The translations under genes and the position numbers were made by a program. Shown piece after piece: positions 1-64,000 of a DNA stretch of 64,000 nucleotides. Source of the stretch: Sphingorhabdus sp. SMR4y (GTDB taxonomy: Bacteria > Pseudomonadota > Alphaproteobacteria > Sphingomonadales > Sphingomonadaceae); assembly GCF_002218195.1 (NCBI RefSeq), contig NZ_CP022336.1:2413001-2477000 (forward strand), in the 5' to 3' direction. Position 1 is the stretch's first letter. Each line of letters opens with the position of its first letter. The notes under the pieces are model-generated. The model saw nothing but the letters and a program-made list of their open reading frames with translations. It searched no databases and was not told the origin of the DNA.

Positions 1-1
1 A

Positions 2-103
2 ATTCCGACGATCCTGTCGATCGTCGACGAAATTCCGCGCAATGAAAATATGAAGATTTCACGGCTGGACCTGCGTGAACGCGAAGGCCACACTCCGCGC
101 TGA
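2..103 (+). CDS. AMP-dependent acyl-CoA synthetase, C-terminal end (partial)
   Basis: Only the last 33 codons of a gene that begins before the window are visible, ending in TGA at 101-103. The residues IPRNENMKISRLDL match the C-terminal A10-type motif of adenylate-forming CoA ligases, which is usually LPRN..GK..R..L and whose lysine takes part in adenylation. The gene ends facing the minus-strand meta-pathway genes. A CoA ligase here would fit activation of an acid substrate or side chain of the catabolic block. The family call rests on this short tail alone. Confidence 0.55.
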   Translation: MPTILSIVDEIPRNENMKISRLDLREREGHTPR

Positions 104-201
104 TCGGCTCGCATGCGGGTCCATTCCGTACGAAACATGGCGAAATGGGCCGGGCAGCGGAATTACACCGCCACCCGACCCCTTTTTTCGCCAAACACAG
201 G

Positions 202-1242
202 CTAGACCAGGTCGCGTTCCTTGGCCATTGATAGAGCTGTGTCCTCGATCATGTCTTCCTGTCCGCCGATCATCTTCTTGCGAGCCAATTCAATCAGGAT
301 GTCGCGCGCGGATAGGCCGTATTTCTGCTCCGCTTCCTTGGCTTGATACAAGAAGGTCGAATAGACACCCGCAAAGCCGAGCGTGATAGAATCCCGGTCT
401 GCACGGGGCGGTTGCGGCATGATCGGCAGCACCCGGTCTTCCGCCACGTCCATGAGCTTGAACAGGTCGACGCCGGTTTCGATACCCATCCGTTCGCTGA
501 CGGCGGCCATTAATTCCAGCGGTGTATTGCCCGCTCCAGCGCCCAGTCCGGCCGCCGAACCATCGATACGATCCGCGCCGGCCGCCACTGCCGCCAGCGA
601 ATTTGCTACACCCATGCCAAGATTGTGATGGGCATGAAAACCGATCTCGGTCGCATCCTGCAAGGCTGTGCGCAGCCCGCCAATGCGAATTGTTACGTCA
701 TCGGGTAGCATGTAGCCGGCCGAATCCACGCAATAGATTGTTGTCGCCCCATATCCTTCCATCAGCAATGCCTGTTCGATCAAATGTTCAGGCGTAGTCA
801 TATGCGCCATCATCAGGAAGCCGACCGTATCGAGGCCAAGTTCGCGCCCCAGACCGATATGTTGTTCGGTAACATCAGCCTCGGTGCAGTGGGAGGCCAC
901 ATGAACGCAACCGGCTCCGCTATCAGCGGCCATCCGCAATTCGTCCAGCGTCCCGATGCCCGGAACGTGAAGGACCGAAATGGTTGTATTCTTAACGACT
1001 TTGGCCACTGCCGAAATATATTCACGATCCGAATGCAGACCGCGCCCGTAATTGAGAGACGATCCCCCCAGCCCGTCACCATGGGTGACCTGAATCAAGG
1101 GTACTCCGGCATCATCAAGACCCGAGGCGATGTCGACCATCTGATCCAGAGTAATTTGATGGCGCATCGAATGCATACCATCACGCAGGCACATGTCATG
1201 CAGTTTCAGCTTACGTCCTCTGACCTGATCATCCAGCGTCAT
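202..1242 (-). CDS. dmpG: 4-hydroxy-2-oxovalerate aldolase
   Basis: This class II pyruvate aldolase splits 4-hydroxy-2-oxopentanoate (or the C6 homologue) into pyruvate and an aldehyde in the last steps of meta-cleavage pathways. The 346-residue length is normal for the DmpG/BphI/HsaF family. The N-terminal [11 protein letters not shown] (about 19-29) carries the catalytic Arg-Asp pair, and HAHHN (203-207) supplies metal-binding histidines. The start codon overlaps the stop of the upstream dehydrogenase by one base (TAATG), so the two are translationally coupled. This fits the known channelling complex in which the aldehyde passes directly to the partner enzyme. Natural substrate chain length cannot be read from the sequence. 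Confidence 0.95.
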
Positions 1243-2159
1243 TATGCGTTCTCCTTCACGGGTTCTAGTTTAAGCTGGCCATCCAGAATGTCCTGAGCGA
1301 ACATTTCGGCGGTGCGGGCAGCGGCTGCAGTCATAATATCAAGATTTCCGGCATATTTCGGAAGGAAATCGCCAAGTCCCTCAACCTCAAGGAAGATCGA
1401 CACCTTACGGCCTTCGAAAGTCGGCCCGTTCTTCAACTGATAGCCGGGGACATATTGTTGCACGGCAGCGATCATCTCGTGGACGGCGGCAGTGATAGCT
1501 TCCTGGTCGGGTTCATCGGCGGTTTCGCAAAAAACCGTATCGCGCATCATAAGCGGGGGCTCCGCCGGATTCACGATCACTATAGCCTTGCCTTTCGTCG
1601 CGCCGCCAACCTTGGCTACCGCAGCGGAGGTCGTGCGGGTGAACTCGTCGATATTTTTGCGCGTGCCCATGCCGATCGACTTCGAAGCGACGGTGGCGAT
1701 GATTTCAGCATAATCCACCTTCTGCACGCTGCTGACCGCAGCGACCATCGGAATCGTGGCCTGCCCGGCGCAGGTGACCATGTTGACGTTCATGGTTTTA
1801 CGCCCGGCAAGGTCTTTCAGGTTAATCGGCGGAACGCACAGCGGGCCGATGGCAGCCGGCGTCAGATCGATCATCAGGACACCCAGTTCATTAAGCTTGC
1901 GACTGTTTTCCGCATGAACATAGGCCGAAGTTGCATCGAACGCTATCTGAACTCCATCTTCAATCACATGGGGAACCAACCCATCGACCCCTTCTGCAGT
2001 GGTCTTGAGTCCCAGTTCCTTCGCGCGGGCCAGCCCTTCAGATTCGGGTTCGATGCCCACCATCCAAACCGGTTCGAGAACCTCGGAACGCAGCAGTTTG
2101 TATAGAAGATCGGTACCGATATTTCCCGGCCCGATTATTGCGCATTTGATTTTATCCAT
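1242..2159 (-). CDS. dmpF: Acetaldehyde dehydrogenase (acetylating)
   Basis: It oxidises acetaldehyde (or propanal) from the aldolase to acyl-CoA with NAD and CoA. The 305 residues begin with a Rossmann motif ([10 protein letters not shown], 8-17). The catalytic cysteine is Cys130 in [10 protein letters not shown], as in the DmpF/BphJ/HsaG family. The gene lies between the hydratase (82-nt gap) and the aldolase (one-base overlap), giving the order hydratase, dehydrogenase, aldolase. The set belongs to one minus-strand transcription unit and probably answers to the divergent IclR regulator. Family assignment is secure. Confidence 0.95.
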
Positions 2160-2241
2160 CTCTTCTTCTTTCAGTTGAATTGAGCTTGTTCGCGAATGTT
2201 TAAACGCTTGCGGTCGACCTGTACCTCCGGCTAGCGGCAGC

Positions 2242-3033
2242 CTAGATGAAGGTCATCCGGCAGGTTCCCAGACCATCGCTAAGACTGAGCCGCAGCGTGT
2301 CGCCGGCCGATATTTCGACCATCGGGCCAAGCGCCCCGGAAAGGATGATTTCACCTGCTTTGAACGGCATGCCCAGACGACCCAGCGTATTGGCGAGCCA
2401 TGCGACCGAGTTGAGCGGCGAACCTTGAACCGCAGCGCCGACGCCATTTGAAACTTCGGTTCCATTGCAGTCGATTTTCATGCTCACGCTGGCTAGATCA
2501 ATGTCGCGCGGATCGACCTTTTGCGTGCCGATCGCGAAAATTCCGCATGAAGCATTGTCGGCAACAGTATCTTGAATCCGGATGTCCCAGTCGCGAATAC
2601 GGCTGTCGACAATTTCGAAGCAGGCAGTGACATATTCGGTCGCCTCAAGAACATCTGCCGCCGTCACACCCGGCCCTGTCAGGTCGTGTTTCAAGATAAA
2701 GGCGATCTCTCCCTCGGCCTTTGGCTGGATGAGAGACTTGCACTCTACTGTGGCGTCATCGGCAACCAACATGGCATCGGTTAACTGGCCAAAATCGGGT
2801 TCAAACACCCCGATCATCTCCTGCACTATCTTGGATGTGACTCCGATTTTCTTGCCGATAATCTTCTCACCGGTCTCCAACCGCCGCGCAACCATGCGTT
2901 CCTGGATGCGGTAAGCATCGACGATATCTATATCCGGATTCCGGTCCCGAAGATTGGGGATCGTTTCATTAGCGAGCAGGGCATCGTAAAGCTCATCACC
3001 CAATGAAGTGATGGTCGAAGGTTCAATTGTCAT
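2242..3033 (-). CDS. 2-oxopent-4-enoate (2-keto-4-pentenoate) hydratase
   Basis: This 263-residue fumarylacetoacetate-hydrolase-fold enzyme adds water to 2-hydroxypenta-2,4-dienoate to give 4-hydroxy-2-oxopentanoate, the substrate of the next aldolase. Diagnostic pieces are GKKIGVTS (60-67) and EGEIAF (107-112), whose acidic residues bind the divalent metal in MhpD/DmpE/HsaE. It is the first gene of the minus-strand unit, divergent from the iclR-type gene with about 240 nt between them. A 4-oxalocrotonate decarboxylase is a close relative. The context with aldolase and acetylating dehydrogenase favours the hydratase. Confidence 0.9.
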
Positions 3034-3153
3034 TGCCTAAAAATCTCCCAAACAGATACTAAATTGCGCAGCCGTGACTTATCGGCTCACTCCTTCCAGC
3101 CCGGATTTAGTGCGTCATCAGCCACAAATTGGATGAGTTCGCGAATCTCCCGT

Positions 3154-3189
3154 GTTCTGAAAGCGGTCGGATCAATCGTTCTTCAGAAC
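3154..3189. promoter_or_regulatory. Candidate IclR operator palindromes
   Basis: In the divergent gap between the hydratase and iclR genes, GTTCTGAA (3154-3161) is matched perfectly by TTCAGAAC (3182-3189). The second arm is itself part of a tighter palindrome, GTTCT-TC-AGAAC (3178-3189). Two related palindromic half-sites in the regulator's own divergent control region are typical of a local operator. Binding by this IclR protein is inferred from position only. Confidence 0.4.
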
Positions 3190-3273
3190 ATTGGGCCAAC
3201 TCTCCGCATTCTACCAGCCTTGACAACCGAGCCTTTTGGTCTAGAGCCTCACCCTGTGAGAAAAATCATCGAG

Positions 3274-4038
3274 ATGAATGAAGAGGCGGGTACATCGGTT
3301 GCCGAGCGATTGCTCGACTTGCTTGAGTGCCTTTCATCGTCACCTTTGACGGTAAGGGAAATATCCGAAACTTCCGGAATACCTCTTTCGACCGCTCATC
3401 GGTTGCTGCGGCCACTGGTGGCGCGCAAATATGTGTTGCGGCATGGGCGGGGGCGCTACCTGCTCGGGATCGCCAGCTTGGAACTTGGAGCGCGCGTGGA
3501 TCTCGATTCCATTATCACCAGCGCTACCCGTCCAATCATCGCGGACCTCGCCAAAACCTGCAGGCGCACGGTGCATCTTGGCGTTTTTCGGGACAATCTG
3601 GTCCGCTACCTGGTAAAAGTCGATGCTGGATATTCGCGTACTCCCTCTCAGGAGATGACCGAAGTCGAGGCCTATTGCACCGGGGTCGGCAAGATGCTGC
3701 TTGCCCAGCTCGCTCACGATCAGCTGGAGGAGTATCTGGCACCAGACGATTTCGTCCCTCTGACGCAGAACACCATTTCGCAGGCCGATGCCTTGCGGAA
3801 GGAGATCGGCGACGTGCGCAGGCAAGGCTGGGCGATGGACCGGGGTGAGATATATTCCGAATTGCGCTGTCTGGCGGTGCCGATAGAGGATCGGACCGGG
3901 CGGCTGATGGCGGCAGTTTCGGTCACCGAGGTGTGCACCGACGAAAATTTCGAAGAGGCGGAGGAGAGGCTGCTCACGCTCCTGCCGAGCATCGTCGAGG
4001 CGGCGGAGGCAATCTCCGTCCTGCTGCGGGCTTCGTAG
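3274..4038 (+). CDS. IclR family transcriptional regulator
   Basis: A 254-residue regulator with an N-terminal winged helix-turn-helix (about 9-65, SVAERLLDLLECL then ISETSGIPLSTAHRLLRPL) and a C-terminal IclR ligand-binding domain. The open frame continues upstream to 3064, but those codons do not resemble the family. ATG 3274 gives the usual domain start, and an in-frame GTG at 3256 is the alternative. It is divergent from the meta-cleavage operon and convergent with the dihydrodiol dehydrogenase, so it probably controls the lower pathway in response to an aromatic intermediate. Activator or repressor role cannot be told. Confidence 0.88.
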   Translation: MNEEAGTSVAERLLDLLECLSSSPLTVREISETSGIPLSTAHRLLRPLVARKYVLRHGRGRYLLGIASLELGARVDLDSIITSATRPIIADLAKTCRRTVHLGVFRDNLVRYLVKVDAGYSRTPSQEMTEVEAYCTGVGKMLLAQLAHDQLEEYLAPDDFVPLTQNTISQADALRKEIGDVRRQGWAMDRGEIYSELRCLAVPIEDRTGRLMAAVSVTEVCTDENFEEAEERLLTLLPSIVEAAEAISVLLRAS

Positions 4039-4081
4039 GGTCGCCGCGCTGGCAAATGGCCCCTGCGCCTGACCAATGCAC

Positions 4082-4873
4082 TTATCCCATTCTCGAACTG
4101 AGTCCGCCGTCGCTAACTAGGATCGTTCCATTGAGGTTCTTGCCGTCGCGCCGGGACGCAAGCAGCACGTAGCATCCTGAATGATCCTCTGCCGCGGCAG
4201 CTCTTCCTAGCGGCGATGCCTTCGCCACCATTTCAACGGTCCGTTCTTCGGAGTCGAGCCGACGTGAAGAGCTCTCCAACGCGTCGAGACCCGACAGGCC
4301 GGTTATCGTCCCGCCCGGAGCGACCCCATTAACGCGCACTTGCGGTGCCCATTCATAAGCCAACTGATAGACCACGCCGCGCAGCGCAAACTTGCTCGCA
4401 GTATAGAGCGTCCCGCCCCCGCCAGCTCTGAAACTGGCGTTGGAACAGCTCACTATCAAGGAGCCGCCCGATTCCCGCAGCGCCTCAATAGAGGATCGTG
4501 CGATCAATAAGGTTGAAAGTACATTGATACGGAACAGCTCCTCGAACGCGCCCTCCACATCGGCCGTGTCCATCCGGTCTATTCGCTTGTACCAATCGTA
4601 CACACCTGCATTTGCAACCACGCAGTCCAGCTTACCGAATTTTTGCAGCGCAAGCGCGACGCCGCGTTTGCAGATCTCGGCATCAGTGCAATCGCCCGCT
4701 ATGACCGCACATCGATCGCCCAGACGATCCGCCAAGTCAGCAAGCGCATCCGCATTACGATCCAACGCGACCACATTCGCTCCCTCTTCTACGAAGCGCA
4801 GGGCCACCGCTTCTCCGATGCCCGAAGCAGCCCCTGTGATCACCGCAGTCTGTCCCGATAGAATCTCCACCAT
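4082..4873 (-). CDS. Short-chain dehydrogenase, cis-dihydrodiol dehydrogenase (BphB-like)
   Basis: A 263-residue classical SDR. It has TGAASGIG (14-21) for NAD binding, NAG at 88-90, Ser144, and YTASK with catalytic Tyr157 and Lys161. The stretch around SNASFRAGGGGTLYTASK resembles the BphB/HcaB/DntB type cis-2,3-dihydrodiol dehydrogenases, which rearomatise the diol made by a Rieske dioxygenase to a catechol. The nearby Rieske genes give it a plausible partner. It is transcribed divergently from the meta-cleavage hydrolase. Another dihydrodiol-like or hydroxysteroid substrate is possible. Confidence 0.8.
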   Translation of the reverse strand: MVEILSGQTAVITGAASGIGEAVALRFVEEGANVVALDRNADALADLADRLGDRCAVIAGDCTDAEICKRGVALALQKFGKLDCVVANAGVYDWYKRIDRMDTADVEGAFEELFRINVLSTLLIARSSIEALRESGGSLIVSCSNASFRAGGGGTLYTASKFALRGVVYQLAYEWAPQVRVNGVAPGGTITGLSGLDALESSSRRLDSEERTVEMVAKASPLGRAAAAEDHSGCYVLLASRRDGKNLNGTILVSDGGLSSRMG

Positions 4874-4963
4874 TTCTCACCCTCTGATTTTTGGTTCATG
4901 CCCATTTTGGAAAACCATACTCTTACGTATTGACATTTCTGCGAAGGTCTCGCAACAGATATT

Positions 4964-4977
4964 TCACAAGAATGTGA
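4964..4977. promoter_or_regulatory. Inverted repeat in divergent promoter region
   Basis: TCACA-AGAA-TGTGA is a perfect 5-bp-arm palindrome in the 129-nt divergent gap between the dihydrodiol dehydrogenase and the hydrolase. A TTGACA hexamer lies just upstream at about 4929. The half-sites are in the opposite order to a CRP box, so it is not called CRP. It may be an operator for a local regulator. Confidence 0.3.
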
Positions 4978-5002
4978 CAAATTGCGTGGTGTGGAGAGAG
5001 AT

Positions 5003-5845
5003 ATGTCCAGTAATCTGAGGCTCCCCGATATCGGGGCTTCGATAGACGTCGACGGTATCCAGACGAATTATCATGAACACGGTGAAGGCGATCCAGTGAT
5101 CCTCCTTCACGGTTCGGGTCCGGGCGTCACGGCATGGCAGAATTGGCAAGGAATCCTGCCTCGCCTTGGCGAAACGCACAGGGTTCTGGCCCCTGATATC
5201 GTGGGATTTGGCTTCAGCCCTTTGCCCGAAGGCGAAAAACCGGGGATCAAGCTGTGGACCCGGCATCTGGCGGGCTTCATCGACGCCATGGGCCTCGATC
5301 GAGTGATACTAGTTGGCAACAGTTTCGGCGGCGCGCTGGCGCTTGGGATGATGGCTAATCACTCCGACAAGGTGCGCTCGCTCGTTCTCATGGGGACGCC
5401 AGCGGGCGAGTTCGAGCAGACCCAAGGTCTGGCGAACAGCCGGACCTTCGAACCCAGCATGGATGCCATGCGCGCAATGATGCAGGCCTTTCCCTACGAT
5501 CCGTCGATCGTCACCGACGAGGCCGTCGCCGCGCGGTTGCGCGTCGCCGAGATCGCCAGCGGTAAAGAAACCATCCGCAAACTGCAGCCCGGCGAGGAAC
5601 AGAATGCCAAGGGGTCGCGCATCGTGAAGGGCATCCCGCTGCAGCAGCTTGATGCGATCACCGTGCCGGTGCTGATCCTTCACGGGCGGGAAGACAAGAT
5701 GATCCCGCTGCAGGTGGCGGTACGTATGCACGAGCACCTCAAGCGTTCGGAAATGCACGTATTTGGTCAGTGCGGCCATTGGGTGCAACTGGAACGCGAG
5801 GAACAGTTCCTTGAACAGGTCCGGGGTTTTCTCCGCAACAACTGA
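5003..5845 (+). CDS. Meta-cleavage product hydrolase (alpha/beta hydrolase)
   Basis: A 280-residue C-C bond hydrolase that cleaves the 2-hydroxy-6-oxo-dienoate ring-fission product to 2-hydroxypentadienoate and an acid. The oxyanion motif HGSGPG (36-41), nucleophile Ser107 in GNSFGG, Asp231 in HGREDKMIPL and His259 in CGHW make up the triad and typical signatures of XylF/DmpD/BphD/HsaD. An upstream in-frame ATG at 4982 exists. GGAGAGAG directly before ATG 5003 supports the start given. It feeds the hydratase encoded on the opposite strand. The acid released by the ring substrate is unknown. Confidence 0.9.
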   Translation: MSSNLRLPDIGASIDVDGIQTNYHEHGEGDPVILLHGSGPGVTAWQNWQGILPRLGETHRVLAPDIVGFGFSPLPEGEKPGIKLWTRHLAGFIDAMGLDRVILVGNSFGGALALGMMANHSDKVRSLVLMGTPAGEFEQTQGLANSRTFEPSMDAMRAMMQAFPYDPSIVTDEAVAARLRVAEIASGKETIRKLQPGEEQNAKGSRIVKGIPLQQLDAITVPVLILHGREDKMIPLQVAVRMHEHLKRSEMHVFGQCGHWVQLEREEQFLEQVRGFLRNN

Positions 5846-5913
5846 ACGCCTAGCAAACTCGCAAGCGCGTTTCAATCCGCCCTCAACTCAACTTCCTCCT
5901 ACGATGGTACTTT

Positions 5914-7497
5914 ATGCAGAAATCGAAAACCAGATCCGAAATACTTCGTCGCCTCAGTGAAGGCGATCCGGTTTTTACGCGGAAAGAATATTCCGATGTC
6001 GTAACCATGTTCTGGGACACCGTAGAAGCGTGCCCGGACCAGCTTGCCTTGGTCGAAGGCGGCAGAAGCCTTTCTTACGCGCAGTTTGGCGCCGCGGTGG
6101 CTGGCCTCGCGGCGCGGATCAGTCAGATAGTCCCGCCTTCAGGGCGCGTCGCGATCTGCATTCCGAATTCGATCGAGGCCAATGTCGCGATCTACGCCGC
6201 GCTAAGCGCCGGCGCGGAAATTTCGACGGCCAACGCCGAATATACCCCGCGCGAACTGGGTGCACTGTTCGAAATAGCGCCGCCCGGTCTGGTCCTAGCT
6301 GGTGAGCGTAACTCCAACGTTGCCGGGGAAGCCGCCGACAATGCCCATGCACAGCTGATTACCGTGGGCGAAGGTGGCATTGCAATCGAGCAATTGCTCG
6401 ACACCCAGCCCACCCGGCCCGAGGTGAAAATCACGGGCGACAGTCCCTGCATCATCATGTTCACCGGCGGATCGACCGGCACGCCGAAGGGCGTGCAGCG
6501 CAGCCACCGATCGGAAATGAGCATCATCAAGGCGATGCATACGGCATGGCCGACGCGCGATCAGGAAGAGGTGTGGCTCAATGTCGCCCCGGTCAGCCAT
6601 GTGTGGGGGACACACATGGGCTGCTTCAACCCGGTCTATGGCCGCTCGCCCCTCATCATTGTACCCCGCTTTCAGCCGGATCTGGTCGCGCGTTTGATGG
6701 AGGAACATCGGGTCAGCGTGTTCAGCGGCGGTCCGGCAGCGATCTATCAGGGCTTGCTTGCGGCCCCGGATACGGACCTTTCTGCCCTGTGGCTGTGTCC
6801 GGGCGGCGGCTCGGTCTTTTCCCGGCAAACCCTGTCGCGGTGGGAGGCCAAGACCGGCCTACCGATCCTTGAGGCGTTCGGCATGACGGAAGGCGGCCCA
6901 CTCACCGCGCAGCCACTCGATGGCAAGCATGAATTCGGCACCACCGGACTTCCCCTGCCAGGCATAGAAGTAGCCATAACAGCACTCGACGGCAGCGGCA
7001 AGCGGCTGCCCGCGAACGAGAAAGGCGAGATACTGATCCGGGGCGAGCGGGTGATCGATCGCTACATGGGTTTACCTGCCGTGGCTGAAGACGGCTGGCT
7101 CCCCACCGGAGATATAGGTTTTAAGACACCGGACGGATTTCTGGCCGTCGTTGACCGCAAGAAAGACATGCTGATCGTCGCCGGGTTCAATGTCTATCCT
7201 AGCGAAATCGAGGAAGTGCTTTCCTTGCTTCCCGAGGTTTCGGACGCTGCGGTGGTCTCCGCGGCGGATGATCGCAAGGGTGAGGTGCCATTCGCCTTCG
7301 TGGCCGCCGATCCGGACTCCGGCGTGACGGAAAAAGTCTTGCTGAGCCACTGCGCCGAACACCTCATAAGTTACAAGATTCCTCAAGCCATCGTCGTGCT
7401 TGACGAACTTCCGAAAACTCCTGCTCGCAAGCCGGACAAGAGACGACTGGGAGAGATGGCCAAGCTGTTCACACAGAAACGAAAGGGTTCGAAATAA
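5914..7497 (+). CDS. Acyl-CoA synthetase (AMP-dependent ligase)
   Basis: A 527-residue adenylate-forming enzyme. The P-loop-like MFTGGSTGTPKG is at 182-193, EAFGMTEGG follows, and the YMG..DGWLPTGDIG and GFNVYPSEIEE segments mark the hinge and C-terminal lid. The A10 lysine is retained in PARKPDKRRL near the end, where the usual Gly is Arg. It should activate a carboxylic acid to its CoA thioester at the expense of ATP. It lies 68 nt after the hydrolase and 65 nt before the TonB receptor on the same strand, so it may act on the side chain or acid freed by ring cleavage. Substrate is not predictable here. Confidence 0.88.
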   Translation: MQKSKTRSEILRRLSEGDPVFTRKEYSDVVTMFWDTVEACPDQLALVEGGRSLSYAQFGAAVAGLAARISQIVPPSGRVAICIPNSIEANVAIYAALSAGAEISTANAEYTPRELGALFEIAPPGLVLAGERNSNVAGEAADNAHAQLITVGEGGIAIEQLLDTQPTRPEVKITGDSPCIIMFTGGSTGTPKGVQRSHRSEMSIIKAMHTAWPTRDQEEVWLNVAPVSHVWGTHMGCFNPVYGRSPLIIVPRFQPDLVARLMEEHRVSVFSGGPAAIYQGLLAAPDTDLSALWLCPGGGSVFSRQTLSRWEAKTGLPILEAFGMTEGGPLTAQPLDGKHEFGTTGLPLPGIEVAITALDGSGKRLPANEKGEILIRGERVIDRYMGLPAVAEDGWLPTGDIGFKTPDGFLAVVDRKKDMLIVAGFNVYPSEIEEVLSLLPEVSDAAVVSAADDRKGEVPFAFVAADPDSGVTEKVLLSHCAEHLISYKIPQAIVVLDELPKTPARKPDKRRLGEMAKLFTQKRKGSK

Positions 7498-7562
7498 GTT
7501 AGTTCCAAATAAAATAACGTAGAAACACACAGTCGAAATATTATTATACCTGGGAGGTAAAA

Positions 7563-9758
7563 ATGAAGAAATCATTGTTAACAACAGCAGCCATACTGCC
7601 TTTCCTGCTCTGTCCGGCTGCGGCCAATGCCCAGAGTGACACCTCGGATGAGGCCGACCAGGCGGGCGAGGCCCAGCCAAAGGCGGATGCGCAAGCTGAT
7701 GGCGCGGGCGGAATGATCATCGTCACCGCCACGCGCCGGGAAGAAAGCCTGCAGAAAGTCCCCGTGGCAGTGACCGCCGTGTCGACTGAGGTGCTGACGA
7801 CCTCGGGCGTCGAACAAGTCCGATCTCTCAACCAGGTCGTGCCAGGGTTCAACGGCGGCCGCAACCAGAACGTAATGCAGCCCAGCATTCGCGGTGTCGG
7901 TTCGAGCGGTACTTCGGTCGGCGATGAGTCAAACGTCGCCGTCTATGTGGACGGAGTTTACCAGGGCGATCCCTATTCGACACAGATCGACCTTGTCGAA
8001 ATCTCCCGCGTTGAGGTTCTTCGCGGGCCGCAGGGCACGGTGTTCGGCCGCAACGCCACTGGTGGTCTGGTCAACGTCGTGACCCCGGATCCTCAGTTCA
8101 CACCGCGCGCCCGTATCAAGGGAAGCTGGGGTCGCCTGCGCGAGGATGCGAACAATTTCGACATCCGTGCCTACGTTACCGGCGGCTTGACCGACACAAT
8201 CGCTGCCGATCTCGCCGTACTCTATCGCAATCAGGACGGATACGCGACGAACCTACTCAATGGCGGCGCTGTCGGCGATACCGAAATTGCGTCGATCCGG
8301 TCCAAGCTGCTGTTCCAGCCGAGCGACCAGGCCGAGTTCATTCTGACGGTCGCATATGTCGATACGCACGAAGAAATTGCGGCCACTGCCCAGCCGTTCG
8401 AGGGGAACTCGCTGGGCGCGCAGTTCGCCGGCGCGATCATTCCCGACGAACCTTGGGAAATCTCCAATTTCGCCTTCGGAACGGCTGGCCTGTCTGACTT
8501 CACCCGACTGGACATCGCGCTGAAGGGACAGCTCGATCTGGGCGGGGTCATTCTGGAATCGACCAGCTCTTACATGCGTACGCGCGTGCACCAGATCGCC
8601 GATTCCGATAGCACCAATATTCTTCTCGGCGAAACTAACATGCGGGTCAAACCCGATACGTTCACACAGGAACTGCGGCTTATTTCGGACAATGGTAGTC
8701 CCCTCAGCTGGACTGCTGGCGTCTATTATTACCAGCTGAAGGGTGAGCAGCCGCTTATCCTGATCAATCGCCGGGACGTCGCTACCCCGGTCACGCCGAT
8801 CACGATCGAGCCGGAAGTGGAGAATTCGTCAATCGCTGCCTTTGTCGAAGGCACCTATGATCTGACGCCGAGCCTCTCGGTAACGCTGGGCGGACGTTAC
8901 ACCACGGAGACGCGAAAGTTCTCGCAGCGTATCAACGGCAACCAACTGTTCACGGATGCGGAGGAGGATTTCGACAAATTCACTTACCGCGTGGCCGTCC
9001 AGTACGAAGCTTCGCCTGATCTGAACCTCTACGCCACCTATGGCACCGGGTTCAAAAGCGGCACCTTCAACACTTTCGGCACTTCGAACGTAGCGGTCGA
9101 GCCGGAAACGATCGAGGCGATCGAGTTTGGCATAAAATCCGATCCACTGCCGTGGCTGCGGGCGAACCTTGCAACCTTCTATTACACCTATGATAACTTG
9201 CAAGTGACCGCGCGGGCAGCCAATAATGCGTTCGTCCTGCAGAACGCGGCCAGCGCAGAGATCTACGGTGGAGAGCTCGAGCTTGCGGCAGAACCTATTG
9301 TCGGTTTGAATCTGCGTGCGGCCATCGCCTACACTCATGCCGAGTATGATGAATTTTTCAACGCGCAGGTATTCATTCCCCAAGCGGGCGGCGGAAACAT
9401 GGTTTCATCCGCCGATGCCTCTGGCAATCAGCTGGTCCGCACCCCGGAGTTCACTCTGACACTGGGCGGACGTTACACATTCGATGCGTTCGATGGAGAA
9501 GCCTTCATCGGTGGCAACCTCTTCCATTCGAGTGCGGTATATTACGATTACCTCAACATCTTTAGCCAGGATTCTTATGAACTTCTGTCGGCAGAGATCG
9601 GTTGGACCAGCCCTGATGACGATCTTACTTTCCGCATCTTCTCGAAGAATCTCACCAACGCAGCGGTGGCCCAGCAAATCTCGCCTGGACCGCTCGCCGC
9701 CTACATCATCTACGAACGCCCACGTGAAGTAGGCGCAAGCTTAGAATTCAGGTTCTGA
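7563..9758 (+). CDS. TonB-dependent outer membrane receptor
   Basis: A 731-residue outer membrane beta-barrel. The first 24 residues are a signal peptide ending AAANA. The sphingomonad-type TonB box and plug start follow (IIVTATRREESL, about 56-67). LRGPQGTVFGRNATGG marks the plug, and the protein ends in a terminal Phe (EFRF) as barrel proteins do. GGGAGG about 5 nt before the ATG is a strong ribosome site. Its place inside the catabolic block suggests uptake of the hydrophobic substrate rather than a siderophore. A rho-independent terminator follows at 9814. Confidence 0.92.
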   Translation: MKKSLLTTAAILPFLLCPAAANAQSDTSDEADQAGEAQPKADAQADGAGGMIIVTATRREESLQKVPVAVTAVSTEVLTTSGVEQVRSLNQVVPGFNGGRNQNVMQPSIRGVGSSGTSVGDESNVAVYVDGVYQGDPYSTQIDLVEISRVEVLRGPQGTVFGRNATGGLVNVVTPDPQFTPRARIKGSWGRLREDANNFDIRAYVTGGLTDTIAADLAVLYRNQDGYATNLLNGGAVGDTEIASIRSKLLFQPSDQAEFILTVAYVDTHEEIAATAQPFEGNSLGAQFAGAIIPDEPWEISNFAFGTAGLSDFTRLDIALKGQLDLGGVILESTSSYMRTRVHQIADSDSTNILLGETNMRVKPDTFTQELRLISDNGSPLSWTAGVYYYQLKGEQPLILINRRDVATPVTPITIEPEVENSSIAAFVEGTYDLTPSLSVTLGGRYTTETRKFSQRINGNQLFTDAEEDFDKFTYRVAVQYEASPDLNLYATYGTGFKSGTFNTFGTSNVAVEPETIEAIEFGIKSDPLPWLRANLATFYYTYDNLQVTARAANNAFVLQNAASAEIYGGELELAAEPIVGLNLRAAIAYTHAEYDEFFNAQVFIPQAGGGNMVSSADASGNQLVRTPEFTLTLGGRYTFDAFDGEAFIGGNLFHSSAVYYDYLNIFSQDSYELLSAEIGWTSPDDDLTFRIFSKNLTNAAVAQQISPGPLAAYIIYERPREVGASLEFRF

Positions 9759-9813
9759 TCTAACGTTCGACGCAGGGCACGCGGATTAACAGGCCCTGTG
9801 TTGCCATGCCTTA

Positions 9814-9855
9814 GGGGCCTCGTACTCTTGCGGGTAGCGAGGTCCCCAAATTTTT
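9814..9855 (+). terminator. Rho-independent terminator after TonB receptor
   Basis: GGGGCCTCG (9814-9822) pairs with CGAGGTCCCC (9838-9847) with one bulged base. AAATTTTT follows. It sits 56 nt after the receptor stop and before the convergent tetR gene. Confidence 0.65.
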
Positions 9856-9925
9856 GGCGCTGCCGCATCGCAGCAATCGACACGCGGTGCCCCCGAATAA
9901 GACTCTGGCCGGGTTCGGCGAAGAT

Positions 9926-10588
9926 TCAACCCGTAGTCGAAGCAGTCACTTCGGTTGTACCGGTGGTATTGTTGGAATCCTTTTTGGGCAGTTCCTGCCC
10001 TACTGTTGCCGGAAGAAATACTGCAAGGAATGCCTTGGTATCTTGGGCATGGTTCCGCTTCGACTGAGAGCGTGACAGGATGTTCAGGCCGATGATTTGA
10101 GCCAGCGCCATTGTCGCCGTCTGGAGCGCCTGATGCTCGCTCTTTCCCAGTTCGATATAGGCATCGGCAATCAAGCTGATCCGGTCCTGATCGACGCGCC
10201 GGGTGGTTTCGGCAGCAATCTCGGAAACCCGCGCCCATTCTTGCAGCGCCCGTTCGACTGAGCCGCCCGGAACATCGTGCCGTCGGTTCAGGGCAAGGGT
10301 GAAAAAATATCGCAGACGATCTAACGGATCGTCGAAGTCACGTTTGCCCGCAAGGCCAATGGCCTTGGTCGCCGAAATATACCAATATGACAGCGTCTCG
10401 TAGAGAAGCGTCTCTCTGTCTTGGAAATGCCAATAGAAGCTTCCTTTAGTTACATTCAGCTCCTTGGCTAATGTTTCTATCTGAATGCCGGCGACACCAA
10501 CTTCACCTATCTTGCTGAGCGTATGCTTTAACCAGATGTCCTTTGACAGCCTGTTCCGTTTTTTCGATCCGTTACTAGCTTCGGACAT
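9926..10588 (-). CDS. TetR/AcrR family transcriptional regulator
   Basis: A 220-residue regulator. The N-terminal HTH (about 28-58) reads GIQIETLAKELNV followed by TKGSFYWHFQDRETLL, the canonical TetR signature. The C-terminal ligand domain is family-variable and ends in a Ser/Thr-rich tail. It is convergent with the TonB receptor and divergent from the region ahead of the first Rieske gene. It could repress the receptor, itself or the Rieske operon. Ligand and target are unknown. Confidence 0.88.
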   Translation of the reverse strand: MSEASNGSKKRNRLSKDIWLKHTLSKIGEVGVAGIQIETLAKELNVTKGSFYWHFQDRETLLYETLSYWYISATKAIGLAGKRDFDDPLDRLRYFFTLALNRRHDVPGGSVERALQEWARVSEIAAETTRRVDQDRISLIADAYIELGKSEHQALQTATMALAQIIGLNILSRSQSKRNHAQDTKAFLAVFLPATVGQELPKKDSNNTTGTTEVTASTTG

Positions 10589-11283
10589 GGCATTCCCTAA
10601 TTTTACAATCCAGTTCGAAGGTTTCGTTTTTCGGACCGCTTACCGCTTTAATGGCGAGACGCTTGACATTGCAGATGTTGATGGCCGTATCTGCAGCATC
10701 AAGGCTGCTTTGACAATCCAGGTAATTATACCGCGGCAGTGAGGATTGGGTCAAGGTGCCTCCTGATAATCCGGCATTGATTATGCTGGCCGAACTTGTG
10801 GAATTCAGACTCTAAACGGATACTCGGATCGCGTCGCTCGGTATCAGCGAACCTCGACATATCACCGTTACAGCCTCCCGAGCTGAGGCACTCGATCTTG
10901 GTCGGCAGCTCAAGGATACCCTGCTTGCACTGAATGAGTTTACTCGGCCGAACATGCATGGTGGAGCCGATAACCCAAACCCAGACGAACTTCGTGCCCA
11001 AAGCAAAAAGCTCATTCGGATCGTCGGCAGTTACTAGCGGCTTCGTCTAAATCTGAATCTTGGGGAATGTTGAGCAGGTCATCGCGCATGTAGACGCTCA
11101 GCTTGCATGCCAGAATTGTGAACGAATACCCAGCTACTTTCCTGGGTGAGGAATGGCTTTATGCATTGTCAGCCCCTTATCGCTGGTCCTGAGGAAATGC
11201 TGGAGGACGGCGCCGATATGGATGACGATGGCGGTTACGACCCTTCTGATGATCCTTGGGGGGCGTGAGAGGGTCAGGCGTTT
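10589..11283. other. Intergenic region with decayed coding fragments
   Basis: This gap holds the tetR promoter side and no intact gene. In one plus frame, 10726-11037 reads like protein (LIMLAELVEFRL, then TDTRIASLGISEPRH and NPDELRAQSKKLIRIVGSY) but is interrupted by TAA at 10813-10815. A second short open stretch, 11161-11268, encodes an acidic tail (EDGADMDDDGGYDPSDDPWGA) before TGA. Neither has a recognisable family or a good ribosome site. They look like remnants of genes left by rearrangement. Confidence 0.4.
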
Positions 11284-11374
11284 TATTTATATCAATGTTA
11301 TATTTAATATTGACTCGGCTTTGCGGCACTCTATTAAATTGAAAGCGATAGGACGGAGTGGAGAAATAACGCTG
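11284..11374 (+). promoter_or_regulatory. Catabolic promoter-leader cassette, copy 1
   Basis: An AT-rich stretch carries the near-palindrome AATGTTA-TATT-TAATATT (11294-11311). It runs into a -35 TTGACT (11310-11315), a 16-nt spacer and a -10 TATTAA (11332-11337). From the -10 to the ATG at 11375 is 37 nt, including GGAG at 11360. Copies 2 and 3 (16282-16362 minus; 17465-17555 plus) have the same elements and exactly the same spacings. The palindrome overlapping the -35 suggests a repressor operator. Confidence 0.7.
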
Positions 11375-12598
11375 ATGAAACCCGCAACGATGCAACAGCT
11401 CTATGCCGATACTCAAGAGATGCTGAGCCTCCAAGAAACCGGCATCGTGCGGCAAGCGCGCCAAGTGGCAATGCTTGACGCCAGTCAATATACGGACGAG
11501 GCGCAGTTCGCCGCCGAACAAAAAGGGATCTTCCAACGCTTGCCCCTGATGCTGTCGGCGAGTTGCGAGTTGTCTGAGCCCGGAAGCTACAAGACGATGG
11601 ATATTGCAGGCGTCCCGGTCCTGCTCGTGCGTAGCAAGGACGGGGTGGCGCGCGCGTTCCTCAACAGTTGCACGCATCGCGCCAGTCCCGTCGCAAAAGG
11701 TTGTGGCAAGGCCGCACGCTTCACTTGCCCTTATCATGGCTGGACATTCGGGCGGGAAGGCAATCTTATCGGGATTGCCTCTCGCGAAAATTACGGCGAC
11801 ATAGATCCAGAGGACCACGGCCTGATCTGTTTTCCGGTGCATGAGCAGTCAGGGTTGATCTGGGCTATTCTGGATCCCGATGCCCCCGCAGATTTTTCAG
11901 CATTTCTGGGTAAATTTACGGAAATGCTTGGTGGTTTCGGATTTGAAAATTGGCATTTTGGTCAACGGACGACCCTTGAAGGTGCCAACTGGAAATTGGC
12001 CTTTGATGCCCATCTGGAATTCTACCATCTCCCGGTGCTTCATCGCGAGACATTCGGGACAGAGATAGGAAATGCTGCGCAATATCAATATCATGGACCC
12101 CATTTTCGTTTACGCCATGTCGGAAAACGGAGCGAGTCGTCGGTTCCCGATAGTCTTTCTGTCCTTGAGGGCCTGTCTCGCGAAGACTGGCCGATGGAGC
12201 CTCTTTTTTCGGGAGAATGGATTCTCTTTCCCAACGTCTCGATCAACAGTTTTTTCCAGGGCGGCCGGGGCGTGATTATTTCACAGATTTTTCCAGGAAA
12301 TACAGTCGGCGAATCTGTCACGATCCAGACCTATCTCCACGAAAATCCCCAGAATGATAAGGATCGGACCGCTGGGGCCGAGCTGACGGCATTCATCGCG
12401 CATGTTGTTAGAGACGAAGACTTGCCGATGTCGAGGGATCAGCAACATGTCCTGTCGTCCGGCCTTCAAAAATCAGTGCAATTCGGGTGCAATGAAGGCG
12501 GCCTGCAGCATTTTCATCGCTGGGTGAAACATTGTTTAAGCATGGACGAGAAGCAACCCCTTGCAGACCTCATGGCTGCGGCTCCTGATATTCCATAA
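11375..12598 (+). CDS. Rieske aromatic ring-hydroxylating oxygenase, alpha subunit
   Basis: A 407-residue oxygenase. The Rieske [2Fe-2S] site is Cys99-x-His101 (CTHRASPV) and Cys118-x2-His121 (CPYHGWTF). The catalytic domain has NWKLAFDAHLEFYHLPVLH with iron ligands His218 and His223. An upstream in-frame ATG at 11153 lies before the promoter; ATG 11375 is correct, with GGAG 11 nt upstream. The first residues (MKPATM, then QQLYADT) are homologous to the leader peptide of copy 3. The enzyme would hydroxylate an aromatic or alicyclic ring. No beta subunit, ferredoxin or reductase gene is adjacent. It is followed 58 nt later by the FadH-like reductase. Confidence 0.9.
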   Translation: MKPATMQQLYADTQEMLSLQETGIVRQARQVAMLDASQYTDEAQFAAEQKGIFQRLPLMLSASCELSEPGSYKTMDIAGVPVLLVRSKDGVARAFLNSCTHRASPVAKGCGKAARFTCPYHGWTFGREGNLIGIASRENYGDIDPEDHGLICFPVHEQSGLIWAILDPDAPADFSAFLGKFTEMLGGFGFENWHFGQRTTLEGANWKLAFDAHLEFYHLPVLHRETFGTEIGNAAQYQYHGPHFRLRHVGKRSESSVPDSLSVLEGLSREDWPMEPLFSGEWILFPNVSINSFFQGGRGVIISQIFPGNTVGESVTIQTYLHENPQNDKDRTAGAELTAFIAHVVRDEDLPMSRDQQHVLSSGLQKSVQFGCNEGGLQHFHRWVKHCLSMDEKQPLADLMAAAPDIP

Positions 12599-12656
12599 AT
12601 CCGCTCTACCGATAATTGGCGGCCTGTTTGCAGCAGGTCATTCAGGAGAAATTGCC

Positions 12657-14618
12657 ATGGCACTTTATGATAATCTGTTCGAGCCGCTCGCTGTCGGTCC
12701 AGTAACGATACCCAATCGCATCGTCAGATCTGCCCATTCGACATTACTTTCGGGAGAACCTCTGATAGCCTATCATGAAGCGCGGGCGCGCGGCGGCGTC
12801 GGAATGTCCACGCTCGAAGCGACCAACGTGCTTGCACCCGAAGGAACCCGTGTTCCGCTGGGATCGGACGCCGTCCTGCAATTCTACGAAGAGATATCTG
12901 CAAGGATGCGCCCGCACGGGATGAAGCTTTTCCAGCAGATCTATAATCCCGGCGCTAGCGTATCACCCAACTTGCTTCCGTCTCTGGAAAGTCCGCCAAG
13001 TGTGGGAGAAATTCCCAACCCGCTCTACAACATCTCTCCGATGGCGATGACTCGCGGCGAAATTCAGGGAATGACTCAAGCATTCGCCGCTGCGGCTCGC
13101 CGTGTTCGGGATGGCGGGCTGGATGGCGTGGATATCCATGCCTCCTCCGGATACCTGATTCACGAGTTCCTTTCTCCTGCCCTTAATCACCGGGAGGATG
13201 AATATGGAGGCTCATTCGAAAACAGAATGCGTTTTCTCGAGGAAATCATCACCGCCATTCGTGCCGAGATTGGTCATGATATCGCGGTAGGGGTGCGGTT
13301 GCCGAACGAGGATTACACGCCCGGCGGCCTCACGCCCGAACTCAACGCAGCGATCGCCCAGGCGGTGGAAGATGAGGTCGACTATATATCGCTCCACATG
13401 AGCAGCTATTGGCGGTTCCATAAACTGATTGCTCCGGCTGATGATCCGTTGGGCACGGAGATGCCGTCCAATCGAACGATCACTTCGGTCATCAGGAAAC
13501 CACGGATGGTCGTCGGAAGGATCATGACGCTCGACCACGCCAGCGCAATCGTCCGCGAGGGCGAGGGCGATCTTGTATCGATGGTCCGGGCCTTGATCGC
13601 CGATCCCGAACTGGTCAACAAAGCGCGGCGTCTCGAGGAGTCGCGCATCCGGCCGTGTATCGGTACCAACATGGGTTGCGTCGGCCAGATCATGAGCCGC
13701 GGGGTTCTCAGTTGCGTGGTTAACCGGTCGGCGGCGCAGGAGGATACACAGCCATTTGAGCCCGACGATCAAGCGATTCTTCCAAAGAAAATTCTCGTTG
13801 TTGGCGGTGGTCCGGCTGGATTGGAAGCAGCCCGGACAGCGGCCTTGCGTGGTCATAGGGTCAGCCTGCATGAAGCCACCAAGTCGCTTGGCGGGCAACT
13901 GGTCTACGCGCGGCAAGCGCCGCACCGGGCCGATCTGGGGCTGATAATTGACTATTTGGTCAGCGAACTGAATAGTCTCGAGGTCGATATTTCCATCAAC
14001 TCGCTAGTTGATGAGGACGTCATCGCAGACATCGCTCCCGATGAAATCATTCTGGCAACGGGCAGCACGCCTCGCACGGACGGGTTTCAGGTGGCATTTC
14101 CGGTCGAGCCAGTTCCAGGACATCACTTGCCTCACGTTCATACGAGCTGGGACGTCTTTTCAAAGCATATCGTCTCCGGCTTCTCCGGCCAAGCCTTGGT
14201 TTTCGATGATATAGGGACTTTCGAGGCAATTTCGGTCGCCGACGTCTTGCTTGCCGCAGGTCTCAAAGTAACGATGGTTTCGCGCTTCGAGAAGATAGGC
14301 GAGGAAGTGCCGTTCCCACCCGTAACTGTTGGGGCGGCGCGCGAAAGGCTGATGGCGGGGAACTTTGATTTTATTGGCGGGCATTGCCTGCGCCGCATCG
14401 AACAGGGCGCCGTCCATATCGGGGTGCCGTTTACCGCACGCGAAAGGACGCTGGCGGCAGATAACGTTGTGATGGTGGGCTTCAAGCAGCCCAATCGCGA
14501 TCTTGTTGAGGCCATCCGGTCGATGGATCGGACGGTCCATCTGATTGGCGACGCATTGGGGCGCAACGACCTGATGAGCGCTATACATGGCGGTGCTGAT
14601 ATCGGCAGATCAATCTGA
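12657..14618 (+). CDS. Old Yellow Enzyme / 2,4-dienoyl-CoA reductase-like flavoprotein
   Basis: A 653-residue protein with the FadH architecture. An N-terminal FMN TIM barrel (about 1-330; NHREDEYGGSFENRMRF is a family signature) leads to an iron-sulfur linker, then an FAD/NAD(P) domain starting VVGGGPAGLEAA (about 380). AGGAGA lies 8 nt before ATG 12657. The linker has Cys334, Cys341 and Cys353 spaced as in FadH, but the second cluster ligand is Thr337 (CIGT instead of CIGC). The enzyme probably reduces a C=C bond conjugated to a carbonyl. Loss of one ligand may mean an altered or absent [4Fe-4S] cluster. Confidence 0.85.
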   Translation: MALYDNLFEPLAVGPVTIPNRIVRSAHSTLLSGEPLIAYHEARARGGVGMSTLEATNVLAPEGTRVPLGSDAVLQFYEEISARMRPHGMKLFQQIYNPGASVSPNLLPSLESPPSVGEIPNPLYNISPMAMTRGEIQGMTQAFAAAARRVRDGGLDGVDIHASSGYLIHEFLSPALNHREDEYGGSFENRMRFLEEIITAIRAEIGHDIAVGVRLPNEDYTPGGLTPELNAAIAQAVEDEVDYISLHMSSYWRFHKLIAPADDPLGTEMPSNRTITSVIRKPRMVVGRIMTLDHASAIVREGEGDLVSMVRALIADPELVNKARRLEESRIRPCIGTNMGCVGQIMSRGVLSCVVNRSAAQEDTQPFEPDDQAILPKKILVVGGGPAGLEAARTAALRGHRVSLHEATKSLGGQLVYARQAPHRADLGLIIDYLVSELNSLEVDISINSLVDEDVIADIAPDEIILATGSTPRTDGFQVAFPVEPVPGHHLPHVHTSWDVFSKHIVSGFSGQALVFDDIGTFEAISVADVLLAAGLKVTMVSRFEKIGEEVPFPPVTVGAARERLMAGNFDFIGGHCLRRIEQGAVHIGVPFTARERTLAADNVVMVGFKQPNRDLVEAIRSMDRTVHLIGDALGRNDLMSAIHGGADIGRSI

Positions 14619-14941
14619 GCGTTCATACGTTGCCGGACCCTTGAACCCAGATACCAACGCGAACCTGCGTTGGTGCGATACCGGCATTGTTGCACAATCG
14701 TTCCGTACGGCCGCCGCTTGCGGCAGGGAATATATCCATTGCCAGACCCAAATGGGTCAATCGTCACCTCCAGTTTGTGGGTAACAAAGCGACCGGCTTC
14801 GAAATCCGCATTCGCTCTTTCAGGCGGGCTTCATTCAGATCAAATAGTCTGACCAGCCAACCCCCCGGGGCTGCAAAATATCGGTCCGTTTCAAGCCTCA
14901 TTCTACCGCCCTTCCGGTAAGAAAGATCGCCTTCCTGTCCC
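14619..14941. other. Convergent intergenic region with hairpin
   Basis: This lies between the convergent flavoprotein and second Rieske gene. ACCAACGC (14653-14660) and GCGTTGGT (14667-14674) form a perfect 8-bp stem with a 6-nt loop. No T-run follows, so a standard terminator is not certain. No coding signal is convincing in the rest. Confidence 0.4.
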
Positions 14942-16237
14942 TCATCCTGCGGCTTCCAACTGTTCCATCTCGGCGACGCGCGGGTCGTTCGGATAGACCC
15001 ACTCCTCGCCGATCACTTGCTCGACGGCCAGACATTCCGGTACCCGGTTCAGGCCGATCATCTTGTCGCAATTCTGGTGGAAGCTGTAGATGCGCGCTTC
15101 CTGATAGCTCAGCGGGACGCTCTTGAAGCCGTCGCTTTCCATGGATTTCTGGATCATCTCGCCAAATTGCGTATCCTCGAGAATGATCGGTGACATGTCG
15201 CGGCCATTGGGCTTGCTCTCGTTTGGCACGGTCCACAGATCGGGCGCCGGTCCGTCGCCCCAGTCCATCGCCATCGTCACCAGTTCCAGCCGGGTGGTGT
15301 TGAGCGAGGTTGGCCAGAAGATCAGCGGCGGGACGAAATAATTGCTCAGCGGTGACACCCAATTGGGGAACATCGTGTAGCTTTGCGTGCAGGTCCGGCC
15401 GAATTCGCCAACGCCTTCGATTTCCTGCCAGTTGGGCGGGCTGTCGATCGCACGGACATGCTCACGATTGGTTTGTTGGGGAGCGGGGGCCAGCATCCGG
15501 GCATGGCCGTTGGGATAGAGGGTGTTCACATTGCGCTTGCTGTCGACCAGCGGCGAAACGGTATCGGGATGGATGAAGGGGACATGATAGACCTCCATAT
15601 TGGCCTCCATCGCCACCTTCCAGTTGCAATTCAGGTCAAACGAATAGCGCGCCGCCAGTCTGATCTTGTCGAAGCGGAATTCCTTCCACTCATCCCAGAC
15701 CGGGCCCAGCCATTGCTTGAGCGGCATCGCATCTGCATCGAAATTCACGAAGATCAGATTGCCCAGCATCTCGCATTTGACCGGAATCAGGCTGCGGCAG
15801 GACATGTCGAACTCGGGTCCGAAATCCTGCTTTTCCGGAACACCGACCAAAGTGCCATCGGTCTTGTAAGTCCAGTTATGATAGCCGCACATAAGCCGCG
15901 GCGACTTGCCTTTTTCCTCGGTCACGACCGGCGCGCCGCGATGACGGCAGGTATTGTAAAAGGCGCGGACTTCACCATCCATGCCGTGCACGATGATGAT
16001 CGGGTCGCCGACCTGCTCCCATTTCATGAAGCAGCCCGGTTCCGGCACTTCGTCGATATGAGCAGCGAACAGCCAGGTCTTCTTCCACAGATATTGCTGT
16101 TCGAGGTCGTAATATTCCTGGCTGGTATAGCGGCCGGCCGGCAGGTCAGGGAGATGGGGAAAGCCTTGGGGCGGGGCCGCGCGAGACGCTTCCCACTCCA
16201 TCAGCCGCTTCATTTGATCGATATAGGCAGGATCCAT
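14942..16237 (-). CDS. Rieske ring-hydroxylating oxygenase, alpha subunit
   Basis: A 431-residue oxygenase. Rieske ligands are Cys97/His99 (CRHRGAPV) and Cys117/His120 (CGYHNWTY). The mononuclear iron motif NWKVAMEANMEVYHVPFIH has ligands His218 and His223. The frame is open to an ATG at 16303, but ATG 16237 starts at the family-like N-terminus. Its A is shared with the TGA of a 14-codon upstream ORF (TGATG). It is only distantly similar to the first Rieske protein, so the two probably act at different steps. It is divergent from a tetR gene, and its promoter is copy 2 of the shared cassette. Confidence 0.88.
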   Translation of the reverse strand: MDPAYIDQMKRLMEWEASRAAPPQGFPHLPDLPAGRYTSQEYYDLEQQYLWKKTWLFAAHIDEVPEPGCFMKWEQVGDPIIIVHGMDGEVRAFYNTCRHRGAPVVTEEKGKSPRLMCGYHNWTYKTDGTLVGVPEKQDFGPEFDMSCRSLIPVKCEMLGNLIFVNFDADAMPLKQWLGPVWDEWKEFRFDKIRLAARYSFDLNCNWKVAMEANMEVYHVPFIHPDTVSPLVDSKRNVNTLYPNGHARMLAPAPQQTNREHVRAIDSPPNWQEIEGVGEFGRTCTQSYTMFPNWVSPLSNYFVPPLIFWPTSLNTTRLELVTMAMDWGDGPAPDLWTVPNESKPNGRDMSPIILEDTQFGEMIQKSMESDGFKSVPLSYQEARIYSFHQNCDKMIGLNRVPECLAVEQVIGEEWVYPNDPRVAEMEQLEAAG

Positions 16238-16281
16238 CACCACGCCCCCGATCCTTCGGTCAGCATTGCTGCGACTGACAT
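16237..16281 (-). CDS. Leader ORF, 14 codons, coupled to Rieske gene
   Basis: ATG 16281 is preceded by AGGAG with 8 nt spacing and encodes MSVAAMLTEGSGAW. The TGA overlaps the ATG of the Rieske gene as TGATG. The ATG lies 37 nt after the -10, the same place as the Rieske start in copy 1 and the leader start in copy 3. All three have a second Met at codon 6. Translation is probable from the ribosome site. A function beyond coupling the next gene is not evident. Confidence 0.5.
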   Translation of the reverse strand: MSVAAMLTEGSGAW

Positions 16282-16362
16282 CAACGTTTCTCCTCGCCCT
16301 CATTCTATTCCGTTCAAATTGATACAGTGCGTGAAGATTGAGTCAATATTAAATATAACATT
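16282..16362 (-). promoter_or_regulatory. Catabolic promoter-leader cassette, copy 2
   Basis: Reading the minus strand, the element AATGTTA-TATT-TAATATT (16362-16345) leads to -35 TTGACT (16346-16341), a 16-nt spacer, -10 TATCAA (16324-16319) and 37 nt to ATG 16281. It drives the second Rieske gene and faces away from tetR at 16562. A CAATATTG palindrome inside the first codons of that tetR echoes part of the motif. Confidence 0.7.
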
Positions 16363-16561
16363 GTTATTTATAAACTGCGGCCTCAGCATCGGCTGGTTGT
16401 TTTGCGTGAAGATGGCAGTTTGCTGCTTGTCGGCCGATCTCGCAATCCTGCCTTGTAATACCAGCCCGGACACCAATCAGAGGCAATCGCGTCCGACAAA
16501 ATTTGCGCGATTGTCATGACCTTGCTGATCGAATAGACCCCAACTTGTCCAAAACTGAGAG

Positions 16562-17161
16562 ATGGTATCAATATTGCCGCGCATAGTAGATCATGATGAG
16601 CGCCGCCGACAAGTCGTCGGGATCGCCAGAAATATATTGTTAGAATATGGGCTGGAAAAACTTACTGTCCGGCGAATTGCAGAGTCCGCGAATCTGAGTA
16701 CAGCCATAATCTCGCATTATTTTCGGGATAAGCGAGAACTCATGCTGTTCATATTTCTGGATACTCTGGAAATCGCCGAAAGCAGGTTCGCCCAGGCCGT
16801 TGAAGCTGATCTATCGACGACGGCCTGCTTGCAGACATTGCTACCCACCGATCAAGAAAGCCGAAATAACTGGAAAGTCTGGATTGCATTTTGGAATATG
16901 ACGCTGACCGATCGGGAGTTTCGACAACAGCAGGTGGCTAGGACCGAGAACACTCTCCGAATGATACGCGGCTTACTCGATCGCAATGCACACCCCCGGT
17001 CGACTGATGAAAATGAAAAGGACGTAGAGGAACGAAGGATATTCGCCGTGCTTGTTGGAATAGCAATCCAGGCCATTCACGATCCTGAAAGCTGGCCTGT
17101 CGAGCAACAGAGCCGCGTGCTGGAAAGTGAATTTGGCCGATTTTCGGACATGACGCGCTAG
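16562..17161 (+). CDS. TetR family regulator (BetI-like)
   Basis: A 199-residue regulator with an HTH near 33-62 (LTVRRIAESANLSTAIISHY then FRDKRELM). Its C-terminal domain has the NNWKVWIAFWNMTLTDREFR segment seen in BetI/TetR_C_6 type repressors. It is divergent from the second Rieske gene and its cassette promoter, and about 400 nt before copy 3. It is therefore the best candidate to bind the three shared operators. Its AT content is higher than that of neighbouring enzymes. Ligand unknown; direct binding is an inference from position. Confidence 0.85.
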   Translation: MVSILPRIVDHDERRRQVVGIARNILLEYGLEKLTVRRIAESANLSTAIISHYFRDKRELMLFIFLDTLEIAESRFAQAVEADLSTTACLQTLLPTDQESRNNWKVWIAFWNMTLTDREFRQQQVARTENTLRMIRGLLDRNAHPRSTDENEKDVEERRIFAVLVGIAIQAIHDPESWPVEQQSRVLESEFGRFSDMTR

Positions 17162-17464
17162 CTGATTATTAGCGGGAGCGGCCGGAGATTGCCTTACAGC
17201 TGCAAACTTTCCGCTCGCTGCCAGAGGCGGCTCGTTTACCCATCATCGATGGTCATATGCTGGAGCGAATGCCAGATATGAACAATATCGTCCCAGTCAA
17301 GCATCCGCTCTTGCCGACACTGCGGCAAACTCTCGCAATCCCAATGATACTCGTTCCAATATCGTGCTCGTGCGCAGTGGTTGCACGCCCATCTCGCAGT
17401 TAAAGCAGCAGCGGCCCGTCTTCGTCTAGTCGGCGACGGATTGTGCCATCCGTTATCGATGATT
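17162..17464. other. Intergenic region, no gene recognised
   Basis: Between the tetR stop and the third promoter cassette. Short open stretches occur but none has a ribosome site or family-like sequence. It may contain decayed coding sequence. Confidence 0.35.
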
Positions 17465-17555
17465 TATTTATATCATTGTTATATTAAATATTGACACGGC
17501 ATCTGCGGCCGATACTAAATCAAACGCAACAAGACGGAGAGGACGAGAAGCGCGG
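17465..17555 (+). promoter_or_regulatory. Catabolic promoter-leader cassette, copy 3
   Basis: The AT-rich stretch (ATCATTGTTATATTAAATA) runs into -35 TTGACA (17491-17496), a 16-nt spacer and -10 TACTAA (17513-17518), with 37 nt to ATG 17556. The downstream untranslated segment also aligns with copy 1 (GACGGAG then GGA/GAG stretches). The palindrome is less perfect than in copies 1 and 2. Confidence 0.7.
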
Positions 17556-17648
17556 ATGGAATCCCAAATAATGAAGCAACTGTGTTCCAACACCGCAAAA
17601 ATTCTGACCGCTCGCGGACGACAACGGTTACAAGCTGAAACGGAGTAA
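17556..17648 (+). CDS. Leader ORF, 30 codons, homologous to Rieske N-terminus
   Basis: It encodes 30 residues beginning MESQIMKQLCSNTAKIL. This aligns with MKPATMQQLYADTQEML at the start of the first Rieske oxygenase, matching at Met1, Met6, Gln8, Leu9, Thr13 and Leu17. Homology fades after about codon 17. The TAA at 17646-17648 overlaps an ATG (TAATG) and lies 5 nt before the next ATG at 17654. It appears to be the truncated 5' end of a Rieske gene left ahead of a new gene. It may now serve for translational coupling. Confidence 0.5.
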   Translation: MESQIMKQLCSNTAKILTARGRQRLQAETE

Positions 17649-17653
17649 TGGCC

Positions 17654-19129
17654 ATGACGAATCCAGATGAATCCGCCGAGATTCTTTCTTCTTCAACAAT
17701 CGAACACTGGGACGATACTGCTGACGTTCTGGTGATCGGGTATGGCATTGCCGGCGCCTGCGCGGCTCTGGAAGCTCGCCGGGCCGGATCAGATGTGCTG
17801 GTGATCGAGCGTGCATCGGGCGGCGGCGGAGCCAGCGCGCTTTCGGCAGGCATTTTCTATTTTGGCGGTGGCACAGACGTCCAGCGCGCCGCAGGTTACG
17901 AGGATACGCCTGACAATATGTTCGATTTCCTGATGGCCAGTACAGGAGCACCCGACGCGCATTTGGTGCGACGCTATTGCAACAATTCTACCGCACAGTT
18001 CGACTGGCTCGAGGCACAGGGCGTGCCTTTCAATCGCGGGCATTACAAGGGCAAGTCGGTAATCGCACCTACCGATGACTGTCTGGCTTCCACCGGTAAC
18101 GAGAAACTTTGGCCCTTTAAACAGGTCGCAACGCCCGTGCCGCGCGGGCACAAGGTCGCCAAAGAGGGTGACGGTGGCGGCGCATTGGCGATGAACGCAC
18201 TGACCACTGTATGCGAACGCGAAGGCGTGCGTGTGGAAGTGGACAGTCGCGTCAATGCTCTTGTTCGCGATGACTCCGGACGCATCGTCGGCGTCCGCGC
18301 GAAGCAGAGTGACGGGCAAAAATTCTTCCGCGCGACACGCGGGGTGGTGCTGGCCGCCGGGGCCTTCGGTTTGAACCGCGAAATGGTCAGCCATTATTCC
18401 CCGCAGTTTCCTGACAGTTGCGAGCCGCTGGGCATTCCGAACAACGACGGCGATGCCATTCGTCTCGGCCAAGCGGTTGGCGGCGAACTGCGTGCGATGG
18501 ACGGGATTATTGCCACCGCCAGTTTTTATCCGCCAGAGCAATTGATCAAGGCGATTCTTGTAAACAAACATGGCGAGCGGTTTATTGCCGAGGACAGCTA
18601 TCACGGACGCTCCGCCCAGGCGATTATGGAGCAACCGGGCACTGTGGCCTATCTCGTGATGGATTCAACGATCTTCGCATATCCCGAGGTTGACCACGCC
18701 AATCATCGTCTCATCGACGGTTGGGAAACGGTTGCAGAAATGGAAGCGGGGCTAAATATGCCCCAAGGTGCTCTCCAGTGCACCATGACAGAATATAACG
18801 AAGGTGCCGAACGCGGGGAAGATGCGCTTTTTCACAAAGACAAGGAATGGTTGCAACCGCTCAACCAGGGACCTTATGCCGCTTTCGAAGTATCCTATAG
18901 CAATTCCTGCTATTACTACATCACCTTGGGCGGTTTGAAGGTTTCTGCGGATTCCGAAGTGCTCGATATCAACGGCAACGCGATAGCCGGGTTGTTCGCG
19001 GCGGGCGCATGCGCTTCCACGATCGCTCAGGATGGTCCTGGCTACGCCAGCGGCCTGATGCTGGGACCGGCTTCATATTTCGGCCGGATCGCAGGAGAAA
19101 ATGCGGCACATGCCACGATTGCGACCTGA
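17654..19129 (+). CDS. FAD-dependent oxidoreductase (fumarate reductase / KstD-like)
   Basis: A flavoprotein of about 491 residues. The dinucleotide motif VIGYGIAGACAALEARRAG is near the N-terminus, ALSAGIFYFGGG follows, and the closing FAD segment is GLFAAGACASTIAQDGPGY. ATG 17654 has GGAG 8 nt upstream; the in-frame ATG 17648 overlaps the leader stop and is the alternative. The family includes 3-ketosteroid dehydrogenases and fumarate or urocanate reductases. It lacks the C-terminal YPGAG form seen in the next gene. A desaturation or reduction in the ring-degradation route is likely, with substrate unknown. Confidence 0.8.
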   Translation: MTNPDESAEILSSSTIEHWDDTADVLVIGYGIAGACAALEARRAGSDVLVIERASGGGGASALSAGIFYFGGGTDVQRAAGYEDTPDNMFDFLMASTGAPDAHLVRRYCNNSTAQFDWLEAQGVPFNRGHYKGKSVIAPTDDCLASTGNEKLWPFKQVATPVPRGHKVAKEGDGGGALAMNALTTVCEREGVRVEVDSRVNALVRDDSGRIVGVRAKQSDGQKFFRATRGVVLAAGAFGLNREMVSHYSPQFPDSCEPLGIPNNDGDAIRLGQAVGGELRAMDGIIATASFYPPEQLIKAILVNKHGERFIAEDSYHGRSAQAIMEQPGTVAYLVMDSTIFAYPEVDHANHRLIDGWETVAEMEAGLNMPQGALQCTMTEYNEGAERGEDALFHKDKEWLQPLNQGPYAAFEVSYSNSCYYYITLGGLKVSADSEVLDINGNAIAGLFAAGACASTIAQDGPGYASGLMLGPASYFGRIAGENAAHATIAT

Positions 19130-19254
19130 CATGTGCTGGCACACATTGTGCTGGTTGGCTGGCCTTTCCCGCACGATCTGAAAACTCGTAGACGGAGGAG
19201 CCCATGGCTAGATGTGATAGTTCGAAGTGACAAGAAAAGCTGCAAGACCAACTG

Positions 19255-19268
19255 TTACGATAACGTAA
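19255..19268. promoter_or_regulatory. Inverted repeat ahead of KstD-like gene
   Basis: TTACG-ATAA-CGTAA is a perfect 5-bp-arm palindrome in the 217-nt gap before the KstD-like gene, about 80 nt before its ATG. It differs from the shared cassette motif, so this gene may be under separate control. Confidence 0.35.
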
Positions 19269-19346
19269 TTATCTAAACCGGTCGCTGCGACATAAGATAT
19301 TTGGGCTGTCCATATCATCGGAATACTGGTTAATTAGGGAGCGAGC

Positions 19347-21032
19347 ATGGTGACGGATTTGACCAACCTGACGTGGGACCATGAAGTCGATCTTCTGGTG
19401 GTGGGCACCGGCGCGGCGGGCCTGACCACTGCAGTCGTGGGCGCGGTCGAGGGCCTGAAGGTCCTGGTGATCGAAAAGACCGAATTTTATGGCGGCACCA
19501 CGGCCCTCTCTGGCGGGGTCGCCTGGATTCCCAACAATCCGTTGATGAAAGCGGCCGGCATCCCGGACACGCCAGATGATGCTCTTACCTATCTGAAGCA
19601 CAATGTCGGCAACCGCGTTGCACCCGCCAAGCTCGAAGCGCTGGTCGAGCACGCACCGCAGATGGCCGAGTATATGCAGGCGAACAGCGCGGTGCAATTC
19701 CAGATGATGGAAGACTTCCCCGATTACCGGCCCGAAACGCCCGGCGGCAGCAACGGCGGCCGCTCCATCGACCCGAAGGTCTTTTCCGGCCGCAAGCTCG
19801 ATGACTATGCGCAGCTGCGCAAGCAAAATACCGAAATCCCCGGCGGCATTGTCGGTTCGGTCAAGGAACTGCGACGCCTGGCTTTTTTCCGGTCCAATCC
19901 GAAGGGGCTGCTGGCGGTCTGGAAGATGTTTCCGCGGAATCTGTGGAACAAGATCGCGTCCCGTCAGCATATGTCGAGTGGCCGCGCCCTGGCGGCCCGG
20001 TTGCGCTATTCGTTGCAGCAAAGGGACGTGCCCCTGTGGCTGAACACCGGCCTTGATGAATTGCTGGTCGAGGATGGCGCGGTGATCGGCGCGCGTGTCA
20101 CGCGGGAGGGCAAGCCGCTCAATATCCGCGCCCGCCGGGGCGTCATGATCGCCGCTGGCGGTTTCGAGCATAATGGAGCGATGCGCAAGGAATATTTCGG
20201 CGCAGACGTGGGCGAACAATGGGGATCGGGCGCATTTACATCGGGCGCGCCCGGCAATGTCGGCGACGGCATCAAAGCGGGTCTGGCAGCAGGCGCGGCG
20301 CTCGACCTGATGGATGACATGTGGTGGATGCCGTCTTCGGTGGAACCGGGGGCCAAAACGCCGACCATCCATGTGTTCGAGCGCGGCCTGCCGCACTTCC
20401 TGATCGTCAATGCCGGCGGCAAGCGCTTCGCCAACGAGGCCCGGCCCTATAATGAACTGGGCCGCGTCATCTATGAAGAAACCAGTCCGCCCGCCTTCAT
20501 GATATTCGACCAGCAATATCGCAACCGATACGCCATGGGCACAATGCTGCCCGGCATCACGCCGGAGCGCTTCATCGAAGCGGGCTATATCAAGCGCGCG
20601 GAGACGCTCGAAGCGCTGGCCGCTCAGGCGGGGATTGATCCGGCCGGCCTGAAGCAGACCGTCGAGCGGTTTAACATCATGGCCGCAGATGGGCGGGACG
20701 AGGATTTCCACAAGGGCGAGAGCGCCTTCGACCGCTATGCCGGCGATCCTGCGAACAAACCGAACCCCTGCCTTGGCCCTGTCATAAAGGCGCCCTTTTA
20801 CGCCATGGAAATCCAGGCGGGCGACCTGGGCACCAAGGGCGGTCTTTTGACCAACGAGCATGGGCAGGTGCTGCGTGAAGACAGCTCGGTGATACCAGGA
20901 CTATATGCAGCGGGGAACAGCTCGGCCTGTGTGGTCGGCAATTTCTATCCGGGCGCTGGCGGCACCATCGGCGCGGCGATGACCTATGGCTATATCGCCG
21001 CCAGGGATGCAGCGGGACAAGCGGATCGTTGA
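19347..21032 (+). CDS. 3-oxosteroid 1-dehydrogenase-like flavoprotein (KstD family)
   Basis: A 561-residue FAD enzyme. It has VVGTGAAGLTTAVVGAVEG near residues 19-37, TALSGGVAWIPNN, and a C-terminal GNFYPGAGGTIGAAMTYGY. Tyr534 and Gly538 of that last motif match the catalytic Tyr and Gly of KstD (Y-x3-G), which abstract the C2 proton and bind the C3 carbonyl. It would introduce a double bond next to a ring ketone. AGGGAGCG precedes the ATG. Codon choice looks more GC-rich than in the preceding genes. A true steroid substrate is plausible but not proven. Confidence 0.85.
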   Translation: MVTDLTNLTWDHEVDLLVVGTGAAGLTTAVVGAVEGLKVLVIEKTEFYGGTTALSGGVAWIPNNPLMKAAGIPDTPDDALTYLKHNVGNRVAPAKLEALVEHAPQMAEYMQANSAVQFQMMEDFPDYRPETPGGSNGGRSIDPKVFSGRKLDDYAQLRKQNTEIPGGIVGSVKELRRLAFFRSNPKGLLAVWKMFPRNLWNKIASRQHMSSGRALAARLRYSLQQRDVPLWLNTGLDELLVEDGAVIGARVTREGKPLNIRARRGVMIAAGGFEHNGAMRKEYFGADVGEQWGSGAFTSGAPGNVGDGIKAGLAAGAALDLMDDMWWMPSSVEPGAKTPTIHVFERGLPHFLIVNAGGKRFANEARPYNELGRVIYEETSPPAFMIFDQQYRNRYAMGTMLPGITPERFIEAGYIKRAETLEALAAQAGIDPAGLKQTVERFNIMAADGRDEDFHKGESAFDRYAGDPANKPNPCLGPVIKAPFYAMEIQAGDLGTKGGLLTNEHGQVLREDSSVIPGLYAAGNSSACVVGNFYPGAGGTIGAAMTYGYIAARDAAGQADR

Positions 21033-21371
21033 TGCTAGCTGCAGGCGGATCAGAACAATGCTGCGTGGCTGCGCTCTGCCATATCTTAATGTTCAAATGA
21101 ACTTCTTTGGATTTATTCTCGCCATGACTATCCGCCTGAGCCGAAGATCACCGACTGGGGCTGGTGTTAGGCGCAAAGCTGCCGAAGCCTTCAACCCGGC
21201 ACTAATAGTTTGCCATCACCTACATACCATTGGACTTTCCCAGCGCCGCAAGCATTGGTGTCGTCACTGAATCGCGGCCCAAATGTGCGGCCGCTGCCCT
21301 GACCGATGCCACCGGGAGGGCTATGGGTGGTGGGAGCAGCAAGGTGCTGCTCTGCCAAGGAGTACCACACC
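21033..21371. other. Gap between catabolic block and recombinase module
   Basis: No convincing gene. It includes the promoter side of the DUF3489-DUF2924-recombinase unit and probably one border of the mobile module. The last part has a GGAGCAGCAAGGTGCTGCTC hairpin-like stretch shortly before the ribosome site. Confidence 0.4.
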
Positions 21372-21701
21372 ATGACCGATACAATTGAGAACAAGTCCGC
21401 CCCAAAACTGTGGCGCGATATGGCGCGCAGGCTGACACCCGCAGCAGAAGTGAAAGCTTCGACCTCCGCCCCCGATCCCAAAGTCGAGCCTAAGCCAGTG
21501 AAGCTCTCCAGTAAGGCCAGTCTGGTTCTCGGCATGCTTGAGCGAGCAGACGGAGCCACAATCTCCCAACTCGTCGCTGCGACTGACTGGCTGCCGCACA
21601 CCACTCGGGCCGCGCTGACCGGCCTGAAAAAGAAGGGTCATCATGTTACCAGTACGAAAACAGGCGGTGAGGAGCGCGTTTACCGCGTGGTGGCGGGCTG
21701 A
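21372..21701 (+). CDS. DUF3489 domain protein
   Basis: A 109-residue protein. The variable N-terminal half precedes a winged-helix-like DUF3489 domain (KASLVLGMLERADGATISQL, TDWLPHTTRAALTGLKKKG). AAGGAG lies 9 nt before the ATG, so 21372 is preferred to the longer frame from 21306. Its stop overlaps the next start by one base. In many alphaproteobacteria this family sits just ahead of DUF2924 and a serine recombinase, as here, suggesting a regulator or accessory of the recombinase. Function unproven. Confidence 0.85.
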   Translation: MTDTIENKSAPKLWRDMARRLTPAAEVKASTSAPDPKVEPKPVKLSSKASLVLGMLERADGATISQLVAATDWLPHTTRAALTGLKKKGHHVTSTKTGGEERVYRVVAG

Positions 21702-22132
21702 TGGGACGACGCGCGTATGTCACGCTTGAGCGGCTTGCAGACATGCCGGCCGAAGAACTGAGAGCCGAGTGGGCGCGGCGTTATGCCGCTCCTGCTCCAA
21801 ATCTTCCGCCAGATCAATTGCGGCTCGGGATCGGCTACCGCCTGCAGGAGCAGAAGCTTGGGGGGCTTAGACGTTCCACCCGGACGCTCCTGCGCCGCAT
21901 GGCGGCACGCTCGCAGGACGGCACCCCTGAGGGCCCGCCGCCCCGCAAGCTGACACCGGGTACAAGGCTCGTTCGTGACTGGCACGGTGTTGGTCATAGT
22001 GTCACCGTGCTCGAGGATGGTTTCGAATATGATGGAAGGAACTGGAGGTCGCTTACAGCAATCGCCAAGGCCATCACCGGTTCGCACTGGAACGGACCGC
22101 GGTTCTTTGGCCTGTCCGGGCCCAAGACATGA
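21701..22132 (+). CDS. DUF2924 domain protein
   Basis: A basic 143-residue protein. The DUF2924 family is recognisable by GIGYRLQEQKLGGL, LTPGTRLVRDWHG, and YDGRNWRSLTAIAKAITGSHWNGPRFFGL. It overlaps the DUF3489 stop by one base and the recombinase start by 4 nt (ATGA), so all three are a tight operon. The basic character and context suggest a DNA-binding accessory, perhaps a directionality factor. This is inferred from neighbourhood only. Confidence 0.88.
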   Translation: MGRRAYVTLERLADMPAEELRAEWARRYAAPAPNLPPDQLRLGIGYRLQEQKLGGLRRSTRTLLRRMAARSQDGTPEGPPPRKLTPGTRLVRDWHGVGHSVTVLEDGFEYDGRNWRSLTAIAKAITGSHWNGPRFFGLSGPKT

Positions 22133-23766
22133 AACCGCTACGCTGCGCGGTCTATACTCGCAAGTCAACCGAGGACGGGCTCGAGCAGGAGTTCAACAGC
22201 CTCGATGCCCAGCGTGAGGCCTGCGAGGCCTATATACTAAGCCAGCGGCACGAGGGCTGGACGCTAGTGCCGAACCGGTATGACGATGGCGGGTTCTCGG
22301 GAGGGAGCATGCGCCGTCCGGGACTCAAGTCGCTGCTGGCCGATATTGAAGCTGGCCTGGTCGACGTGATCGTTGTCTACAAGGTCGATCGTCTTACCCG
22401 TAGCCTTGCCGACTTTGCAAAGATCGTCGAACGGCTCGATGCCAAACAGGCAAGCTTCGTCTCGGTGACGCAGGCGTTTAACACCACCACCAGCATGGGA
22501 AGGCTGACGCTGAATGTCTTGCTGTCGTTCGCTCAGTTCGAGCGTGAGGTCACCGGCGAGCGAATACGCGACAAGATCGCTGCCTCTAAAAAGAAGGGTA
22601 TGTGGATGGGCGGACCAGTGCCGCTCGGATATCAGGTGATCGAGCGCAAGCTGGCGCCGGTACCGGAAGAAGCAGAGCGTGTGCATAGGATAATGCGGCT
22701 CTATCTCCAGGTAGGAACAGTGCCCGCCCTGATCAAATGTCTGCGCCGCGAAGGCATTGTGACCAAGGTTCAGAACAGAACCAGCGGGCCGCATCGCGGC
22801 GGGATCCCCTTCGCACGCGGCAGTCTGTTCCATCTTCTGAAGAATCCGGTTTATCGCGGGAAGATCGTCCACAAGGGACAGGTGTATGACGGTGAACACG
22901 AAGCGATCGTTGATGAGGAGCTGTGGGATACGGTGCAGGCACAGCTCAGCCGAAAATCCCCGCCGCGCAAGCGCCCGACCAACGATCCACAACAAGCATT
23001 GCTCCGCGGCCTGTTGATAGATCCCCACGGCCGGCCGATGGTGCCAACTTATGCGACCAAGGGCACTCGCCGATACGCCTATTACGAAACACGCAAAGAC
23101 CTTGCCCGCCCCGTTGATCCATCAGCAACCCGGTTCTCGCAGGGTCGGCTCGAGAGGCATCTTATTGAGCACCTCGTCAAGCTGTTAAAAGACGGGCATA
23201 CGCTGCGCCGATTGTCGGGGATCGAAGAAGCCGGGAAATTGCGGACGATGTTCGCGGCTGCCCAATTGCTCGCCAGTCGCCTCGCCCGCAACAGTGAACG
23301 CGAAACGATCATAAATGACCTGATTGCGAGCTTGCAGGTAAGAGCTGGACATATCGATGTCGCGCTGAAGGCCGAAGCCATCAATGTGCCGATATGCGAT
23401 CACCTCACCTGGCGCATTCCACTCCCGGAGCGAATGACGTTTCGCGAAGCGAAGCTCAGGATGGATGCAGAAGGCAATGGCTGCACACCCGATACAAAAT
23501 TGATTCAGTTAGTAGCTGACGCAATTGATGCTCAGCAATTGATCATGAGCAATCCAGAGCTCAGCATCAACCAGATCGCAAAGCAGGAAGGGCGCTGCCG
23601 CAAACAACTGACAAAGTTGCTGAACCTGAGCTGGCTCAGTCCCAGGATCATCGAATCGATGATGTCGGGAAACCAGCCGAAGACCATCAATCGCACCATT
23701 CTACTCGAGACGACATTGCCCGTAGCATGGGTTGATCAGGAAGACCTGCTCGGCTTCGATTCCTGA
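22129..23766 (+). CDS. Large serine recombinase
   Basis: A 545-residue site-specific recombinase. The resolvase domain at 1-150 has Ser13 in YTRKSTEDG as the nucleophile, NSLDAQREAC, KVDRLTRSL and FAQFERE. A Recombinase domain (about 160-270; GPVPLGYQ, FHLLKNPVYRGKIVHKG) and a long C-terminal region follow. It should carry out integration and excision of the element. It is the last gene of a three-gene operon and ends 208 nt from the 3' end of tRNA-Leu. All expected catalytic-domain motifs look intact, so it may be active. Confidence 0.93.
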   Translation: MKPLRCAVYTRKSTEDGLEQEFNSLDAQREACEAYILSQRHEGWTLVPNRYDDGGFSGGSMRRPGLKSLLADIEAGLVDVIVVYKVDRLTRSLADFAKIVERLDAKQASFVSVTQAFNTTTSMGRLTLNVLLSFAQFEREVTGERIRDKIAASKKKGMWMGGPVPLGYQVIERKLAPVPEEAERVHRIMRLYLQVGTVPALIKCLRREGIVTKVQNRTSGPHRGGIPFARGSLFHLLKNPVYRGKIVHKGQVYDGEHEAIVDEELWDTVQAQLSRKSPPRKRPTNDPQQALLRGLLIDPHGRPMVPTYATKGTRRYAYYETRKDLARPVDPSATRFSQGRLERHLIEHLVKLLKDGHTLRRLSGIEEAGKLRTMFAAAQLLASRLARNSERETIINDLIASLQVRAGHIDVALKAEAINVPICDHLTWRIPLPERMTFREAKLRMDAEGNGCTPDTKLIQLVADAIDAQQLIMSNPELSINQIAKQEGRCRKQLTKLLNLSWLSPRIIESMMSGNQPKTINRTILLETTLPVAWVDQEDLLGFDS

Positions 23767-23905
23767 GCGCAGACATCCGCTGCATCATCGAAACGCCTTG
23801 TGGGCGAGGAACTTCCAAACAGAGAATCTGCTACTTTTCAGCCACGCTCACAGCGAGGAAGCGGTGTCTCTCACCCACGCTAGAGAGTTGTTTGGCCAGA
23901 AAGGC

Positions 23906-23928
23906 CGCAGAACTGCGCGAGTTCTGCG
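23906..23928. repeat. Perfect inverted repeat next to recombinase
   Basis: CGCAGAACT-GCGCG-AGTTCTGCG has 9-bp perfect arms. It lies between the recombinase stop and tRNA-Leu with no T-run on either side. It could be a terminator-like hairpin, part of an attachment site, or a recombinase-binding site. Confidence 0.4.
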
Positions 23929-23974
23929 ACGCCGACTGCCCGAAGGCAAAGTTATAGGTGATTGCAAGACTGTC

Positions 23975-24063
23975 TGGTGCGGTCGAGAAGACTCGAACTT
24001 CCACGGGGTATTAACCCCACAGCGACCTCAACGCTGCGCGTCTACCAATTCCGCCACGACCGC
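23975..24063 (-). tRNA. tRNA-Leu (anticodon GAG)
   Basis: A complete type II tRNA on the minus strand. The acceptor GCGGTCG pairs with CGACCGC, with discriminator A and an encoded CCA (23975-23977). The anticodon stem-loop AGCG-TTGAGGT-CGCT gives GAG. A long variable arm and TTCGAGT in the T arm are present. Its 3' end faces the recombinase module. Confidence 0.95.
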
Positions 24064-24304
24064 ACTGTCTCTAGCTTGGGACAGCTATGTCCCGGGTAGG
24101 CGCGTGCCCTTAGCAAAGGGGTTTCCCAGCCGCAACAGATATTCGTCGCCATCGCGACAGTCCGTTAACCGCGGGGGCGATTATGTCCCGCAAAAGCACA
24201 GAAGCCGGGCCGGTGCCATGGCGCGGATAAAAATATCGGCTAGGGCGACCGTTAACCTTTTATTGACCTTGTCCGGCCCGCGTGCAGTCCGCTCTATTCC
24301 TTCC

Positions 24305-24574
24305 ATGGACAGTCTGCTTCTCTTTCTGCTGTTGCTCGGTGCAGCGCCGGACCGGCCTCCGGTCGAATCTGTATCCGGGCCGGTGCGCGTACAGGGAGTC
24401 GCGAGCGCCAGGGTCCTGCGCGCGGCGGTGATTGATTTCGAGGCGCCGGTTGATCGGCGGGACGTGCAGTCCGCGACCCGTGGCCGCGAAACATATCATC
24501 TCTCCCCGGTGCGCTCGGCAGGCGTGGTTGAAAAGGTCGACGGCGAGAAAATCCGGCTGCAGGAATTCCACTGA
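24305..24574 (+). CDS. Hypothetical small secreted protein
   Basis: An 89-residue ORF from ATG 24305. It has a short N-terminal hydrophobic run (MDSLLLFLLLLGAAP), then a basic/acidic mature part rich in Val and Arg. The frame is open much further upstream across the tRNA, which is not coding. This start gives a sensible export signal. No known family was recognised. It is convergent with the zinc-ribbon protein. It may be a core sphingomonad periplasmic protein or a spurious frame in GC-rich DNA. Confidence 0.5.
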   Translation: MDSLLLFLLLLGAAPDRPPVESVSGPVRVQGVASARVLRAAVIDFEAPVDRRDVQSATRGRETYHLSPVRSAGVVEKVDGEKIRLQEFH

Positions 24575-24607
24575 TCTCGCTGGCTCCAGGGACGCCCCCT
24601 ATTGCGG

Positions 24608-25381
24608 CTATTCGCGGCCGTTATCGGCCCATCCGACTTCCAGCTGGCTCGCGCCGCGCGGCACGTCGAGCTTGGCTTCGTTGAAATTGATCTTCGCTCC
24701 CGGTGCGAGCGATGGCGCCGGTGCCTTCATTTTCCAGCTATAGACAATCCGGCCGCTGGCATCGCGCAGAATTACCAGCATCGGCGGTATCGACTCTTCC
24801 TCGGTCGTCGGATTGATGATCGTCCCGCTGGCGGCAAAATATTCGGTGCCGTCGGGCAGCGTCCGCCGATCCTGCTTCTGGCTCAGTTCGATGAGCAGCG
24901 GGGTTTCTTCGGTCGAGGCGAATTCATAGTCGGAAACCCACTGTGGCGGTCCGAAATAATATAACGCGGCACCGGCTGCCAGCACCAGCGCGGCAAAAGC
25001 AACGGCAGCGATGGTCCACAATTTTGCCGGATTGCGACGGGCCTTGAACGGGGGTTCATGGGCGAAGCTGCTGTCCCCGGCGGCATAGCCCGGGGTTACG
25101 GAAATCGGTGGTGGCGGGGCTGATCGGGTGACCGGCGAGACGGGCGGGCCGGGCTCCCAGTCCTGCGCCGCTGGGTTTTTCCGTGCGGCTGGCGGGGAAG
25201 CCGGAGCAGCGGGAGCCGCGTCGACCGTTTCCATTTCCCGGACCGGCGCTTCTTCCGGAATGGCCGGTTCCTGAAACCAGCTATGGCGACAGGACGCGCA
25301 GCGTACCGAACGACCATTGGGCCCAATGGCGCTGTCGGGCACGAGATAACGGGTTTTACAGGCCGGGCAATTCAAAATCAT
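24608..25381 (-). CDS. MJ0042-type zinc-ribbon membrane protein
   Basis: A 257-residue protein. It starts with a zinc ribbon (Cys5, Cys8, Cys28, Cys31: NCPACKTRY then RCASCRHSW), followed by a Pro/Ala-rich linker to about 115 and one transmembrane helix ([20 protein letters not shown], about 120-140). The C-terminal periplasmic part resembles DUF3426 ([32 protein letters not shown]). Such proteins are common next to ftsE in alphaproteobacteria. Its role is unknown; the ribbon probably binds zinc or a partner in the cytoplasm. Confidence 0.85.
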
Positions 25382-25575
25382 GACACCCCTCTAAACACGG
25401 CATAACGATAAACTGCAAGTGGCTGGTTGAGCGATTTGAGACCGATACGGGTTTTTCCGCGTTTTCCTGCCGAATCGATCGGCGCTGATCGACAGCGGAG
25501 TTGATTTGGGGGGTGTTAAAGGCCTATTGGTTGGCTGACCGGGCAATATTTCGCCGCGATATTGGAATGTAGAGC

Positions 25576-26289
25576 ATGTTGGACGAAATTGTTCGATTTG
25601 AAAATGTCGGTCTGCGCTATGGTGCGGGCGCGGAAACTCTGGCTGATCTCAATTTCACGCTGTTTCCGGGCAGTTTCTATTTCCTGACCGGCGCGTCCGG
25701 AGCCGGCAAGACCTCGCTGCTGAAACTTCTCTATCTGTCGCAACGCCCCAGTCGCGGGGTGATCCGGCTTTTCGGCGAAGATGCGGTGACCATGCCGCGG
25801 GAGCGGTTGCCCGGCTTTCGCCGCCGTATCGGCGTGGTCTTTCAGGATTTTCGTCTGGTTCCGCATCTCTCGGCCTTCGACAATATCGCGCTTCCCTTGC
25901 GGGTCGCCGGGGTGCGCGAGAAAGATCTGGAAGTGCCCGTCGCCGAGATGCTCGAATGGGTCGGTCTGGGGGACCGGGCTTCGGCCCGGCCGGCGACGCT
26001 ATCGGGCGGGGAACAACAGCGTGTGGCGATCGCCCGGGCGGTGATCGGCAGGCCGGAAATATTGGTGGCCGACGAACCCACCGGCAATGTCGACCCCGAA
26101 ATGGCGATCCGCTTGCTGCAATTGTTCGAGGCGCTGAATACGCTCGGCACGACGATCGTCGTGGCGACCCATGATATCCATCTGCTCAGCAAGATTCCCG
26201 GCGCGCAGATGATGCGGCTGGAAAAAGGCATGCTGGCCGATCCGACCGGATCGTTGCGCCATCCGCCGCGGCCCAAAGACCAGATGTAG
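25576..26289 (+). CDS. ftsE: Cell division ATP-binding protein FtsE
   Basis: A 237-residue ABC ATPase. Walker A is GASGAGKTS, the Q-loop lies in VFQDFRLVPHL, the signature is LSGGEQQR and Walker B is ILVADEPTGN. It partners FtsX, 15 nt downstream, in the divisome complex that controls peptidoglycan hydrolases through ATP hydrolysis. It is divergent from the zinc-ribbon gene. The length and all motifs are standard. Confidence 0.95.
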   Translation: MLDEIVRFENVGLRYGAGAETLADLNFTLFPGSFYFLTGASGAGKTSLLKLLYLSQRPSRGVIRLFGEDAVTMPRERLPGFRRRIGVVFQDFRLVPHLSAFDNIALPLRVAGVREKDLEVPVAEMLEWVGLGDRASARPATLSGGEQQRVAIARAVIGRPEILVADEPTGNVDPEMAIRLLQLFEALNTLGTTIVVATHDIHLLSKIPGAQMMRLEKGMLADPTGSLRHPPRPKDQM

Positions 26290-26304
26290 CAGGGCGCAGC
26301 ATAG

Positions 26305-27201
26305 ATGTTCAAATTTTTTGCGATTCCCGGCCACGACCGCCGCTTGATTCCCGAGGGCCGCCTGTCCGGACCGATCCCCTGGGTGATTGCGATCATGATA
26401 TTCCTCACGGTGCTGGCAGTAGCAGCCGGGCTGGCGATGACGCGGGCGATTGGTGATGTATCGGACGAACTGTCCAGCCGGGCGACGGTGCAGATCATCG
26501 AAGCCGATCCGGAAGTGCGTAGCCGTCAGGCCACCGCCGCCGCTGCACGGTTGCGGGCGCTGCCGCTGATCGAGGAAGTCCGGGTGCTGCCGCCCGAAGA
26601 AATAAAGGCGCTGATCGAGCCGTGGCTGGGCAGCCAGGATCTGGCCGAGGATATTCCGCTTCCCGCGTTGATCGATCTCAAGCTGGTCCGGGTGGCGACG
26701 GATGAGGAATATCAGTCCTTGCGCGGCGCGCTGCAGGAAATAGCCCCCGGGGCCCGGGTCGAACCGAGCAGCGGCTATATCGCGCCGGTCATTGCGCTGG
26801 TGCGCTCCTTGCAGTGGATCGCTTTTGGCCTGGTTGGTCTGCTTGCCCTGGCCACCGGAGCCGCGGTGATTATTTCGGCGCGATCGGCGCTCAACACCCA
26901 TGGCGAGACCATCGCGGTCGTGCATCTTCTCGGCGGCACCGACCAGCAGATCAGCCGCCTGTTCCAGCGGCGCATTGCGCTGGACGCGTTGCTCGGCGGC
27001 CTGATCGGTCTGGCTGGCGGCACCGCGATCATCTGGTTGATCAGCAGCCAGCTGACCGCTCTCGGGTCCGGACTGGTGGAATCCGTCGGCCTCGACTGGT
27101 GGAGCTGGTTGATAATTGCCGCCATTCCGATATTGGGGATGTTCCTTGCCATGGTAACCGCCCGATTGACGGTTATCGGCGCCCTGAAAAAGATACTATA
27201 G
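26305..27201 (+). CDS. ftsX: Cell division protein FtsX
   Basis: A 298-residue permease-like subunit. It has one N-terminal membrane helix (about 27-50), a periplasmic loop of about 120 residues that normally contacts amidase activators, and three C-terminal helices around ALVRSLQWIAFGLVGLLAL, DALLGGLIGLAGGTAIIWL and WSWLIIAAIPILGMFLAMV. It follows ftsE directly and precedes a YdcF gene by 8 nt. Family membership rests on topology and the ftsE partner. Confidence 0.93.
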   Translation: MFKFFAIPGHDRRLIPEGRLSGPIPWVIAIMIFLTVLAVAAGLAMTRAIGDVSDELSSRATVQIIEADPEVRSRQATAAAARLRALPLIEEVRVLPPEEIKALIEPWLGSQDLAEDIPLPALIDLKLVRVATDEEYQSLRGALQEIAPGARVEPSSGYIAPVIALVRSLQWIAFGLVGLLALATGAAVIISARSALNTHGETIAVVHLLGGTDQQISRLFQRRIALDALLGGLIGLAGGTAIIWLISSQLTALGSGLVESVGLDWWSWLIIAAIPILGMFLAMVTARLTVIGALKKIL

Positions 27202-27209
27202 CCTGCCCG

Positions 27210-27743
27210 ATGATTTTGCGTCTTTTCTCTTTCCTGCTCCTGCTCTGGATCATCGGCTTCGCCTGGTTCGCCATCGATTTGCCGCGTCCGGCAGACGATG
27301 ATGCCCATACCGGATCGGTCGTCGTGCTGACCGGTGGCGCTGGTCGCATCGACCGCGCGCTGGATATGCTCGAAGCAAAATCCGCGGGCAGGCTGCTGAT
27401 TTCCGGCGTCGACCGGGATGTGAAGCCGGCCGAACTCGCTGCCGAATATGACCGGGAGGGTGATCTGTTTGATTGCTGTATCGATCTCGGTTTCCAGGCC
27501 GTCGACACGCGCTCCAACGCGCTGGAAATAGCCCGCTGGGCGGCCCGGCGGGGCGACAAGTCGGTGCGGCTGGTGACCTCCGACTGGCATATGCGCCGGG
27601 CGCGGCTGGAACTGGAGAGAGCGATGCCGTCGGATGTCCTTATCCTGTCTGACGCGGTGCACACACGGCCGTCGCTGGGCACCTTGTTCACCGAATATAA
27701 TAAATATCTGATGCGCCGTCTGGCCGCTCTGGCGGGTGTCTGA
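27210..27743 (+). CDS. YdcF/ElyC-type DUF218 protein
   Basis: A 177-residue protein with an N-terminal membrane anchor (LRLFSFLLLLWIIGFAWFAI) and a DUF218 domain (VVVLTGGAGRIDRALDM, LLISGVD, NALEIARWAA, VTSDWHMRRAR). Relatives such as ElyC and SanA affect envelope integrity and peptidoglycan. The frame is open into ftsX, but ATG 27210 after its stop is the sensible start. It sits between ftsX and plsC, consistent with an envelope operon. Molecular activity is unknown. Confidence 0.85.
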   Translation: MILRLFSFLLLLWIIGFAWFAIDLPRPADDDAHTGSVVVLTGGAGRIDRALDMLEAKSAGRLLISGVDRDVKPAELAAEYDREGDLFDCCIDLGFQAVDTRSNALEIARWAARRGDKSVRLVTSDWHMRRARLELERAMPSDVLILSDAVHTRPSLGTLFTEYNKYLMRRLAALAGV

Positions 27744-27744
27744 G

Positions 27745-28434
27745 ATGCCGGCCGTCATCCGTTCGCTGATCTTCATGGCGATTTTCTATCTCGGCTCGGT
27801 GCCGATCATCATTGCCACATTTCTCGGTGCCTTTTTCTGGCCCAAGACCATCTATTATATGGCGCAATATTGGAGCCGCTATCATTATTTCTGTGCCCGG
27901 TTGATCCTCGGTATCCGGGTAGAGGTCCGGGGCGAGATTCGCGACGAGCCATTGCTCTACGTCTTCAAGCATGAAAGCATGTTCGAAACGATCGATCTGC
28001 TGCGGCTGTTCGACAAGCCGGTGGTGATCGCCAAGAAAGAGCTGCTGGTCATTCCGCTGTGGGGCTGGATCGCGACCCGGCACGGCCTGCTTGGTATTGA
28101 CCGCGATGGCGGCGGGGCAGCGATGCGGCAGATCATCAAACAGGCCAAAAAAGCGGTTGCGGAAGGCCGCCCGATCGTCATCTTCGCAGAAGGCAGTCGC
28201 GCCCATCATGGCGAACGGCCCGAACTGCAAACCGGATTTGCCGGTATCTACAAGCTGATGGGCATCCCGCTGGTGCCGGTGGCGCTGAACAGCGGTATCG
28301 TCTCTCCGCGCGATACTTTTGTGCAGAAAAGCGGTGTCATCACCTACGAGGTGCAGCCGGAGATAGAGCCGGGCCTCGACCGCGACGAGATTCGCGAGAG
28401 GGTGCACACAGCGATCAATATGCTGAACGACTGA
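27745..28434 (+). CDS. plsC: 1-acyl-sn-glycerol-3-phosphate acyltransferase
   Basis: A 229-residue membrane acyltransferase making phosphatidic acid from lysophosphatidate. It starts with a membrane helix (SLIFMAIFYLGSVPIIIATF). The catalytic box is KHESMFE, an H-x4-E variant common in alphaproteobacterial PlsC, and FAEGSR is the second box. An in-frame GTG at 27736 overlapping ydcF is an alternative start. It closes the ftsE-ftsX-ydcF-plsC unit. Confidence 0.88.
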   Translation: MPAVIRSLIFMAIFYLGSVPIIIATFLGAFFWPKTIYYMAQYWSRYHYFCARLILGIRVEVRGEIRDEPLLYVFKHESMFETIDLLRLFDKPVVIAKKELLVIPLWGWIATRHGLLGIDRDGGGAAMRQIIKQAKKAVAEGRPIVIFAEGSRAHHGERPELQTGFAGIYKLMGIPLVPVALNSGIVSPRDTFVQKSGVITYEVQPEIEPGLDRDEIRERVHTAINMLND

Positions 28435-28660
28435 GCGCAGGCGCCCCTCGCCATATCGGTGAAGGCAGAGAGTCTTTCGCCTTGTTCTTTCCCGCCGGGA
28501 GCCGGGCTTTCCGGGGCTGGATGGATCGCTGGCCCAGTTCTACGGGACATTACGTGGTTATCTGCTGCCGATGCCGGGTTAGAATAATCAGCCATGGCGG
28601 CGAAGGCGCGGGCAGCCTGTGATCTGTCCCGGTCCGTAAACCACAGCCGGAGAAGATGAT

Positions 28661-29641
28661 ATGGCCGAGCAAGAAACTCCCACCGTCCGCGAAGCGGTTG
28701 GCGTCTTTCAATCCGAATGCGCGCTGCAGGCTGCTGTTGACGACCTGTTGTCGCACGGTTTTGACCGTTCCGAACTCAGTCTCCTGGCTCCCCTGTCCTC
28801 GGTGCAAAAGGAACTGGGTCACGGCTTTGCCTCGGTAACGGAGCTGGAAGATGACGCGGTTGTTCCCACCACTGCCTATATTTCGACGGATACGATCGGC
28901 GACGCGGAAGGCGGTGTCTTTGGCGGCTTCATCTATGTCGGCGCGCTGGCGACCCTCAGCGCCGTGGTCGCGTCGGGCGGTGCCATTGGCGCGGCGATCA
29001 TTGCCGCGGCCGCCGGCGGGATCGGTGGCGGTGCGATTGGCGGGGTGCTGGCAAAGATTATCGGACAGCATCATGCCGACTATGTCGAAGATCAGCTTGA
29101 ACGCGGCGGTCTGCTTCTATGGGTCCGGACCTGGAATGCGGCCGACGAGAGGCATGCGACAGACATTCTCGCCAGACATTGCGGATCGGACGTGCATGTT
29201 CACGATCTTCCAGCAACCCATGCTGTCCTTGAGGAGCGTTACAATGGCGCGGAATTTGCCGGCGAGCTGCAGGCCTATCGCGGCGTGCCCTATTCCTTCC
29301 TGCCAAGCGGGGAATATTATATAGCCGGTGAAGTTCTGCCCACGGAGCGGGACGTCAAGGCAAGGATCGACCGCGACATTGACCGCGAAATGTTGCGATC
29401 CGAAGCGAAAGCGCAGAACTGGGACGTCGAGGCGCTGCTGGGTAATCCCGCCAGTATCTTTCCGAGCCCGGCAGGGCTGCTGGCAACGGAACTCCCGCTC
29501 TCCATCCAGCGAGACATTCTTAAACGCTGGGCTTATGGCGAAAAGCAGCTCGAGATCGCATCGGATGACGGCATGAAGCCGGCAAGCGGTGATCGCTTGC
29601 AGGAAATCAATCTGGCGCTGGAACGGCTGCAAGCCCGCTGA
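28661..29641 (+). CDS. Glycine-zipper membrane protein, stress-type (YflT-like N-terminus)
   Basis: A 326-residue protein. Residues 1-60 (VGVFQSECALQAAVDDLLSH, FDRSELSLLA) resemble the YflT/17M-like stress domain. A hydrophobic Gly/Ala-rich hairpin at about 88-130 (GGFIYVGALATLSAVVA, GGAIGAAIIAAAAGGIGGG) forms a glycine zipper. A soluble C-terminal half ends in a coiled-coil-like tail. GGAGAAGATGAT precedes the ATG. Related proteins are induced by stress in many bacteria. Function is not known, and no sigma-factor site was identified. Confidence 0.7.
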   Translation: MAEQETPTVREAVGVFQSECALQAAVDDLLSHGFDRSELSLLAPLSSVQKELGHGFASVTELEDDAVVPTTAYISTDTIGDAEGGVFGGFIYVGALATLSAVVASGGAIGAAIIAAAAGGIGGGAIGGVLAKIIGQHHADYVEDQLERGGLLLWVRTWNAADERHATDILARHCGSDVHVHDLPATHAVLEERYNGAEFAGELQAYRGVPYSFLPSGEYYIAGEVLPTERDVKARIDRDIDREMLRSEAKAQNWDVEALLGNPASIFPSPAGLLATELPLSIQRDILKRWAYGEKQLEIASDDGMKPASGDRLQEINLALERLQAR

Positions 29642-29777
29642 AAATCTGTTCAGGGCGCGGATTTGCGGGAATTACGTAGTTACAAATCGCCGCACATATT
29701 GTTTTTGAAGCCCATCCCGAAGCAATGGAAGACAGCTTGTTACATTGTTTCACGACTGCCATTCTGGAGCCCGAGCC

Positions 29778-30383
29778 ATGAACAAGACAATATCGACCGT
29801 CGCGACCGTACTGGCCCTTTCCCTGACGATTCAGGGCTGTACCCCGAAAGCAGAAAATGATGATCAGGCAGAATGCGCAACATCCGAATATGACGCGCTC
29901 GACGACGCCGGGGGCAGTATCGACGCTGCAGTACATGATGCGAGCAAGGCGGCACTGGAGGCGCATGACGCCGCCCGAATGGCGGTGATGGCGGCCAAGC
30001 TGGCGGTCTGTTCCGAAGCGCAGAAAGACAAGGAGGCCGCCGCCCAGATGGCGATCAATGCGGAGGCTGCTGCCAAACGGGCTCAGGCCAGAATTGCCAT
30101 GGCCAATAGCCAACTGGATCTGGCGGCGCATGAAAATGCCCGCAAGGCCAGGGACCTTATGGAACAGGCTGTGACAGCAACCGGTGCAGCGGTTCGCGAA
30201 ACCAATGTTTCGCTGATGGCGGGACTGGAATCGGATGCGGGCGCTGCGAAACAGGCCGCGGAATCCGCGCAAAAAGCCGTGATAAAGGCGGCGGCAGCGA
30301 CCGCGGATGCCAGCAAAGCGGCCCGGGTTGCGGCCAAGGAAAGCTGGGAAAAAGAAATGGCCGAAAGCGGCGAAAGCGAATAG
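29778..30383 (+). CDS. Alanine-rich coiled-coil lipoprotein
   Basis: A 201-residue predicted lipoprotein. The signal peptide ends in the lipobox LTIQGC, with the acylated Cys near residue 22. The remainder is about one third alanine with heptad-like AA-x-KA-x-EA patterns (AAAQMAINAEAAAKRAQARI), so a long helix or coiled coil is expected, as in Lpp-like spacer proteins. The frame opens at 29745, but ATG 29778 gives the proper signal peptide. No family name can be given; a role in the envelope is inferred. Confidence 0.7.
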   Translation: MNKTISTVATVLALSLTIQGCTPKAENDDQAECATSEYDALDDAGGSIDAAVHDASKAALEAHDAARMAVMAAKLAVCSEAQKDKEAAAQMAINAEAAAKRAQARIAMANSQLDLAAHENARKARDLMEQAVTATGAAVRETNVSLMAGLESDAGAAKQAAESAQKAVIKAAAATADASKAARVAAKESWEKEMAESGESE

Positions 30384-30429
30384 TTGTTTGCTCGATGCAA
30401 CGGGTTTCCCGATGAAAGGATATATGCAC

Positions 30430-30825
30430 ATGCAAGGTTTTGTCGACAATATCGAAGCGCTGACAGAGCAGAATGAAGACTTCCGCCGGGTGCTCTACAC
30501 CGGCCACAATCTGCAGCTGGTACTGATGACGTTGCAACCCGGTGACGAGATCGGCGAAGAAGTGCATGATGACCGGGACCAGTTTTTCCGGATCGAAGTG
30601 GGCAGTGGCGAAATCTGGATCGATGGCAAAGCGAATCAGGTGAAAGCCGATGACGGAATCATCGTACCGCAGGGCGCCAGTCATAATGTCGTGAATACGG
30701 GCAAGGAACCGCTCCGCCTGTACACGATCTATGGGCCGCCCGAACATATCGACGGTACCGTTCATGCCACCGCGGCCGATGCGGAAACGGGACATGAGCA
30801 TTTCGACGGCAAGACAACCGAGTAA
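30430..30825 (+). CDS. Cupin domain protein
   Basis: A protein of about 131 residues with a single cupin barrel. Motif 1 is PGDEIGEEVHDDRDQFFRIEVG and motif 2 is VPQGASHNVVNTG, with likely metal ligands at the His and Glu positions. AAGGA at 30416 lies 9 nt before ATG 30430; ATGs at 30412 and 30424 are alternatives. Such small cupins can be isomerases, dioxygenases or sugar-binding proteins. Nothing nearby fixes the substrate. It is convergent with the MFS gene. Confidence 0.85.
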   Translation: MQGFVDNIEALTEQNEDFRRVLYTGHNLQLVLMTLQPGDEIGEEVHDDRDQFFRIEVGSGEIWIDGKANQVKADDGIIVPQGASHNVVNTGKEPLRLYTIYGPPEHIDGTVHATAADAETGHEHFDGKTTE

Positions 30826-30845
30826 TTGTCGTTTCCGCTATCCGG

Positions 30846-32330
30846 TCAGCGTCCCATGTCGCGCTGGATAGTGCGGCTGGCCAAGTAGAAATGGCACACC
30901 GCCCACAGATAGAGGCATTTGAACAGGATCATTGACCATTGCAGACCGTCCGCATTGGCTGAATCGCAAGCGGTCTGGGCAGTCACCGTCAGATTGCTCG
31001 CCTTGCACGCCTCGAGGGTCAGCGCTGGATCCAGTCCCGACAGGAAGGTCGCGTTCAATATCGTCGACAGGCCGCCGATCAGCGGCGGCCCGAGGCCGTA
31101 GCCAAGCAGGTTGACGATGAACAGCGTCACGGCAACGGCTGTTGCTCTCATCCTGCTGTCGACCACCCCGCTCGGCACGGCGTAGAGCGGGCAGAGATAA
31201 GTATAGAGCAGCATCTGGCCGACCATCATCAGCGGAATCGCCAGCCACAAGGACTCGGCGAGATAGCCGACGACATGCATGGGTATCACGCCGAGCAGCG
31301 CAAACATCGGGATGAGGGCCAGGGCCTTGGGGAAGCGCTCGGCATATTTGTCTGCCAGAAAACCCGACATATAGGTGCCGATTGACGCCATGACGGCGAG
31401 AGCCAGCGCGACTTTGACCGATGCGTCGAATATCGACAGCTCATGGGTTCGGATCAGGAAGGACACGAAAAACTGGCCGACGCCATAATTGACGAACGAG
31501 GCGATGGTAACGCCCATGGTGACATGCCAATAAGCCGGTTTTTGCGATAATATCCTCAAGACTTCGCGAAAACCGACCTGTTCCCTGTTCTGCATTTCCA
31601 CCGGGTCGGTATAGCCGCGCGGCGGTTCCTTGATCGTCATCTTGACAATCAAGGCGACGAGGAGGCCGGGAACCCCGACGACGACAAAAGCCACGCGCCA
31701 GCCCTCGATATTCTGCCAGTCGAGTGCATTGACCGCCCAGGCCCAGTTCCAGCGCTCCAGCATCGCAGCGACGGTCGGGCCATCGAGGCTGCCGACGATG
31801 AAACCGCCGAATACATAAGCCACCATGCCGCCAAGCGGAATACCCAGCGCATAGACCGAAACGGCGGTCGAGCGTTCCTTGGGCACAAAATAGTCGGCGA
31901 TGATCGAATTGGCCGGCGGCGAACAGCCGGCTTCACCGATGCTGACGCCGATCCGGAATATGAACAGCGCGATGAAGCTGGTTGCAAAACCGCATAATAC
32001 CGTCATCAGGCTCCACAAGCCCACTGATCCGGCGATGATCCAGACCCGGTGCTTCTTTTCGGAAAAGCGGGCAATCGGGATACCGACGAAAGTGTAGAGA
32101 ATAGCGAAAGCCGGGCCACCGAGCAGCCCCATTTGCCAGTCTTCAACGCCGAAGGATTCCTTGATCGGTTCGGTGAGGATGTTGATGATCGTGCGATCGA
32201 TGAAATTGAATATATAGACGGTGAGCAGGATGCCGAGGATATAGTTTCGATAGGCTTTGCTGCCGTAACCCGTTTCCGGGCTCCCACCCCTGTCGGAACG
32301 TGCGGCATTGATCGCGGTCGCTTCGGCCAA
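30846..32330 (-). CDS. Spinster-type MFS transporter
   Basis: A 494-residue major facilitator with about 12 membrane helices. It has the family-typical YTFVGIPIARFSEKKHR loop between helices 2 and 3, GEAGCSPPANSIIADYF and DSRMRATAVAVTLFIVNLLG, features of the spinster-like group common in sphingomonads. It lies alone on the minus strand between a cupin gene and a 574-nt gap. Substrate is unknown; relatives carry hydrophobic or lipid-like compounds. Confidence 0.88.
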   Translation of the reverse strand: MAEATAINAARSDRGGSPETGYGSKAYRNYILGILLTVYIFNFIDRTIINILTEPIKESFGVEDWQMGLLGGPAFAILYTFVGIPIARFSEKKHRVWIIAGSVGLWSLMTVLCGFATSFIALFIFRIGVSIGEAGCSPPANSIIADYFVPKERSTAVSVYALGIPLGGMVAYVFGGFIVGSLDGPTVAAMLERWNWAWAVNALDWQNIEGWRVAFVVVGVPGLLVALIVKMTIKEPPRGYTDPVEMQNREQVGFREVLRILSQKPAYWHVTMGVTIASFVNYGVGQFFVSFLIRTHELSIFDASVKVALALAVMASIGTYMSGFLADKYAERFPKALALIPMFALLGVIPMHVVGYLAESLWLAIPLMMVGQMLLYTYLCPLYAVPSGVVDSRMRATAVAVTLFIVNLLGYGLGPPLIGGLSTILNATFLSGLDPALTLEACKASNLTVTAQTACDSANADGLQWSMILFKCLYLWAVCHFYLASRTIQRDMGR

Positions 32331-32904
32331 ATTCAGACTCCCAAGATATGTCCCGGCTGATTGATGCCGCCGGGTATTCTCGCATGGTACCGGATTTCAC
32401 GCCAATGTATATCTCGTTGTAGAAGACGGTTTTCCAATGGTTCGGCACAGGCGTTTATTTGGTGAAATGTATTCGCTGCCACAGTGCGGCGTCCGGAAGA
32501 GCCCTGTCCGATCGTCCGGACCCCGCCCGGTGGCAGGAAACAGAGACGGGAGGCGGAAATGGTGCAACAACCCCGAACCCGTCATCCAGATACCGCTGTC
32601 CTACACCTGGTTCGATCGATTATTATCGCGATTTATCCTGTCCACATGTTTTTGGGAGAATGGCTCGGAGGATGATCTGGAAGGTTACACTAGACGGGCG
32701 GCTGAGGACGGGAGAGGGCTAGAAATCTGCGGCTTCCGGGCAAAGATCGCGGAAAACAAAAGCGGCCGCCGCTGTAAAGTTGCGGCAAAGTTTTTGTCGG
32801 GGACCAAGGATCACGATCGCGCTATGGCCGGAAATACCCCGGCGATGGCTTTGTATCTTATTGGCTTTGCGCGAGTCCGAACGCTGCGCTGCGATCAAAG
32901 CCCG
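32331..32904. other. Long intergenic region, one possible small ORF
   Basis: The region separates the MFS gene from the tyrA-hisC unit. Longer plus frames across it run on as antisense of tyrA and are not credible. One small ORF (32559-32675) with a good ribosome site is listed separately. No terminator, tRNA or structured RNA was recognised. Confidence 0.4.
32559..32675 (+). CDS. Possible small membrane protein (38 residues)
   Basis: ATG 32559 is preceded by GGGAGGCGGAA, a strong ribosome site. The peptide has one hydrophobic segment (VLHLVRSIIIAIYPVHMF) that could span the membrane. No homologue is recognised. It may be fortuitous. Confidence 0.22.
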   Translation: MVQQPRTRHPDTAVLHLVRSIIIAIYPVHMFLGEWLGG

Positions 32905-33813
32905 TTAATCGTGCGTTCGGCCGAAATCGGGGGCGGCGTCATCCTGGCCTTCCTCGATGATCCGGCGGCGGATGGCGCGGGTCTTGGTAAACAGGTCAAA
33001 CAGTTCGTCGCCCTTGTCCCAGCGGATCGCGCGTTGCAGCGCCGAGAGGTCCTCCGAGAATCGCTGCAGCATTTCCAGCACCGCGTCCTTGTTGGACAGG
33101 AAAACATCGCGCCACATCGTCGGGTCGGAGGCTGCAATCCGGGTGAAATCGCGGAAACCGCCAGCGGAATATTTGATCACTTCGCCGCGGGTAACATGCT
33201 CGAGGTCGGATGCCGTGCCGACGATCGTATAGGCGATAAGATGTGGCAAATGGCTGGTCACGGCGAGCACAAGGTCATGATGTTTGGCATCCATGATCTC
33301 GATATTGGCGCCGAGCTTTTCCCAAAAGGCCTTGACCCGCTCGATATCCCCTTCGGCGGCGTCAGCCGGCGGGGTGAGAATGCACCAGCGGTCCTGAAAA
33401 AGCGTCGCAAATCCGGCATCGGGACCGCTATTCTCGGTTCCGGCAACGGGATGGGCCGGGATGATCCGGGCCTCGGGAAGCGCCTTGGCGAACGCGGCCA
33501 GTACGCTTTCCTTGGACGAACCGACATCGCTGATGATGGCGTCTGCGGGCAGGTCGCAGGCGATCTCGGCGGCAACCTCTGCCATTACACCGACCGGCAC
33601 GCAGAGGATGACGAGATCAGCGTCGGTCACCGCCGTACCGGCGCTGTCGCTGACATCGTGGCAGAAGCCCAGTTCATTGACTCGCGCCCGCACCGCCGGA
33701 TCGGCATCATAGCCGGTGATCCGGGCCGTTGGCATGGCTTCGCGTACGGCATGGGCAATGGACGAGCCGATCAGTCCGATACCGATGATGGCAATATTGG
33801 AAAAAGGCAGCAT
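32905..33813 (-). CDS. tyrA: Prephenate/arogenate (cyclohexadienyl) dehydrogenase
   Basis: A 302-residue NAD(P) enzyme of tyrosine biosynthesis that oxidatively decarboxylates prephenate or arogenate. The Rossmann motif IIGIGLIGSSIA is at 9-20, DVGSSKESV and HPVAGTENSG carry catalytic-site residues, and VTSHLPHLIA supplies further active-site contacts. Its start overlaps the hisC stop (TGATG), so the aminotransferase and dehydrogenase are coupled. No ACT domain is fused, so allosteric control by tyrosine may act in another way. Confidence 0.92.
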   Translation of the reverse strand: MLPFSNIAIIGIGLIGSSIAHAVREAMPTARITGYDADPAVRARVNELGFCHDVSDSAGTAVTDADLVILCVPVGVMAEVAAEIACDLPADAIISDVGSSKESVLAAFAKALPEARIIPAHPVAGTENSGPDAGFATLFQDRWCILTPPADAAEGDIERVKAFWEKLGANIEIMDAKHHDLVLAVTSHLPHLIAYTIVGTASDLEHVTRGEVIKYSAGGFRDFTRIAASDPTMWRDVFLSNKDAVLEMLQRFSEDLSALQRAIRWDKGDELFDLFTKTRAIRRRIIEEGQDDAAPDFGRTHD

Positions 33814-34913
33814 CAGTCAGCGGCTTCCAGTATCTCGCGCAGGGCCTGGGCCAGGCCACGGGTCTCTTCTTCGGTGCCGATGGTCATCCGCAGACCGTTG
33901 ACCAGCCCCTGTCCAGGCAGCCAGCGCACCGCATAGCCCTTGTCCATCAGGGCGGCATTGGCCTGTTCGGCGCTGACCTGGCCTTCGAACAGGACGAGCA
34001 GAAAATTGGTGTGGCTCGGCACGATTTTGAGACCGTGGTTGCCGAGAGCGCTCATCTCGTCGCTTAGCCATTGCCGCCATTTGGCATTATGCTCGCGGCT
34101 CATGGTGACAAAATCTTCCGCTGCCAGCGCCGCGACGGCGGCTTCCTGCCCCGCGGTGGTGACATTGAAAGGCAAGCGGATCCGGTTCATCGCGCCGATG
34201 ATGTCGGCATGCGCATAGCCCCAGCCGATTCGCTCTGCCGCCAGCCCGTAAATCTTGGAGAATGTACGGGTGACCAGCACATTGGTCTGGCTGCTCGCCA
34301 GTTCCATCGCGCCGTCATCCTGCCCCTCGTCCATATATTCGGCATAGGCGGCATCGAGCACCAGCAGCACATGGCCGGGCAGGGCGACGTGCAGGCGGGC
34401 GATCTCGGCGCGCGGTGTGAAGGTACCGGTCGGATTATTGGGGTTTGCGATAAATATGACCTTGGTCCTGTCGGTGACCTTGGCGAGAATGGCATCGACA
34501 TCGGTGCCATAATCCTTGTCATCGGCGACCACCGGCGTACCGCCATAGCGTCGCGCCGCGATATCATAGACAGCAAAGCCATATTTGACATAGATGATCT
34601 CGTCACCCGGCCCGCTGAAAGCATTGGCGGCGAGATGGAGCACGTCGTCGGAACCGGTGCCGCAGATGATCCGCGCCGGGTCGAGATCATATTTGGCGGC
34701 GATCGCTTCGCGCAACCGGGTCGAGCCGGGATCGGGATAGCGATCGACCGAGGTCGAGGCGGCATTGAGTGCTTCGGTGGCTGCCGGACTGCAGCCGAGT
34801 GGATTCTCGTTGGCCGACAGCTTGACGATCTTGCGTCCGTCCGCGCCGGTCGATTTGCCTGGTACATAAGGCGCGATGCCCATGATCCAGTCTTTTGCTT
34901 TTGGTCCGCTCAT
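33813..34913 (-). CDS. hisC: Histidinol-phosphate aminotransferase
   Basis: A 366-residue PLP enzyme. SANENPLGCSP (N-terminus), ANPNNPTGT and TFSKIYGLAAERIGW (with the PLP lysine) are HisC signatures. ATG 34913 gives the typical MSGPKAK start; the frame continues to 34991 but those codons look non-coding. It transaminates imidazole-acetol phosphate and probably also aromatic keto acids, which fits its coupling with tyrA. It is divergent from metX. Confidence 0.92.
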   Translation of the reverse strand: MSGPKAKDWIMGIAPYVPGKSTGADGRKIVKLSANENPLGCSPAATEALNAASTSVDRYPDPGSTRLREAIAAKYDLDPARIICGTGSDDVLHLAANAFSGPGDEIIYVKYGFAVYDIAARRYGGTPVVADDKDYGTDVDAILAKVTDRTKVIFIANPNNPTGTFTPRAEIARLHVALPGHVLLVLDAAYAEYMDEGQDDGAMELASSQTNVLVTRTFSKIYGLAAERIGWGYAHADIIGAMNRIRLPFNVTTAGQEAAVAALAAEDFVTMSREHNAKWRQWLSDEMSALGNHGLKIVPSHTNFLLVLFEGQVSAEQANAALMDKGYAVRWLPGQGLVNGLRMTIGTEEETRGLAQALREILEAAD

Positions 34914-35028
34914 TGCCTTGGTCCGCTTGTCAGAAGAGAATATCTGTCGCCGGACTAACCTTTGCGGCCTGTCAGTCAACAGCATTATCATTTGACGGTC
35001 GGGATTTCGCCGCTTAGCTCCCCTGTTG

Positions 35029-36153
35029 ATGACAGATGATACGCGTTTTGGACTGGATCGAAAGGTTCGCCTGCTCGGGCCGCTGCCGCTGGACAGCGGC
35101 GCAGCGCTCGCGCCTGTCGATCTTGCCTATGAAACCTATGGCACGCTCAACGCGGACGCCAGCAATGCGATTCTGATCTGCCATGCGCTGACCGGCGATC
35201 AATATGTCGCTTCGAAGCACCCGCTGACCGGCAAGGACGGCTGGTGGGTCCGGATGGTGGGGCCGGGCAAGCCGATCGACACGGATCGGCATTTTGTGAT
35301 CTGCGCCAATGTGATCGGTAGTTGTCTGGGCAGCTCCGGACCGGCGACGGTAAACCCGGCGACCGACAGGCCCTGGGGGATGGATTTCCCGGTTCTGACA
35401 ATAGCCGACATGGTGCGGGCGCAGGCGATGCTGCTCGATCATCTCGGGATCGAGCGCCTGCACGCAGTGATCGGCGGTTCGATGGGCGGGATGCAGGCGG
35501 TCAGCTGGGCCGCGCTCTTTCCAGAGCGTGTCGAATCGGCGGTGATCATCGCCTCGGCAGCGCGGCACAGCGCCCAGAATATCGCTTTTCACGAGGTCGG
35601 ACGGCAGGCGATCATGGCCGATCCGCGTTGGCGCGGCGGGGCCTATTATGCCGATGATGATCCGCCGAGCAGCGGTCTCGCGGTCGCCCGCATGGCGGCG
35701 CATATCACCTATCTCTCGGAAGCGGGCCTGACCGAGAAATTCGGCCGGCGCCTGCAGGACCGTGACGCCAAGACGTTCGGCTTCGATGCGGATTTCCAGG
35801 TTGAATCCTATCTGCGCCATCAGGGGATCAGCTTTGTCGACCGCTTCGATGCCAACAGCTATCTCTATATCACCCGGGCGATGGACTATTTCGACCTCGC
35901 CGAATCTCATGGCGGAGCGCTGGCCAATGCGTTCAGGGGCTCGCAGACCCGTTTCTGCCTGATCAGCTTCGACACCGACTGGCTCTACCCGACCAGCGAA
36001 AGCCGGGCGATCGTCCACGCGCTCAACGCTGCGGGGGCGGAGGTCAGCTTCATGGAATTGTCGAGTCCCTTCGGTCACGACAGCTTCCTTCTCGAGAATC
36101 CGGAGATGAACCGCATTGTCGACGGCTTCCTCAAGGCGGGGGAAGGAAAATGA
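35029..36153 (+). CDS. metX: Homoserine O-acyltransferase
   Basis: A 374-residue alpha/beta hydrolase-fold enzyme that acylates homoserine, the first committed step of methionine synthesis. GGSMGGMQ holds the nucleophilic serine, FDTDWLYPT the aspartate and GHDSFLLE the histidine. ATG 35029 is preferred to the in-frame TTG at 35026. It precedes metW, the usual partner in proteobacteria. Acetyl versus succinyl donor cannot be decided by eye. Confidence 0.93.
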
Positions 36154-36196
36154 CCGAAGGTCCTCTCATCCATATTTTGCTGCTCCGTTCTGGACT

Positions 36197-36266
36197 CGCA
36201 CGAAGACACGAAGGCACAAAGAAGAAATCGCATATTCTTCCCTTCGTGCGTTCCTGTCTTCGTGCG
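36197..36266. repeat. CGAAG-type palindromic intergenic repeat
   Basis: CGCACGAAGACA (36197-36208) and TGTCTTCGTGCG (36255-36266) are perfect 12-nt arms of a long imperfect hairpin between metX and metW. The related element at 39946-40018 shares GAAGACACGAAG, so this is a dispersed repeat family. Confidence 0.6.
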
Positions 36267-36304
36267 CAAAAATCTTCTGTCTTCCGTCTCATCGAGCGCG
36301 CCGC

Positions 36305-36895
36305 ATGACCAAACTCCGCCCAGACCTGCAGATCATCGCCGACAATATCGCGCCCGGTAGCCGGGTGCTTGATATCGGCTGCGGCGACGGCGCGCTGATG
36401 GCGGCCCTGCGCGACGAAAAAGGCTGCGATGCGCGGGGGCTGGAGATTGATCCGGTCAATGTCGCCAGCGCGGTCGCCAAGGGCCTGTCGGTGGTGCAGG
36501 GCGACGCCGACACCGATCTGACGACCTATCCCGATGCCAGTTTCGATTATGCGATACTCAGCCAGACGCTGCAGACCACCCATCGGCCCGATATCATGGT
36601 CGACCAGTTGCTGCGCATCGGCAAGCAGGCCTTTGTCAGCTTCCCCAATTTCGCCCATTGGCGGATTCGCACGTCGCTGCTGCTTGGCGGCCGGATGCCG
36701 GTGACGCGGCTGATTCCGCAGACCTGGTATGACACGCCCAATATCCACCATGTCACGATCGCCGATTTCCGCGCGCTGGTGCGGGACGGCCAATATGCGC
36801 AGGACGGGCAGTGGTTCCTCAGCGGCGACAAGCAGACCGGGCGCGGCATGGCGAATCTGCTGGCGGAACATGCGGTGTTTTTGCTCAGGGGGTAG
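36305..36895 (+). CDS. metW: Methionine biosynthesis protein MetW
   Basis: A 196-residue SAM-methyltransferase-fold protein. Motif I is VLDIGCGDGALM, and YAILSQTLQTTHRPD is the post-I region conserved in MetW. It forms a complex with MetX and is needed for its activity in several proteobacteria. The frame runs upstream into the palindromic repeat, and ATG 36305 is the family start. Confidence 0.92.
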   Translation: MTKLRPDLQIIADNIAPGSRVLDIGCGDGALMAALRDEKGCDARGLEIDPVNVASAVAKGLSVVQGDADTDLTTYPDASFDYAILSQTLQTTHRPDIMVDQLLRIGKQAFVSFPNFAHWRIRTSLLLGGRMPVTRLIPQTWYDTPNIHHVTIADFRALVRDGQYAQDGQWFLSGDKQTGRGMANLLAEHAVFLLRG

Positions 36896-36897
36896 CT

Positions 36898-36984
36898 CGT
36901 CATCCCAGCGAAGGCTGGGATCCAGCCCAATGGCAACGAAATTCGCGAGTTTGGTTCAGGCCCCAGCCTTCGCTGGGGGTGACG
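36898..36984. repeat. REP-like paired hairpin between convergent genes
   Basis: CGTCATCCCAGCGAAGGCTG starts the left arm (36898) and the right arm (36961-36984) is its inverted near-copy. Each arm is itself a hairpin (CCCAGC-GAAG-GCTGGG). This repeat type is widespread between genes in sphingomonads. Here it lies between metW and the convergent MFS gene and may also stop transcription from both sides. Confidence 0.65.
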
Positions 36985-37014
36985 GTTTGTTTGGGCGCCT
37001 TAGCAGGGATCGCC

Positions 37015-38316
37015 TTACGTCTGTTGTACCTCTTCCAAACCCCAAGCCGCCAAAATCGCCAGTCCGCTCATCCCGGCCATGATCACCAGCACCATCTCTC
37101 CGCCGAACCAGTTGGCGATCAGGCTGAATATGCCACCGGCGAGCAGCAGCAGGCCGATGATCGTGTTCGACAGCGCGGTATAGGCGGCGCGGGTGTCCTT
37201 GTCGGCCATGTCGACCAGATGCGTCGAACGCCCGAGGCGCACGCCCTGATAGGCGATCATCAGGCCGAACAGCAGCACCGGCAAGATATAGCCGCCGTCC
37301 AATGTTCCGGCAAAAGCGAGCCAGCTTGTCGCCGCTAATATGACCGTTGCCACCATGGCGGAGAAGGCGAGAACCTTGCGGCTGGAGCGGTCCGAAAGCC
37401 GGCCCCAGACAAAGCTGCTGCACAGGCTGGCCAGCGCCGAGGCGAGCACCAGAAAGCCGAGCTTGTCATAGCTTTCTCCGGCCTGGCTGCCGACCGCGAT
37501 CATGAAGGGCGGCGCCAGCGCCGTGGCGGTCAGCAGGCCGCGCGTCAGGATGAAACGGACCAGTTGTTGATCATCCCGCAGATAGGAAAAATTGCGAACC
37601 GCCTCCTTGAGCGCGGTTTTTCCGCCTTCCGTCGCTCCAGATTCTTCCTGCAATGTGGCGAACAGAAGGGCTGCGACAATCCACGCCGCTCCGGCCAGAA
37701 ACAGGCCGCCGGAGACCAGCAGCATGCGGTCAACCAGATTGGAAGACAGAATGAGCGCGTAGATGATGACGCTCACAGAAGCGATCGAACCGGCCAACCC
37801 GGTGGCGGTGCCGCGCCGGGATTTGTCGATGGTCTTGCCGAGTACATCCTTGTAGCAGACCGAGCAAATGCTGCGTGCCAAGGCCAAAACGGCCAGCGCG
37901 ATGACAATCGCCCAGCCCGCGGCAGCGCCGGCCATGGTGATCGCAACCAGCCCGATAGCAGCGGCGCCAAGGCCCTGAACCATCGAACCGGCCGCCCATG
38001 CCCATTTGCGGCGTTGCAATTTGCGTAAATATCCGGCGGTCAAAAGCTGCGGCAGCAAGGCGCCCGCCTCCCGTACCGGCACCAGCAACCCGATCAGCGC
38101 CACCGGTGCACCCAGCGAGGTCATCAGCCAGCTGAGCACCAGCTTCGGGTCAATCAGCCCGTCGGCGCTCTTGGTGAGGGCGAGCGATCCGACATGTTTG
38201 AAGAAGTTGCCCGGCTCCTGATTGCAGGCACTTTCCGGGATATCGGCACAGACACGGCCTTCGTCGTCGATGGTGATCGCCTGAAAAGCTTTTTCGGTGG
38301 TGGTTAGGCTGGCCAT
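37015..38316 (-). CDS. MFS transporter
   Basis: A 433-residue membrane protein with about 12 helices, preceded by an unusual soluble N-terminus of about 55 residues that includes ITIDDEGRVCADIPES. Helix pairs include SWLMTSLGAPVALIGLLVPV and WAIVIALAVLALARSICSV. SFVWGRLSDRSSRK is the MFS loop motif of the second half. It lies just upstream of prfC on the same strand order (prfC then MFS). Substrate is unknown. Confidence 0.8.
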   Translation of the reverse strand: MASLTTTEKAFQAITIDDEGRVCADIPESACNQEPGNFFKHVGSLALTKSADGLIDPKLVLSWLMTSLGAPVALIGLLVPVREAGALLPQLLTAGYLRKLQRRKWAWAAGSMVQGLGAAAIGLVAITMAGAAAGWAIVIALAVLALARSICSVCYKDVLGKTIDKSRRGTATGLAGSIASVSVIIYALILSSNLVDRMLLVSGGLFLAGAAWIVAALLFATLQEESGATEGGKTALKEAVRNFSYLRDDQQLVRFILTRGLLTATALAPPFMIAVGSQAGESYDKLGFLVLASALASLCSSFVWGRLSDRSSRKVLAFSAMVATVILAATSWLAFAGTLDGGYILPVLLFGLMIAYQGVRLGRSTHLVDMADKDTRAAYTALSNTIIGLLLLAGGIFSLIANWFGGEMVLVIMAGMSGLAILAAWGLEEVQQT

Positions 38317-38333
38317 GACCGGGATTTACCGGA

Positions 38334-39896
38334 TTAGCGCTCGCGTGTCGCGCTGAACTTTAGATCAGGGTTCCGCTCTTCCTGATAGCCGACATCCCAG
38401 GCCGATTTGGCCATGAACACCAGATTGTCATCGCGGTCTCTGGCCAGTGAACTCTGGTTGATATTGGCAAAGGCGTTCAATGTCGCGTCGTCGCCGCTGA
38501 TCCAGCGCGCGGTTTCAAACGGGGCCGGCTCGAGATAGGCATCGACCTTATATTCCGCCTGCAGGCGAGAGACGAGCACTTCGAGCTGCAATTGTCCGAC
38601 CACGCCGATGATCCAGTTGGCGCCCAGTTCAGGGTAGAAGACCTGGACGACGCCTTCTTCGCTGAGATCATCCAGAGCCTTGCGCAGCTGCTTGGTCTTG
38701 GTCGGGTCGCGCAGGATCACCCGGCGGAGAATTTCCGGCGCAAAATTCGGCAGGCCGGTGATCCGCACTTGATTCTTCTCGGACAAGGTATCGCCGACCC
38801 GCAGGGTGCCATGATTGGGAATGCCGATAATATCGCCGGGCTCGGCAGTGTCGGCAATCTCGCGGTCCTGCGCGAAAAACAGGATTGGCGAGTGGATCGC
38901 GATCGGCTTGCCGAGGCCCGAGGGCGTCAGCTTCATGCCGCGTTTGAATTCGCCCGAGCAGAGCCGCATGAAGGCGATCCGGTCGCGGTGCTGCGGGTCC
39001 ATATTGGCCTGAATCTTGAAGATGAAGCCGGTGACATCATCGCTTTCGGGATCAATCGGTGCCGGTTCTGCCGGCTGCGGGCGGGGCGAGGGCGCATAGT
39101 CGGCGATCGCGTCGATCAGCTCTTCGACACCAAATTGCTTGAGCGCGGAGCCGAAGAACACCGGGGTCAGATCGCCGTGCTGATAAGCCTCGAGATCAAA
39201 GTCGCTATAGCCGCCTTGCGCCAGCTCGCCCTCGCTAGTCAGCCGTTCGAGCGCGCTGTCACTCAGCACTTCACCCAGTTTCGGATCATCGAGGCCGTTG
39301 AATTGTTGTGTTACGCCGTCATATTGTTTGCTGTCGCCAGTCGGCTGATGCAGCTGGTTCTTGACCAGATCATAGACACCTTCAAACTGCCCGCCCATGC
39401 CGGTCGGCCAGCTCATCGGGCAGACATCGAGCGCCAGCTTGTCGGCGACTTCGTCGAGCAGTTCGAACGGATCGCGGCCTTCCCGGTCAACCTTGTTGAC
39501 AAAGGTGATGATCGGTACGCTGCGCATCCGGCAGACTTCGAACAGCTTGAGCGTCTGAGCCTCGATTCCGCTCGCGGCATCGATCACCATGATCGCGCTG
39601 TCGACCGCGGTCAGCGTGCGATAGGTGTCTTCCGAAAAATCCTCATGGCCCGGCGTGTCGAGCAGGTTGAAGACGATGCCGTTGCGCTCGAAGGTCATGA
39701 CGCTGGAGGTCACTGAAATGCCGCGCTGCTGCTCGATCTTCATCCAGTCGGACCGCGCCCGCCGGTTGTCGCCCCGCGCCTTGACCTCGCCCGCCAAGTG
39801 AATAGCGCCGCCTTTCAGCAACAGCTTCTCGGTGAGGGTCGTCTTACCCGCATCGGGGTGGGAGATAATCGCGAATGTGCGGCGGGGTTTGGTCAT
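38334..39896 (-). CDS. prfC: Peptide chain release factor 3
   Basis: A 520-residue translational GTPase that recycles RF1/RF2 from the ribosome after termination. G1 is SHPDAGKTT, the switch region is QRGISVTSSVM, G3 is DTPGHEDFSEDTY and G4 is NKVDRE. The length fits RF3 rather than EF-G. It ends 17 nt before the MFS gene. The upstream 170 nt contain the second CGAAG-type repeat. Confidence 0.96.
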   Translation of the reverse strand: MTKPRRTFAIISHPDAGKTTLTEKLLLKGGAIHLAGEVKARGDNRRARSDWMKIEQQRGISVTSSVMTFERNGIVFNLLDTPGHEDFSEDTYRTLTAVDSAIMVIDAASGIEAQTLKLFEVCRMRSVPIITFVNKVDREGRDPFELLDEVADKLALDVCPMSWPTGMGGQFEGVYDLVKNQLHQPTGDSKQYDGVTQQFNGLDDPKLGEVLSDSALERLTSEGELAQGGYSDFDLEAYQHGDLTPVFFGSALKQFGVEELIDAIADYAPSPRPQPAEPAPIDPESDDVTGFIFKIQANMDPQHRDRIAFMRLCSGEFKRGMKLTPSGLGKPIAIHSPILFFAQDREIADTAEPGDIIGIPNHGTLRVGDTLSEKNQVRITGLPNFAPEILRRVILRDPTKTKQLRKALDDLSEEGVVQVFYPELGANWIIGVVGQLQLEVLVSRLQAEYKVDAYLEPAPFETARWISGDDATLNAFANINQSSLARDRDDNLVFMAKSAWDVGYQEERNPDLKFSATRER

Positions 39897-39945
39897 CAGT
39901 TCCTGTTTCTCGTTTCCGCGTCAGCGGAGCTATAGTGTAAATTCA

Positions 39946-40018
39946 TCACGCGAAGCCGCGAAGGCGCCAAGGCTTTGTGGTGAACCGAATCTCTTCGTGT
40001 CTTCGCGACTTCGCGTGA
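39946..40018. repeat. CGAAG-type palindromic intergenic repeat
   Basis: TCACGCGAAGCCGCGAAG (39946 on) matches the reverse complement of the segment ending CTTCGCGACTTCGCGTGA (to 40018), with few mismatches over about 26-nt arms. It shares GAAGACACGAAG with the element at 36197-36266. It lies between prfC and pheT. Confidence 0.6.
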
Positions 40019-40065
40019 CACCAGAAAAGATCAGATGCAGCGATCGCTGCAGATAGTTGATAAAA

Positions 40066-42432
40066 TTAGCCCCTCAGTTCCGCGCCCAGTTTTGCAGCGT
40101 TGGCAACAACCTTGTCCGAAAGCGTCTTCAAATCCTCTTCGGTCAGGCTAGCCTCCAGCGGCTGTAGCGTCACTTCCACCGCCAGCGACTTCTTGCCTTC
40201 TCCCACGCTCGCTCCTTCGAACAGATCGAAAATGCGTGCGTCGGTGATCAGCTTCTTGTCTGCGCCCTTTACCGCGCGCACCAGATCGCCCGCTGGCAGA
40301 TCCGCATCGACGATGAACGCGAAATCGCGGGTGACCACCTGCAACGCTGGTGGCGCGAAGGCGTCGCGCATATGGCCGGATTTCTTCTTCAGCGGGATCG
40401 CGTCGAGAAAAATCTCGGCGGCGACGGCCGTGCCCTTGAAGCCCATCGCCTTGCAGGTTGACGGGTGGAGCACGCCATAAGCGGCGAGAATCTTCTTCGG
40501 CCCCAGCCGCAACGTGCCCGACTGGCCGGGGTGATAATGATCGCCGGCTTCGGCGAAATCCATCAGCTTGTCCGTCGGTGCGCCAGCGGCGGCCAATATG
40601 GCGATTACTTCCGCCTTGGCATCATAAGCGTTGAATTTGGTCGCGCCGCCGGACTGCCAGTTGCGGGTGCGATTTTCACCAGCGAGAATCAGGCCGATGG
40701 TCGGATGCTCGCTACTTTCCAAATAGCGGCGGCCGACTTCGAATAGACGGATCGACGAGGCGCCGCGTGCGGCGTTGCGCTGGGCGGCGGAAATCAGGCC
40801 GGGGAGCAAGGACGGCCGCATCACCTTGAGGTCTTCGCTAATCGGATTGGCCAGTGACCAGGTTCCGCCACCGAAAGGCGCGGCTTCCTTTTCGGAAATG
40901 AAGCTCCAGTTGACGACTTCGTTGAGACCGCGCGCTGCCGCTGCCCGCCGTGACTTGCGCTCGGCCAGCTGTTCCGGAGAGGCGGTGGGCTTGGCGACAC
41001 CCGGCTTGCGGGGAAGCGGTGTCGATGGAACCTTGTCCAGTCCTTCCATCCGGATGACTTCTTCAACGAGATCCTGCCAACCGGCGACATCACGACGCCA
41101 TGTCGGAACGGTGATCTGCCAATCGTCACCGATGCCAAAGCCTAGCGCTTCCAAAATGCCGTGCTGTCGATCCGGATCGACATCCAGCCCGCCCAGAGCG
41201 GCGCATTGGCGCGGGTGATAATCGATCACGCGCTGCTCTGTCGGCGCTTCACCGGCGCGGGTGATTTCACTGGCCGTACCGCCGCAGAGTTCCTGCACCA
41301 ATGCCGTGGCAATCGCGATGCCCTCTTCCAGAAAGGCCGGATCGACGCCACGCTCGAAGCGCTGCCGGGCATCGCTTGTCAGCATGAGTTTTTGCCCGGT
41401 GCGGGCGATATGGGTCGGATCAAAATAGGCGCATTCGATCAGCACATCGGTCGTATTCTCGTCGGTGCCGTTGGTCGCGCCGCCCATGATGCCACCGATA
41501 CCATGCGCGCCGGCCTGATCAGCGATCACGGTCATGGTGTCGTCGAGCGTGTACTCCTTGTCGTTCAAGGCCATCAGCTTTTCGCCGTCCTTGGCCTTGC
41601 GCGCGACCAGACCGCCTTTGAGCTTGGCCACATCATAGACGTGCAGCGGCCGGCCCTGATCAAGCGTGACATAGTTGGTGATGTCGACGAGGGCGGAGAT
41701 CGGTTTCTGGCCTGCGGATTTCAGTCGCGCCTGCATCCAGTCCGGAGACGCGCCATTGGTAACACCGCTGACGGTGCACCCGAAGAAGGCGGGGCAGCCT
41801 TCACTATCTGCAATGGCAATATCCGGACCCGTTCCCCCGCGCTGCACCGTAGGCAGTGCGAGCGGTTTGAGCGTGCCCAGTCCGCTGGCGGCAAGATCGC
41901 GGGCAATTCCGCGGACACCCATGCAGTCCTGGCGATTGGGCGTGATGGCGACGTCAATCACCGGATCGTCGAGCTGCGCATAATCCGCGTAGCTGGTGCC
42001 AACCGGCGCGTCAGAGGGCAGTTCGATGATCCCGTCATGGTCTTCGCCGAGTTCCAGCTCGCGCGCGCTGCACATCATGCCGAAACTCTCGACATCACGG
42101 ATTTTTACCGGCTTCAAGGTGAAATCGCTACCGGGAATATAAGTGCCGGGAGGGCCGAATACGCCGACCATGTCCTTGCGTGCATTGGGCGCGCCGCAGA
42201 CGACTTGCCAGGGCTTGTCGCTGCCATCATCCACTTTCAGCAATTGCAGCTTGTCGGCATTGGGATGCGGTCCAGCTTCGATGACCTTGGCCACGCGGAA
42301 CGGGCGCAGGGCATCGGCAGGGTTCTCAACGCCTTCCAGCTCCAGTCCGATATCGGTCAATGTGTCGGTGATTTCGGTGAGGCTTGCATCGGTGTCGAGA
42401 TGGGCCTTGAGCCAGCTTAGGGAAAATTTCAT
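40066..42432 (-). CDS. pheT: Phenylalanine--tRNA ligase beta subunit
   Basis: A 788-residue large subunit. The N-terminal tRNA-binding EMAP-like domain (about 40-150; [20 protein letters not shown]) is followed by the B3/B4 editing region, B5, the synthetase-like core and a C-terminal anticodon-binding FDX-ACB domain. It overlaps pheS by 4 nt (ATGA), as usual for a co-translated heterotetramer. Confidence 0.97.
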
Positions 42433-43547
42433 GCGCCCACTCCTCCGCTCAAGGTGGGGACGTCGAGCGCGTCAAAGCCATAATGATCGGCCCAGCGCAG
42501 GTCGCCGTCGAAGAAAGCGCGAAGATCGTCCATGCCATATTTCAGCATTGCCAGCCGGTCGATGCCGCAGCCGAAGGCAAAGCCTTGCCAGACATCGGGA
42601 TCGAGACCGCAATTGCGTATGACATTGGGATGGACCATGCCGCTACCGAGAATCTCCATCCAGCCGCCATTGTCGCCACGCGGGTCGCCGCCGATTATGC
42701 GCCGGCCCCCTTCGACCGAGAAGCCGACATCGACTTCCGCGCTGGGTTCGGTGAACGGGAAATAGCTTGGGCGCAGGCGCAATTCGATATCGTCGCGTTC
42801 GAAAAAGGCGCGGACGAATGTTTCCAAGGTCCATTTCAGGTGGCCCATATGGATGCCCTTGTCGATCACCAGACCCTCGACCTGATGGAACATCGGTGTG
42901 TGGGTGGCATCGCTGTCGCTGCGATAGGTGCGGCCGGGAGCGATGATGTAAATCGGCTCGCCGGCCCCGTCGGTCTGTTTCGCGACGTCCATCATCGTCC
43001 GGATCTGTACCGGCGAGGTATGGGTGCGCAGCAGTTTCGGCATGCCGTTTTCGTCAGTCTGCGGGAAATAGAAAGTGTCGTGCATCGCCCGCGCCGGATG
43101 GGTGTCTGGAATGTTGAGCGCGGTGAAATTATGCCAGTCGTCCTCGATTTCCGGACCGGTGGCGACCGAGAAGCCGAGGTCGGCGAAGATTTCGGCCAGT
43201 TCGTCCATGACCTGCGAGACAGGATGGATGCTGCCTTTCGGGGCGGCTGGCGGGGGCAGTGTCAGGTCGAGTGTCTCGGTGGCAAGCTTCGCGTCCAGCG
43301 CGGCGGCTTCCATTCCTTCCTTGCGGGCAGCCAGCGCATCGGCAACAGCTTGCCGCGCGCCGTTGATCTTCGGGCCCTGTTCCTGACGCTCTTCCGGCGA
43401 CATCTTGCCCAGGGTTTTCAGTAGTAGCGAAATCTCGCCCTTCTTGCCGAGCGCGGCCACGCGGATGGCTTCCAGTGCGTCGCCATCGGCTGCCGCGCCA
43501 ATCTGCTCCAGATATTTGTCTCTGACCGCTTCGATGTCGCTCATCAT
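42429..43547 (-). CDS. pheS: Phenylalanine--tRNA ligase alpha subunit
   Basis: A 372-residue catalytic subunit. An N-terminal coiled coil is followed by class II motif 2 ([10 protein letters not shown]), [21 protein letters not shown] and motif 3 ([17 protein letters not shown]). It charges tRNA-Phe together with PheT. It follows a rho-independent terminator after rplT, so it probably has its own promoter in the 50-nt gap, or the terminator may act as an attenuator. Confidence 0.97.
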
Positions 43548-43598
43548 ATTGTCCCGTTTTTTCTCGTCGCCCGTCTAGCAAGCCTCACGAAAAACCCA

Positions 43599-43633
43599 AT
43601 AAAAAAGCGCCGCGAGATTGCTCCCCGGCGCTT
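43599..43633 (-). terminator. Rho-independent terminator after rplT
   Basis: On the minus strand AAGCGCCG (43633-43626) pairs with CGGCGCTT (43612-43605) and is followed by TTTTTTATT. It lies 21 nt after rplT and about 50 nt before pheS. Confidence 0.8.
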
Positions 43634-43653
43634 CCTTGAAATTATGATAATGC

Positions 43654-44016
43654 TCAGGCTTTGGCCAGAGCATCCTGCGCCTGTTTGATGATGCCGCCAA
43701 AGACTGCCGGTTCATTCATCGCCAGATCGGCCATTACTTTACGGTCCAGTTCAATACCGGCCAGCTTGGTGCCGTGAATGAACGTGCCGTAGGTCATGCC
43801 TTCGGCACGAACCGCAGCGTTGATACGCTGGATCCAGAGTGCGCGGAAAGCCCGCTTCTTAACTTTACGATCGCGATAGGCATATTGACCGGCTTTCTCG
43901 ACGGCCTGCCGCGCGACGCGGATGGTATTCTTGCGACGGCCATAATAGCCCTTCGCCTGTACCAATAATCTTTTATGTTTTGTACGAGTGGTCGTACCCC
44001 GTTTTACACGTGCCAT
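43654..44016 (-). CDS. rplT: 50S ribosomal protein L20
   Basis: A 120-residue basic protein, [18 protein letters not shown] at the start and [13 protein letters not shown] in the core, diagnostic of L20. It binds 23S rRNA early in 50S assembly. It follows rpmI by 39 nt and is closed by a terminator. Confidence 0.97.
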
Positions 44017-44055
44017 ATTCTATATCCTGTAAGTTTGAATGTCGCTGCGGCGGGA

Positions 44056-44259
44056 TTAACCCAGGCCGTATGGCGCCCATTTCTTGACTGTCCGAGCATC
44101 CGCATCACACAATTTCTTGGTGCCGCGGTTCTGGCGGATATATTTGCTGTTATGGCTCATCAAACGGTGGCGTTTGCCGGCTACGCCGTGCTTGACCTTG
44201 CCGTTTGCGGTGATCTTGAAGCGTTTCTTCACACCACTTTTGGTCTTCAATTTGGGCAT
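44056..44259 (-). CDS. rpmI: 50S ribosomal protein L35
   Basis: A 67-residue basic protein starting [16 protein letters not shown], the L35 signature. It forms the usual pair with rplT. infC is not adjacent in this window; an AraC-type gene on the same strand lies 146 nt upstream instead. Confidence 0.97.
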
Positions 44260-44405
44260 TTTGGTCTCCTCTAGATGGTACCGTTACGGACACTTGTGGC
44301 AGCCCAACACTGGCCAGAGCGTCACTTCGGAATGGCGTCTTTAGCGGGATTCAGGAAGATTGCAAGAAACAATGCGGATTACGCACCGCTTTGCCCCGTT
44401 CTTGG

Positions 44406-45314
44406 CTATGCAACGTCGCAATTCTCTGTCGGATCCGAGTTTTCGGGACGGTCCATGGCTTGCAGGGGCCGGCCAAGGGCCTTGGTCCGCTCGGTTGCGC
44501 CAATCCCGAAGATCGGGTGCGGTTGCGCCATATATTGCCTTGGTGTCAGACCCATGAACCGTTTGAAATCGCGATTGAAATGCGCTTGGTCGTAATAGTT
44601 GAGGTCAACACAATCGCTCCAGCTTTGGTCCGGGTTGACCATTGCCTGGCCGAGGGTTCGCACGAAGCGCTGCCGCCTCAGCAGCAATTTGGGGAGAAAG
44701 CCGAACACGCGATTCGAAAAGCGGCTGATCTGCTTCATATCCATGTCCAGACGGTCGCAAAGGGCTCCGACGCTATCGGTGTCGGGATCAGTCAAGGCCA
44801 GATGGGCGGCTTCAATCAATTGCTCCTCAGCGTCGACCGGAGTCAGCGCGGCGAGCAGCATTTGATTGCATATGTCAATCATTTCGGCGTGGGTTTCCAG
44901 CTTTCGGATAGCGTTCCAGATTCGCGCAAAAAATTCAAAATTCGGGTCCGACTCCGTGTCGATGACCCGATTGGCCCATCGCGATGCCGGCTGACCGACG
45001 AATTTATACCAGCCCAGTGGTGAAAGTCCGAAGGCAAAGATTTTGGCGAATCTTGTTGATATCGGAGCCGCCAGACTGGTCGGACCGGTCATCCCCGCAA
45101 GAGGTGACTGCTGCTCCTCTTGATCCGGAACGGTCATCTTCACGCTGCCAAGATAGATGAAGCGTATGCTTGCCCATTGCGGCAGCAGAAGATCGGATAT
45201 TTCCGAGCCGTCGGGACTTTCAATATCGCAAAAATAGTAAGTCGTCAGATAGCGACGCAGAGGCGGAGGCGGCAAGACGAACCGCGTGCTACTGACCGGC
45301 TCTAGTGATGGCAA
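44406..45314 (-). CDS. AraC family transcriptional regulator
   Basis: A regulator of about 302 residues with a C-terminal double HTH (about 190-285; LCDRLDMDMKQISRFSNRVF and FNRDFKRFMGLTPRQYM). The N-terminal part is variable (LRRYLTTYYFCDIESPDGSE). The start is a TTG at 45314 overlapping the hisN stop by 13 nt; no better ATG precedes the conserved part. It may be translationally coupled to hisN. Target genes are unknown. Confidence 0.8.
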   Translation of the reverse strand: MPSLEPVSSTRFVLPPPPLRRYLTTYYFCDIESPDGSEISDLLLPQWASIRFIYLGSVKMTVPDQEEQQSPLAGMTGPTSLAAPISTRFAKIFAFGLSPLGWYKFVGQPASRWANRVIDTESDPNFEFFARIWNAIRKLETHAEMIDICNQMLLAALTPVDAEEQLIEAAHLALTDPDTDSVGALCDRLDMDMKQISRFSNRVFGFLPKLLLRRQRFVRTLGQAMVNPDQSWSDCVDLNYYDQAHFNRDFKRFMGLTPRQYMAQPHPIFGIGATERTKALGRPLQAMDRPENSDPTENCDVA

Positions 45315-46081
45315 GCAATCGCCTCCAGCACGTCATCGACCCGCGCGTGATCGCCGATCGCCAGCACATGACCGTCCGATTCCGCGTGCAGCGGCTCGCC
45401 GTTCCAGTCGCACATCATTCCGCCGGCACCATCGACAATCGGGGCGAGGGCAGCGAAATCGTGGAGCATCAGACCGGCTTCGCAGACGACATCGACATGG
45501 CCGCTGGCGACCAGCCCGTAATTATAGCAGTCGCCGCCGTAGATGATCTTGCGCGGCGCAACTTTGCCCGCAAGACCCATGAAATGGTCCGCGTCATGTT
45601 CATCAAACTGGTGCGGCGTCGTGGTGGCGAGCACAGCGTCCTTGAGTTCGCGGCAGCGCGCCGATTGTGCCGGCTGGCCGTTGAACAGGGTCTCGCGTCC
45701 GACAACACCGACCCACCGTTCTCGTGAAATCGGCTGGTCGATGATACCGATCAGGGGAAAACCGTCCTGCATCAGCGCGATCAGGGTGCCGAATATCGGC
45801 CGGCCGGCGATGAAGCTGGTGGTACCGTCAATCGGATCGACCACCCATTGCCGCGACGCGCCTTCATTGCGGGTGCCATATTCCTCGCCGATAATGCCGT
45901 CATCGGGCCGTTCAGCCTCAATGATCGCCCGCATGGCGGCTTCCGCCGCACGGTCGGCTTCGGTAACAAAGGTTGAGTCGCTCTTGGCTTCCTGGTCGAA
46001 TTTGGCGCGGAAGAACGGTCGAATGGCTTCGCCGGCGGCCTCGGCAAGTTTCTGGGCGAGATCGATATCTTTGGGTGTCAT
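45302..46081 (-). CDS. hisN: Histidinol-phosphatase (inositol monophosphatase family)
   Basis: A 259-residue Mg-dependent phosphatase. GEEYGTRNEG, WVVDPIDGTTSF (the metal-binding motif) and GGDCYNYGLVASGHVD match the HisN-type histidinol-phosphatase of alphaproteobacteria. It removes phosphate from histidinol phosphate in histidine synthesis. It overlaps the upstream membrane-protein gene by 4 nt (ATGA) and the downstream araC-type gene by 13 nt. Confidence 0.9.
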   Translation of the reverse strand: MTPKDIDLAQKLAEAAGEAIRPFFRAKFDQEAKSDSTFVTEADRAAEAAMRAIIEAERPDDGIIGEEYGTRNEGASRQWVVDPIDGTTSFIAGRPIFGTLIALMQDGFPLIGIIDQPISRERWVGVVGRETLFNGQPAQSARCRELKDAVLATTTPHQFDEHDADHFMGLAGKVAPRKIIYGGDCYNYGLVASGHVDVVCEAGLMLHDFAALAPIVDGAGGMMCDWNGEPLHAESDGHVLAIGDHARVDDVLEAIACHH

Positions 46082-46485
46082 TGGTCATCCATGGGTAAAG
46101 GGGTCGGGCGCCAGGCCCAAAGGTATAATATCAAACCGGTGATAAGGAAAAGCGCGCAGCCGGACAGCACCCAGGCATTGGCATACCAATAGTCACCCCA
46201 TGTGAACTTGCCAGCCATGATCTTTTTCCAGCCGTTGAAATGCTGCATCCCGGCGACGACCAGGCCCAGAACGGCGAGTGTCGATGCGATCCACCGGTTG
46301 AGCCAGTGCATGGGGTAGGCCAGCAGCAGAAGGCCGAGCAGTCCGATGACCGTTCTCTGGGCGCGACAATAGGGACAGATATAGACCCTGTCTGCCCATT
46401 CGGCGAACCAGGCGAACAGCGAGATGAATATCGCCAGCAATGCGATGGCTACGCGATATTTCAGCAGAAGCGCGAAGCTGGGCAT
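46078..46485 (-). CDS. Small DsbB-like membrane protein
   Basis: A 135-residue protein with four predicted helices (RVAIALLAIFISLFAWF; TVIGLLGLLLLAYPM; IASTLAVLGLVVAGMQ; VLSGCALFLITGLILYLW). The first loop ends ICPYCRAQR, like the C-x2-C-x2-QR motif of DsbB, which passes electrons from DsbA to quinone. The second periplasmic cysteine pair of DsbB is not present. It lies between prs and hisN in a tight unit. A reduced DsbB relative is likely, and a redox role is uncertain. Confidence 0.6.
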   Translation of the reverse strand: MPSFALLLKYRVAIALLAIFISLFAWFAEWADRVYICPYCRAQRTVIGLLGLLLLAYPMHWLNRWIASTLAVLGLVVAGMQHFNGWKKIMAGKFTWGDYWYANAWVLSGCALFLITGLILYLWAWRPTPLPMDDQ

Positions 46486-46519
46486 TGTCGTCTCCCGATA
46501 TCAGAAAAGGCGGTTCCGA

Positions 46520-47455
46520 CTAGTCAAACAGGCTGCTCACCGAGCTTTCGTCCGCGATCCGCTTGATGGCCTCTCCCAACAGGGGAGCGATCGGCAATAT
46601 CCGGATCCGGCTGGAATCAAGCGCAGATTGCGGCGCGCGGATAGTATCGGTGATGATCAGCTTGCGTAGCGACGAATTGTTGACCCGCTCGACCGCCTTG
46701 CCGGAAAGCACGCCGTGGGTGATATAGGCCGCGACATCGGTCGCGCCGGCCGCGATCAGGGCATCGGCGGCATTGCAGAGCGTACCGGCGCTGTCAGCGA
46801 TATCGTCGATCATGACGCAGAAGCGGCCTTCGACATCTCCGATTATATTCATGACTTCCGACACACCGGCCCGTTCGCGGCGTTTGTCGACGATGGCCAG
46901 AGGGGCGTTGTCGAGTCGTTTCGCCAGCGCCCGGGCGCGAACCACGCCGCCGACATCGGGAGAGACGACCATGATATCCTTGTCGCCATGACGCGACTTG
47001 ATATCTTCGCTGATCACCGGAGCGCCGTAGAGATTGTCGGTCGGAATATCGAAAAAGCCCTGAATCTGTCCGGCGTGCAGATCGACCGTCAACACCCGGT
47101 CGGCACCCGCTTCGGTGATCAGGTTGGCAACCAGCTTGGCCGAAATCGGCGTGCGGGGGCCAGGTTTCCGGTCCTGCCGGGCGTAGCCGAAATAAGGGAT
47201 GACCGCGGTGATGCGCTTGGCAGAAGCGCGGCGCAGGGCGTCGATGCTGATCAGCAATTCCATCAGATTGTCATTGGCGGGATGGCTGGTCGACTGCACG
47301 ACAAAGACATCTTCACCCCGGACATTCTCGTGGATTTCTATGAAAATCTCGTCATCGGCAAAGCGCTTCACGCTGGCATCGGTCAGCGGAATATCGAGAT
47401 ATTTTGCGATATCTGTCGCAAGCGGCAGATTACTGTTGCCCGACATGAGTTTCAT
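46520..47455 (-). CDS. prs: Ribose-phosphate pyrophosphokinase
   Basis: A 311-residue enzyme making PRPP for nucleotide, histidine and NAD synthesis. It shows the [16 protein letters not shown] segment, [16 protein letters not shown] and the PRPP loop [12 protein letters not shown]. It leads the minus-strand unit prs, DsbB-like, hisN, araC, and is divergent from nadE, another PRPP-pathway gene. Confidence 0.97.
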
Positions 47456-47608
47456 AATTGTGTTCCCCGATCCAGCGGCCCGCGAGAATCGTCAGCGGAG
47501 CCTCATGACAATTTCGTGACCCTGTTAGACAGATGGCGGGCGAATCAAAAGTCCGTATTTGCGTTAATTTCGATTGCTCCGCACTGTGGCCCTTTCTATC
47601 AGGACCCG

Positions 47609-49264
47609 ATGACCGACAAGCTTATCATCACCATGGCGCAACTGACCCAGAGCGTCGGCGATTTGCGCGGCAATGCCGATGCCATGATCGCGGCGCATGG
47701 ATCGCGACCGGACAGTGACCTGATCGTGTTTCCCGAGTTGCAGCTGATCGGCTATCCGCCGGAAGATCTGGTATTGAAGCCGGCGGTGTGGGAGCGGGCC
47801 GAGGCCGAACTCAACCGGCTGGCCGCGGCAACCGCGGGGCCGGGGCCGGCAATGCTCGTCGGATCGGTGTTCCGCGAAGAGGACAGGCTGTATAACGGTA
47901 TCGCGCTGCTCGAAGGCGGGCATGTCAGGGACATCCGCTACAAGGTGGAGCTGCCGAATTACGGAACATTTGACGAAAAGCGGCTATTCGCTTCCGGCCC
48001 GCTGCCCGAGCCAATTGAATTCAAGGGCTGCAGGATCGGGCTGCCGATCTGTGAAGATGTCTGGTTCCCCGCCGTCTGCGAACATCTCAAGGCGCAGGGT
48101 GCGGAGCTCTTCATTTCGGTGCACGGCAGCCCCTATGAGATCGAGAAGGATGATATGCGGCTGGGACAGGTCGCGACGCGGCGGGTCAAGGAAACCGGGA
48201 TTCCCATGGTCTTTCTGAACCGCGTGGGCGGACAGGACGAGATCGTGTTCGATGGCGCCAGTTTCGTGCTCAACGGTGACGCCAGCGTGATGCACCAGTT
48301 GCCCGACTGGGACGAGACAATTGTCGACACCCACTGGTCCCGCGAGGGGGGCGAATGGAGATGCGCGCCAGGTGAAATCCACCAGCTGGATGATCATCCG
48401 GCCGATATTTACAACGCGATGGTCGTCGGCTTGCGCGACTATGTGAACCGCAACCGCTTTCCCGGTGTCTTGCTCGGCCTGTCGGGTGGCATCGACAGTG
48501 CCCTGTCAGCTGCGGTTGCCGTCGATGCATTGGGTGCGGACCGGGTCTGGAATGTGATGATGCCCTCGCGCTTTACCTCGCAGGAAAGTCTCGATGATGC
48601 TGCGGGCTGTGCGGAAATGCTGGGAACACGGCTGGATACGATTCCGATCAACCCGGCGGTCGAAGGCTTTGACGCGATGCTCGAGGACAGTTTTGCCGAC
48701 AGCAATGTCGATATCACCGAAGAAAATATCCAGTCGCGCATTCGCGGCGTGACGCTGATGGCACTGTCGAACAAATTCGGCCACATGCTGCTGACCACCG
48801 GCAACAAGAGCGAGATGAGCGTCGGCTATGCCACTATCTACGGTGATATGGCGGGCGGCTATTCGGTTCTGAAAGACGCTTATAAGCTGACGGTCTTCAA
48901 GCTGTCGTCCTGGCGGAACCGCAACAAGCCGAGCCTGGGTCTCGGCCCCGATGGTCCGGTGATGCCGGAAAGCGTGATCACAAAACCGCCGAGCGCCGAA
49001 TTGCGCGAGGACCAGAAAGACAGCGACAGCCTGCCGGATTACGAGATTCTCGACCCGCTGCTGCACGGCCTGATCGAGGAGGAATTGTCGGTCAACGACC
49101 TGGTCGGGCGTGGTTTTGACCGGGAGACGGTGGTGCGCATCGAGCGGCTGCTCTATATCGCCGAATATAAGCGGCGCCAGGCCCCTCCTGGCGTCAAGCT
49201 GGGCACCAGAAATTTCGGCCGCGACCGTCGCTATCCGATCACCAACGCATTCAGGACCGTATGA
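47609..49264 (+). CDS. nadE: NAD+ synthase, glutamine-dependent
   Basis: A 551-residue two-domain enzyme. The N-terminal nitrilase-type glutaminase has the triad Glu (VFPELQL), Lys (KVELPNYGTFDE) and Cys (GLPICEDVWF). The C-terminal synthetase has the P-loop LLGLSGGIDSAL and TGNKSEMSVGY. Ammonia from glutamine is used to amidate NaAD. The frame is open far upstream antisense to prs; ATG 47609 after AGGA is the start. It overlaps gltX by 4 nt. Confidence 0.96.
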   Translation: MTDKLIITMAQLTQSVGDLRGNADAMIAAHGSRPDSDLIVFPELQLIGYPPEDLVLKPAVWERAEAELNRLAAATAGPGPAMLVGSVFREEDRLYNGIALLEGGHVRDIRYKVELPNYGTFDEKRLFASGPLPEPIEFKGCRIGLPICEDVWFPAVCEHLKAQGAELFISVHGSPYEIEKDDMRLGQVATRRVKETGIPMVFLNRVGGQDEIVFDGASFVLNGDASVMHQLPDWDETIVDTHWSREGGEWRCAPGEIHQLDDHPADIYNAMVVGLRDYVNRNRFPGVLLGLSGGIDSALSAAVAVDALGADRVWNVMMPSRFTSQESLDDAAGCAEMLGTRLDTIPINPAVEGFDAMLEDSFADSNVDITEENIQSRIRGVTLMALSNKFGHMLLTTGNKSEMSVGYATIYGDMAGGYSVLKDAYKLTVFKLSSWRNRNKPSLGLGPDGPVMPESVITKPPSAELREDQKDSDSLPDYEILDPLLHGLIEEELSVNDLVGRGFDRETVVRIERLLYIAEYKRRQAPPGVKLGTRNFGRDRRYPITNAFRTV

Positions 49265-50598
49265 CCATAAAAACCCGCTTTGCACCGTCGCCGACGGGCC
49301 ACCTTCATGTCGGCAATATCCGCACGGCCCTGCACAACTGGATGTTCGCCAAGAAACAGGGCGGGACCTTTCTCCTGCGTCTCGACGATACCGATGCCGA
49401 ACGGTCGAAGGAGGACTATGTCGACGCCATCCGCGCCGATCTGGCGTGGCTCGGACTGATCGCCGACGAAGAACAGCGGCAGTCCGCGCGCTTCGACCGC
49501 TATGCAGAGCATTTGGCGAAATTGAAGGCTGACGGCCGGGTCTATCCGGCCTTTGAGACGGCGCAGGAACTGGACCTGAAGCGCAAGATCCAGCTCGGCC
49601 GGGGCAAGCCGCCGATCTATGACCGAGCGGCGCTCGACCTCACACCGGAACAGATTGCCGCCTTTGAATCAGAGGGCCGCAAACCGCATTGGCGCTTCAA
49701 GCTCGATCACGACAAGCCGATCATCTGGACCGACCTGATCCGGGGGGAGCAGAATTTCGATCCCGCCTTGCTGTCCGACCCGGTCATCCTGCGCGAGGAC
49801 GGCAGCTGGCTCTATATGCTGCCTTCGGCAATCGACGATATCGAGATGGAGATTACCCACGTCGTGCGCGGCGAAGACCATGTGGCCAATACGGCGGTGC
49901 AGATCCAGATGTTCGAAGCGCTGGGCGCAAAGCCCCCGGAATTTGCCCATGAAGCCTTGCTGGTCGGGACCGAGGGCAAGCTGTCAAAGCGGCTCGGCTC
50001 GCTGGGCGTGAGCAGCTTTCGCGAGAAGAAGATCGAGCCGCAGGCGATCGTCGCCCTGCTCGCGCGTATCGGGACCAGCGATCCGGTGGAGCCGATTGTC
50101 GATGCCGAACAGCTGATTGCAACCTTTGACTTTGCCCGGTTCGGCCGCGCTCCGGCCCGGTTTGACGAGGAGGAGCTGGTCCAGCTCAACCAGAAGATTG
50201 TTCATCTGCTGGACTATGCGGATGTGAAGGACCGGCTGCCGGACGCCATGGATGCCGATGGCTGGGCGGTGATCCGGCCCAACCTGCACGATATGGGCGA
50301 TGTCGACCAATGGTGGCAGGTCGTGACCGGCCCGATTGCGCCGCCCGAATTTTCGCCGGAAGACCGCGAGTTTCTGGCCATTGCGCATAAGAAACTGGAA
50401 GATTTGGAAGCATCTTCCGATCTCTGGAAGGCGCTCACCGGAGCGCTCAAGGAATCGACCGGACGCAAGGGTAAACCCTTGTTCATGCCTTTGCGCCAGG
50501 CTCTCACCGGGCTGGATCATGGCCCGGATATGAATGTGTTGCTGCCTCTGATCGGCCGCGACGAATCTCTAAAAAGATTAGCAATAACAATAGCTTAG
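49261..50598 (+). CDS. gltX: Glutamate--tRNA ligase
   Basis: A 445-residue class I synthetase. The HIGH-type motif is APSPTGHLHVGNIRTALHN and the KMSKS-type motif is EGKLSKRLG. The length is slightly short for GltX but usual for one of the two GluRS-type copies of alphaproteobacteria, which may charge tRNA-Glu or tRNA-Gln. It is coupled to nadE by ATGA. Confidence 0.95.
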   Translation: MTIKTRFAPSPTGHLHVGNIRTALHNWMFAKKQGGTFLLRLDDTDAERSKEDYVDAIRADLAWLGLIADEEQRQSARFDRYAEHLAKLKADGRVYPAFETAQELDLKRKIQLGRGKPPIYDRAALDLTPEQIAAFESEGRKPHWRFKLDHDKPIIWTDLIRGEQNFDPALLSDPVILREDGSWLYMLPSAIDDIEMEITHVVRGEDHVANTAVQIQMFEALGAKPPEFAHEALLVGTEGKLSKRLGSLGVSSFREKKIEPQAIVALLARIGTSDPVEPIVDAEQLIATFDFARFGRAPARFDEEELVQLNQKIVHLLDYADVKDRLPDAMDADGWAVIRPNLHDMGDVDQWWQVVTGPIAPPEFSPEDREFLAIAHKKLEDLEASSDLWKALTGALKESTGRKGKPLFMPLRQALTGLDHGPDMNVLLPLIGRDESLKRLAITIA

Positions 50599-50652
50599 TT
50601 TGGTCTTCAAGGCTGGATTTCTGGCCACGACCACCGCTGTTTGCCTTTCTGA

Positions 50653-50669
50653 ATGTTATAGTATAACAT
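50653..50669. promoter_or_regulatory. Zur-like operator upstream of tonB
   Basis: A perfect 17-nt palindrome, ATGTTATA-G-TATAACAT, lies about 80 nt before the tonB ATG. It agrees with the ATGTTATAnTATAACAT core of proteobacterial Zur boxes. This suggests that tonB is repressed by zinc-loaded Zur. The zur gene is not in the window. Confidence 0.6.
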
Positions 50670-50749
50670 AACAATCGGCGTTGCGGTGAGATCGTCGAAC
50701 AGGCACGGACCCGCTCCGCCATGTTGAGGATGGTTGAGAGGACAGTATC

Positions 50750-51403
50750 ATGAGCTATGTATCTGTATACGAAAACAAAACACCGCGTTCGAAAGGCCTG
50801 ATAATGACCGGCGCCGTGCATGCGGCGATTATCGCAGCCGTGATTGCGATGCCGGCGATCGTGGTGCCGGATAGATTTGAGGGCACCATCCTGGCTATCC
50901 CGGAGCGGTTGCAACCGCCTCCGGAACCGGTGATCGAAAAAGAGAAGCCGGACGTCAAGACGCCGTCGCCAATGCAGCAAACCGCACCCAAGCCCCAGAT
51001 AATCGACTTGCCGCCGATTCCGAAACAGCAATATGCCGCGACCAGCCCGGTCAGTGCCTCGGAAGGAGAAGGCATGGCGATACCCATGGAAACGATTACC
51101 ATCGCACCTGAACCGGTGATCGTCGGCGCGCGGCTTAACACACGCTACGCGGACCGATTTCAGCCTGCCTACCCGCCGGGTCAGTTGCGGCTTGAGCGGG
51201 AGGGCGAGGTTAGCGTCCGGGTGCTGGTCGGGACAGACGGGCGGGTCAAGCGGATCGAACTGATCGAAGCGCCGCACGAGGATTTCTGGAAGGCGACGCG
51301 CAAGCAGGCGCTGAGCAAATGGCGCTTCACCCCGGAAACCAGAGACGGTACGCCTTATGAAAGCTGGATAACCCTGAAAGTCCGCTTTGAAATCAACAGC
51401 TGA
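50750..51403 (+). CDS. tonB: TonB family energy-transducing protein
   Basis: A 217-residue protein with an N-terminal membrane helix (GAVHAAIIAAVIAMPAIVV), a Pro-rich periplasmic linker (PPPEPVIEKEKPDVKTPSPM) and a C-terminal TonB domain (YPPGQLRLEREGEVSVRVLV, KATRKQALSKWRFTPETRDG). It transmits inner-membrane energy to TonB-dependent receptors. No exbB/exbD is adjacent. The palindrome upstream points to zinc control. Confidence 0.88.
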   Translation: MSYVSVYENKTPRSKGLIMTGAVHAAIIAAVIAMPAIVVPDRFEGTILAIPERLQPPPEPVIEKEKPDVKTPSPMQQTAPKPQIIDLPPIPKQQYAATSPVSASEGEGMAIPMETITIAPEPVIVGARLNTRYADRFQPAYPPGQLRLEREGEVSVRVLVGTDGRVKRIELIEAPHEDFWKATRKQALSKWRFTPETRDGTPYESWITLKVRFEINS

Positions 51404-51499
51404 GCAACGGCTCCGATGGCTGGTCCGGCCGTTCCCGCGGCAAATTTGCGGGAAGGGCTGGTCATCCGGGTGCGGCCGCACTATTTGGACGGCATGGGA

Positions 51500-51907
51500 A
51501 TGTTGAAAGATGTATCCGTTACCGGCGGTTTTGGTGACCTGGTCGCCGTATTCCGGCAGAGTGAACCGGGGGAGCGGCTGCTCCCCGCGGCGCTGGCGAT
51601 TGCCTGCACATCGTTCATTCTGTTCCTATTCTGGCTCGATCCCAAGGTAAATACCTACACTTATGTACCGCAGGAGGTCGTTTATGTCGAAAACTGGACA
51701 TTTGATCGCACCGACGAGGAAATTCTGCAGGACCGCTGGCAGGTCCAGTGTCTGAAGGACAAGCTGGCAGCAAAGCGACGGGAATCGATGAAGGAACTGG
51801 GCCGTATGTCGGGCATGGATGTCGAGGCGATCGAGGCTGAGGCGGAAGCCGAACGTCTGGCGCGCGGGGAAGTCGACGTCGAGCGGCCGGCCGGACTGCA
51901 ATGCTGA
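51500..51907 (+). CDS. Conserved membrane-anchored hypothetical protein
   Basis: About 135 residues with one membrane helix (LLPAALAIACTSFILFLFW) and a charged coiled-coil-like C-terminus (ILQDRWQVQCLKDKLAAKRR). The acidic part VVYVENWTFDRTDEEIL is recognisably conserved in sphingomonad relatives. ATG 51500 fits those relatives; ATG 51416 is an alternative. It lies between tonB and ribD and overlaps ribD by 7 nt. Function unknown. Confidence 0.65.
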   Translation: MLKDVSVTGGFGDLVAVFRQSEPGERLLPAALAIACTSFILFLFWLDPKVNTYTYVPQEVVYVENWTFDRTDEEILQDRWQVQCLKDKLAAKRRESMKELGRMSGMDVEAIEAEAEAERLARGEVDVERPAGLQC

Positions 51908-52881
51908 CCCCGCCCGGCGACGCCCATTTCATGGCTGTCGCGCTTGCCCTGTCGGAGCGGGGCCGCGGCCGGACCGGTGCCAATCCCAATGTCGGCTGCG
52001 TCATTGTTAAAAAGGGCGTCGTCATCGGCCGTGGCTGGACCCAGCCGGGCGGCCGGCCGCATGCCGAGGAAATGGCGCTCGCCGAAGCCGGAGCCGCCGC
52101 GAAAGGCGCGGATATCTATGTCACCATGGAACCCTGTGCCCATGAAAGCACACGCGGCCCGACCTGCAGCATTGCAATCATCGCAGCCAGACCGAAACGG
52201 GTGATCGTCGCCACTCTCGATGCCGACGAACGGACCAGGCGGCGCGGTATTGACCGGCTGGGCGATGCCGGCATTCCGGTTTCGGTCGGCATCCGGGAGC
52301 CCGAAGCCTGCCGCGCGATGGCCGGTTTTCTGTGCCGGGTCGAAAATGGCCGCCCGTTTGTCACGCTCAAACTCGCGATGTCGCTCGACGGCTGCATCGC
52401 CATGGCCGACGGTTCGAGCCAGTGGATCACCGGCGAACGGGCGCGGGCCCATGCCCATCTGGAGCGGGCGCGCAACGATGCCATTCTGGTCGGTGCAGGC
52501 ACCTCCAGGGTCGATCGCCCCCGGCTTGATGTCCGGCTCGATGGTCTTGCCGACCGTTCGCCCCAACCGATTGTTCTCGGCAGCGACAAGGATTTGCCGG
52601 AACATTGGCTGCAGCTGGACGAACCGGCCGCGATTGCCGGTCTTGCCGATATCAACTGGCTGCTGGTCGAAGGCGGCGCACAGACCGCCGCCTCGTTCCT
52701 GGCAGCGGGACTTGTCGACCGGCTTATGCTCTATCGGGCCCCGATCATCATTGGCGGCGGCCTGCCTTCCATTGCCGATATCGGACTGGAAAAGCTGGGT
52801 GAGGCGCATGGCCAGTGGCGACGCACCGACCGGCGCGATCTGGGACAGGATATGCTTGAGATATATGATCGCGCCGCCTAG
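51901..52881 (+). CDS. ribD: Bifunctional diaminohydroxyphosphoribosylaminopyrimidine deaminase / reductase
   Basis: A 326-residue two-domain enzyme of riboflavin synthesis. The N-terminal zinc deaminase has HAEEMAL and EPCAHESTRGPTC. The C-terminal reductase begins RPFVTLKLAMSLDG and has LVEGGAQTAASFL. It performs steps 2 and 3 from GTP. It is 46 nt before ribE. No FMN riboswitch is visible in front. Confidence 0.96.
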   Translation: MLTPPGDAHFMAVALALSERGRGRTGANPNVGCVIVKKGVVIGRGWTQPGGRPHAEEMALAEAGAAAKGADIYVTMEPCAHESTRGPTCSIAIIAARPKRVIVATLDADERTRRRGIDRLGDAGIPVSVGIREPEACRAMAGFLCRVENGRPFVTLKLAMSLDGCIAMADGSSQWITGERARAHAHLERARNDAILVGAGTSRVDRPRLDVRLDGLADRSPQPIVLGSDKDLPEHWLQLDEPAAIAGLADINWLLVEGGAQTAASFLAAGLVDRLMLYRAPIIIGGGLPSIADIGLEKLGEAHGQWRRTDRRDLGQDMLEIYDRAA

Positions 52882-52927
52882 GTTCCGCTCGGTTTACCGC
52901 TAACAGGCACAGCAAATAGGATCGCGC

Positions 52928-53536
52928 ATGTTCACAGGCATTGTTTCAGACATCGGCACCATCGAATCGGTCGACCAGCGCGGTGATCTGCGTGTGGTGG
53001 TCCAGTGCGGCTATGACATGGACGGGGTCGATATGGGCGCATCCATCGCCTGTTCCGGCGTTTGCCTGACAGTGGTCGACAAGGGGCGGGACTGGTTCGC
53101 GGTCGATGTGTCGGGCGAAACCGTTTCCTGTACCGCGCAAGGACAATTTGCCGCCGGCCGCCGGCTCAATCTGGAGCGGGCGCTGAAGGTAGGCGACGAA
53201 CTGGGCGGGCATATCGTGACCGGCCACGTCGACGGCGTTGGCACAGTGGCCTCGAGCAACGCCGCCGGTGATTCGCAGGAAGTCGTGATCCGGGTCTCGA
53301 AAGATCTGGCGCCCTTCATCGCCGCCAAGGGGTCGATTACGGTCGATGGCGTTTCGCTGACCGTCAATGCAGTGGACGATGATGACGAGGGCGCGCTCTT
53401 CACCCTCAATATCATTCCCCATACCGCGCAGGTGACGACGCTCGGCGAGCTCGAAGCCGGCCGCGCGGTCAATCTAGAGATTGATATATTGGCCCGCTAT
53501 CTGGCGCGGATGGAAAAGCTGCGATCGACGGGCTGA
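52928..53536 (+). CDS. ribE: Riboflavin synthase alpha chain
   Basis: A 202-residue enzyme with two lumazine-binding repeats, the first starting MFTGIVSDIGTIE with SIACSGVCLTVV, the second GGHIVTGHVDGVGTV with SITVDGVSLTVNAVD. It converts two lumazines to riboflavin. Its position after ribD is typical. The downstream gap carries an intergenic repeat. Confidence 0.96.
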   Translation: MFTGIVSDIGTIESVDQRGDLRVVVQCGYDMDGVDMGASIACSGVCLTVVDKGRDWFAVDVSGETVSCTAQGQFAAGRRLNLERALKVGDELGGHIVTGHVDGVGTVASSNAAGDSQEVVIRVSKDLAPFIAAKGSITVDGVSLTVNAVDDDDEGALFTLNIIPHTAQVTTLGELEAGRAVNLEIDILARYLARMEKLRSTG

Positions 53537-53653
53537 GCGGATTTACGTTCAACCCGTGACAGCCGTGGCCTGGGGTAGAGGATTGGCGTACCGCGCCATG
53601 TCGCTCAAGCGGCTGGTGGTGAGCCAGTCAAAGCTCGTTTCTCTTCGATAGAG

Positions 53654-53680
53654 GTCCTTCGACAGGCTCAGGACGAACGG
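53654..53680. repeat. Short intergenic hairpin repeat
   Basis: GTCCTTCGACAGGCTCAGGA is a hairpin with arms GTCCT/AGGAC, followed by CGAACGG. It is a very common dispersed intergenic repeat in sphingomonads and other proteobacteria. It lies between the convergent ribE and eipA-like genes. Confidence 0.6.
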
Positions 53681-53710
53681 TAAAAGCGCATCAGGGCAGC
53701 GACCCGCCGG

Positions 53711-54493
53711 TCAGAACGGCAACCATTTCTGCTTCTTGCTGAACTTCATATAACCGACATTGGCGCCAAGCCGCAGGCCCGCGCCAAGGCGGACCGGGAT
53801 CAGCACCTTGTCGCCGCTGCGTAAATAGCTGACGTGGAAGCCGCCAATGAAATAGGCCGCGCCTTCGCCTGCCGGGAAACGCTGATAGAGTTCTTCTGTG
53901 TCATAGAGATTATAGACCAGCACGAAGGTATTGGCGGCATTTCCGCCGATATCAAAGCCGATGGAAGGTCCGGTCCAGTAGACCGGGCGTTCGCCTTCGA
54001 CCTTGTGATAGAGCTTGCCCGAGCCGTAGCGCAATCCGACGACAAAGGCACCGCTGGCTTCGCGTCCGGCAATATAGGCATTGGGCCGCCCCTGTTTCTT
54101 GAGAATATCCTCGATAACCTCGGCCAGGCCTTTCGCGCCCTTGCCGAAAACGCCTTCGGCCGCACCTATCAGGTCGTCGTCCTGATAGGTATTGCTGTCC
54201 TCGATGGCTGCGCCGATGCTATCGCCGCTTTGCGCTCCGGTTGTGGCGGTGCCCGAGGGGGCGACAATGTCGGCGTTGATGTCGCTGTCCAGCGGCGCAT
54301 CCGCAACGGTGGACGAGCGGGAGGTTTCAGGCTCAAAATTCCCGTCATAGTCGGGCGCAGCCAGATCGGCATCGATCACGTCATTGGGATCGACGGTTTC
54401 CACCTGGGCAGACGCGGGCGACAGAGCCGGTGTGCCGGCGAGAGCCAATATGGCAAATACACCCAATGATTTCTTCAAGCATAACCGTAACAT
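53711..54493 (-). CDS. eipA: DUF1134 envelope protein (EipA-like)
   Basis: A 260-residue exported protein. The signal peptide is MLRLCLKKSLGVFAILALAG through ASA (about 1-30), with an acidic linker and the DUF1134 domain (about 115-260; GFDIGGNAANTFVLVYNLYD, VRLGAGLRLGANVGYMKFS). In Brucella the DUF1134 protein EipA maintains envelope integrity and is linked to surface polysaccharide. ATG 54493 gives a proper signal; ATG 54556 is too far upstream. Assignment by domain, with the role inferred. Confidence 0.85.
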   Translation of the reverse strand: MLRLCLKKSLGVFAILALAGTPALSPASAQVETVDPNDVIDADLAAPDYDGNFEPETSRSSTVADAPLDSDINADIVAPSGTATTGAQSGDSIGAAIEDSNTYQDDDLIGAAEGVFGKGAKGLAEVIEDILKKQGRPNAYIAGREASGAFVVGLRYGSGKLYHKVEGERPVYWTGPSIGFDIGGNAANTFVLVYNLYDTEELYQRFPAGEGAAYFIGGFHVSYLRSGDKVLIPVRLGAGLRLGANVGYMKFSKKQKWLPF

Positions 54494-54673
54494 GGGCAAA
54501 CTCCTTCCGGTTACCAGCCAAGAACAGGCTCTCGGCCGTCGACTATGACCACGCAATGAACGGACGACGAACGGACTCGATTCTGCGGCGATCCGAGTCC
54601 CGCGGTCCCGCTTCCGCCCGTACCGGATTTTTTCCGGCAGGAATCAAAACGGTCCAAATTTCCCGTTGCAGCC

Positions 54674-54701
54674 AGCGCTATCCGCCGTTATAGCGCTTTT
54701 T
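54674..54701 (+). terminator. Hairpin with T-run before tRNA-Ser
   Basis: AGCGCTAT (54674-54681) and ATAGCGCT (54690-54697) form a perfect 8-bp stem followed by TTTTT. There is no obvious plus-strand gene upstream to be terminated, so its role is unclear. Confidence 0.4.
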
Positions 54702-54716
54702 CAAGCCAAACTGCGT

Positions 54717-54806
54717 GGACACGTGGGTGAGCGGCTGAAACCACCTCCTTGCTAAGGAGACAAGCCTTTACGGGCTTCGAGGGTTCGAATCCCTCCGTGT
54801 CCTCCA
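54717..54806 (+). tRNA. tRNA-Ser (anticodon GCT)
   Basis: A complete type II tRNA. The acceptor GGACACG pairs with CGTGTCC, with discriminator T and encoded CCA. The anticodon loop TTGCTAA within CTCC/GGAG gives GCT. The long variable arm and T arm GGTTCGAATCC are present. No recombinase is adjacent. Confidence 0.94.
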
Positions 54807-55198
54807 CTCCCCAATTCCCGACCATCGCCGACCTTTTCCTCCCGCTTTTTGTCAGTTTGAGTGAAACCGCCTCGTGCCGCCGGCTGGCCGCTCAGTCAAC
54901 CGGTTTCGATGAGCCGCAATGGCATCGAGACAGTTTAACGCGCGCGGAGGGTTACGCGGAACCGGCGGGATCGACCAGCAGGCCGATCGTTTGAACAGTG
55001 CAGGTCCTGGTATCCGTATGTTGTCCCCTTTTGCGGGGCGCTGCCGGACGTTTGAACGCCGTGCAGCGTTTGCGGCATGATGGATCGGTTTCAACCGGAC
55101 CGGCCGCGCGATGCGACATGAATTGCATTGACTATCCGTTCCCGCCCGATCATCAATTCCGCACGCCATCCCGATTTGCAGTTCAGAATATTTGGGCC
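54807..55198. other. Gap between tRNA-Ser and polysaccharide polymerase
   Basis: No gene with family-like sequence was found. The polymerase frame is open through part of it without a signal or helix. A promoter for the exopolysaccharide genes is expected here, but no clear -35/-10 was picked out. Confidence 0.35.
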
Positions 55199-56638
55199 AT
55201 GATGAATAATAGAAAAAGCAGAAGAATAGCTCCGAAAGGCGGGATTGCGGACCGCGCCTTGCTGCTTGTGCTGGGGGTCTTCATCGTCGCTATCTGCCTG
55301 CTGGGCGGCAGCGCACGCGGCGATGCGGTGCAGCTGATTGTCCTGAGGCCGCTTGCCTGCCTGGTCGCCGGCTATGCTCTCTATCAACTGGCGGCAGGTC
55401 AACGGGGCGCGCAAAAGGTCGAGGGGCTGGTGCCGCTTTACGCGGGTCTGGCTGTTCTCGTCGTCTGGATGATCATCCAGCTCATCCCCCTGCCCTATCA
55501 GCTGTGGTCGGAACTGCCGGGCCGGGGCCTGATCGCGAGGCTCGATGCCGCCGGCGACCAGAGCGGCTTGTGGCGCCCGATATCCTTTTCGCCTTCCCGG
55601 ACGGCCAATTCGCTGGCCGCATTGATCGTGCCGCTGGCGGCAGTTCTGCTATACCATGTCTACCCCAACGCGCGCAAAAAGGACTTTCTCTCGCTGATCA
55701 TCCTGATCGCGGTCTGCAACGCGCTGCTCGGCATCCTGCAGATCCTCGGCCCCAGCGGCGGGCCTCTCTATTTTTATGAATTCACCAATTCATCCGAAGC
55801 GGTCGGATTTTTTGCCAACCGCAATCACTCCAGTGTTTTTTCTGCGGTGGCGCTGCTGATCATAAGTTATATGCATGCACAAAATTGGCGCTTCTTCGGC
55901 GTCAATACAAAATATACCAGCATGGCCTTGGTCACGTTCTATCTGCTCATTTTTCTATCTTCCATCCTGAACGGTTCGCGTGCCGGTTTCCTGTGTGGCG
56001 GCATCGCGCTGTTCATCGGACTGATATTATACAACCTGAAACCCGTGGATGCCGCGGGCCACAGGAAAAAGCAGGGTAACGGGATTGCGTCGATCATCGG
56101 TTCGGTCGCGATCGTCGCGTTCAGCGTGCTGCTGGTCCTGCTGTTCTTTGTTTCCGATCGCGTCCCGGCCATCACCCGTCTGATCGAATCGGACAATATG
56201 TCGAACCTGAGGACCAGCGCGATGCCGACCCTGCTTGACATGATCGCTACCTATTGGCCCTTCGGTACCGGCTTCGGCACGTTCGACAAGGTCTATTTCA
56301 TCCACGAGCCGGACGAATTGCTGATGCCCAGCTATTTCAACCAGGCGCATAATGACTGGCTGCAGATTCTCATTGAGGGCGGGGTTCTGGCGGGGCTGCT
56401 GGCCCTCGCCGCTGTCTTCTTCTATCTTGTGTCCGTGCTGAAGCTGTTCGCGGCAGCATCCCGTAATCCTGCGCATCTCTACTTCTGGTTCGGCATCATG
56501 GTCATATTGGCCGTTGCCAGTCTGGTGGATTATCCGTTGCGGACGCCCTTGTTCAGTGCGGTAGCGGTCTGGATCGTGGCCTTGCTGTTTACGGCCCGGC
56601 GCAATCCTGAAGCCCTCGGCTTCAGCGGAAGGCCATGA
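55199..56638 (+). CDS. O-antigen ligase / Wzy-type polymerase family membrane protein
   Basis: A 479-residue protein with about 10-12 helices (ALLLVLGVFIVAICLLGG; LAVLVVWMIIQLIPLPYQL; MALVTFYLLIFLSSILNGSR). The periplasmic loop has the Wzy_C-type segment YWPFGTGFGTFDKVYF and FNQAHNDWLQILIEGG. It would polymerise or transfer lipid-linked glycan repeat units. ATG 55199 (or 55202) precedes the first helix. It leads the plus-strand polysaccharide genes. Confidence 0.85.
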   Translation: MMNNRKSRRIAPKGGIADRALLLVLGVFIVAICLLGGSARGDAVQLIVLRPLACLVAGYALYQLAAGQRGAQKVEGLVPLYAGLAVLVVWMIIQLIPLPYQLWSELPGRGLIARLDAAGDQSGLWRPISFSPSRTANSLAALIVPLAAVLLYHVYPNARKKDFLSLIILIAVCNALLGILQILGPSGGPLYFYEFTNSSEAVGFFANRNHSSVFSAVALLIISYMHAQNWRFFGVNTKYTSMALVTFYLLIFLSSILNGSRAGFLCGGIALFIGLILYNLKPVDAAGHRKKQGNGIASIIGSVAIVAFSVLLVLLFFVSDRVPAITRLIESDNMSNLRTSAMPTLLDMIATYWPFGTGFGTFDKVYFIHEPDELLMPSYFNQAHNDWLQILIEGGVLAGLLALAAVFFYLVSVLKLFAAASRNPAHLYFWFGIMVILAVASLVDYPLRTPLFSAVAVWIVALLFTARRNPEALGFSGRP

Positions 56639-56800
56639 CCGAACGCGGTTTTGGCCTTGGTCCGGCCGGGAAATTTCCCGGTCAACCGGTCCCGGAGAGC
56701 GCAACTTCATCACCCGTTCGGAAATAGCGATGGATCGAGGTTGCCTAATCGCGAATTGCTGTTTACGGCTGAATTCCGTTGTGTGGATCAGAGAGTGAAA

Positions 56801-57508
56801 ATGAAAATCCAATTGAAACAATTGTTCATTTTAGCGGTATCGGGGGCTCTGCTGAGCGCTTGTGCAACCGCACCGATCGGCATGTCGAATGATATCGAGC
56901 TGACCACTCTGGAAGAGCTTCCCGTCAGCACGACCGCCTCGCCCTATCAGGTTCGTCCGCTGGAAACACTGGAAATCGCTGTCTTCGGTTCAGAGCTGCT
57001 GTCCGGCACCTATCTTCCGGATGAGCAGGGACGACTCAATTTTCCTCTGATTGGTCTGGTCGAAACAGACGGTCTGACGCCGTCGGGTGTCGAGGATGTG
57101 ATCGAGAACAGATTGCGCGGGCAATATATTCTCAATCCGCAGGTTACCGTTCGTCCGACCAAATTGCCGGAACTGACGGTTTCGATCGGCGGTGAAGTGA
57201 AAAAACCGGGAACCTATACATCCTCCAACTCGCCCACTTTGCTGCGCGCGGTCTATAATGCCGGCGGCTTGTCGGAGTTTGCGAAATCCCATGAAGTTCT
57301 GGTATCGCGGATGGTCGATGGCCAGAAATATATCGGTGTCTACAATCTGACAGCGATCGAGCGTGGCAATTATCCCGATCCCGCTATTTATCCGAATGAC
57401 GTGATTGCTGTTGGCGATTCGCCTTCGAAACGCTTCTTGCAGAGCGTATTGGCTTATGTTCCCCTTTTAACAAATACTGCTGTTCTGATCGACAGAGTAG
57501 CTCGATAG
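56801..57508 (+). CDS. Polysaccharide export lipoprotein (Wza-like)
   Basis: A 235-residue outer membrane lipoprotein. The signal peptide ends in lipobox LLSAC (about 18-22). The Poly_export domain (YQVRPLETLEIAVFGSELL, DEQGRLNFPLIGLVE) is followed by a SLBB domain (LTVSIGGEVKKPGTYTSSNS). It forms the export channel for the polysaccharide, with the Wzc-like kinase encoded 12 nt downstream. ATG 56801 is chosen because it gives the signal peptide. Confidence 0.92.
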   Translation: MKIQLKQLFILAVSGALLSACATAPIGMSNDIELTTLEELPVSTTASPYQVRPLETLEIAVFGSELLSGTYLPDEQGRLNFPLIGLVETDGLTPSGVEDVIENRLRGQYILNPQVTVRPTKLPELTVSIGGEVKKPGTYTSSNSPTLLRAVYNAGGLSEFAKSHEVLVSRMVDGQKYIGVYNLTAIERGNYPDPAIYPNDVIAVGDSPSKRFLQSVLAYVPLLTNTAVLIDRVAR

Positions 57509-57520
57509 GTTGATTGAATA

Positions 57521-59662
57521 ATGGCGACGAACCTCCAACCTGCGCGATCAGCCGGTGATCGTGATGATTTTGAAACGGCCGCTTCGGATTCCATAAGTCT
57601 CCACGATCTGGAGCGTTTCTGGCAGCAGGCGATCAATCTGCGCTATGTGATCCTGGCCATCATTGTCTTTACGCTGATCGTCGGTCTGATCATGACACTG
57701 CTGCAGACACCGCTCTACAGATCGACTGCGCGCATCGAGATCAGCCAGATCGAATCCGATGTGACCAATATCGGTGATGTGCAGTTGCAGAATATTGCCA
57801 AGGATCGCCAGTATTTTGCGACGCAATATGAGTTGCTCCAGTCCCGCAGCCTCGCAAGCCGGGTTGTCAGCGCCGGTAATCTGACCCGAGACAAAAATTT
57901 CCTGGAGGCGTTCGGACTGGGTGAAAAAGCTCCTTCGGAAGCGACGGCGGCCAAAATTGTCCTGTCGAACATCACCATTGCGCCGATTGAATTTTCGAGC
58001 CTGGTAGATATCAGTTTTTCCAGTCCGGATCCCAAATTGTCTGCCTCCATTGCCAATCTCTGGGCCCAGGAATTCCTGGGCATGAATTTTGACAAGAGAT
58101 TTGGCTCCAACGTTCAGGCCCAGAAATTTCTTGGCGACCAGATTTCCGAAATGCGGGAGAAGCTCGAACGTTCTGAACAAGAACTGATCGACTATGCCAA
58201 CGCAAACGAGATTGTGAATATCACTCCGATCACGTCAGAAGACGGATCCACAGGCGGTGGCCAGACTTTGGCTTCGTCCGAGCTCTCGGCGTTAAGTGGT
58301 GATCTGGCGCGCGCGACCGCCGCACGGATCGAGGCGGAAAGCGCTTTGCGGGCAAGCGCGACGGCAGCCGGCGCCGGAGGCGCAACGACGACCCTCAAAT
58401 CCCGCTTGTCCGAAGTGCAGGCCAAGCTTGCCAGCCTGCGGTCCCAATTTGGCCCGTCCTATCCGCAGATCGTCGCCCTGGAAGCAGAAGAGGCTTCGTT
58501 GAAATCCTCGATGCAGGGCGCTTCGAATGACATATCCCGGGAATTGCGGGCGAATTTGCAGAAGGCCCTGCTTCAGGAGCAGGGTTTGCAGAGAGAATTT
58601 GACCGCGCCAAATCCGGCTATCTGGGCCAGCAGGGGCAGGGCGTCCGGTACGGAATATTGAAACGCGAAGTCGATACCAACCGTCAGCTCTATGATGCGC
58701 TGCTGCAGCGGTTCAAGGAAGTCGGTGTTGTCGGCGCGGGCGAAAATAACATGGTCGTGGTCGACAAGGCCGAAATCGCGCGGCAGCCCTACGAACCGTC
58801 TCTCACCCGCAATCTGTTGCTGGCCTTTCTGTTCGGCACCTTTGCCAGCGGCGCACTGGTCATCCTTCGCGAAACGATGGACCAGAGTATCCGCAACCCG
58901 TCAGACGTGAAGCGGGTCCTCGATCTGCCGGTTCTGGGTCTCATTCCGCTGATCCCGGAGGGCGCTGTCCATGAACAGCTCGGGGACAAGAAGTCCGAAC
59001 TGAACGAAGCCTATCAGGCGACCCGGACCAACCTGACCTTCCTGACGGACAAGGGCGCTCCGGCGACCCTGATGTTCACCAGTACGCGACCCGATGAAGG
59101 CAAGACCCTCACCGGGGTCGCCGTGGCCGAAAGCTTCGGTCATCTGGGTAAGCGCGTATTGTACATCGATGCCGATCTGCGCAATTCCGGCTTGCACGAA
59201 ATTTTTGACAATGTGCCCCAGCCGGGCGTGGGATTGAGCGGCTATCTGGCCGGGAACGACGATTTTGCGAAAAGCATCGTTGCGCTGGATTCGCACCCGT
59301 TCGATATTCTGCCGAGTGGTAGAAAACCGCCCAATCCCGGTGAATTGCTGGCCGGTAACCGATTGCAGTTGCTGCTCGAACAGCTCAGCACCCGATATGA
59401 TCATGTCATCATTGATAGTCCGCCGGTTCTGGGATTGGCCGATGCTCTTGAAATTGCGTCAGTCGTCGACGGCGTCGTCTTTGTGGTGGAAGCCAATAGC
59501 GGCAAGATCCGGACCATTCAGCAGGCTCTGAGCAGACTCGAAACAAGCGGCGCTCGTATATTCGGAGCGATTGTCACGAAGCTGGACGACCGGAACCAGA
59601 CCTATGGCTACGGCTATGGTTATGGTTACGGACACAGCTATGGTGACAAAGACGATAGCTGA
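57521..59662 (+). CDS. Polysaccharide co-polymerase / tyrosine autokinase (Wzc/GumC-like)
   Basis: A 713-residue inner-membrane BY-kinase. A Wzz domain with helix YVILAIIVFTLIVGLIMTLL lies near 43-62, a long periplasmic coiled coil follows, and the second helix is NLLLAFLFGTFASGALVIL. The cytoplasmic kinase has Walker A STRPDEGKT, A' VLYIDADLR and B VIIDSPPVLG. The C-terminus is a tyrosine cluster (TYGYGYGYGYGHSYGDKDD) for autophosphorylation. It regulates chain length and export with the Wza-like protein. Confidence 0.94.
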   Translation: MATNLQPARSAGDRDDFETAASDSISLHDLERFWQQAINLRYVILAIIVFTLIVGLIMTLLQTPLYRSTARIEISQIESDVTNIGDVQLQNIAKDRQYFATQYELLQSRSLASRVVSAGNLTRDKNFLEAFGLGEKAPSEATAAKIVLSNITIAPIEFSSLVDISFSSPDPKLSASIANLWAQEFLGMNFDKRFGSNVQAQKFLGDQISEMREKLERSEQELIDYANANEIVNITPITSEDGSTGGGQTLASSELSALSGDLARATAARIEAESALRASATAAGAGGATTTLKSRLSEVQAKLASLRSQFGPSYPQIVALEAEEASLKSSMQGASNDISRELRANLQKALLQEQGLQREFDRAKSGYLGQQGQGVRYGILKREVDTNRQLYDALLQRFKEVGVVGAGENNMVVVDKAEIARQPYEPSLTRNLLLAFLFGTFASGALVILRETMDQSIRNPSDVKRVLDLPVLGLIPLIPEGAVHEQLGDKKSELNEAYQATRTNLTFLTDKGAPATLMFTSTRPDEGKTLTGVAVAESFGHLGKRVLYIDADLRNSGLHEIFDNVPQPGVGLSGYLAGNDDFAKSIVALDSHPFDILPSGRKPPNPGELLAGNRLQLLLEQLSTRYDHVIIDSPPVLGLADALEIASVVDGVVFVVEANSGKIRTIQQALSRLETSGARIFGAIVTKLDDRNQTYGYGYGYGYGHSYGDKDDS

Positions 59663-59691
59663 GCGATGGCCAACGCGCTGATCCCGCCAAG

Positions 59692-60849
59692 ATGAACTGG
59701 CTGAAAGCAAGCCTTCTTTCTGTCGGGACCGCCAGTCTGGGCGGCGTGTTGGCGATGCAGGCATTCACCAATGTTTTGGCCAACGATCAACCCGGCCTTG
59801 CCGCGGGAGCTTTTCCGCTGAACGGTTTTGCGATGGAGCGCGTTGCTCTGGATCGCCTCAACAGCCAGACTGATGAAACGCTTGCACCTCTGGCCAGAGA
59901 GGTGCTGAAGCAGGAGCCACTGTCTCCGGTATCGTGGACCATATTGGCCCTTGAGCAGCAGGATGCGGCCCAAAAAGACGAGATATTGCTGGCCGCGTCG
60001 GACCTTAATCGCCGAACCCTCATGTTGCAGTCCAACCTGCTGCTTTTATATGCGTCGCGAGATGATTTCGCCAACAGCATCGCCGTGCTCAACCAGATAT
60101 TGACCGTGTCGCCGGAGCAGGAAGAAACCATGTTTCCGATCCTGATACAGGCGCTGAAGGACGAACGGTCGGTTCCGGAATTTGTCGAGGCGCTGAACAA
60201 CAAGCCGGACTGGGCGGATTCGTTTCTGAAGGCCGCGGCAGGGGATCGCGACGCGCTCGCCAATCTGGCGCGCTTGCGGATGCTCCTGTTTGACAAATTT
60301 CTCGTCAAACCCGACACCGACAAATCCATTATAGACGCACTGGTCAGGGCAGGTGATCTCGATTCAGCGACAGCGCTATATCGCAAAATCTCGGGGATAT
60401 CCTCTAGCGGACCGGCCCCTTCGGCGAAGCGGCAGCAACGGCTCGACTGGGGCACAGAAATGCCTCCGTTTGACTGGTGGCTCAACAGGGGTTCCGGAGA
60501 GCGTGCGCAGATCGTCGATGAGCCGGAACGGCTGGAATTTTTTGTCAGGCGGGGCAAGGCGGGGGTTTTGGCTGAACGGATCGTGTCCGTACCGCAATCG
60601 TTCACGCTGACGATAGAGCATGATGTCTCGCCGGTGGAGCAGCTTGGAGATGTGCGGTTCGCGCTTCAGTGTGAAAAAACCAAGACCCGTTTCTTTGATC
60701 GCCCGCTGACGAAAAGTCCGAGCAAATATTCCGTTGGCCCGATTCCAACAGACTGCGCGGTTGTCCGCCTGTCCCTGCTGGCGCGGGCCTGGTCCGACAA
60801 GGAGAATCTGAACGGCCAGATCCATTCGATTCACATCAGCGCGCGCTGA
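59692..60849 (+). CDS. Hypothetical exported helical-repeat protein of the polysaccharide locus
   Basis: A 385-residue protein with an N-terminal signal or anchor (LKASLLSVGTASLGGVLAM). An alpha-helical region at about 40-230 has TPR-like spacing (SWTILALEQQDAAQKDEILL, DFANSIAVLNQILTVSPEQE), and a predicted beta-rich C-terminal domain follows. It begins 29 nt after the tyrosine kinase, so it is probably co-transcribed. No family was recognised. It may assist glycan assembly or export. Confidence 0.65.
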   Translation: MNWLKASLLSVGTASLGGVLAMQAFTNVLANDQPGLAAGAFPLNGFAMERVALDRLNSQTDETLAPLAREVLKQEPLSPVSWTILALEQQDAAQKDEILLAASDLNRRTLMLQSNLLLLYASRDDFANSIAVLNQILTVSPEQEETMFPILIQALKDERSVPEFVEALNNKPDWADSFLKAAAGDRDALANLARLRMLLFDKFLVKPDTDKSIIDALVRAGDLDSATALYRKISGISSSGPAPSAKRQQRLDWGTEMPPFDWWLNRGSGERAQIVDEPERLEFFVRRGKAGVLAERIVSVPQSFTLTIEHDVSPVEQLGDVRFALQCEKTKTRFFDRPLTKSPSKYSVGPIPTDCAVVRLSLLARAWSDKENLNGQIHSIHISAR

Positions 60850-60926
60850 ATGCGGTGACCGCCTGCGGGCGGTTCACAGCGACATCGAAATTGGGCTCAT
60901 CGATCGCCGGTTGTCAGGTCTTCCGC

Positions 60927-62060
60927 CTAGCGGCTTCTATCCAGCAGGTTTTCGATCCGCTGGATTACCTCGTCTTGCTGCTCATCGCTCATGTCGCTTC
61001 CCGAGGGCAGGCACAGGCCATTGGCAAACAGCGCTTCGTCAACTCCGGTGCCATGATAGGGGGATCCGGCGTAAAGCGGTTGCATGTGCATCGGTTTCCA
61101 CAAAGGCCGCGCCTCGATTTCATGCTCTAGCAACATCAGACGAATATCCTCGCGAGACACGCCTGTCTCTTCCGGATCAATGGTCAGGGCCGTGAGCCAG
61201 CGGGTCGAGCGATGCCCGTCGGGTTCCGGCATGAAGGAGATGCCAGGTCGGGACAAGGTTGCGCGATAACGCTCGCAGATTGCCCGCCGCCGGGCCACGC
61301 GATCATCCAGAACCTCCATCTGCCCGAGACCGATCGCGGCACAGATATTCGACAGCCGGTAATTGTAACCGAAGGTGGAATGTTCGTAATGGGGGGCAGG
61401 ATCGCGCGCCTGGGTGGCGAGAAAGCGCGCCTGGTCGGCCCAGTCCTTGTGCCGGGTAACCAGCATGCCGCCGCCCGACGTGGTGATGATCTTGTTGCCG
61501 TTAAAGGACAGGATCGCCGCGTCGCCGCCGGTTCCGGCCTTGCGCCCCTCGCGATAGGCCGCGCCCAGACTCTCGGCGCTGTCGAGAACGAGCCGGATAT
61601 CATATTGTGCCGCCAGCGCTTCGAGCGCGTCGAGATCAACGGACTGACCATAGAGATCGGTCGGAACAATGGCTTTCGGCAGGCGGCCGTCCCGATCTGC
61701 AACGGCCAGTTCTTCGGTGAGTCGCGCGATATCGATGGTCCAGCTGGCCGGATCGAGATCGAAAAACCGGGGCGTGGCGCCAAGATAGTTGACCGGAAAT
61801 ATACCGCCGGCAAATGTCATGGATGAAATCCAGACCTCGTCGCCGGTGCCGACTCCGGCAATGCGCAATGCCAGATGCAGGGCAGCCGATCCGGAAGACA
61901 GGCCGACACAATGCAGGTCGCCACCGAGATAGTCCGAGACAGAAGCCTCAAAAGCCTCGAGCTGCGGCCCCAGGGGGGCGACAAAATTCGAGGCGAAGGC
62001 TTGTGCTACATAATCCTGTTCCGTGCCTGACATATGGGGGCGTGATAGATAGATGCGCAT
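60927..62060 (-). CDS. DegT/DnrJ/EryC1 sugar aminotransferase (PglE-like)
   Basis: A 377-residue PLP aminotransferase. The PLP lysine lies in LSFNGNKIITTSGGGML, with GLSSGSAALHLALR and FGYNYRLSNICAAIGLGQME as family signatures. Enzymes of this group put an amino group on a 4-keto-6-deoxy nucleotide sugar. It lies 2 nt after the PglD-like acetyltransferase, which would acetylate the product. The nucleotide-sugar dehydratase (PglF-type) is not in the window. Confidence 0.88.
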   Translation of the reverse strand: MRIYLSRPHMSGTEQDYVAQAFASNFVAPLGPQLEAFEASVSDYLGGDLHCVGLSSGSAALHLALRIAGVGTGDEVWISSMTFAGGIFPVNYLGATPRFFDLDPASWTIDIARLTEELAVADRDGRLPKAIVPTDLYGQSVDLDALEALAAQYDIRLVLDSAESLGAAYREGRKAGTGGDAAILSFNGNKIITTSGGGMLVTRHKDWADQARFLATQARDPAPHYEHSTFGYNYRLSNICAAIGLGQMEVLDDRVARRRAICERYRATLSRPGISFMPEPDGHRSTRWLTALTIDPEETGVSREDIRLMLLEHEIEARPLWKPMHMQPLYAGSPYHGTGVDEALFANGLCLPSGSDMSDEQQDEVIQRIENLLDRSR

Positions 62061-62062
62061 GA

Positions 62063-62689
62063 TCAGTCCTTGATTAATGGCCGGGCCGGATTGCCGACAA
62101 CGGTTTCTCCGGCCGCCACATCGCGAGTGACTACCGCGCCCATGCCGACGGTGGCACCGGCGCCAATGGAGATACCTTGCCGCACTATCGCGCCGGAACC
62201 GATATAGGCATGTTCGCCGATTGTGACATTACCATTGGCCTTTGCACCCGGCGCGAAAGTCACATAATCGGCGACCACGCAGTCATGTTCGACATAGGAA
62301 TAGAGATTGGCGTGGAAACACCGCCCGATCGAGATATTCGATGTCAGCGTCACAAACGGCGAGAGACAGGCGCCCGGACCGATCGCCACTTCGTCCATCT
62401 GCACGACCGATGCCGCCCGTGCTTCGACCAGTGGAATATCTGCTGCGGCACATTTATCAGCCAGACGCTGACGGGTTTGCGAATCCGCGATGGCAATCGA
62501 CACCGCCTTGTCGCGATTTTTGCGCTCCAGAAAAGCGGTCCAGTCGACTATATCCTGTCCGTTCACCCGGCCGGGTGCCTGGCCGTCATCGATGAACAGC
62601 AGCTCGGCTCCGGGATATTGTTCGCGCAACAGCGGCAGGATTCCGCGGCCGCACCCGGATGCGCCATAGACGCCAATCAGCCGCGTCAT
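62063..62689 (-). CDS. Sugar O/N-acetyltransferase (NeuD/PglD-like)
   Basis: A 208-residue protein. The N-terminal Rossmann-like domain (LIGVYGASGCGRGILPLL) leads into a left-handed beta-helix with hexapeptide repeats (VTIGEHAYIGSGAIVRQG, ISIGAGATVGMGAVVTRD). The SYVEHDCVV segment has the catalytic His of PglD. It probably N-acetylates a UDP-4-amino-sugar. It overlaps the sugar transferase by 4 nt (ATGA). Confidence 0.85.
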   Translation of the reverse strand: MTRLIGVYGASGCGRGILPLLREQYPGAELLFIDDGQAPGRVNGQDIVDWTAFLERKNRDKAVSIAIADSQTRQRLADKCAAADIPLVEARAASVVQMDEVAIGPGACLSPFVTLTSNISIGRCFHANLYSYVEHDCVVADYVTFAPGAKANGNVTIGEHAYIGSGAIVRQGISIGAGATVGMGAVVTRDVAAGETVVGNPARPLIKD

Positions 62690-63282
62690 GATCGCGGGCC
62701 CGTAAATTTTGGCATGGTCGCTTCCCCTGCTGCCGAGATACCTTCGCGTTTCAGCACCTTGCGGACTGTCAGCCAGATGATCTTCAGATCGAGCCAGAGG
62801 CTGCGGTTGTCAACATACCAGACATCGAGCGCGAATTTTTCGTCCCATGAAATTGCGTTGCGGCCATTGATTTGCGCCCAGCCGGTGACGCCGGGACGGA
62901 CATTATGCCGGCGCGCCTGTTCGGCCGAATAGAGCGGCAGATATTCCATCAGCAACGGACGGGGACCGACAAGGCTCATATCGCCTTTCAGCACATTCCA
63001 CAGTTCCGGCAGTTCGTCGAGCGAGCTGGATCTGAGGCTACGGCCGAGCGGGGTCAGCCGTTCCGTATCGGGCAAGGCCTGGCCGTCCGGACCGGTTGCG
63101 TCGCGCATGGTCCGGAATTTCATCATTTCGAACGGCTTGCCATCCTTGCCGGGCCTGATCTGGCGGAATAGCACAGGCGACCCCATCCCCCGCCGGATCA
63201 GGATCACCAGGATCAGCAATAGCGGCGCCAGAAGGGTCAGACCGATGGCGGCGGCCACTATGTCGAACAGGCGCTTTATCAT
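62686..63282 (-). CDS. Initiating sugar-phosphate transferase (PglC-like)
   Basis: A 198-residue monotopic phosphoglycosyl transferase. It has the N-terminal re-entrant helix (FDIVAAAIGLTLLAPLLLIL), FEMMKFRTM, LRSSSLDELPELWNVLKGD with the catalytic Asp-Glu pair, and RPGVTGWAQINGRN. It moves a sugar phosphate from UDP to undecaprenyl phosphate to start a repeat unit. Short length without a long N-terminal part fits PglC-type small enzymes. Confidence 0.92.
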   Translation of the reverse strand: MIKRLFDIVAAAIGLTLLAPLLLILVILIRRGMGSPVLFRQIRPGKDGKPFEMMKFRTMRDATGPDGQALPDTERLTPLGRSLRSSSLDELPELWNVLKGDMSLVGPRPLLMEYLPLYSAEQARRHNVRPGVTGWAQINGRNAISWDEKFALDVWYVDNRSLWLDLKIIWLTVRKVLKREGISAAGEATMPKFTGPRS

Positions 63283-63429
63283 GAGCGCACGGTGTCCCGA
63301 TCCGTGCCGGGGATCATGTGGGTGCCTATCACAGGCTGGATTGGAATGGGACGCGGACCGGCTTGCGGCGTGTCGGCATCTGAAATTTTCACGCCATATT
63401 CCCCTGTGCGATCCCGTCCATATCTCCGC

Positions 63430-64000
63430 CTATGCCCCCTGTGTCTCGCCCTCGATCACCGCGATCATGTCCCGGTTCACCCGGTGCACATCAAACCGCT
63501 GTTTCGCCAGACGATGGGACGCCTCTGACATCTTTAGCAATTCTTCGCAAGACGCGCTGGCCAGCTTGTCCATGGCCTGTGCCAGGGCTGCGGCATCGCG
63601 CGGTGGGACGAGGATGCCGTTATTCTCTCCGTCCAGGGTTTCGCGGCAACCCGGCATGTCGGTGGTGATGATAAGCCGGCCGAGGGCTAGAGCTTCAAGC
63701 AGCGAGCGGGGAACCCCTTCGCGATAATAGCTGGGCAGAACCACCACATGGGCTGCCTGCATCAGCGGCCGTACATCGGCGACCTGACCATGCCAGGTCA
63801 GCACTTGCTCCGCCTGCCAGCGGTCGATCTCGTCGGCGGTCACGCTGTCCGGATTGCTGTCGAGCCCGCCGATCAGGTCGAACTGCACTTGCGGATGACA
63901 TTCGCGGGTGCGGCGCGCCGCCTCGGCAAATTCGCGCACGCCTTTTGAGGCAATCATCCGTGCAACCAGCACGAAGCGCAGCGGCCCGTCGGGCAGCGGT
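63430..64000 (-). CDS. Glycosyltransferase family 1 (partial)
   Basis: The C-terminal 190 or so residues of a GT-B enzyme whose start lies beyond the window. FVLVARMIASKGVREFAEAA is the start of the donor domain. VVLPSYYREGVPRSLLEALA contains the nucleotide-sugar E-x7-E region. It is 147 nt upstream of the PglC-like gene on the same strand and would add the next sugar to the lipid-linked glycan. Confidence 0.88.
   Translation of the reverse strand, partial: PLPDGPLRFVLVARMIASKGVREFAEAARRTRECHPQVQFDLIGGLDSNPDSVTADEIDRWQAEQVLTWHGQVADVRPLMQAAHVVVLPSYYREGVPRSLLEALALGRLIITTDMPGCRETLDGENNGILVPPRDAAALAQAMDKLASASCEELLKMSEASHRLAKQRFDVHRVNRDMIAVIEGETQGA

What the first reader, a model, noticed from the sequence alone, without database searches (positions are those of the whole stretch)
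11284..17556. Promoter-plus-leader cassette present three times in front of three different catabolic genes
Seen: at 11284-11375 (+), 16362-16281 (-) and 17465-17556 (+) the same module occurs. It is an AT-rich element built on ATGTTATATT, a TTGAC[T/A] -35, a 16-nt spacer, a TA-rich -10, and exactly 37 nt to an ATG with a second ATG at codon 6. The three genes served are a Rieske oxygenase, an unrelated Rieske oxygenase and a KstD-like flavoprotein. Identical spacings show common descent rather than chance. Inference: a duplicated regulatory cassette was recruited three times to build a regulon, probably under the TetR protein at 16562.
Basis: partly seen in the sequence, partly recalled or inferred. 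Interest (0 to 1): 0.8.

Follow-up and report, generated by a model that had tools for sequence, protein, structure and literature searches.

The report
Copied promoter cassette in steroid cluster
One stretch of regulatory DNA, probably the control switch of a steroid-degradation gene, appears to have been copied in front of two neighbouring genes so that a single repressor can probably control all three; it is a well-preserved example of an ordinary way in which bacteria build co-regulated gene sets.

Summary
The three modules are real. They align gaplessly over 114 nt (A 11282-11395 +, B 16374-16261 -, C 17463-17576 +), each with 65 nt from -35 to the conserved ATG, and they are the only copies found in the 3.48 Mb genome. 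Each carries a near-palindrome, TCAAnnTTAnnnnTAAnnTTGA, overlapping the -35. A sister genome (G013) has two copies, before orthologues of Rieske A and the ketosteroid dehydrogenase, with the 16562 TetR orthologue between them. Among 32 genus genomes only these two have strong cassette matches and a close orthologue of that TetR; the 9926 TetR does not track the cassette. In three more distant genomes a TetR homologue with another recognition helix accompanies a different palindrome at the same targets (all three in G550). Corrections: the ATG is the gene's own start only in A; in B and C it opens a 14- and a 30-codon out-of-frame ORF, probably scars of the Rieske A start. The two Rieske proteins are related, and gene B copies a gene widespread in the genus. 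Best reading: the Rieske A promoter-operator was copied twice to build a three-promoter TetR regulon. Binding, transcription starts and ligand are untested. New member of a known kind.

The parts
11282..11395 (+). Cassette A (promoter, operator, leader and first codons of Rieske A); probably the native copy
   Evidence: gapless alignment; unbroken homology into Rieske A with G013
16261..16374 (-). Cassette B, upstream of Rieske B
   Evidence: not found in G013
17463..17576 (+). Cassette C, upstream of the ketosteroid dehydrogenase gene
   Evidence: unbroken homology with G013 to 19109
11292..11313 (+). Proposed 22-bp operator of A (9 of 11 pairs)
16343..16364 (-). Proposed operator of B (8 of 11 pairs)
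17473..17494 (+). Proposed operator of C (7 of 11 pairs)
11310..11337 (+). -35 TTGACT, 16 nt, -10 TATTAA of A
16319..16346 (-). -35 TTGACT, 16 nt, -10 TATCAA of B
17491..17518 (+). -35 TTGACA, 16 nt, -10 TACTAA of C
16237..16281 (-). 14-codon leader ORF of B, ending TGATG at the Rieske B start; probable scar of the Rieske A start
17556..17648 (+). 30-codon leader ORF of C, resembling the Rieske A N-terminus, ending TAATG
11375..12598 (+). Rieske A (RiA), Rieske oxygenase alpha subunit
   Evidence: PF00355, PF00848
12657..14618 (+). Old-yellow-enzyme-type FMN/FAD reductase (OYE)
   Evidence: PF00724, PF07992
14942..16243 (-). Rieske B (RiB); start GTG 16243 or ATG 16237
   Evidence: 93% paralogue in own genome
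16562..17161 (+). TetR2, proposed repressor (start may be TTG 16574)
   Evidence: PF00440, PF13977
17648..19129 (+). Ketosteroid Delta4-(5alpha)-dehydrogenase-like flavoprotein (KstD45); conserved start 17654
   Evidence: G013 keeps only the 17654 ATG

Best explanation
The cassette is a repressible promoter: an AT-rich upstream stretch, a 22-bp dyad operator (TCAAnnTTAnnnnTAAnnTTGA) whose right end is part of the -35 box, a -10, and a 37-nt leader with the translation start of the Rieske gene RiA. Copy A is the native promoter of RiA. A copy carrying the RiA start region was fused in front of the ketosteroid dehydrogenase gene before the window's species and its sister G013 separated. A second copy was fused in front of an extra Rieske gene (RiB) in the window's lineage. 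The TetR protein at 16562, whose homologues are encoded directly behind RiA in other genomes, most likely binds the three operators as a dimer, blocks RNA polymerase at the -35, and releases when a pathway-derived (probably steroid) ligand is present. SHOWN by sequence: common descent of the copies, conserved spacing, dyad symmetry, linkage to this TetR in two species, and the same targets carrying another palindrome next to homologous TetRs in other genera. INFERRED: binding, repression, ligand, direction of copying.
For: Three places in the own genome; identity beyond shuffles in the whole and in the part after the -35. Of 32 genus genomes four match the cassette model at E<=0.1: G000 and G013 strongly (E 8e-16 or better for their best), G001 and G029 once each near 0.09. 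A close TetR2 orthologue (79-80%) and a close KstD45 orthologue (85%) occur in G000 and G013 only. In G013 TetR2 lies between the two cassette-bearing genes. Joint dyad score over five copies is 42 of 55, against column-shuffle mean 31.2, p=0.0058. In G007, G365 and G550 a TetR2 homologue (31-33%) directly follows an RiA homologue, and TATGCAACAnnTGTTGCATA-type palindromes lie upstream of RiA (G007), between RiA and RiB (G365, G550) and upstream of KstD45 (G550); with one beside a second G365 TetR this makes 5 sites in 192,382 bases of 11 loci against 0.02 expected. Operator type goes with recognition helix (STAIISHYF versus STKAVTHYF or STTAVTHYF).
Against: No binding or transcription data. 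Operator C is only 7 of 11 symmetric, and AT-rich sequence raises chance symmetry. The strict sigma-70 scan calls none of the three promoters. The TetR gene is in the same cluster, so its co-occurrence with the cassette is linkage, not independent evidence. G531 has a close relative of the G007-type TetR, with the same helix, but no RiA and no such palindrome in the 14.8 kb held; 7 of the 11 loci scanned lack that palindrome (one of them, L031, has the other type). In G013 the C copy has 63, not 65, nt from -35 to ATG. In the window the TetR gene is no longer directly behind RiA, and its own promoter is unknown. Single ancestry of the scars rests on 22 nt (p 0.0002 for A-B, 0.003 for A-C, 0.026 for B-C).
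Confidence: 0.77

Rival explanations
1. The 9926 TetR, or a regulator encoded elsewhere, binds the cassette; the 16562 TetR controls something else.
For: The 9926 gene is only about 0.7 kb from cassette A. No binding data exist for either protein.
Against: The 9926 TetR has 89% orthologues in G002 and G022, which gave no cassette match, and none at E<=1e-10 in G013, which has two cassettes (G013 is a 97% complete MAG, so the absence is soft). It lies in a block (1-10875) shared with G002 and G022 that ends before cassette A.
Confidence: 0.1
2. The cassette is a constitutive or activator-driven promoter copied for its strength; the dyad is an accident of AT-rich sequence.
For: Dyad p-value is moderate (0.0058); operator C pairs at 7 of 11; the -10 is weak, as often in activated promoters (recalled).
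Against: The first 33 nt are more conserved (25-32 of 33 in the ten pairs of five copies) than the rest (36-52 of 77-81). Homologous TetRs elsewhere come with another palindrome at the same targets.
Confidence: 0.12
3. The shared leader with its short ORFs is itself regulatory: a leader peptide or translational coupling device, with transcription control secondary.
For: The leader ORFs of B and C end at the next gene's start (TGATG, TAATG), and in G013 the C leader ORF overlaps the next start by 17 nt.
Against: ORF length and sequence are not kept (14, 30 and 37 codons); in A the ORF is the gene itself; no unusual folding (z 0.49, 0.62, 1.20) and no Rfam family.
Confidence: 0.12
4. The cassette is a small mobile promoter element that inserted three times.
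For: Sharp upstream edge at TTTAT in all five copies (sequences).
Against: All copies found lie within 6.3 kb of each other in the own genome and 2.2 kb in G013; none in 396 other family genomes under strict filters; no match in plasmids; the copies keep coding similarity to the Rieske A start.
Confidence: 0.04

Closest known systems
EdcR regulon of the estradiol (edc) cluster, Caenibius tardaugens (PMC8700777; passages seen)
   Same: TetR-type repressor inside a steroid-degradation cluster of a sphingomonad relative; a palindrome repeated in several promoters of the cluster; the paper suggests that a diverged regulator may recognise a different operator
   Different: The passages give PF16859 and the operator TnnCnnTACnAnTnGTAnnGnnA overlapping the -10. 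Here the regulator matches PF13977, the dyad is another one over the -35, the EdcR operator is not found, and the whole promoter-leader-start region is copied
BetI (choline-sensing TetR repressor)
   Same: TetR_N plus BetI-type C-terminal domain
   Different: 59.7 and 58.1 bits against curated cut-offs of 118 and 201.3. The best NCBIfam match of both Rieske proteins is glycine betaine monooxygenase GbcA, also far below its cut-off (110.6 and 152.5 against 670)
KstR and HsdR steroid TetR regulons (recalled; named in passages of PMC8700777)
   Same: TetR repressor with palindromic operators at steroid genes
   Different: Sequence relationship not tested here
Promoter capture by duplication (known process; seen only as search listings, e.g. 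PMC4395868)
   Same: A gene gains regulation by fusion to a copied promoter region
   Different: Here two fusions from one source inside one cluster, one of them older than the split from G013

Membership tests
TetR-family repressor regulon | Regulator with TetR_N helix-turn-helix and a ligand domain | tested here: met
   PF00440 E 1.4e-9, PF13977 E 8.8e-15
TetR-family repressor regulon | Dyad operator overlapping promoter elements at each target | tested here: met
   7-10 of 11 pairs in five copies, joint p=0.0058; moderate, region is AT-rich
TetR-family repressor regulon | Regulator linked to its operators across genomes | tested here: met
   G000, G013; with another palindrome in G007, G365, G550; G531 is an exception
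TetR-family repressor regulon | Binding and ligand-dependent release | not testable with these tools
   needs gel shift and reporter tests
EdcR regulon | Operator TnnCnnTACnAnTnGTAnnGnnA | tested here: not met
   0 matches in the window with up to 1 mismatch
EdcR regulon | C-terminal domain PF16859 | tested here: not met
   16562 matches only PF13977 and PF00440 at E<=0.001
BetI | Score above the curated cut-off | tested here: not met
   59.7 < 118 and 58.1 < 201.3
Mobile promoter element | Unlinked copies in the genome or in relatives | tested here: not met
   3 linked copies in the own genome; none in 396 other family genomes, strict filters
Riboswitch or structured leader | Known RNA family or unusually stable fold | tested here: not met
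   0 Rfam matches in 9700-21400 at gathering scores; z 0.49, 0.62, 1.20

The most novel reading that the evidence does not exclude
A regulon kept the same three target genes (Rieske A, Rieske B, ketosteroid dehydrogenase) across genera while its operator sequence and the TetR recognition helix changed together. In the window's lineage the membership was rebuilt by copying a whole promoter-operator-start unit, even onto a different Rieske B copy, and the unit brought a native two-cistron leader that couples translation of the new target.
Probability: 0.25. Interest if true: 0.55.

Novelty: new member of a known kind. Interest (0 to 1): 0.36.

Why it matters
It gives a clear natural record of how a catabolic regulon can be assembled: by copying one gene's whole control region, leaving short coding scars that point to the source. 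It also gives a testable TetR-operator pair for a probable steroid cluster, and a second palindrome type for homologous TetRs in other genera, useful for studying how repressor and operator change together and for steroid biosensors.

Tried and rejected
Tried without result: cassette A against 72,556 plasmid records (no match); cassette model against 397 family genomes under strict filters (own genome only; G013 does not appear in the rows shown and gave no match there, so it was evidently not in that sample); genome-contig scan with the TetR2 alignment (63 stretches, 1 relative, the G013 contig, titled Sphingorhabdus sp. MAG NTP38); RiA protein in plasmids (1006 records, all below 60% identity); Rfam; RNA folding; strict sigma-70 scan; EdcR operator. 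The 20-nt core pattern with up to 3 mismatches is not specific across the genus: 14 of 32 genomes match it, and the backward control matches in 6; only G000 and G013 have places with at most 1 mismatch. The nine paper searches listed no description of this cassette or cluster that I could recognise; only PMC-held papers were searched, and I saw passages, not whole texts, of PMC8540908, PMC12175502 and PMC8700777.

Rejected: chance similarity; mobile element; 9926 TetR as the regulator; the conserved ATGs as the gene starts in B and C.

Mistakes of mine: Rieske A was translated one base out of frame, so its blastp result there is void; the valid comparison is. In one search the script took an earlier ATG for the G013 C copy; one search gives the homologous one (63 nt from the -35, 37-codon ORF).

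Full report
THE OBSERVATION. The three segments align without a gap over 114 nt: A 11282-11395 (+), B 16374-16261 (-), C 17463-17576 (+). All three have TTGAC[T/A], 16 nt, TA[T/C][T/C]AA, 37 nt, ATG. The core pattern with up to 3 mismatches is found 3 times in the window against 0.00 in shuffles, and 3 times in the 3,479,724-base genome by blastn, by pattern and by a sequence model built from the three copies. Gapless identity is 80 (A-B), 80 (A-C) and 69 (B-C) of 114; the best of 5000 dinucleotide shuffles per pair reached 48, 48 and 54. After the -35 alone it is 50, 49 and 41 of 81 against shuffle maxima of 37, 36 and 35. The 22 nt around the start codon still show 14, 14 and 12 matches (p 0.0002, 0.003, 0.026). 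The copies therefore share descent.

Only in A is the conserved ATG the start of the gene. In B it opens MSVAAMLTEGSGAW, ending TGATG at the Rieske start; in C it opens a 30-codon ORF ending TAATG just before the flavoprotein start. In the four other RiB genes aligned, the start ATG-X-ATG lines up with GTG GTG ATG (16243-16235) in the window. The C leader ORF resembles the RiA N-terminus (MESQIMKQLCSNTAKIL against MKPATMQQLYADTQEML; my reading). The simplest reading is that the cassette is the 5' end of RiA, copied, and that the short ORFs are scars. Against pure scars, all three such ORFs (B, C and the 37-codon one of G013, which overlaps the next start by 17 nt) end at the next gene's start, which would suit translational coupling. 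The two Rieske proteins are related (31% over 196 aa). The flavoprotein is nearest, among solved structures, to 3-ketosteroid-Delta4-(5alpha)-dehydrogenase (4at0, E 1.1e-106).

THE OPERATOR. The first 33 nt are the most conserved part (25-32 of 33 in the ten pairs of five copies). They hold a dyad TCAAnnTTAnnnnTAAnnTTGA whose right end is the TTGA of the -35. Pairing is 9, 8 and 7 of 11 in A, B and C, and 10 and 8 in the two G013 copies; the joint score is 42 of 55 against column shuffles of mean 31.2 (p=0.0058). This is moderate support, because the region is AT-rich. With up to 2 mismatches the dyad pattern occurs 3 times in the window, at the three cassettes, against 0.06 expected (the pattern was drawn from these sites).

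THE SISTER GENOME. Of 32 genus genomes (own included) searched with the model at E<=0.1, four gave matches: the own genome (3), G013 (2; E 8.1e-16 and 3.2e-15), and G001 and G029 (1 each, near 0.09). G013's contig (17,528 bases; titled Sphingorhabdus sp. MAG NTP38) carries cassette-RiA, then TetR2, then cassette-KstD45, all on one strand. Homology with the window runs unbroken from the first base of cassette A through RiA (11282-12606, 77%) and from the first base of cassette C through KstD45 (17463-19109, 79%), so copy C predates the split. TetR2 is 80% identical; the next best match in the genus is 32% (G007). KstD45 at 85% is in G013 only; G021 has a 43% relative. The 9926 TetR has 89% orthologues in G002 and G022, which gave no cassette match, and none at E<=1e-10 in G013, a 97% complete MAG. 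Window 1-10875, with that TetR, is a block 93-94% identical to G002 and G022 that ends about 400 nt before cassette A.

OTHER GENERA. RiA homologues (49-53%) are directly followed by TetR2 homologues (31-33%) in G007 (same genus), G365 and G550, so this adjacency looks ancestral. In the window the stretch 12607-16477 (reductase, RiB, cassette B) lies between RiA and TetR2 and has no counterpart there in G013. In G550 the whole set KstD45, KstD, reductase, RiB, RiA, TetR2 is present, with RiB divergent from RiA. There a palindrome of the type TATGCAACAnnTGTTGCATA lies between RiB and RiA, and another upstream of KstD45, that is, at the same three targets. The type also lies upstream of RiA in G007, between RiA and RiB in G365, and between a second TetR2 homologue and a KstD homologue in G365. 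In total there are 5 sites with up to 3 mismatches in 11 loci (192,382 bases) against 0.02 expected; 4 of the 11 loci have them and 7 have none, among them L031 (G013), whose operator is of the first type. TetRs with this palindrome have the helix STKAVTHYF or STTAVTHYF; those of the window and G013 have STAIISHYF. G531 has the helix STKAVTHYF but no RiA and no site in the 14.8 kb held. Five other TetR relatives (L164, L165, L167, L168, L169; four genomes, G595 twice) have other helices and no such site.

ORIGIN OF GENE B. RiB has a 93% paralogue elsewhere in the own genome, and 88-93% matches in the nine other genus members listed; G013 has one at 86%, while G002 has none at E<=1e-60, so the gene is widespread but not universal in the genus. 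A protein tree of 22 rows places the window copy with genus copies (set of 4 rows, 97/92), away from the cluster RiB of G365 and G550 (a pair, 100/100); a DNA tree of 7 rows does not resolve its nearest relative. The window's RiB is thus a genus-type copy put under the cassette, whether by duplication or by transfer from a near species. G550 has both a core (74%) and a cluster (72%) copy.

MECHANISM. Most likely TetR2 dimers sit on the dyad and block the -35; a pathway ligand releases them, and RiA (with the reductase), RiB and KstD45 are expressed together. Shown: sequence anatomy, descent, linkage, parallel palindromes. Inferred: binding, repression, ligand. The steroid assignment rests on family matches of the two dehydrogenases, not on growth data. 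The best NCBIfam match of both Rieske proteins is glycine betaine monooxygenase GbcA, far below its cut-off, so it does not name their substrate.

KNOWN OR NEW. TetR repressors with repeated palindromes in steroid clusters are known, nearest EdcR (PMC8700777, passages); this one differs in domain and operator. Promoter copying is a known process. I file it as a new member of a known kind, with an unusually readable history.

Noticed in passing
window 1-10875: Block 93-94% identical to contigs of G002 and G022; homology stops sharply at 10873-10875, and the stretches of the relatives beyond it that I held match nothing in the window. Suggests an island or rearrangement boundary just before cassette A.
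   Followed up: partly
window 21306-23766: DUF3489 and DUF2924 genes followed by a large serine recombinase (Resolvase + Recombinase), right of the KstD gene at 19347-21032; may be a mobile module beside the cluster.
   Followed up: no
window 202-3033: HMGL/DmpG-type aldolase, acetaldehyde dehydrogenase and FAA-hydrolase genes, as in the lower part of a meta-cleavage pathway.
   Followed up: no
L163:903-946: The proposed KstD45 operator of G550 lies inside a long inverted repeat with 17-nt arms.
   Followed up: no
L166:8852-11156: G365 has a second TetR2 homologue divergent from a KstD homologue, with the TATGCAACA-type palindrome between them.
   Followed up: partly
window 16562-16576: TetR2 may start at TTG 16574: homologues align from that residue, and G013 lacks the upstream ATG.
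   Followed up: partly
G000:C1:1909079-1910362 (L128): 93% paralogue of RiB in the own genome, with relatives in most genus members looked at.
   Followed up: yes
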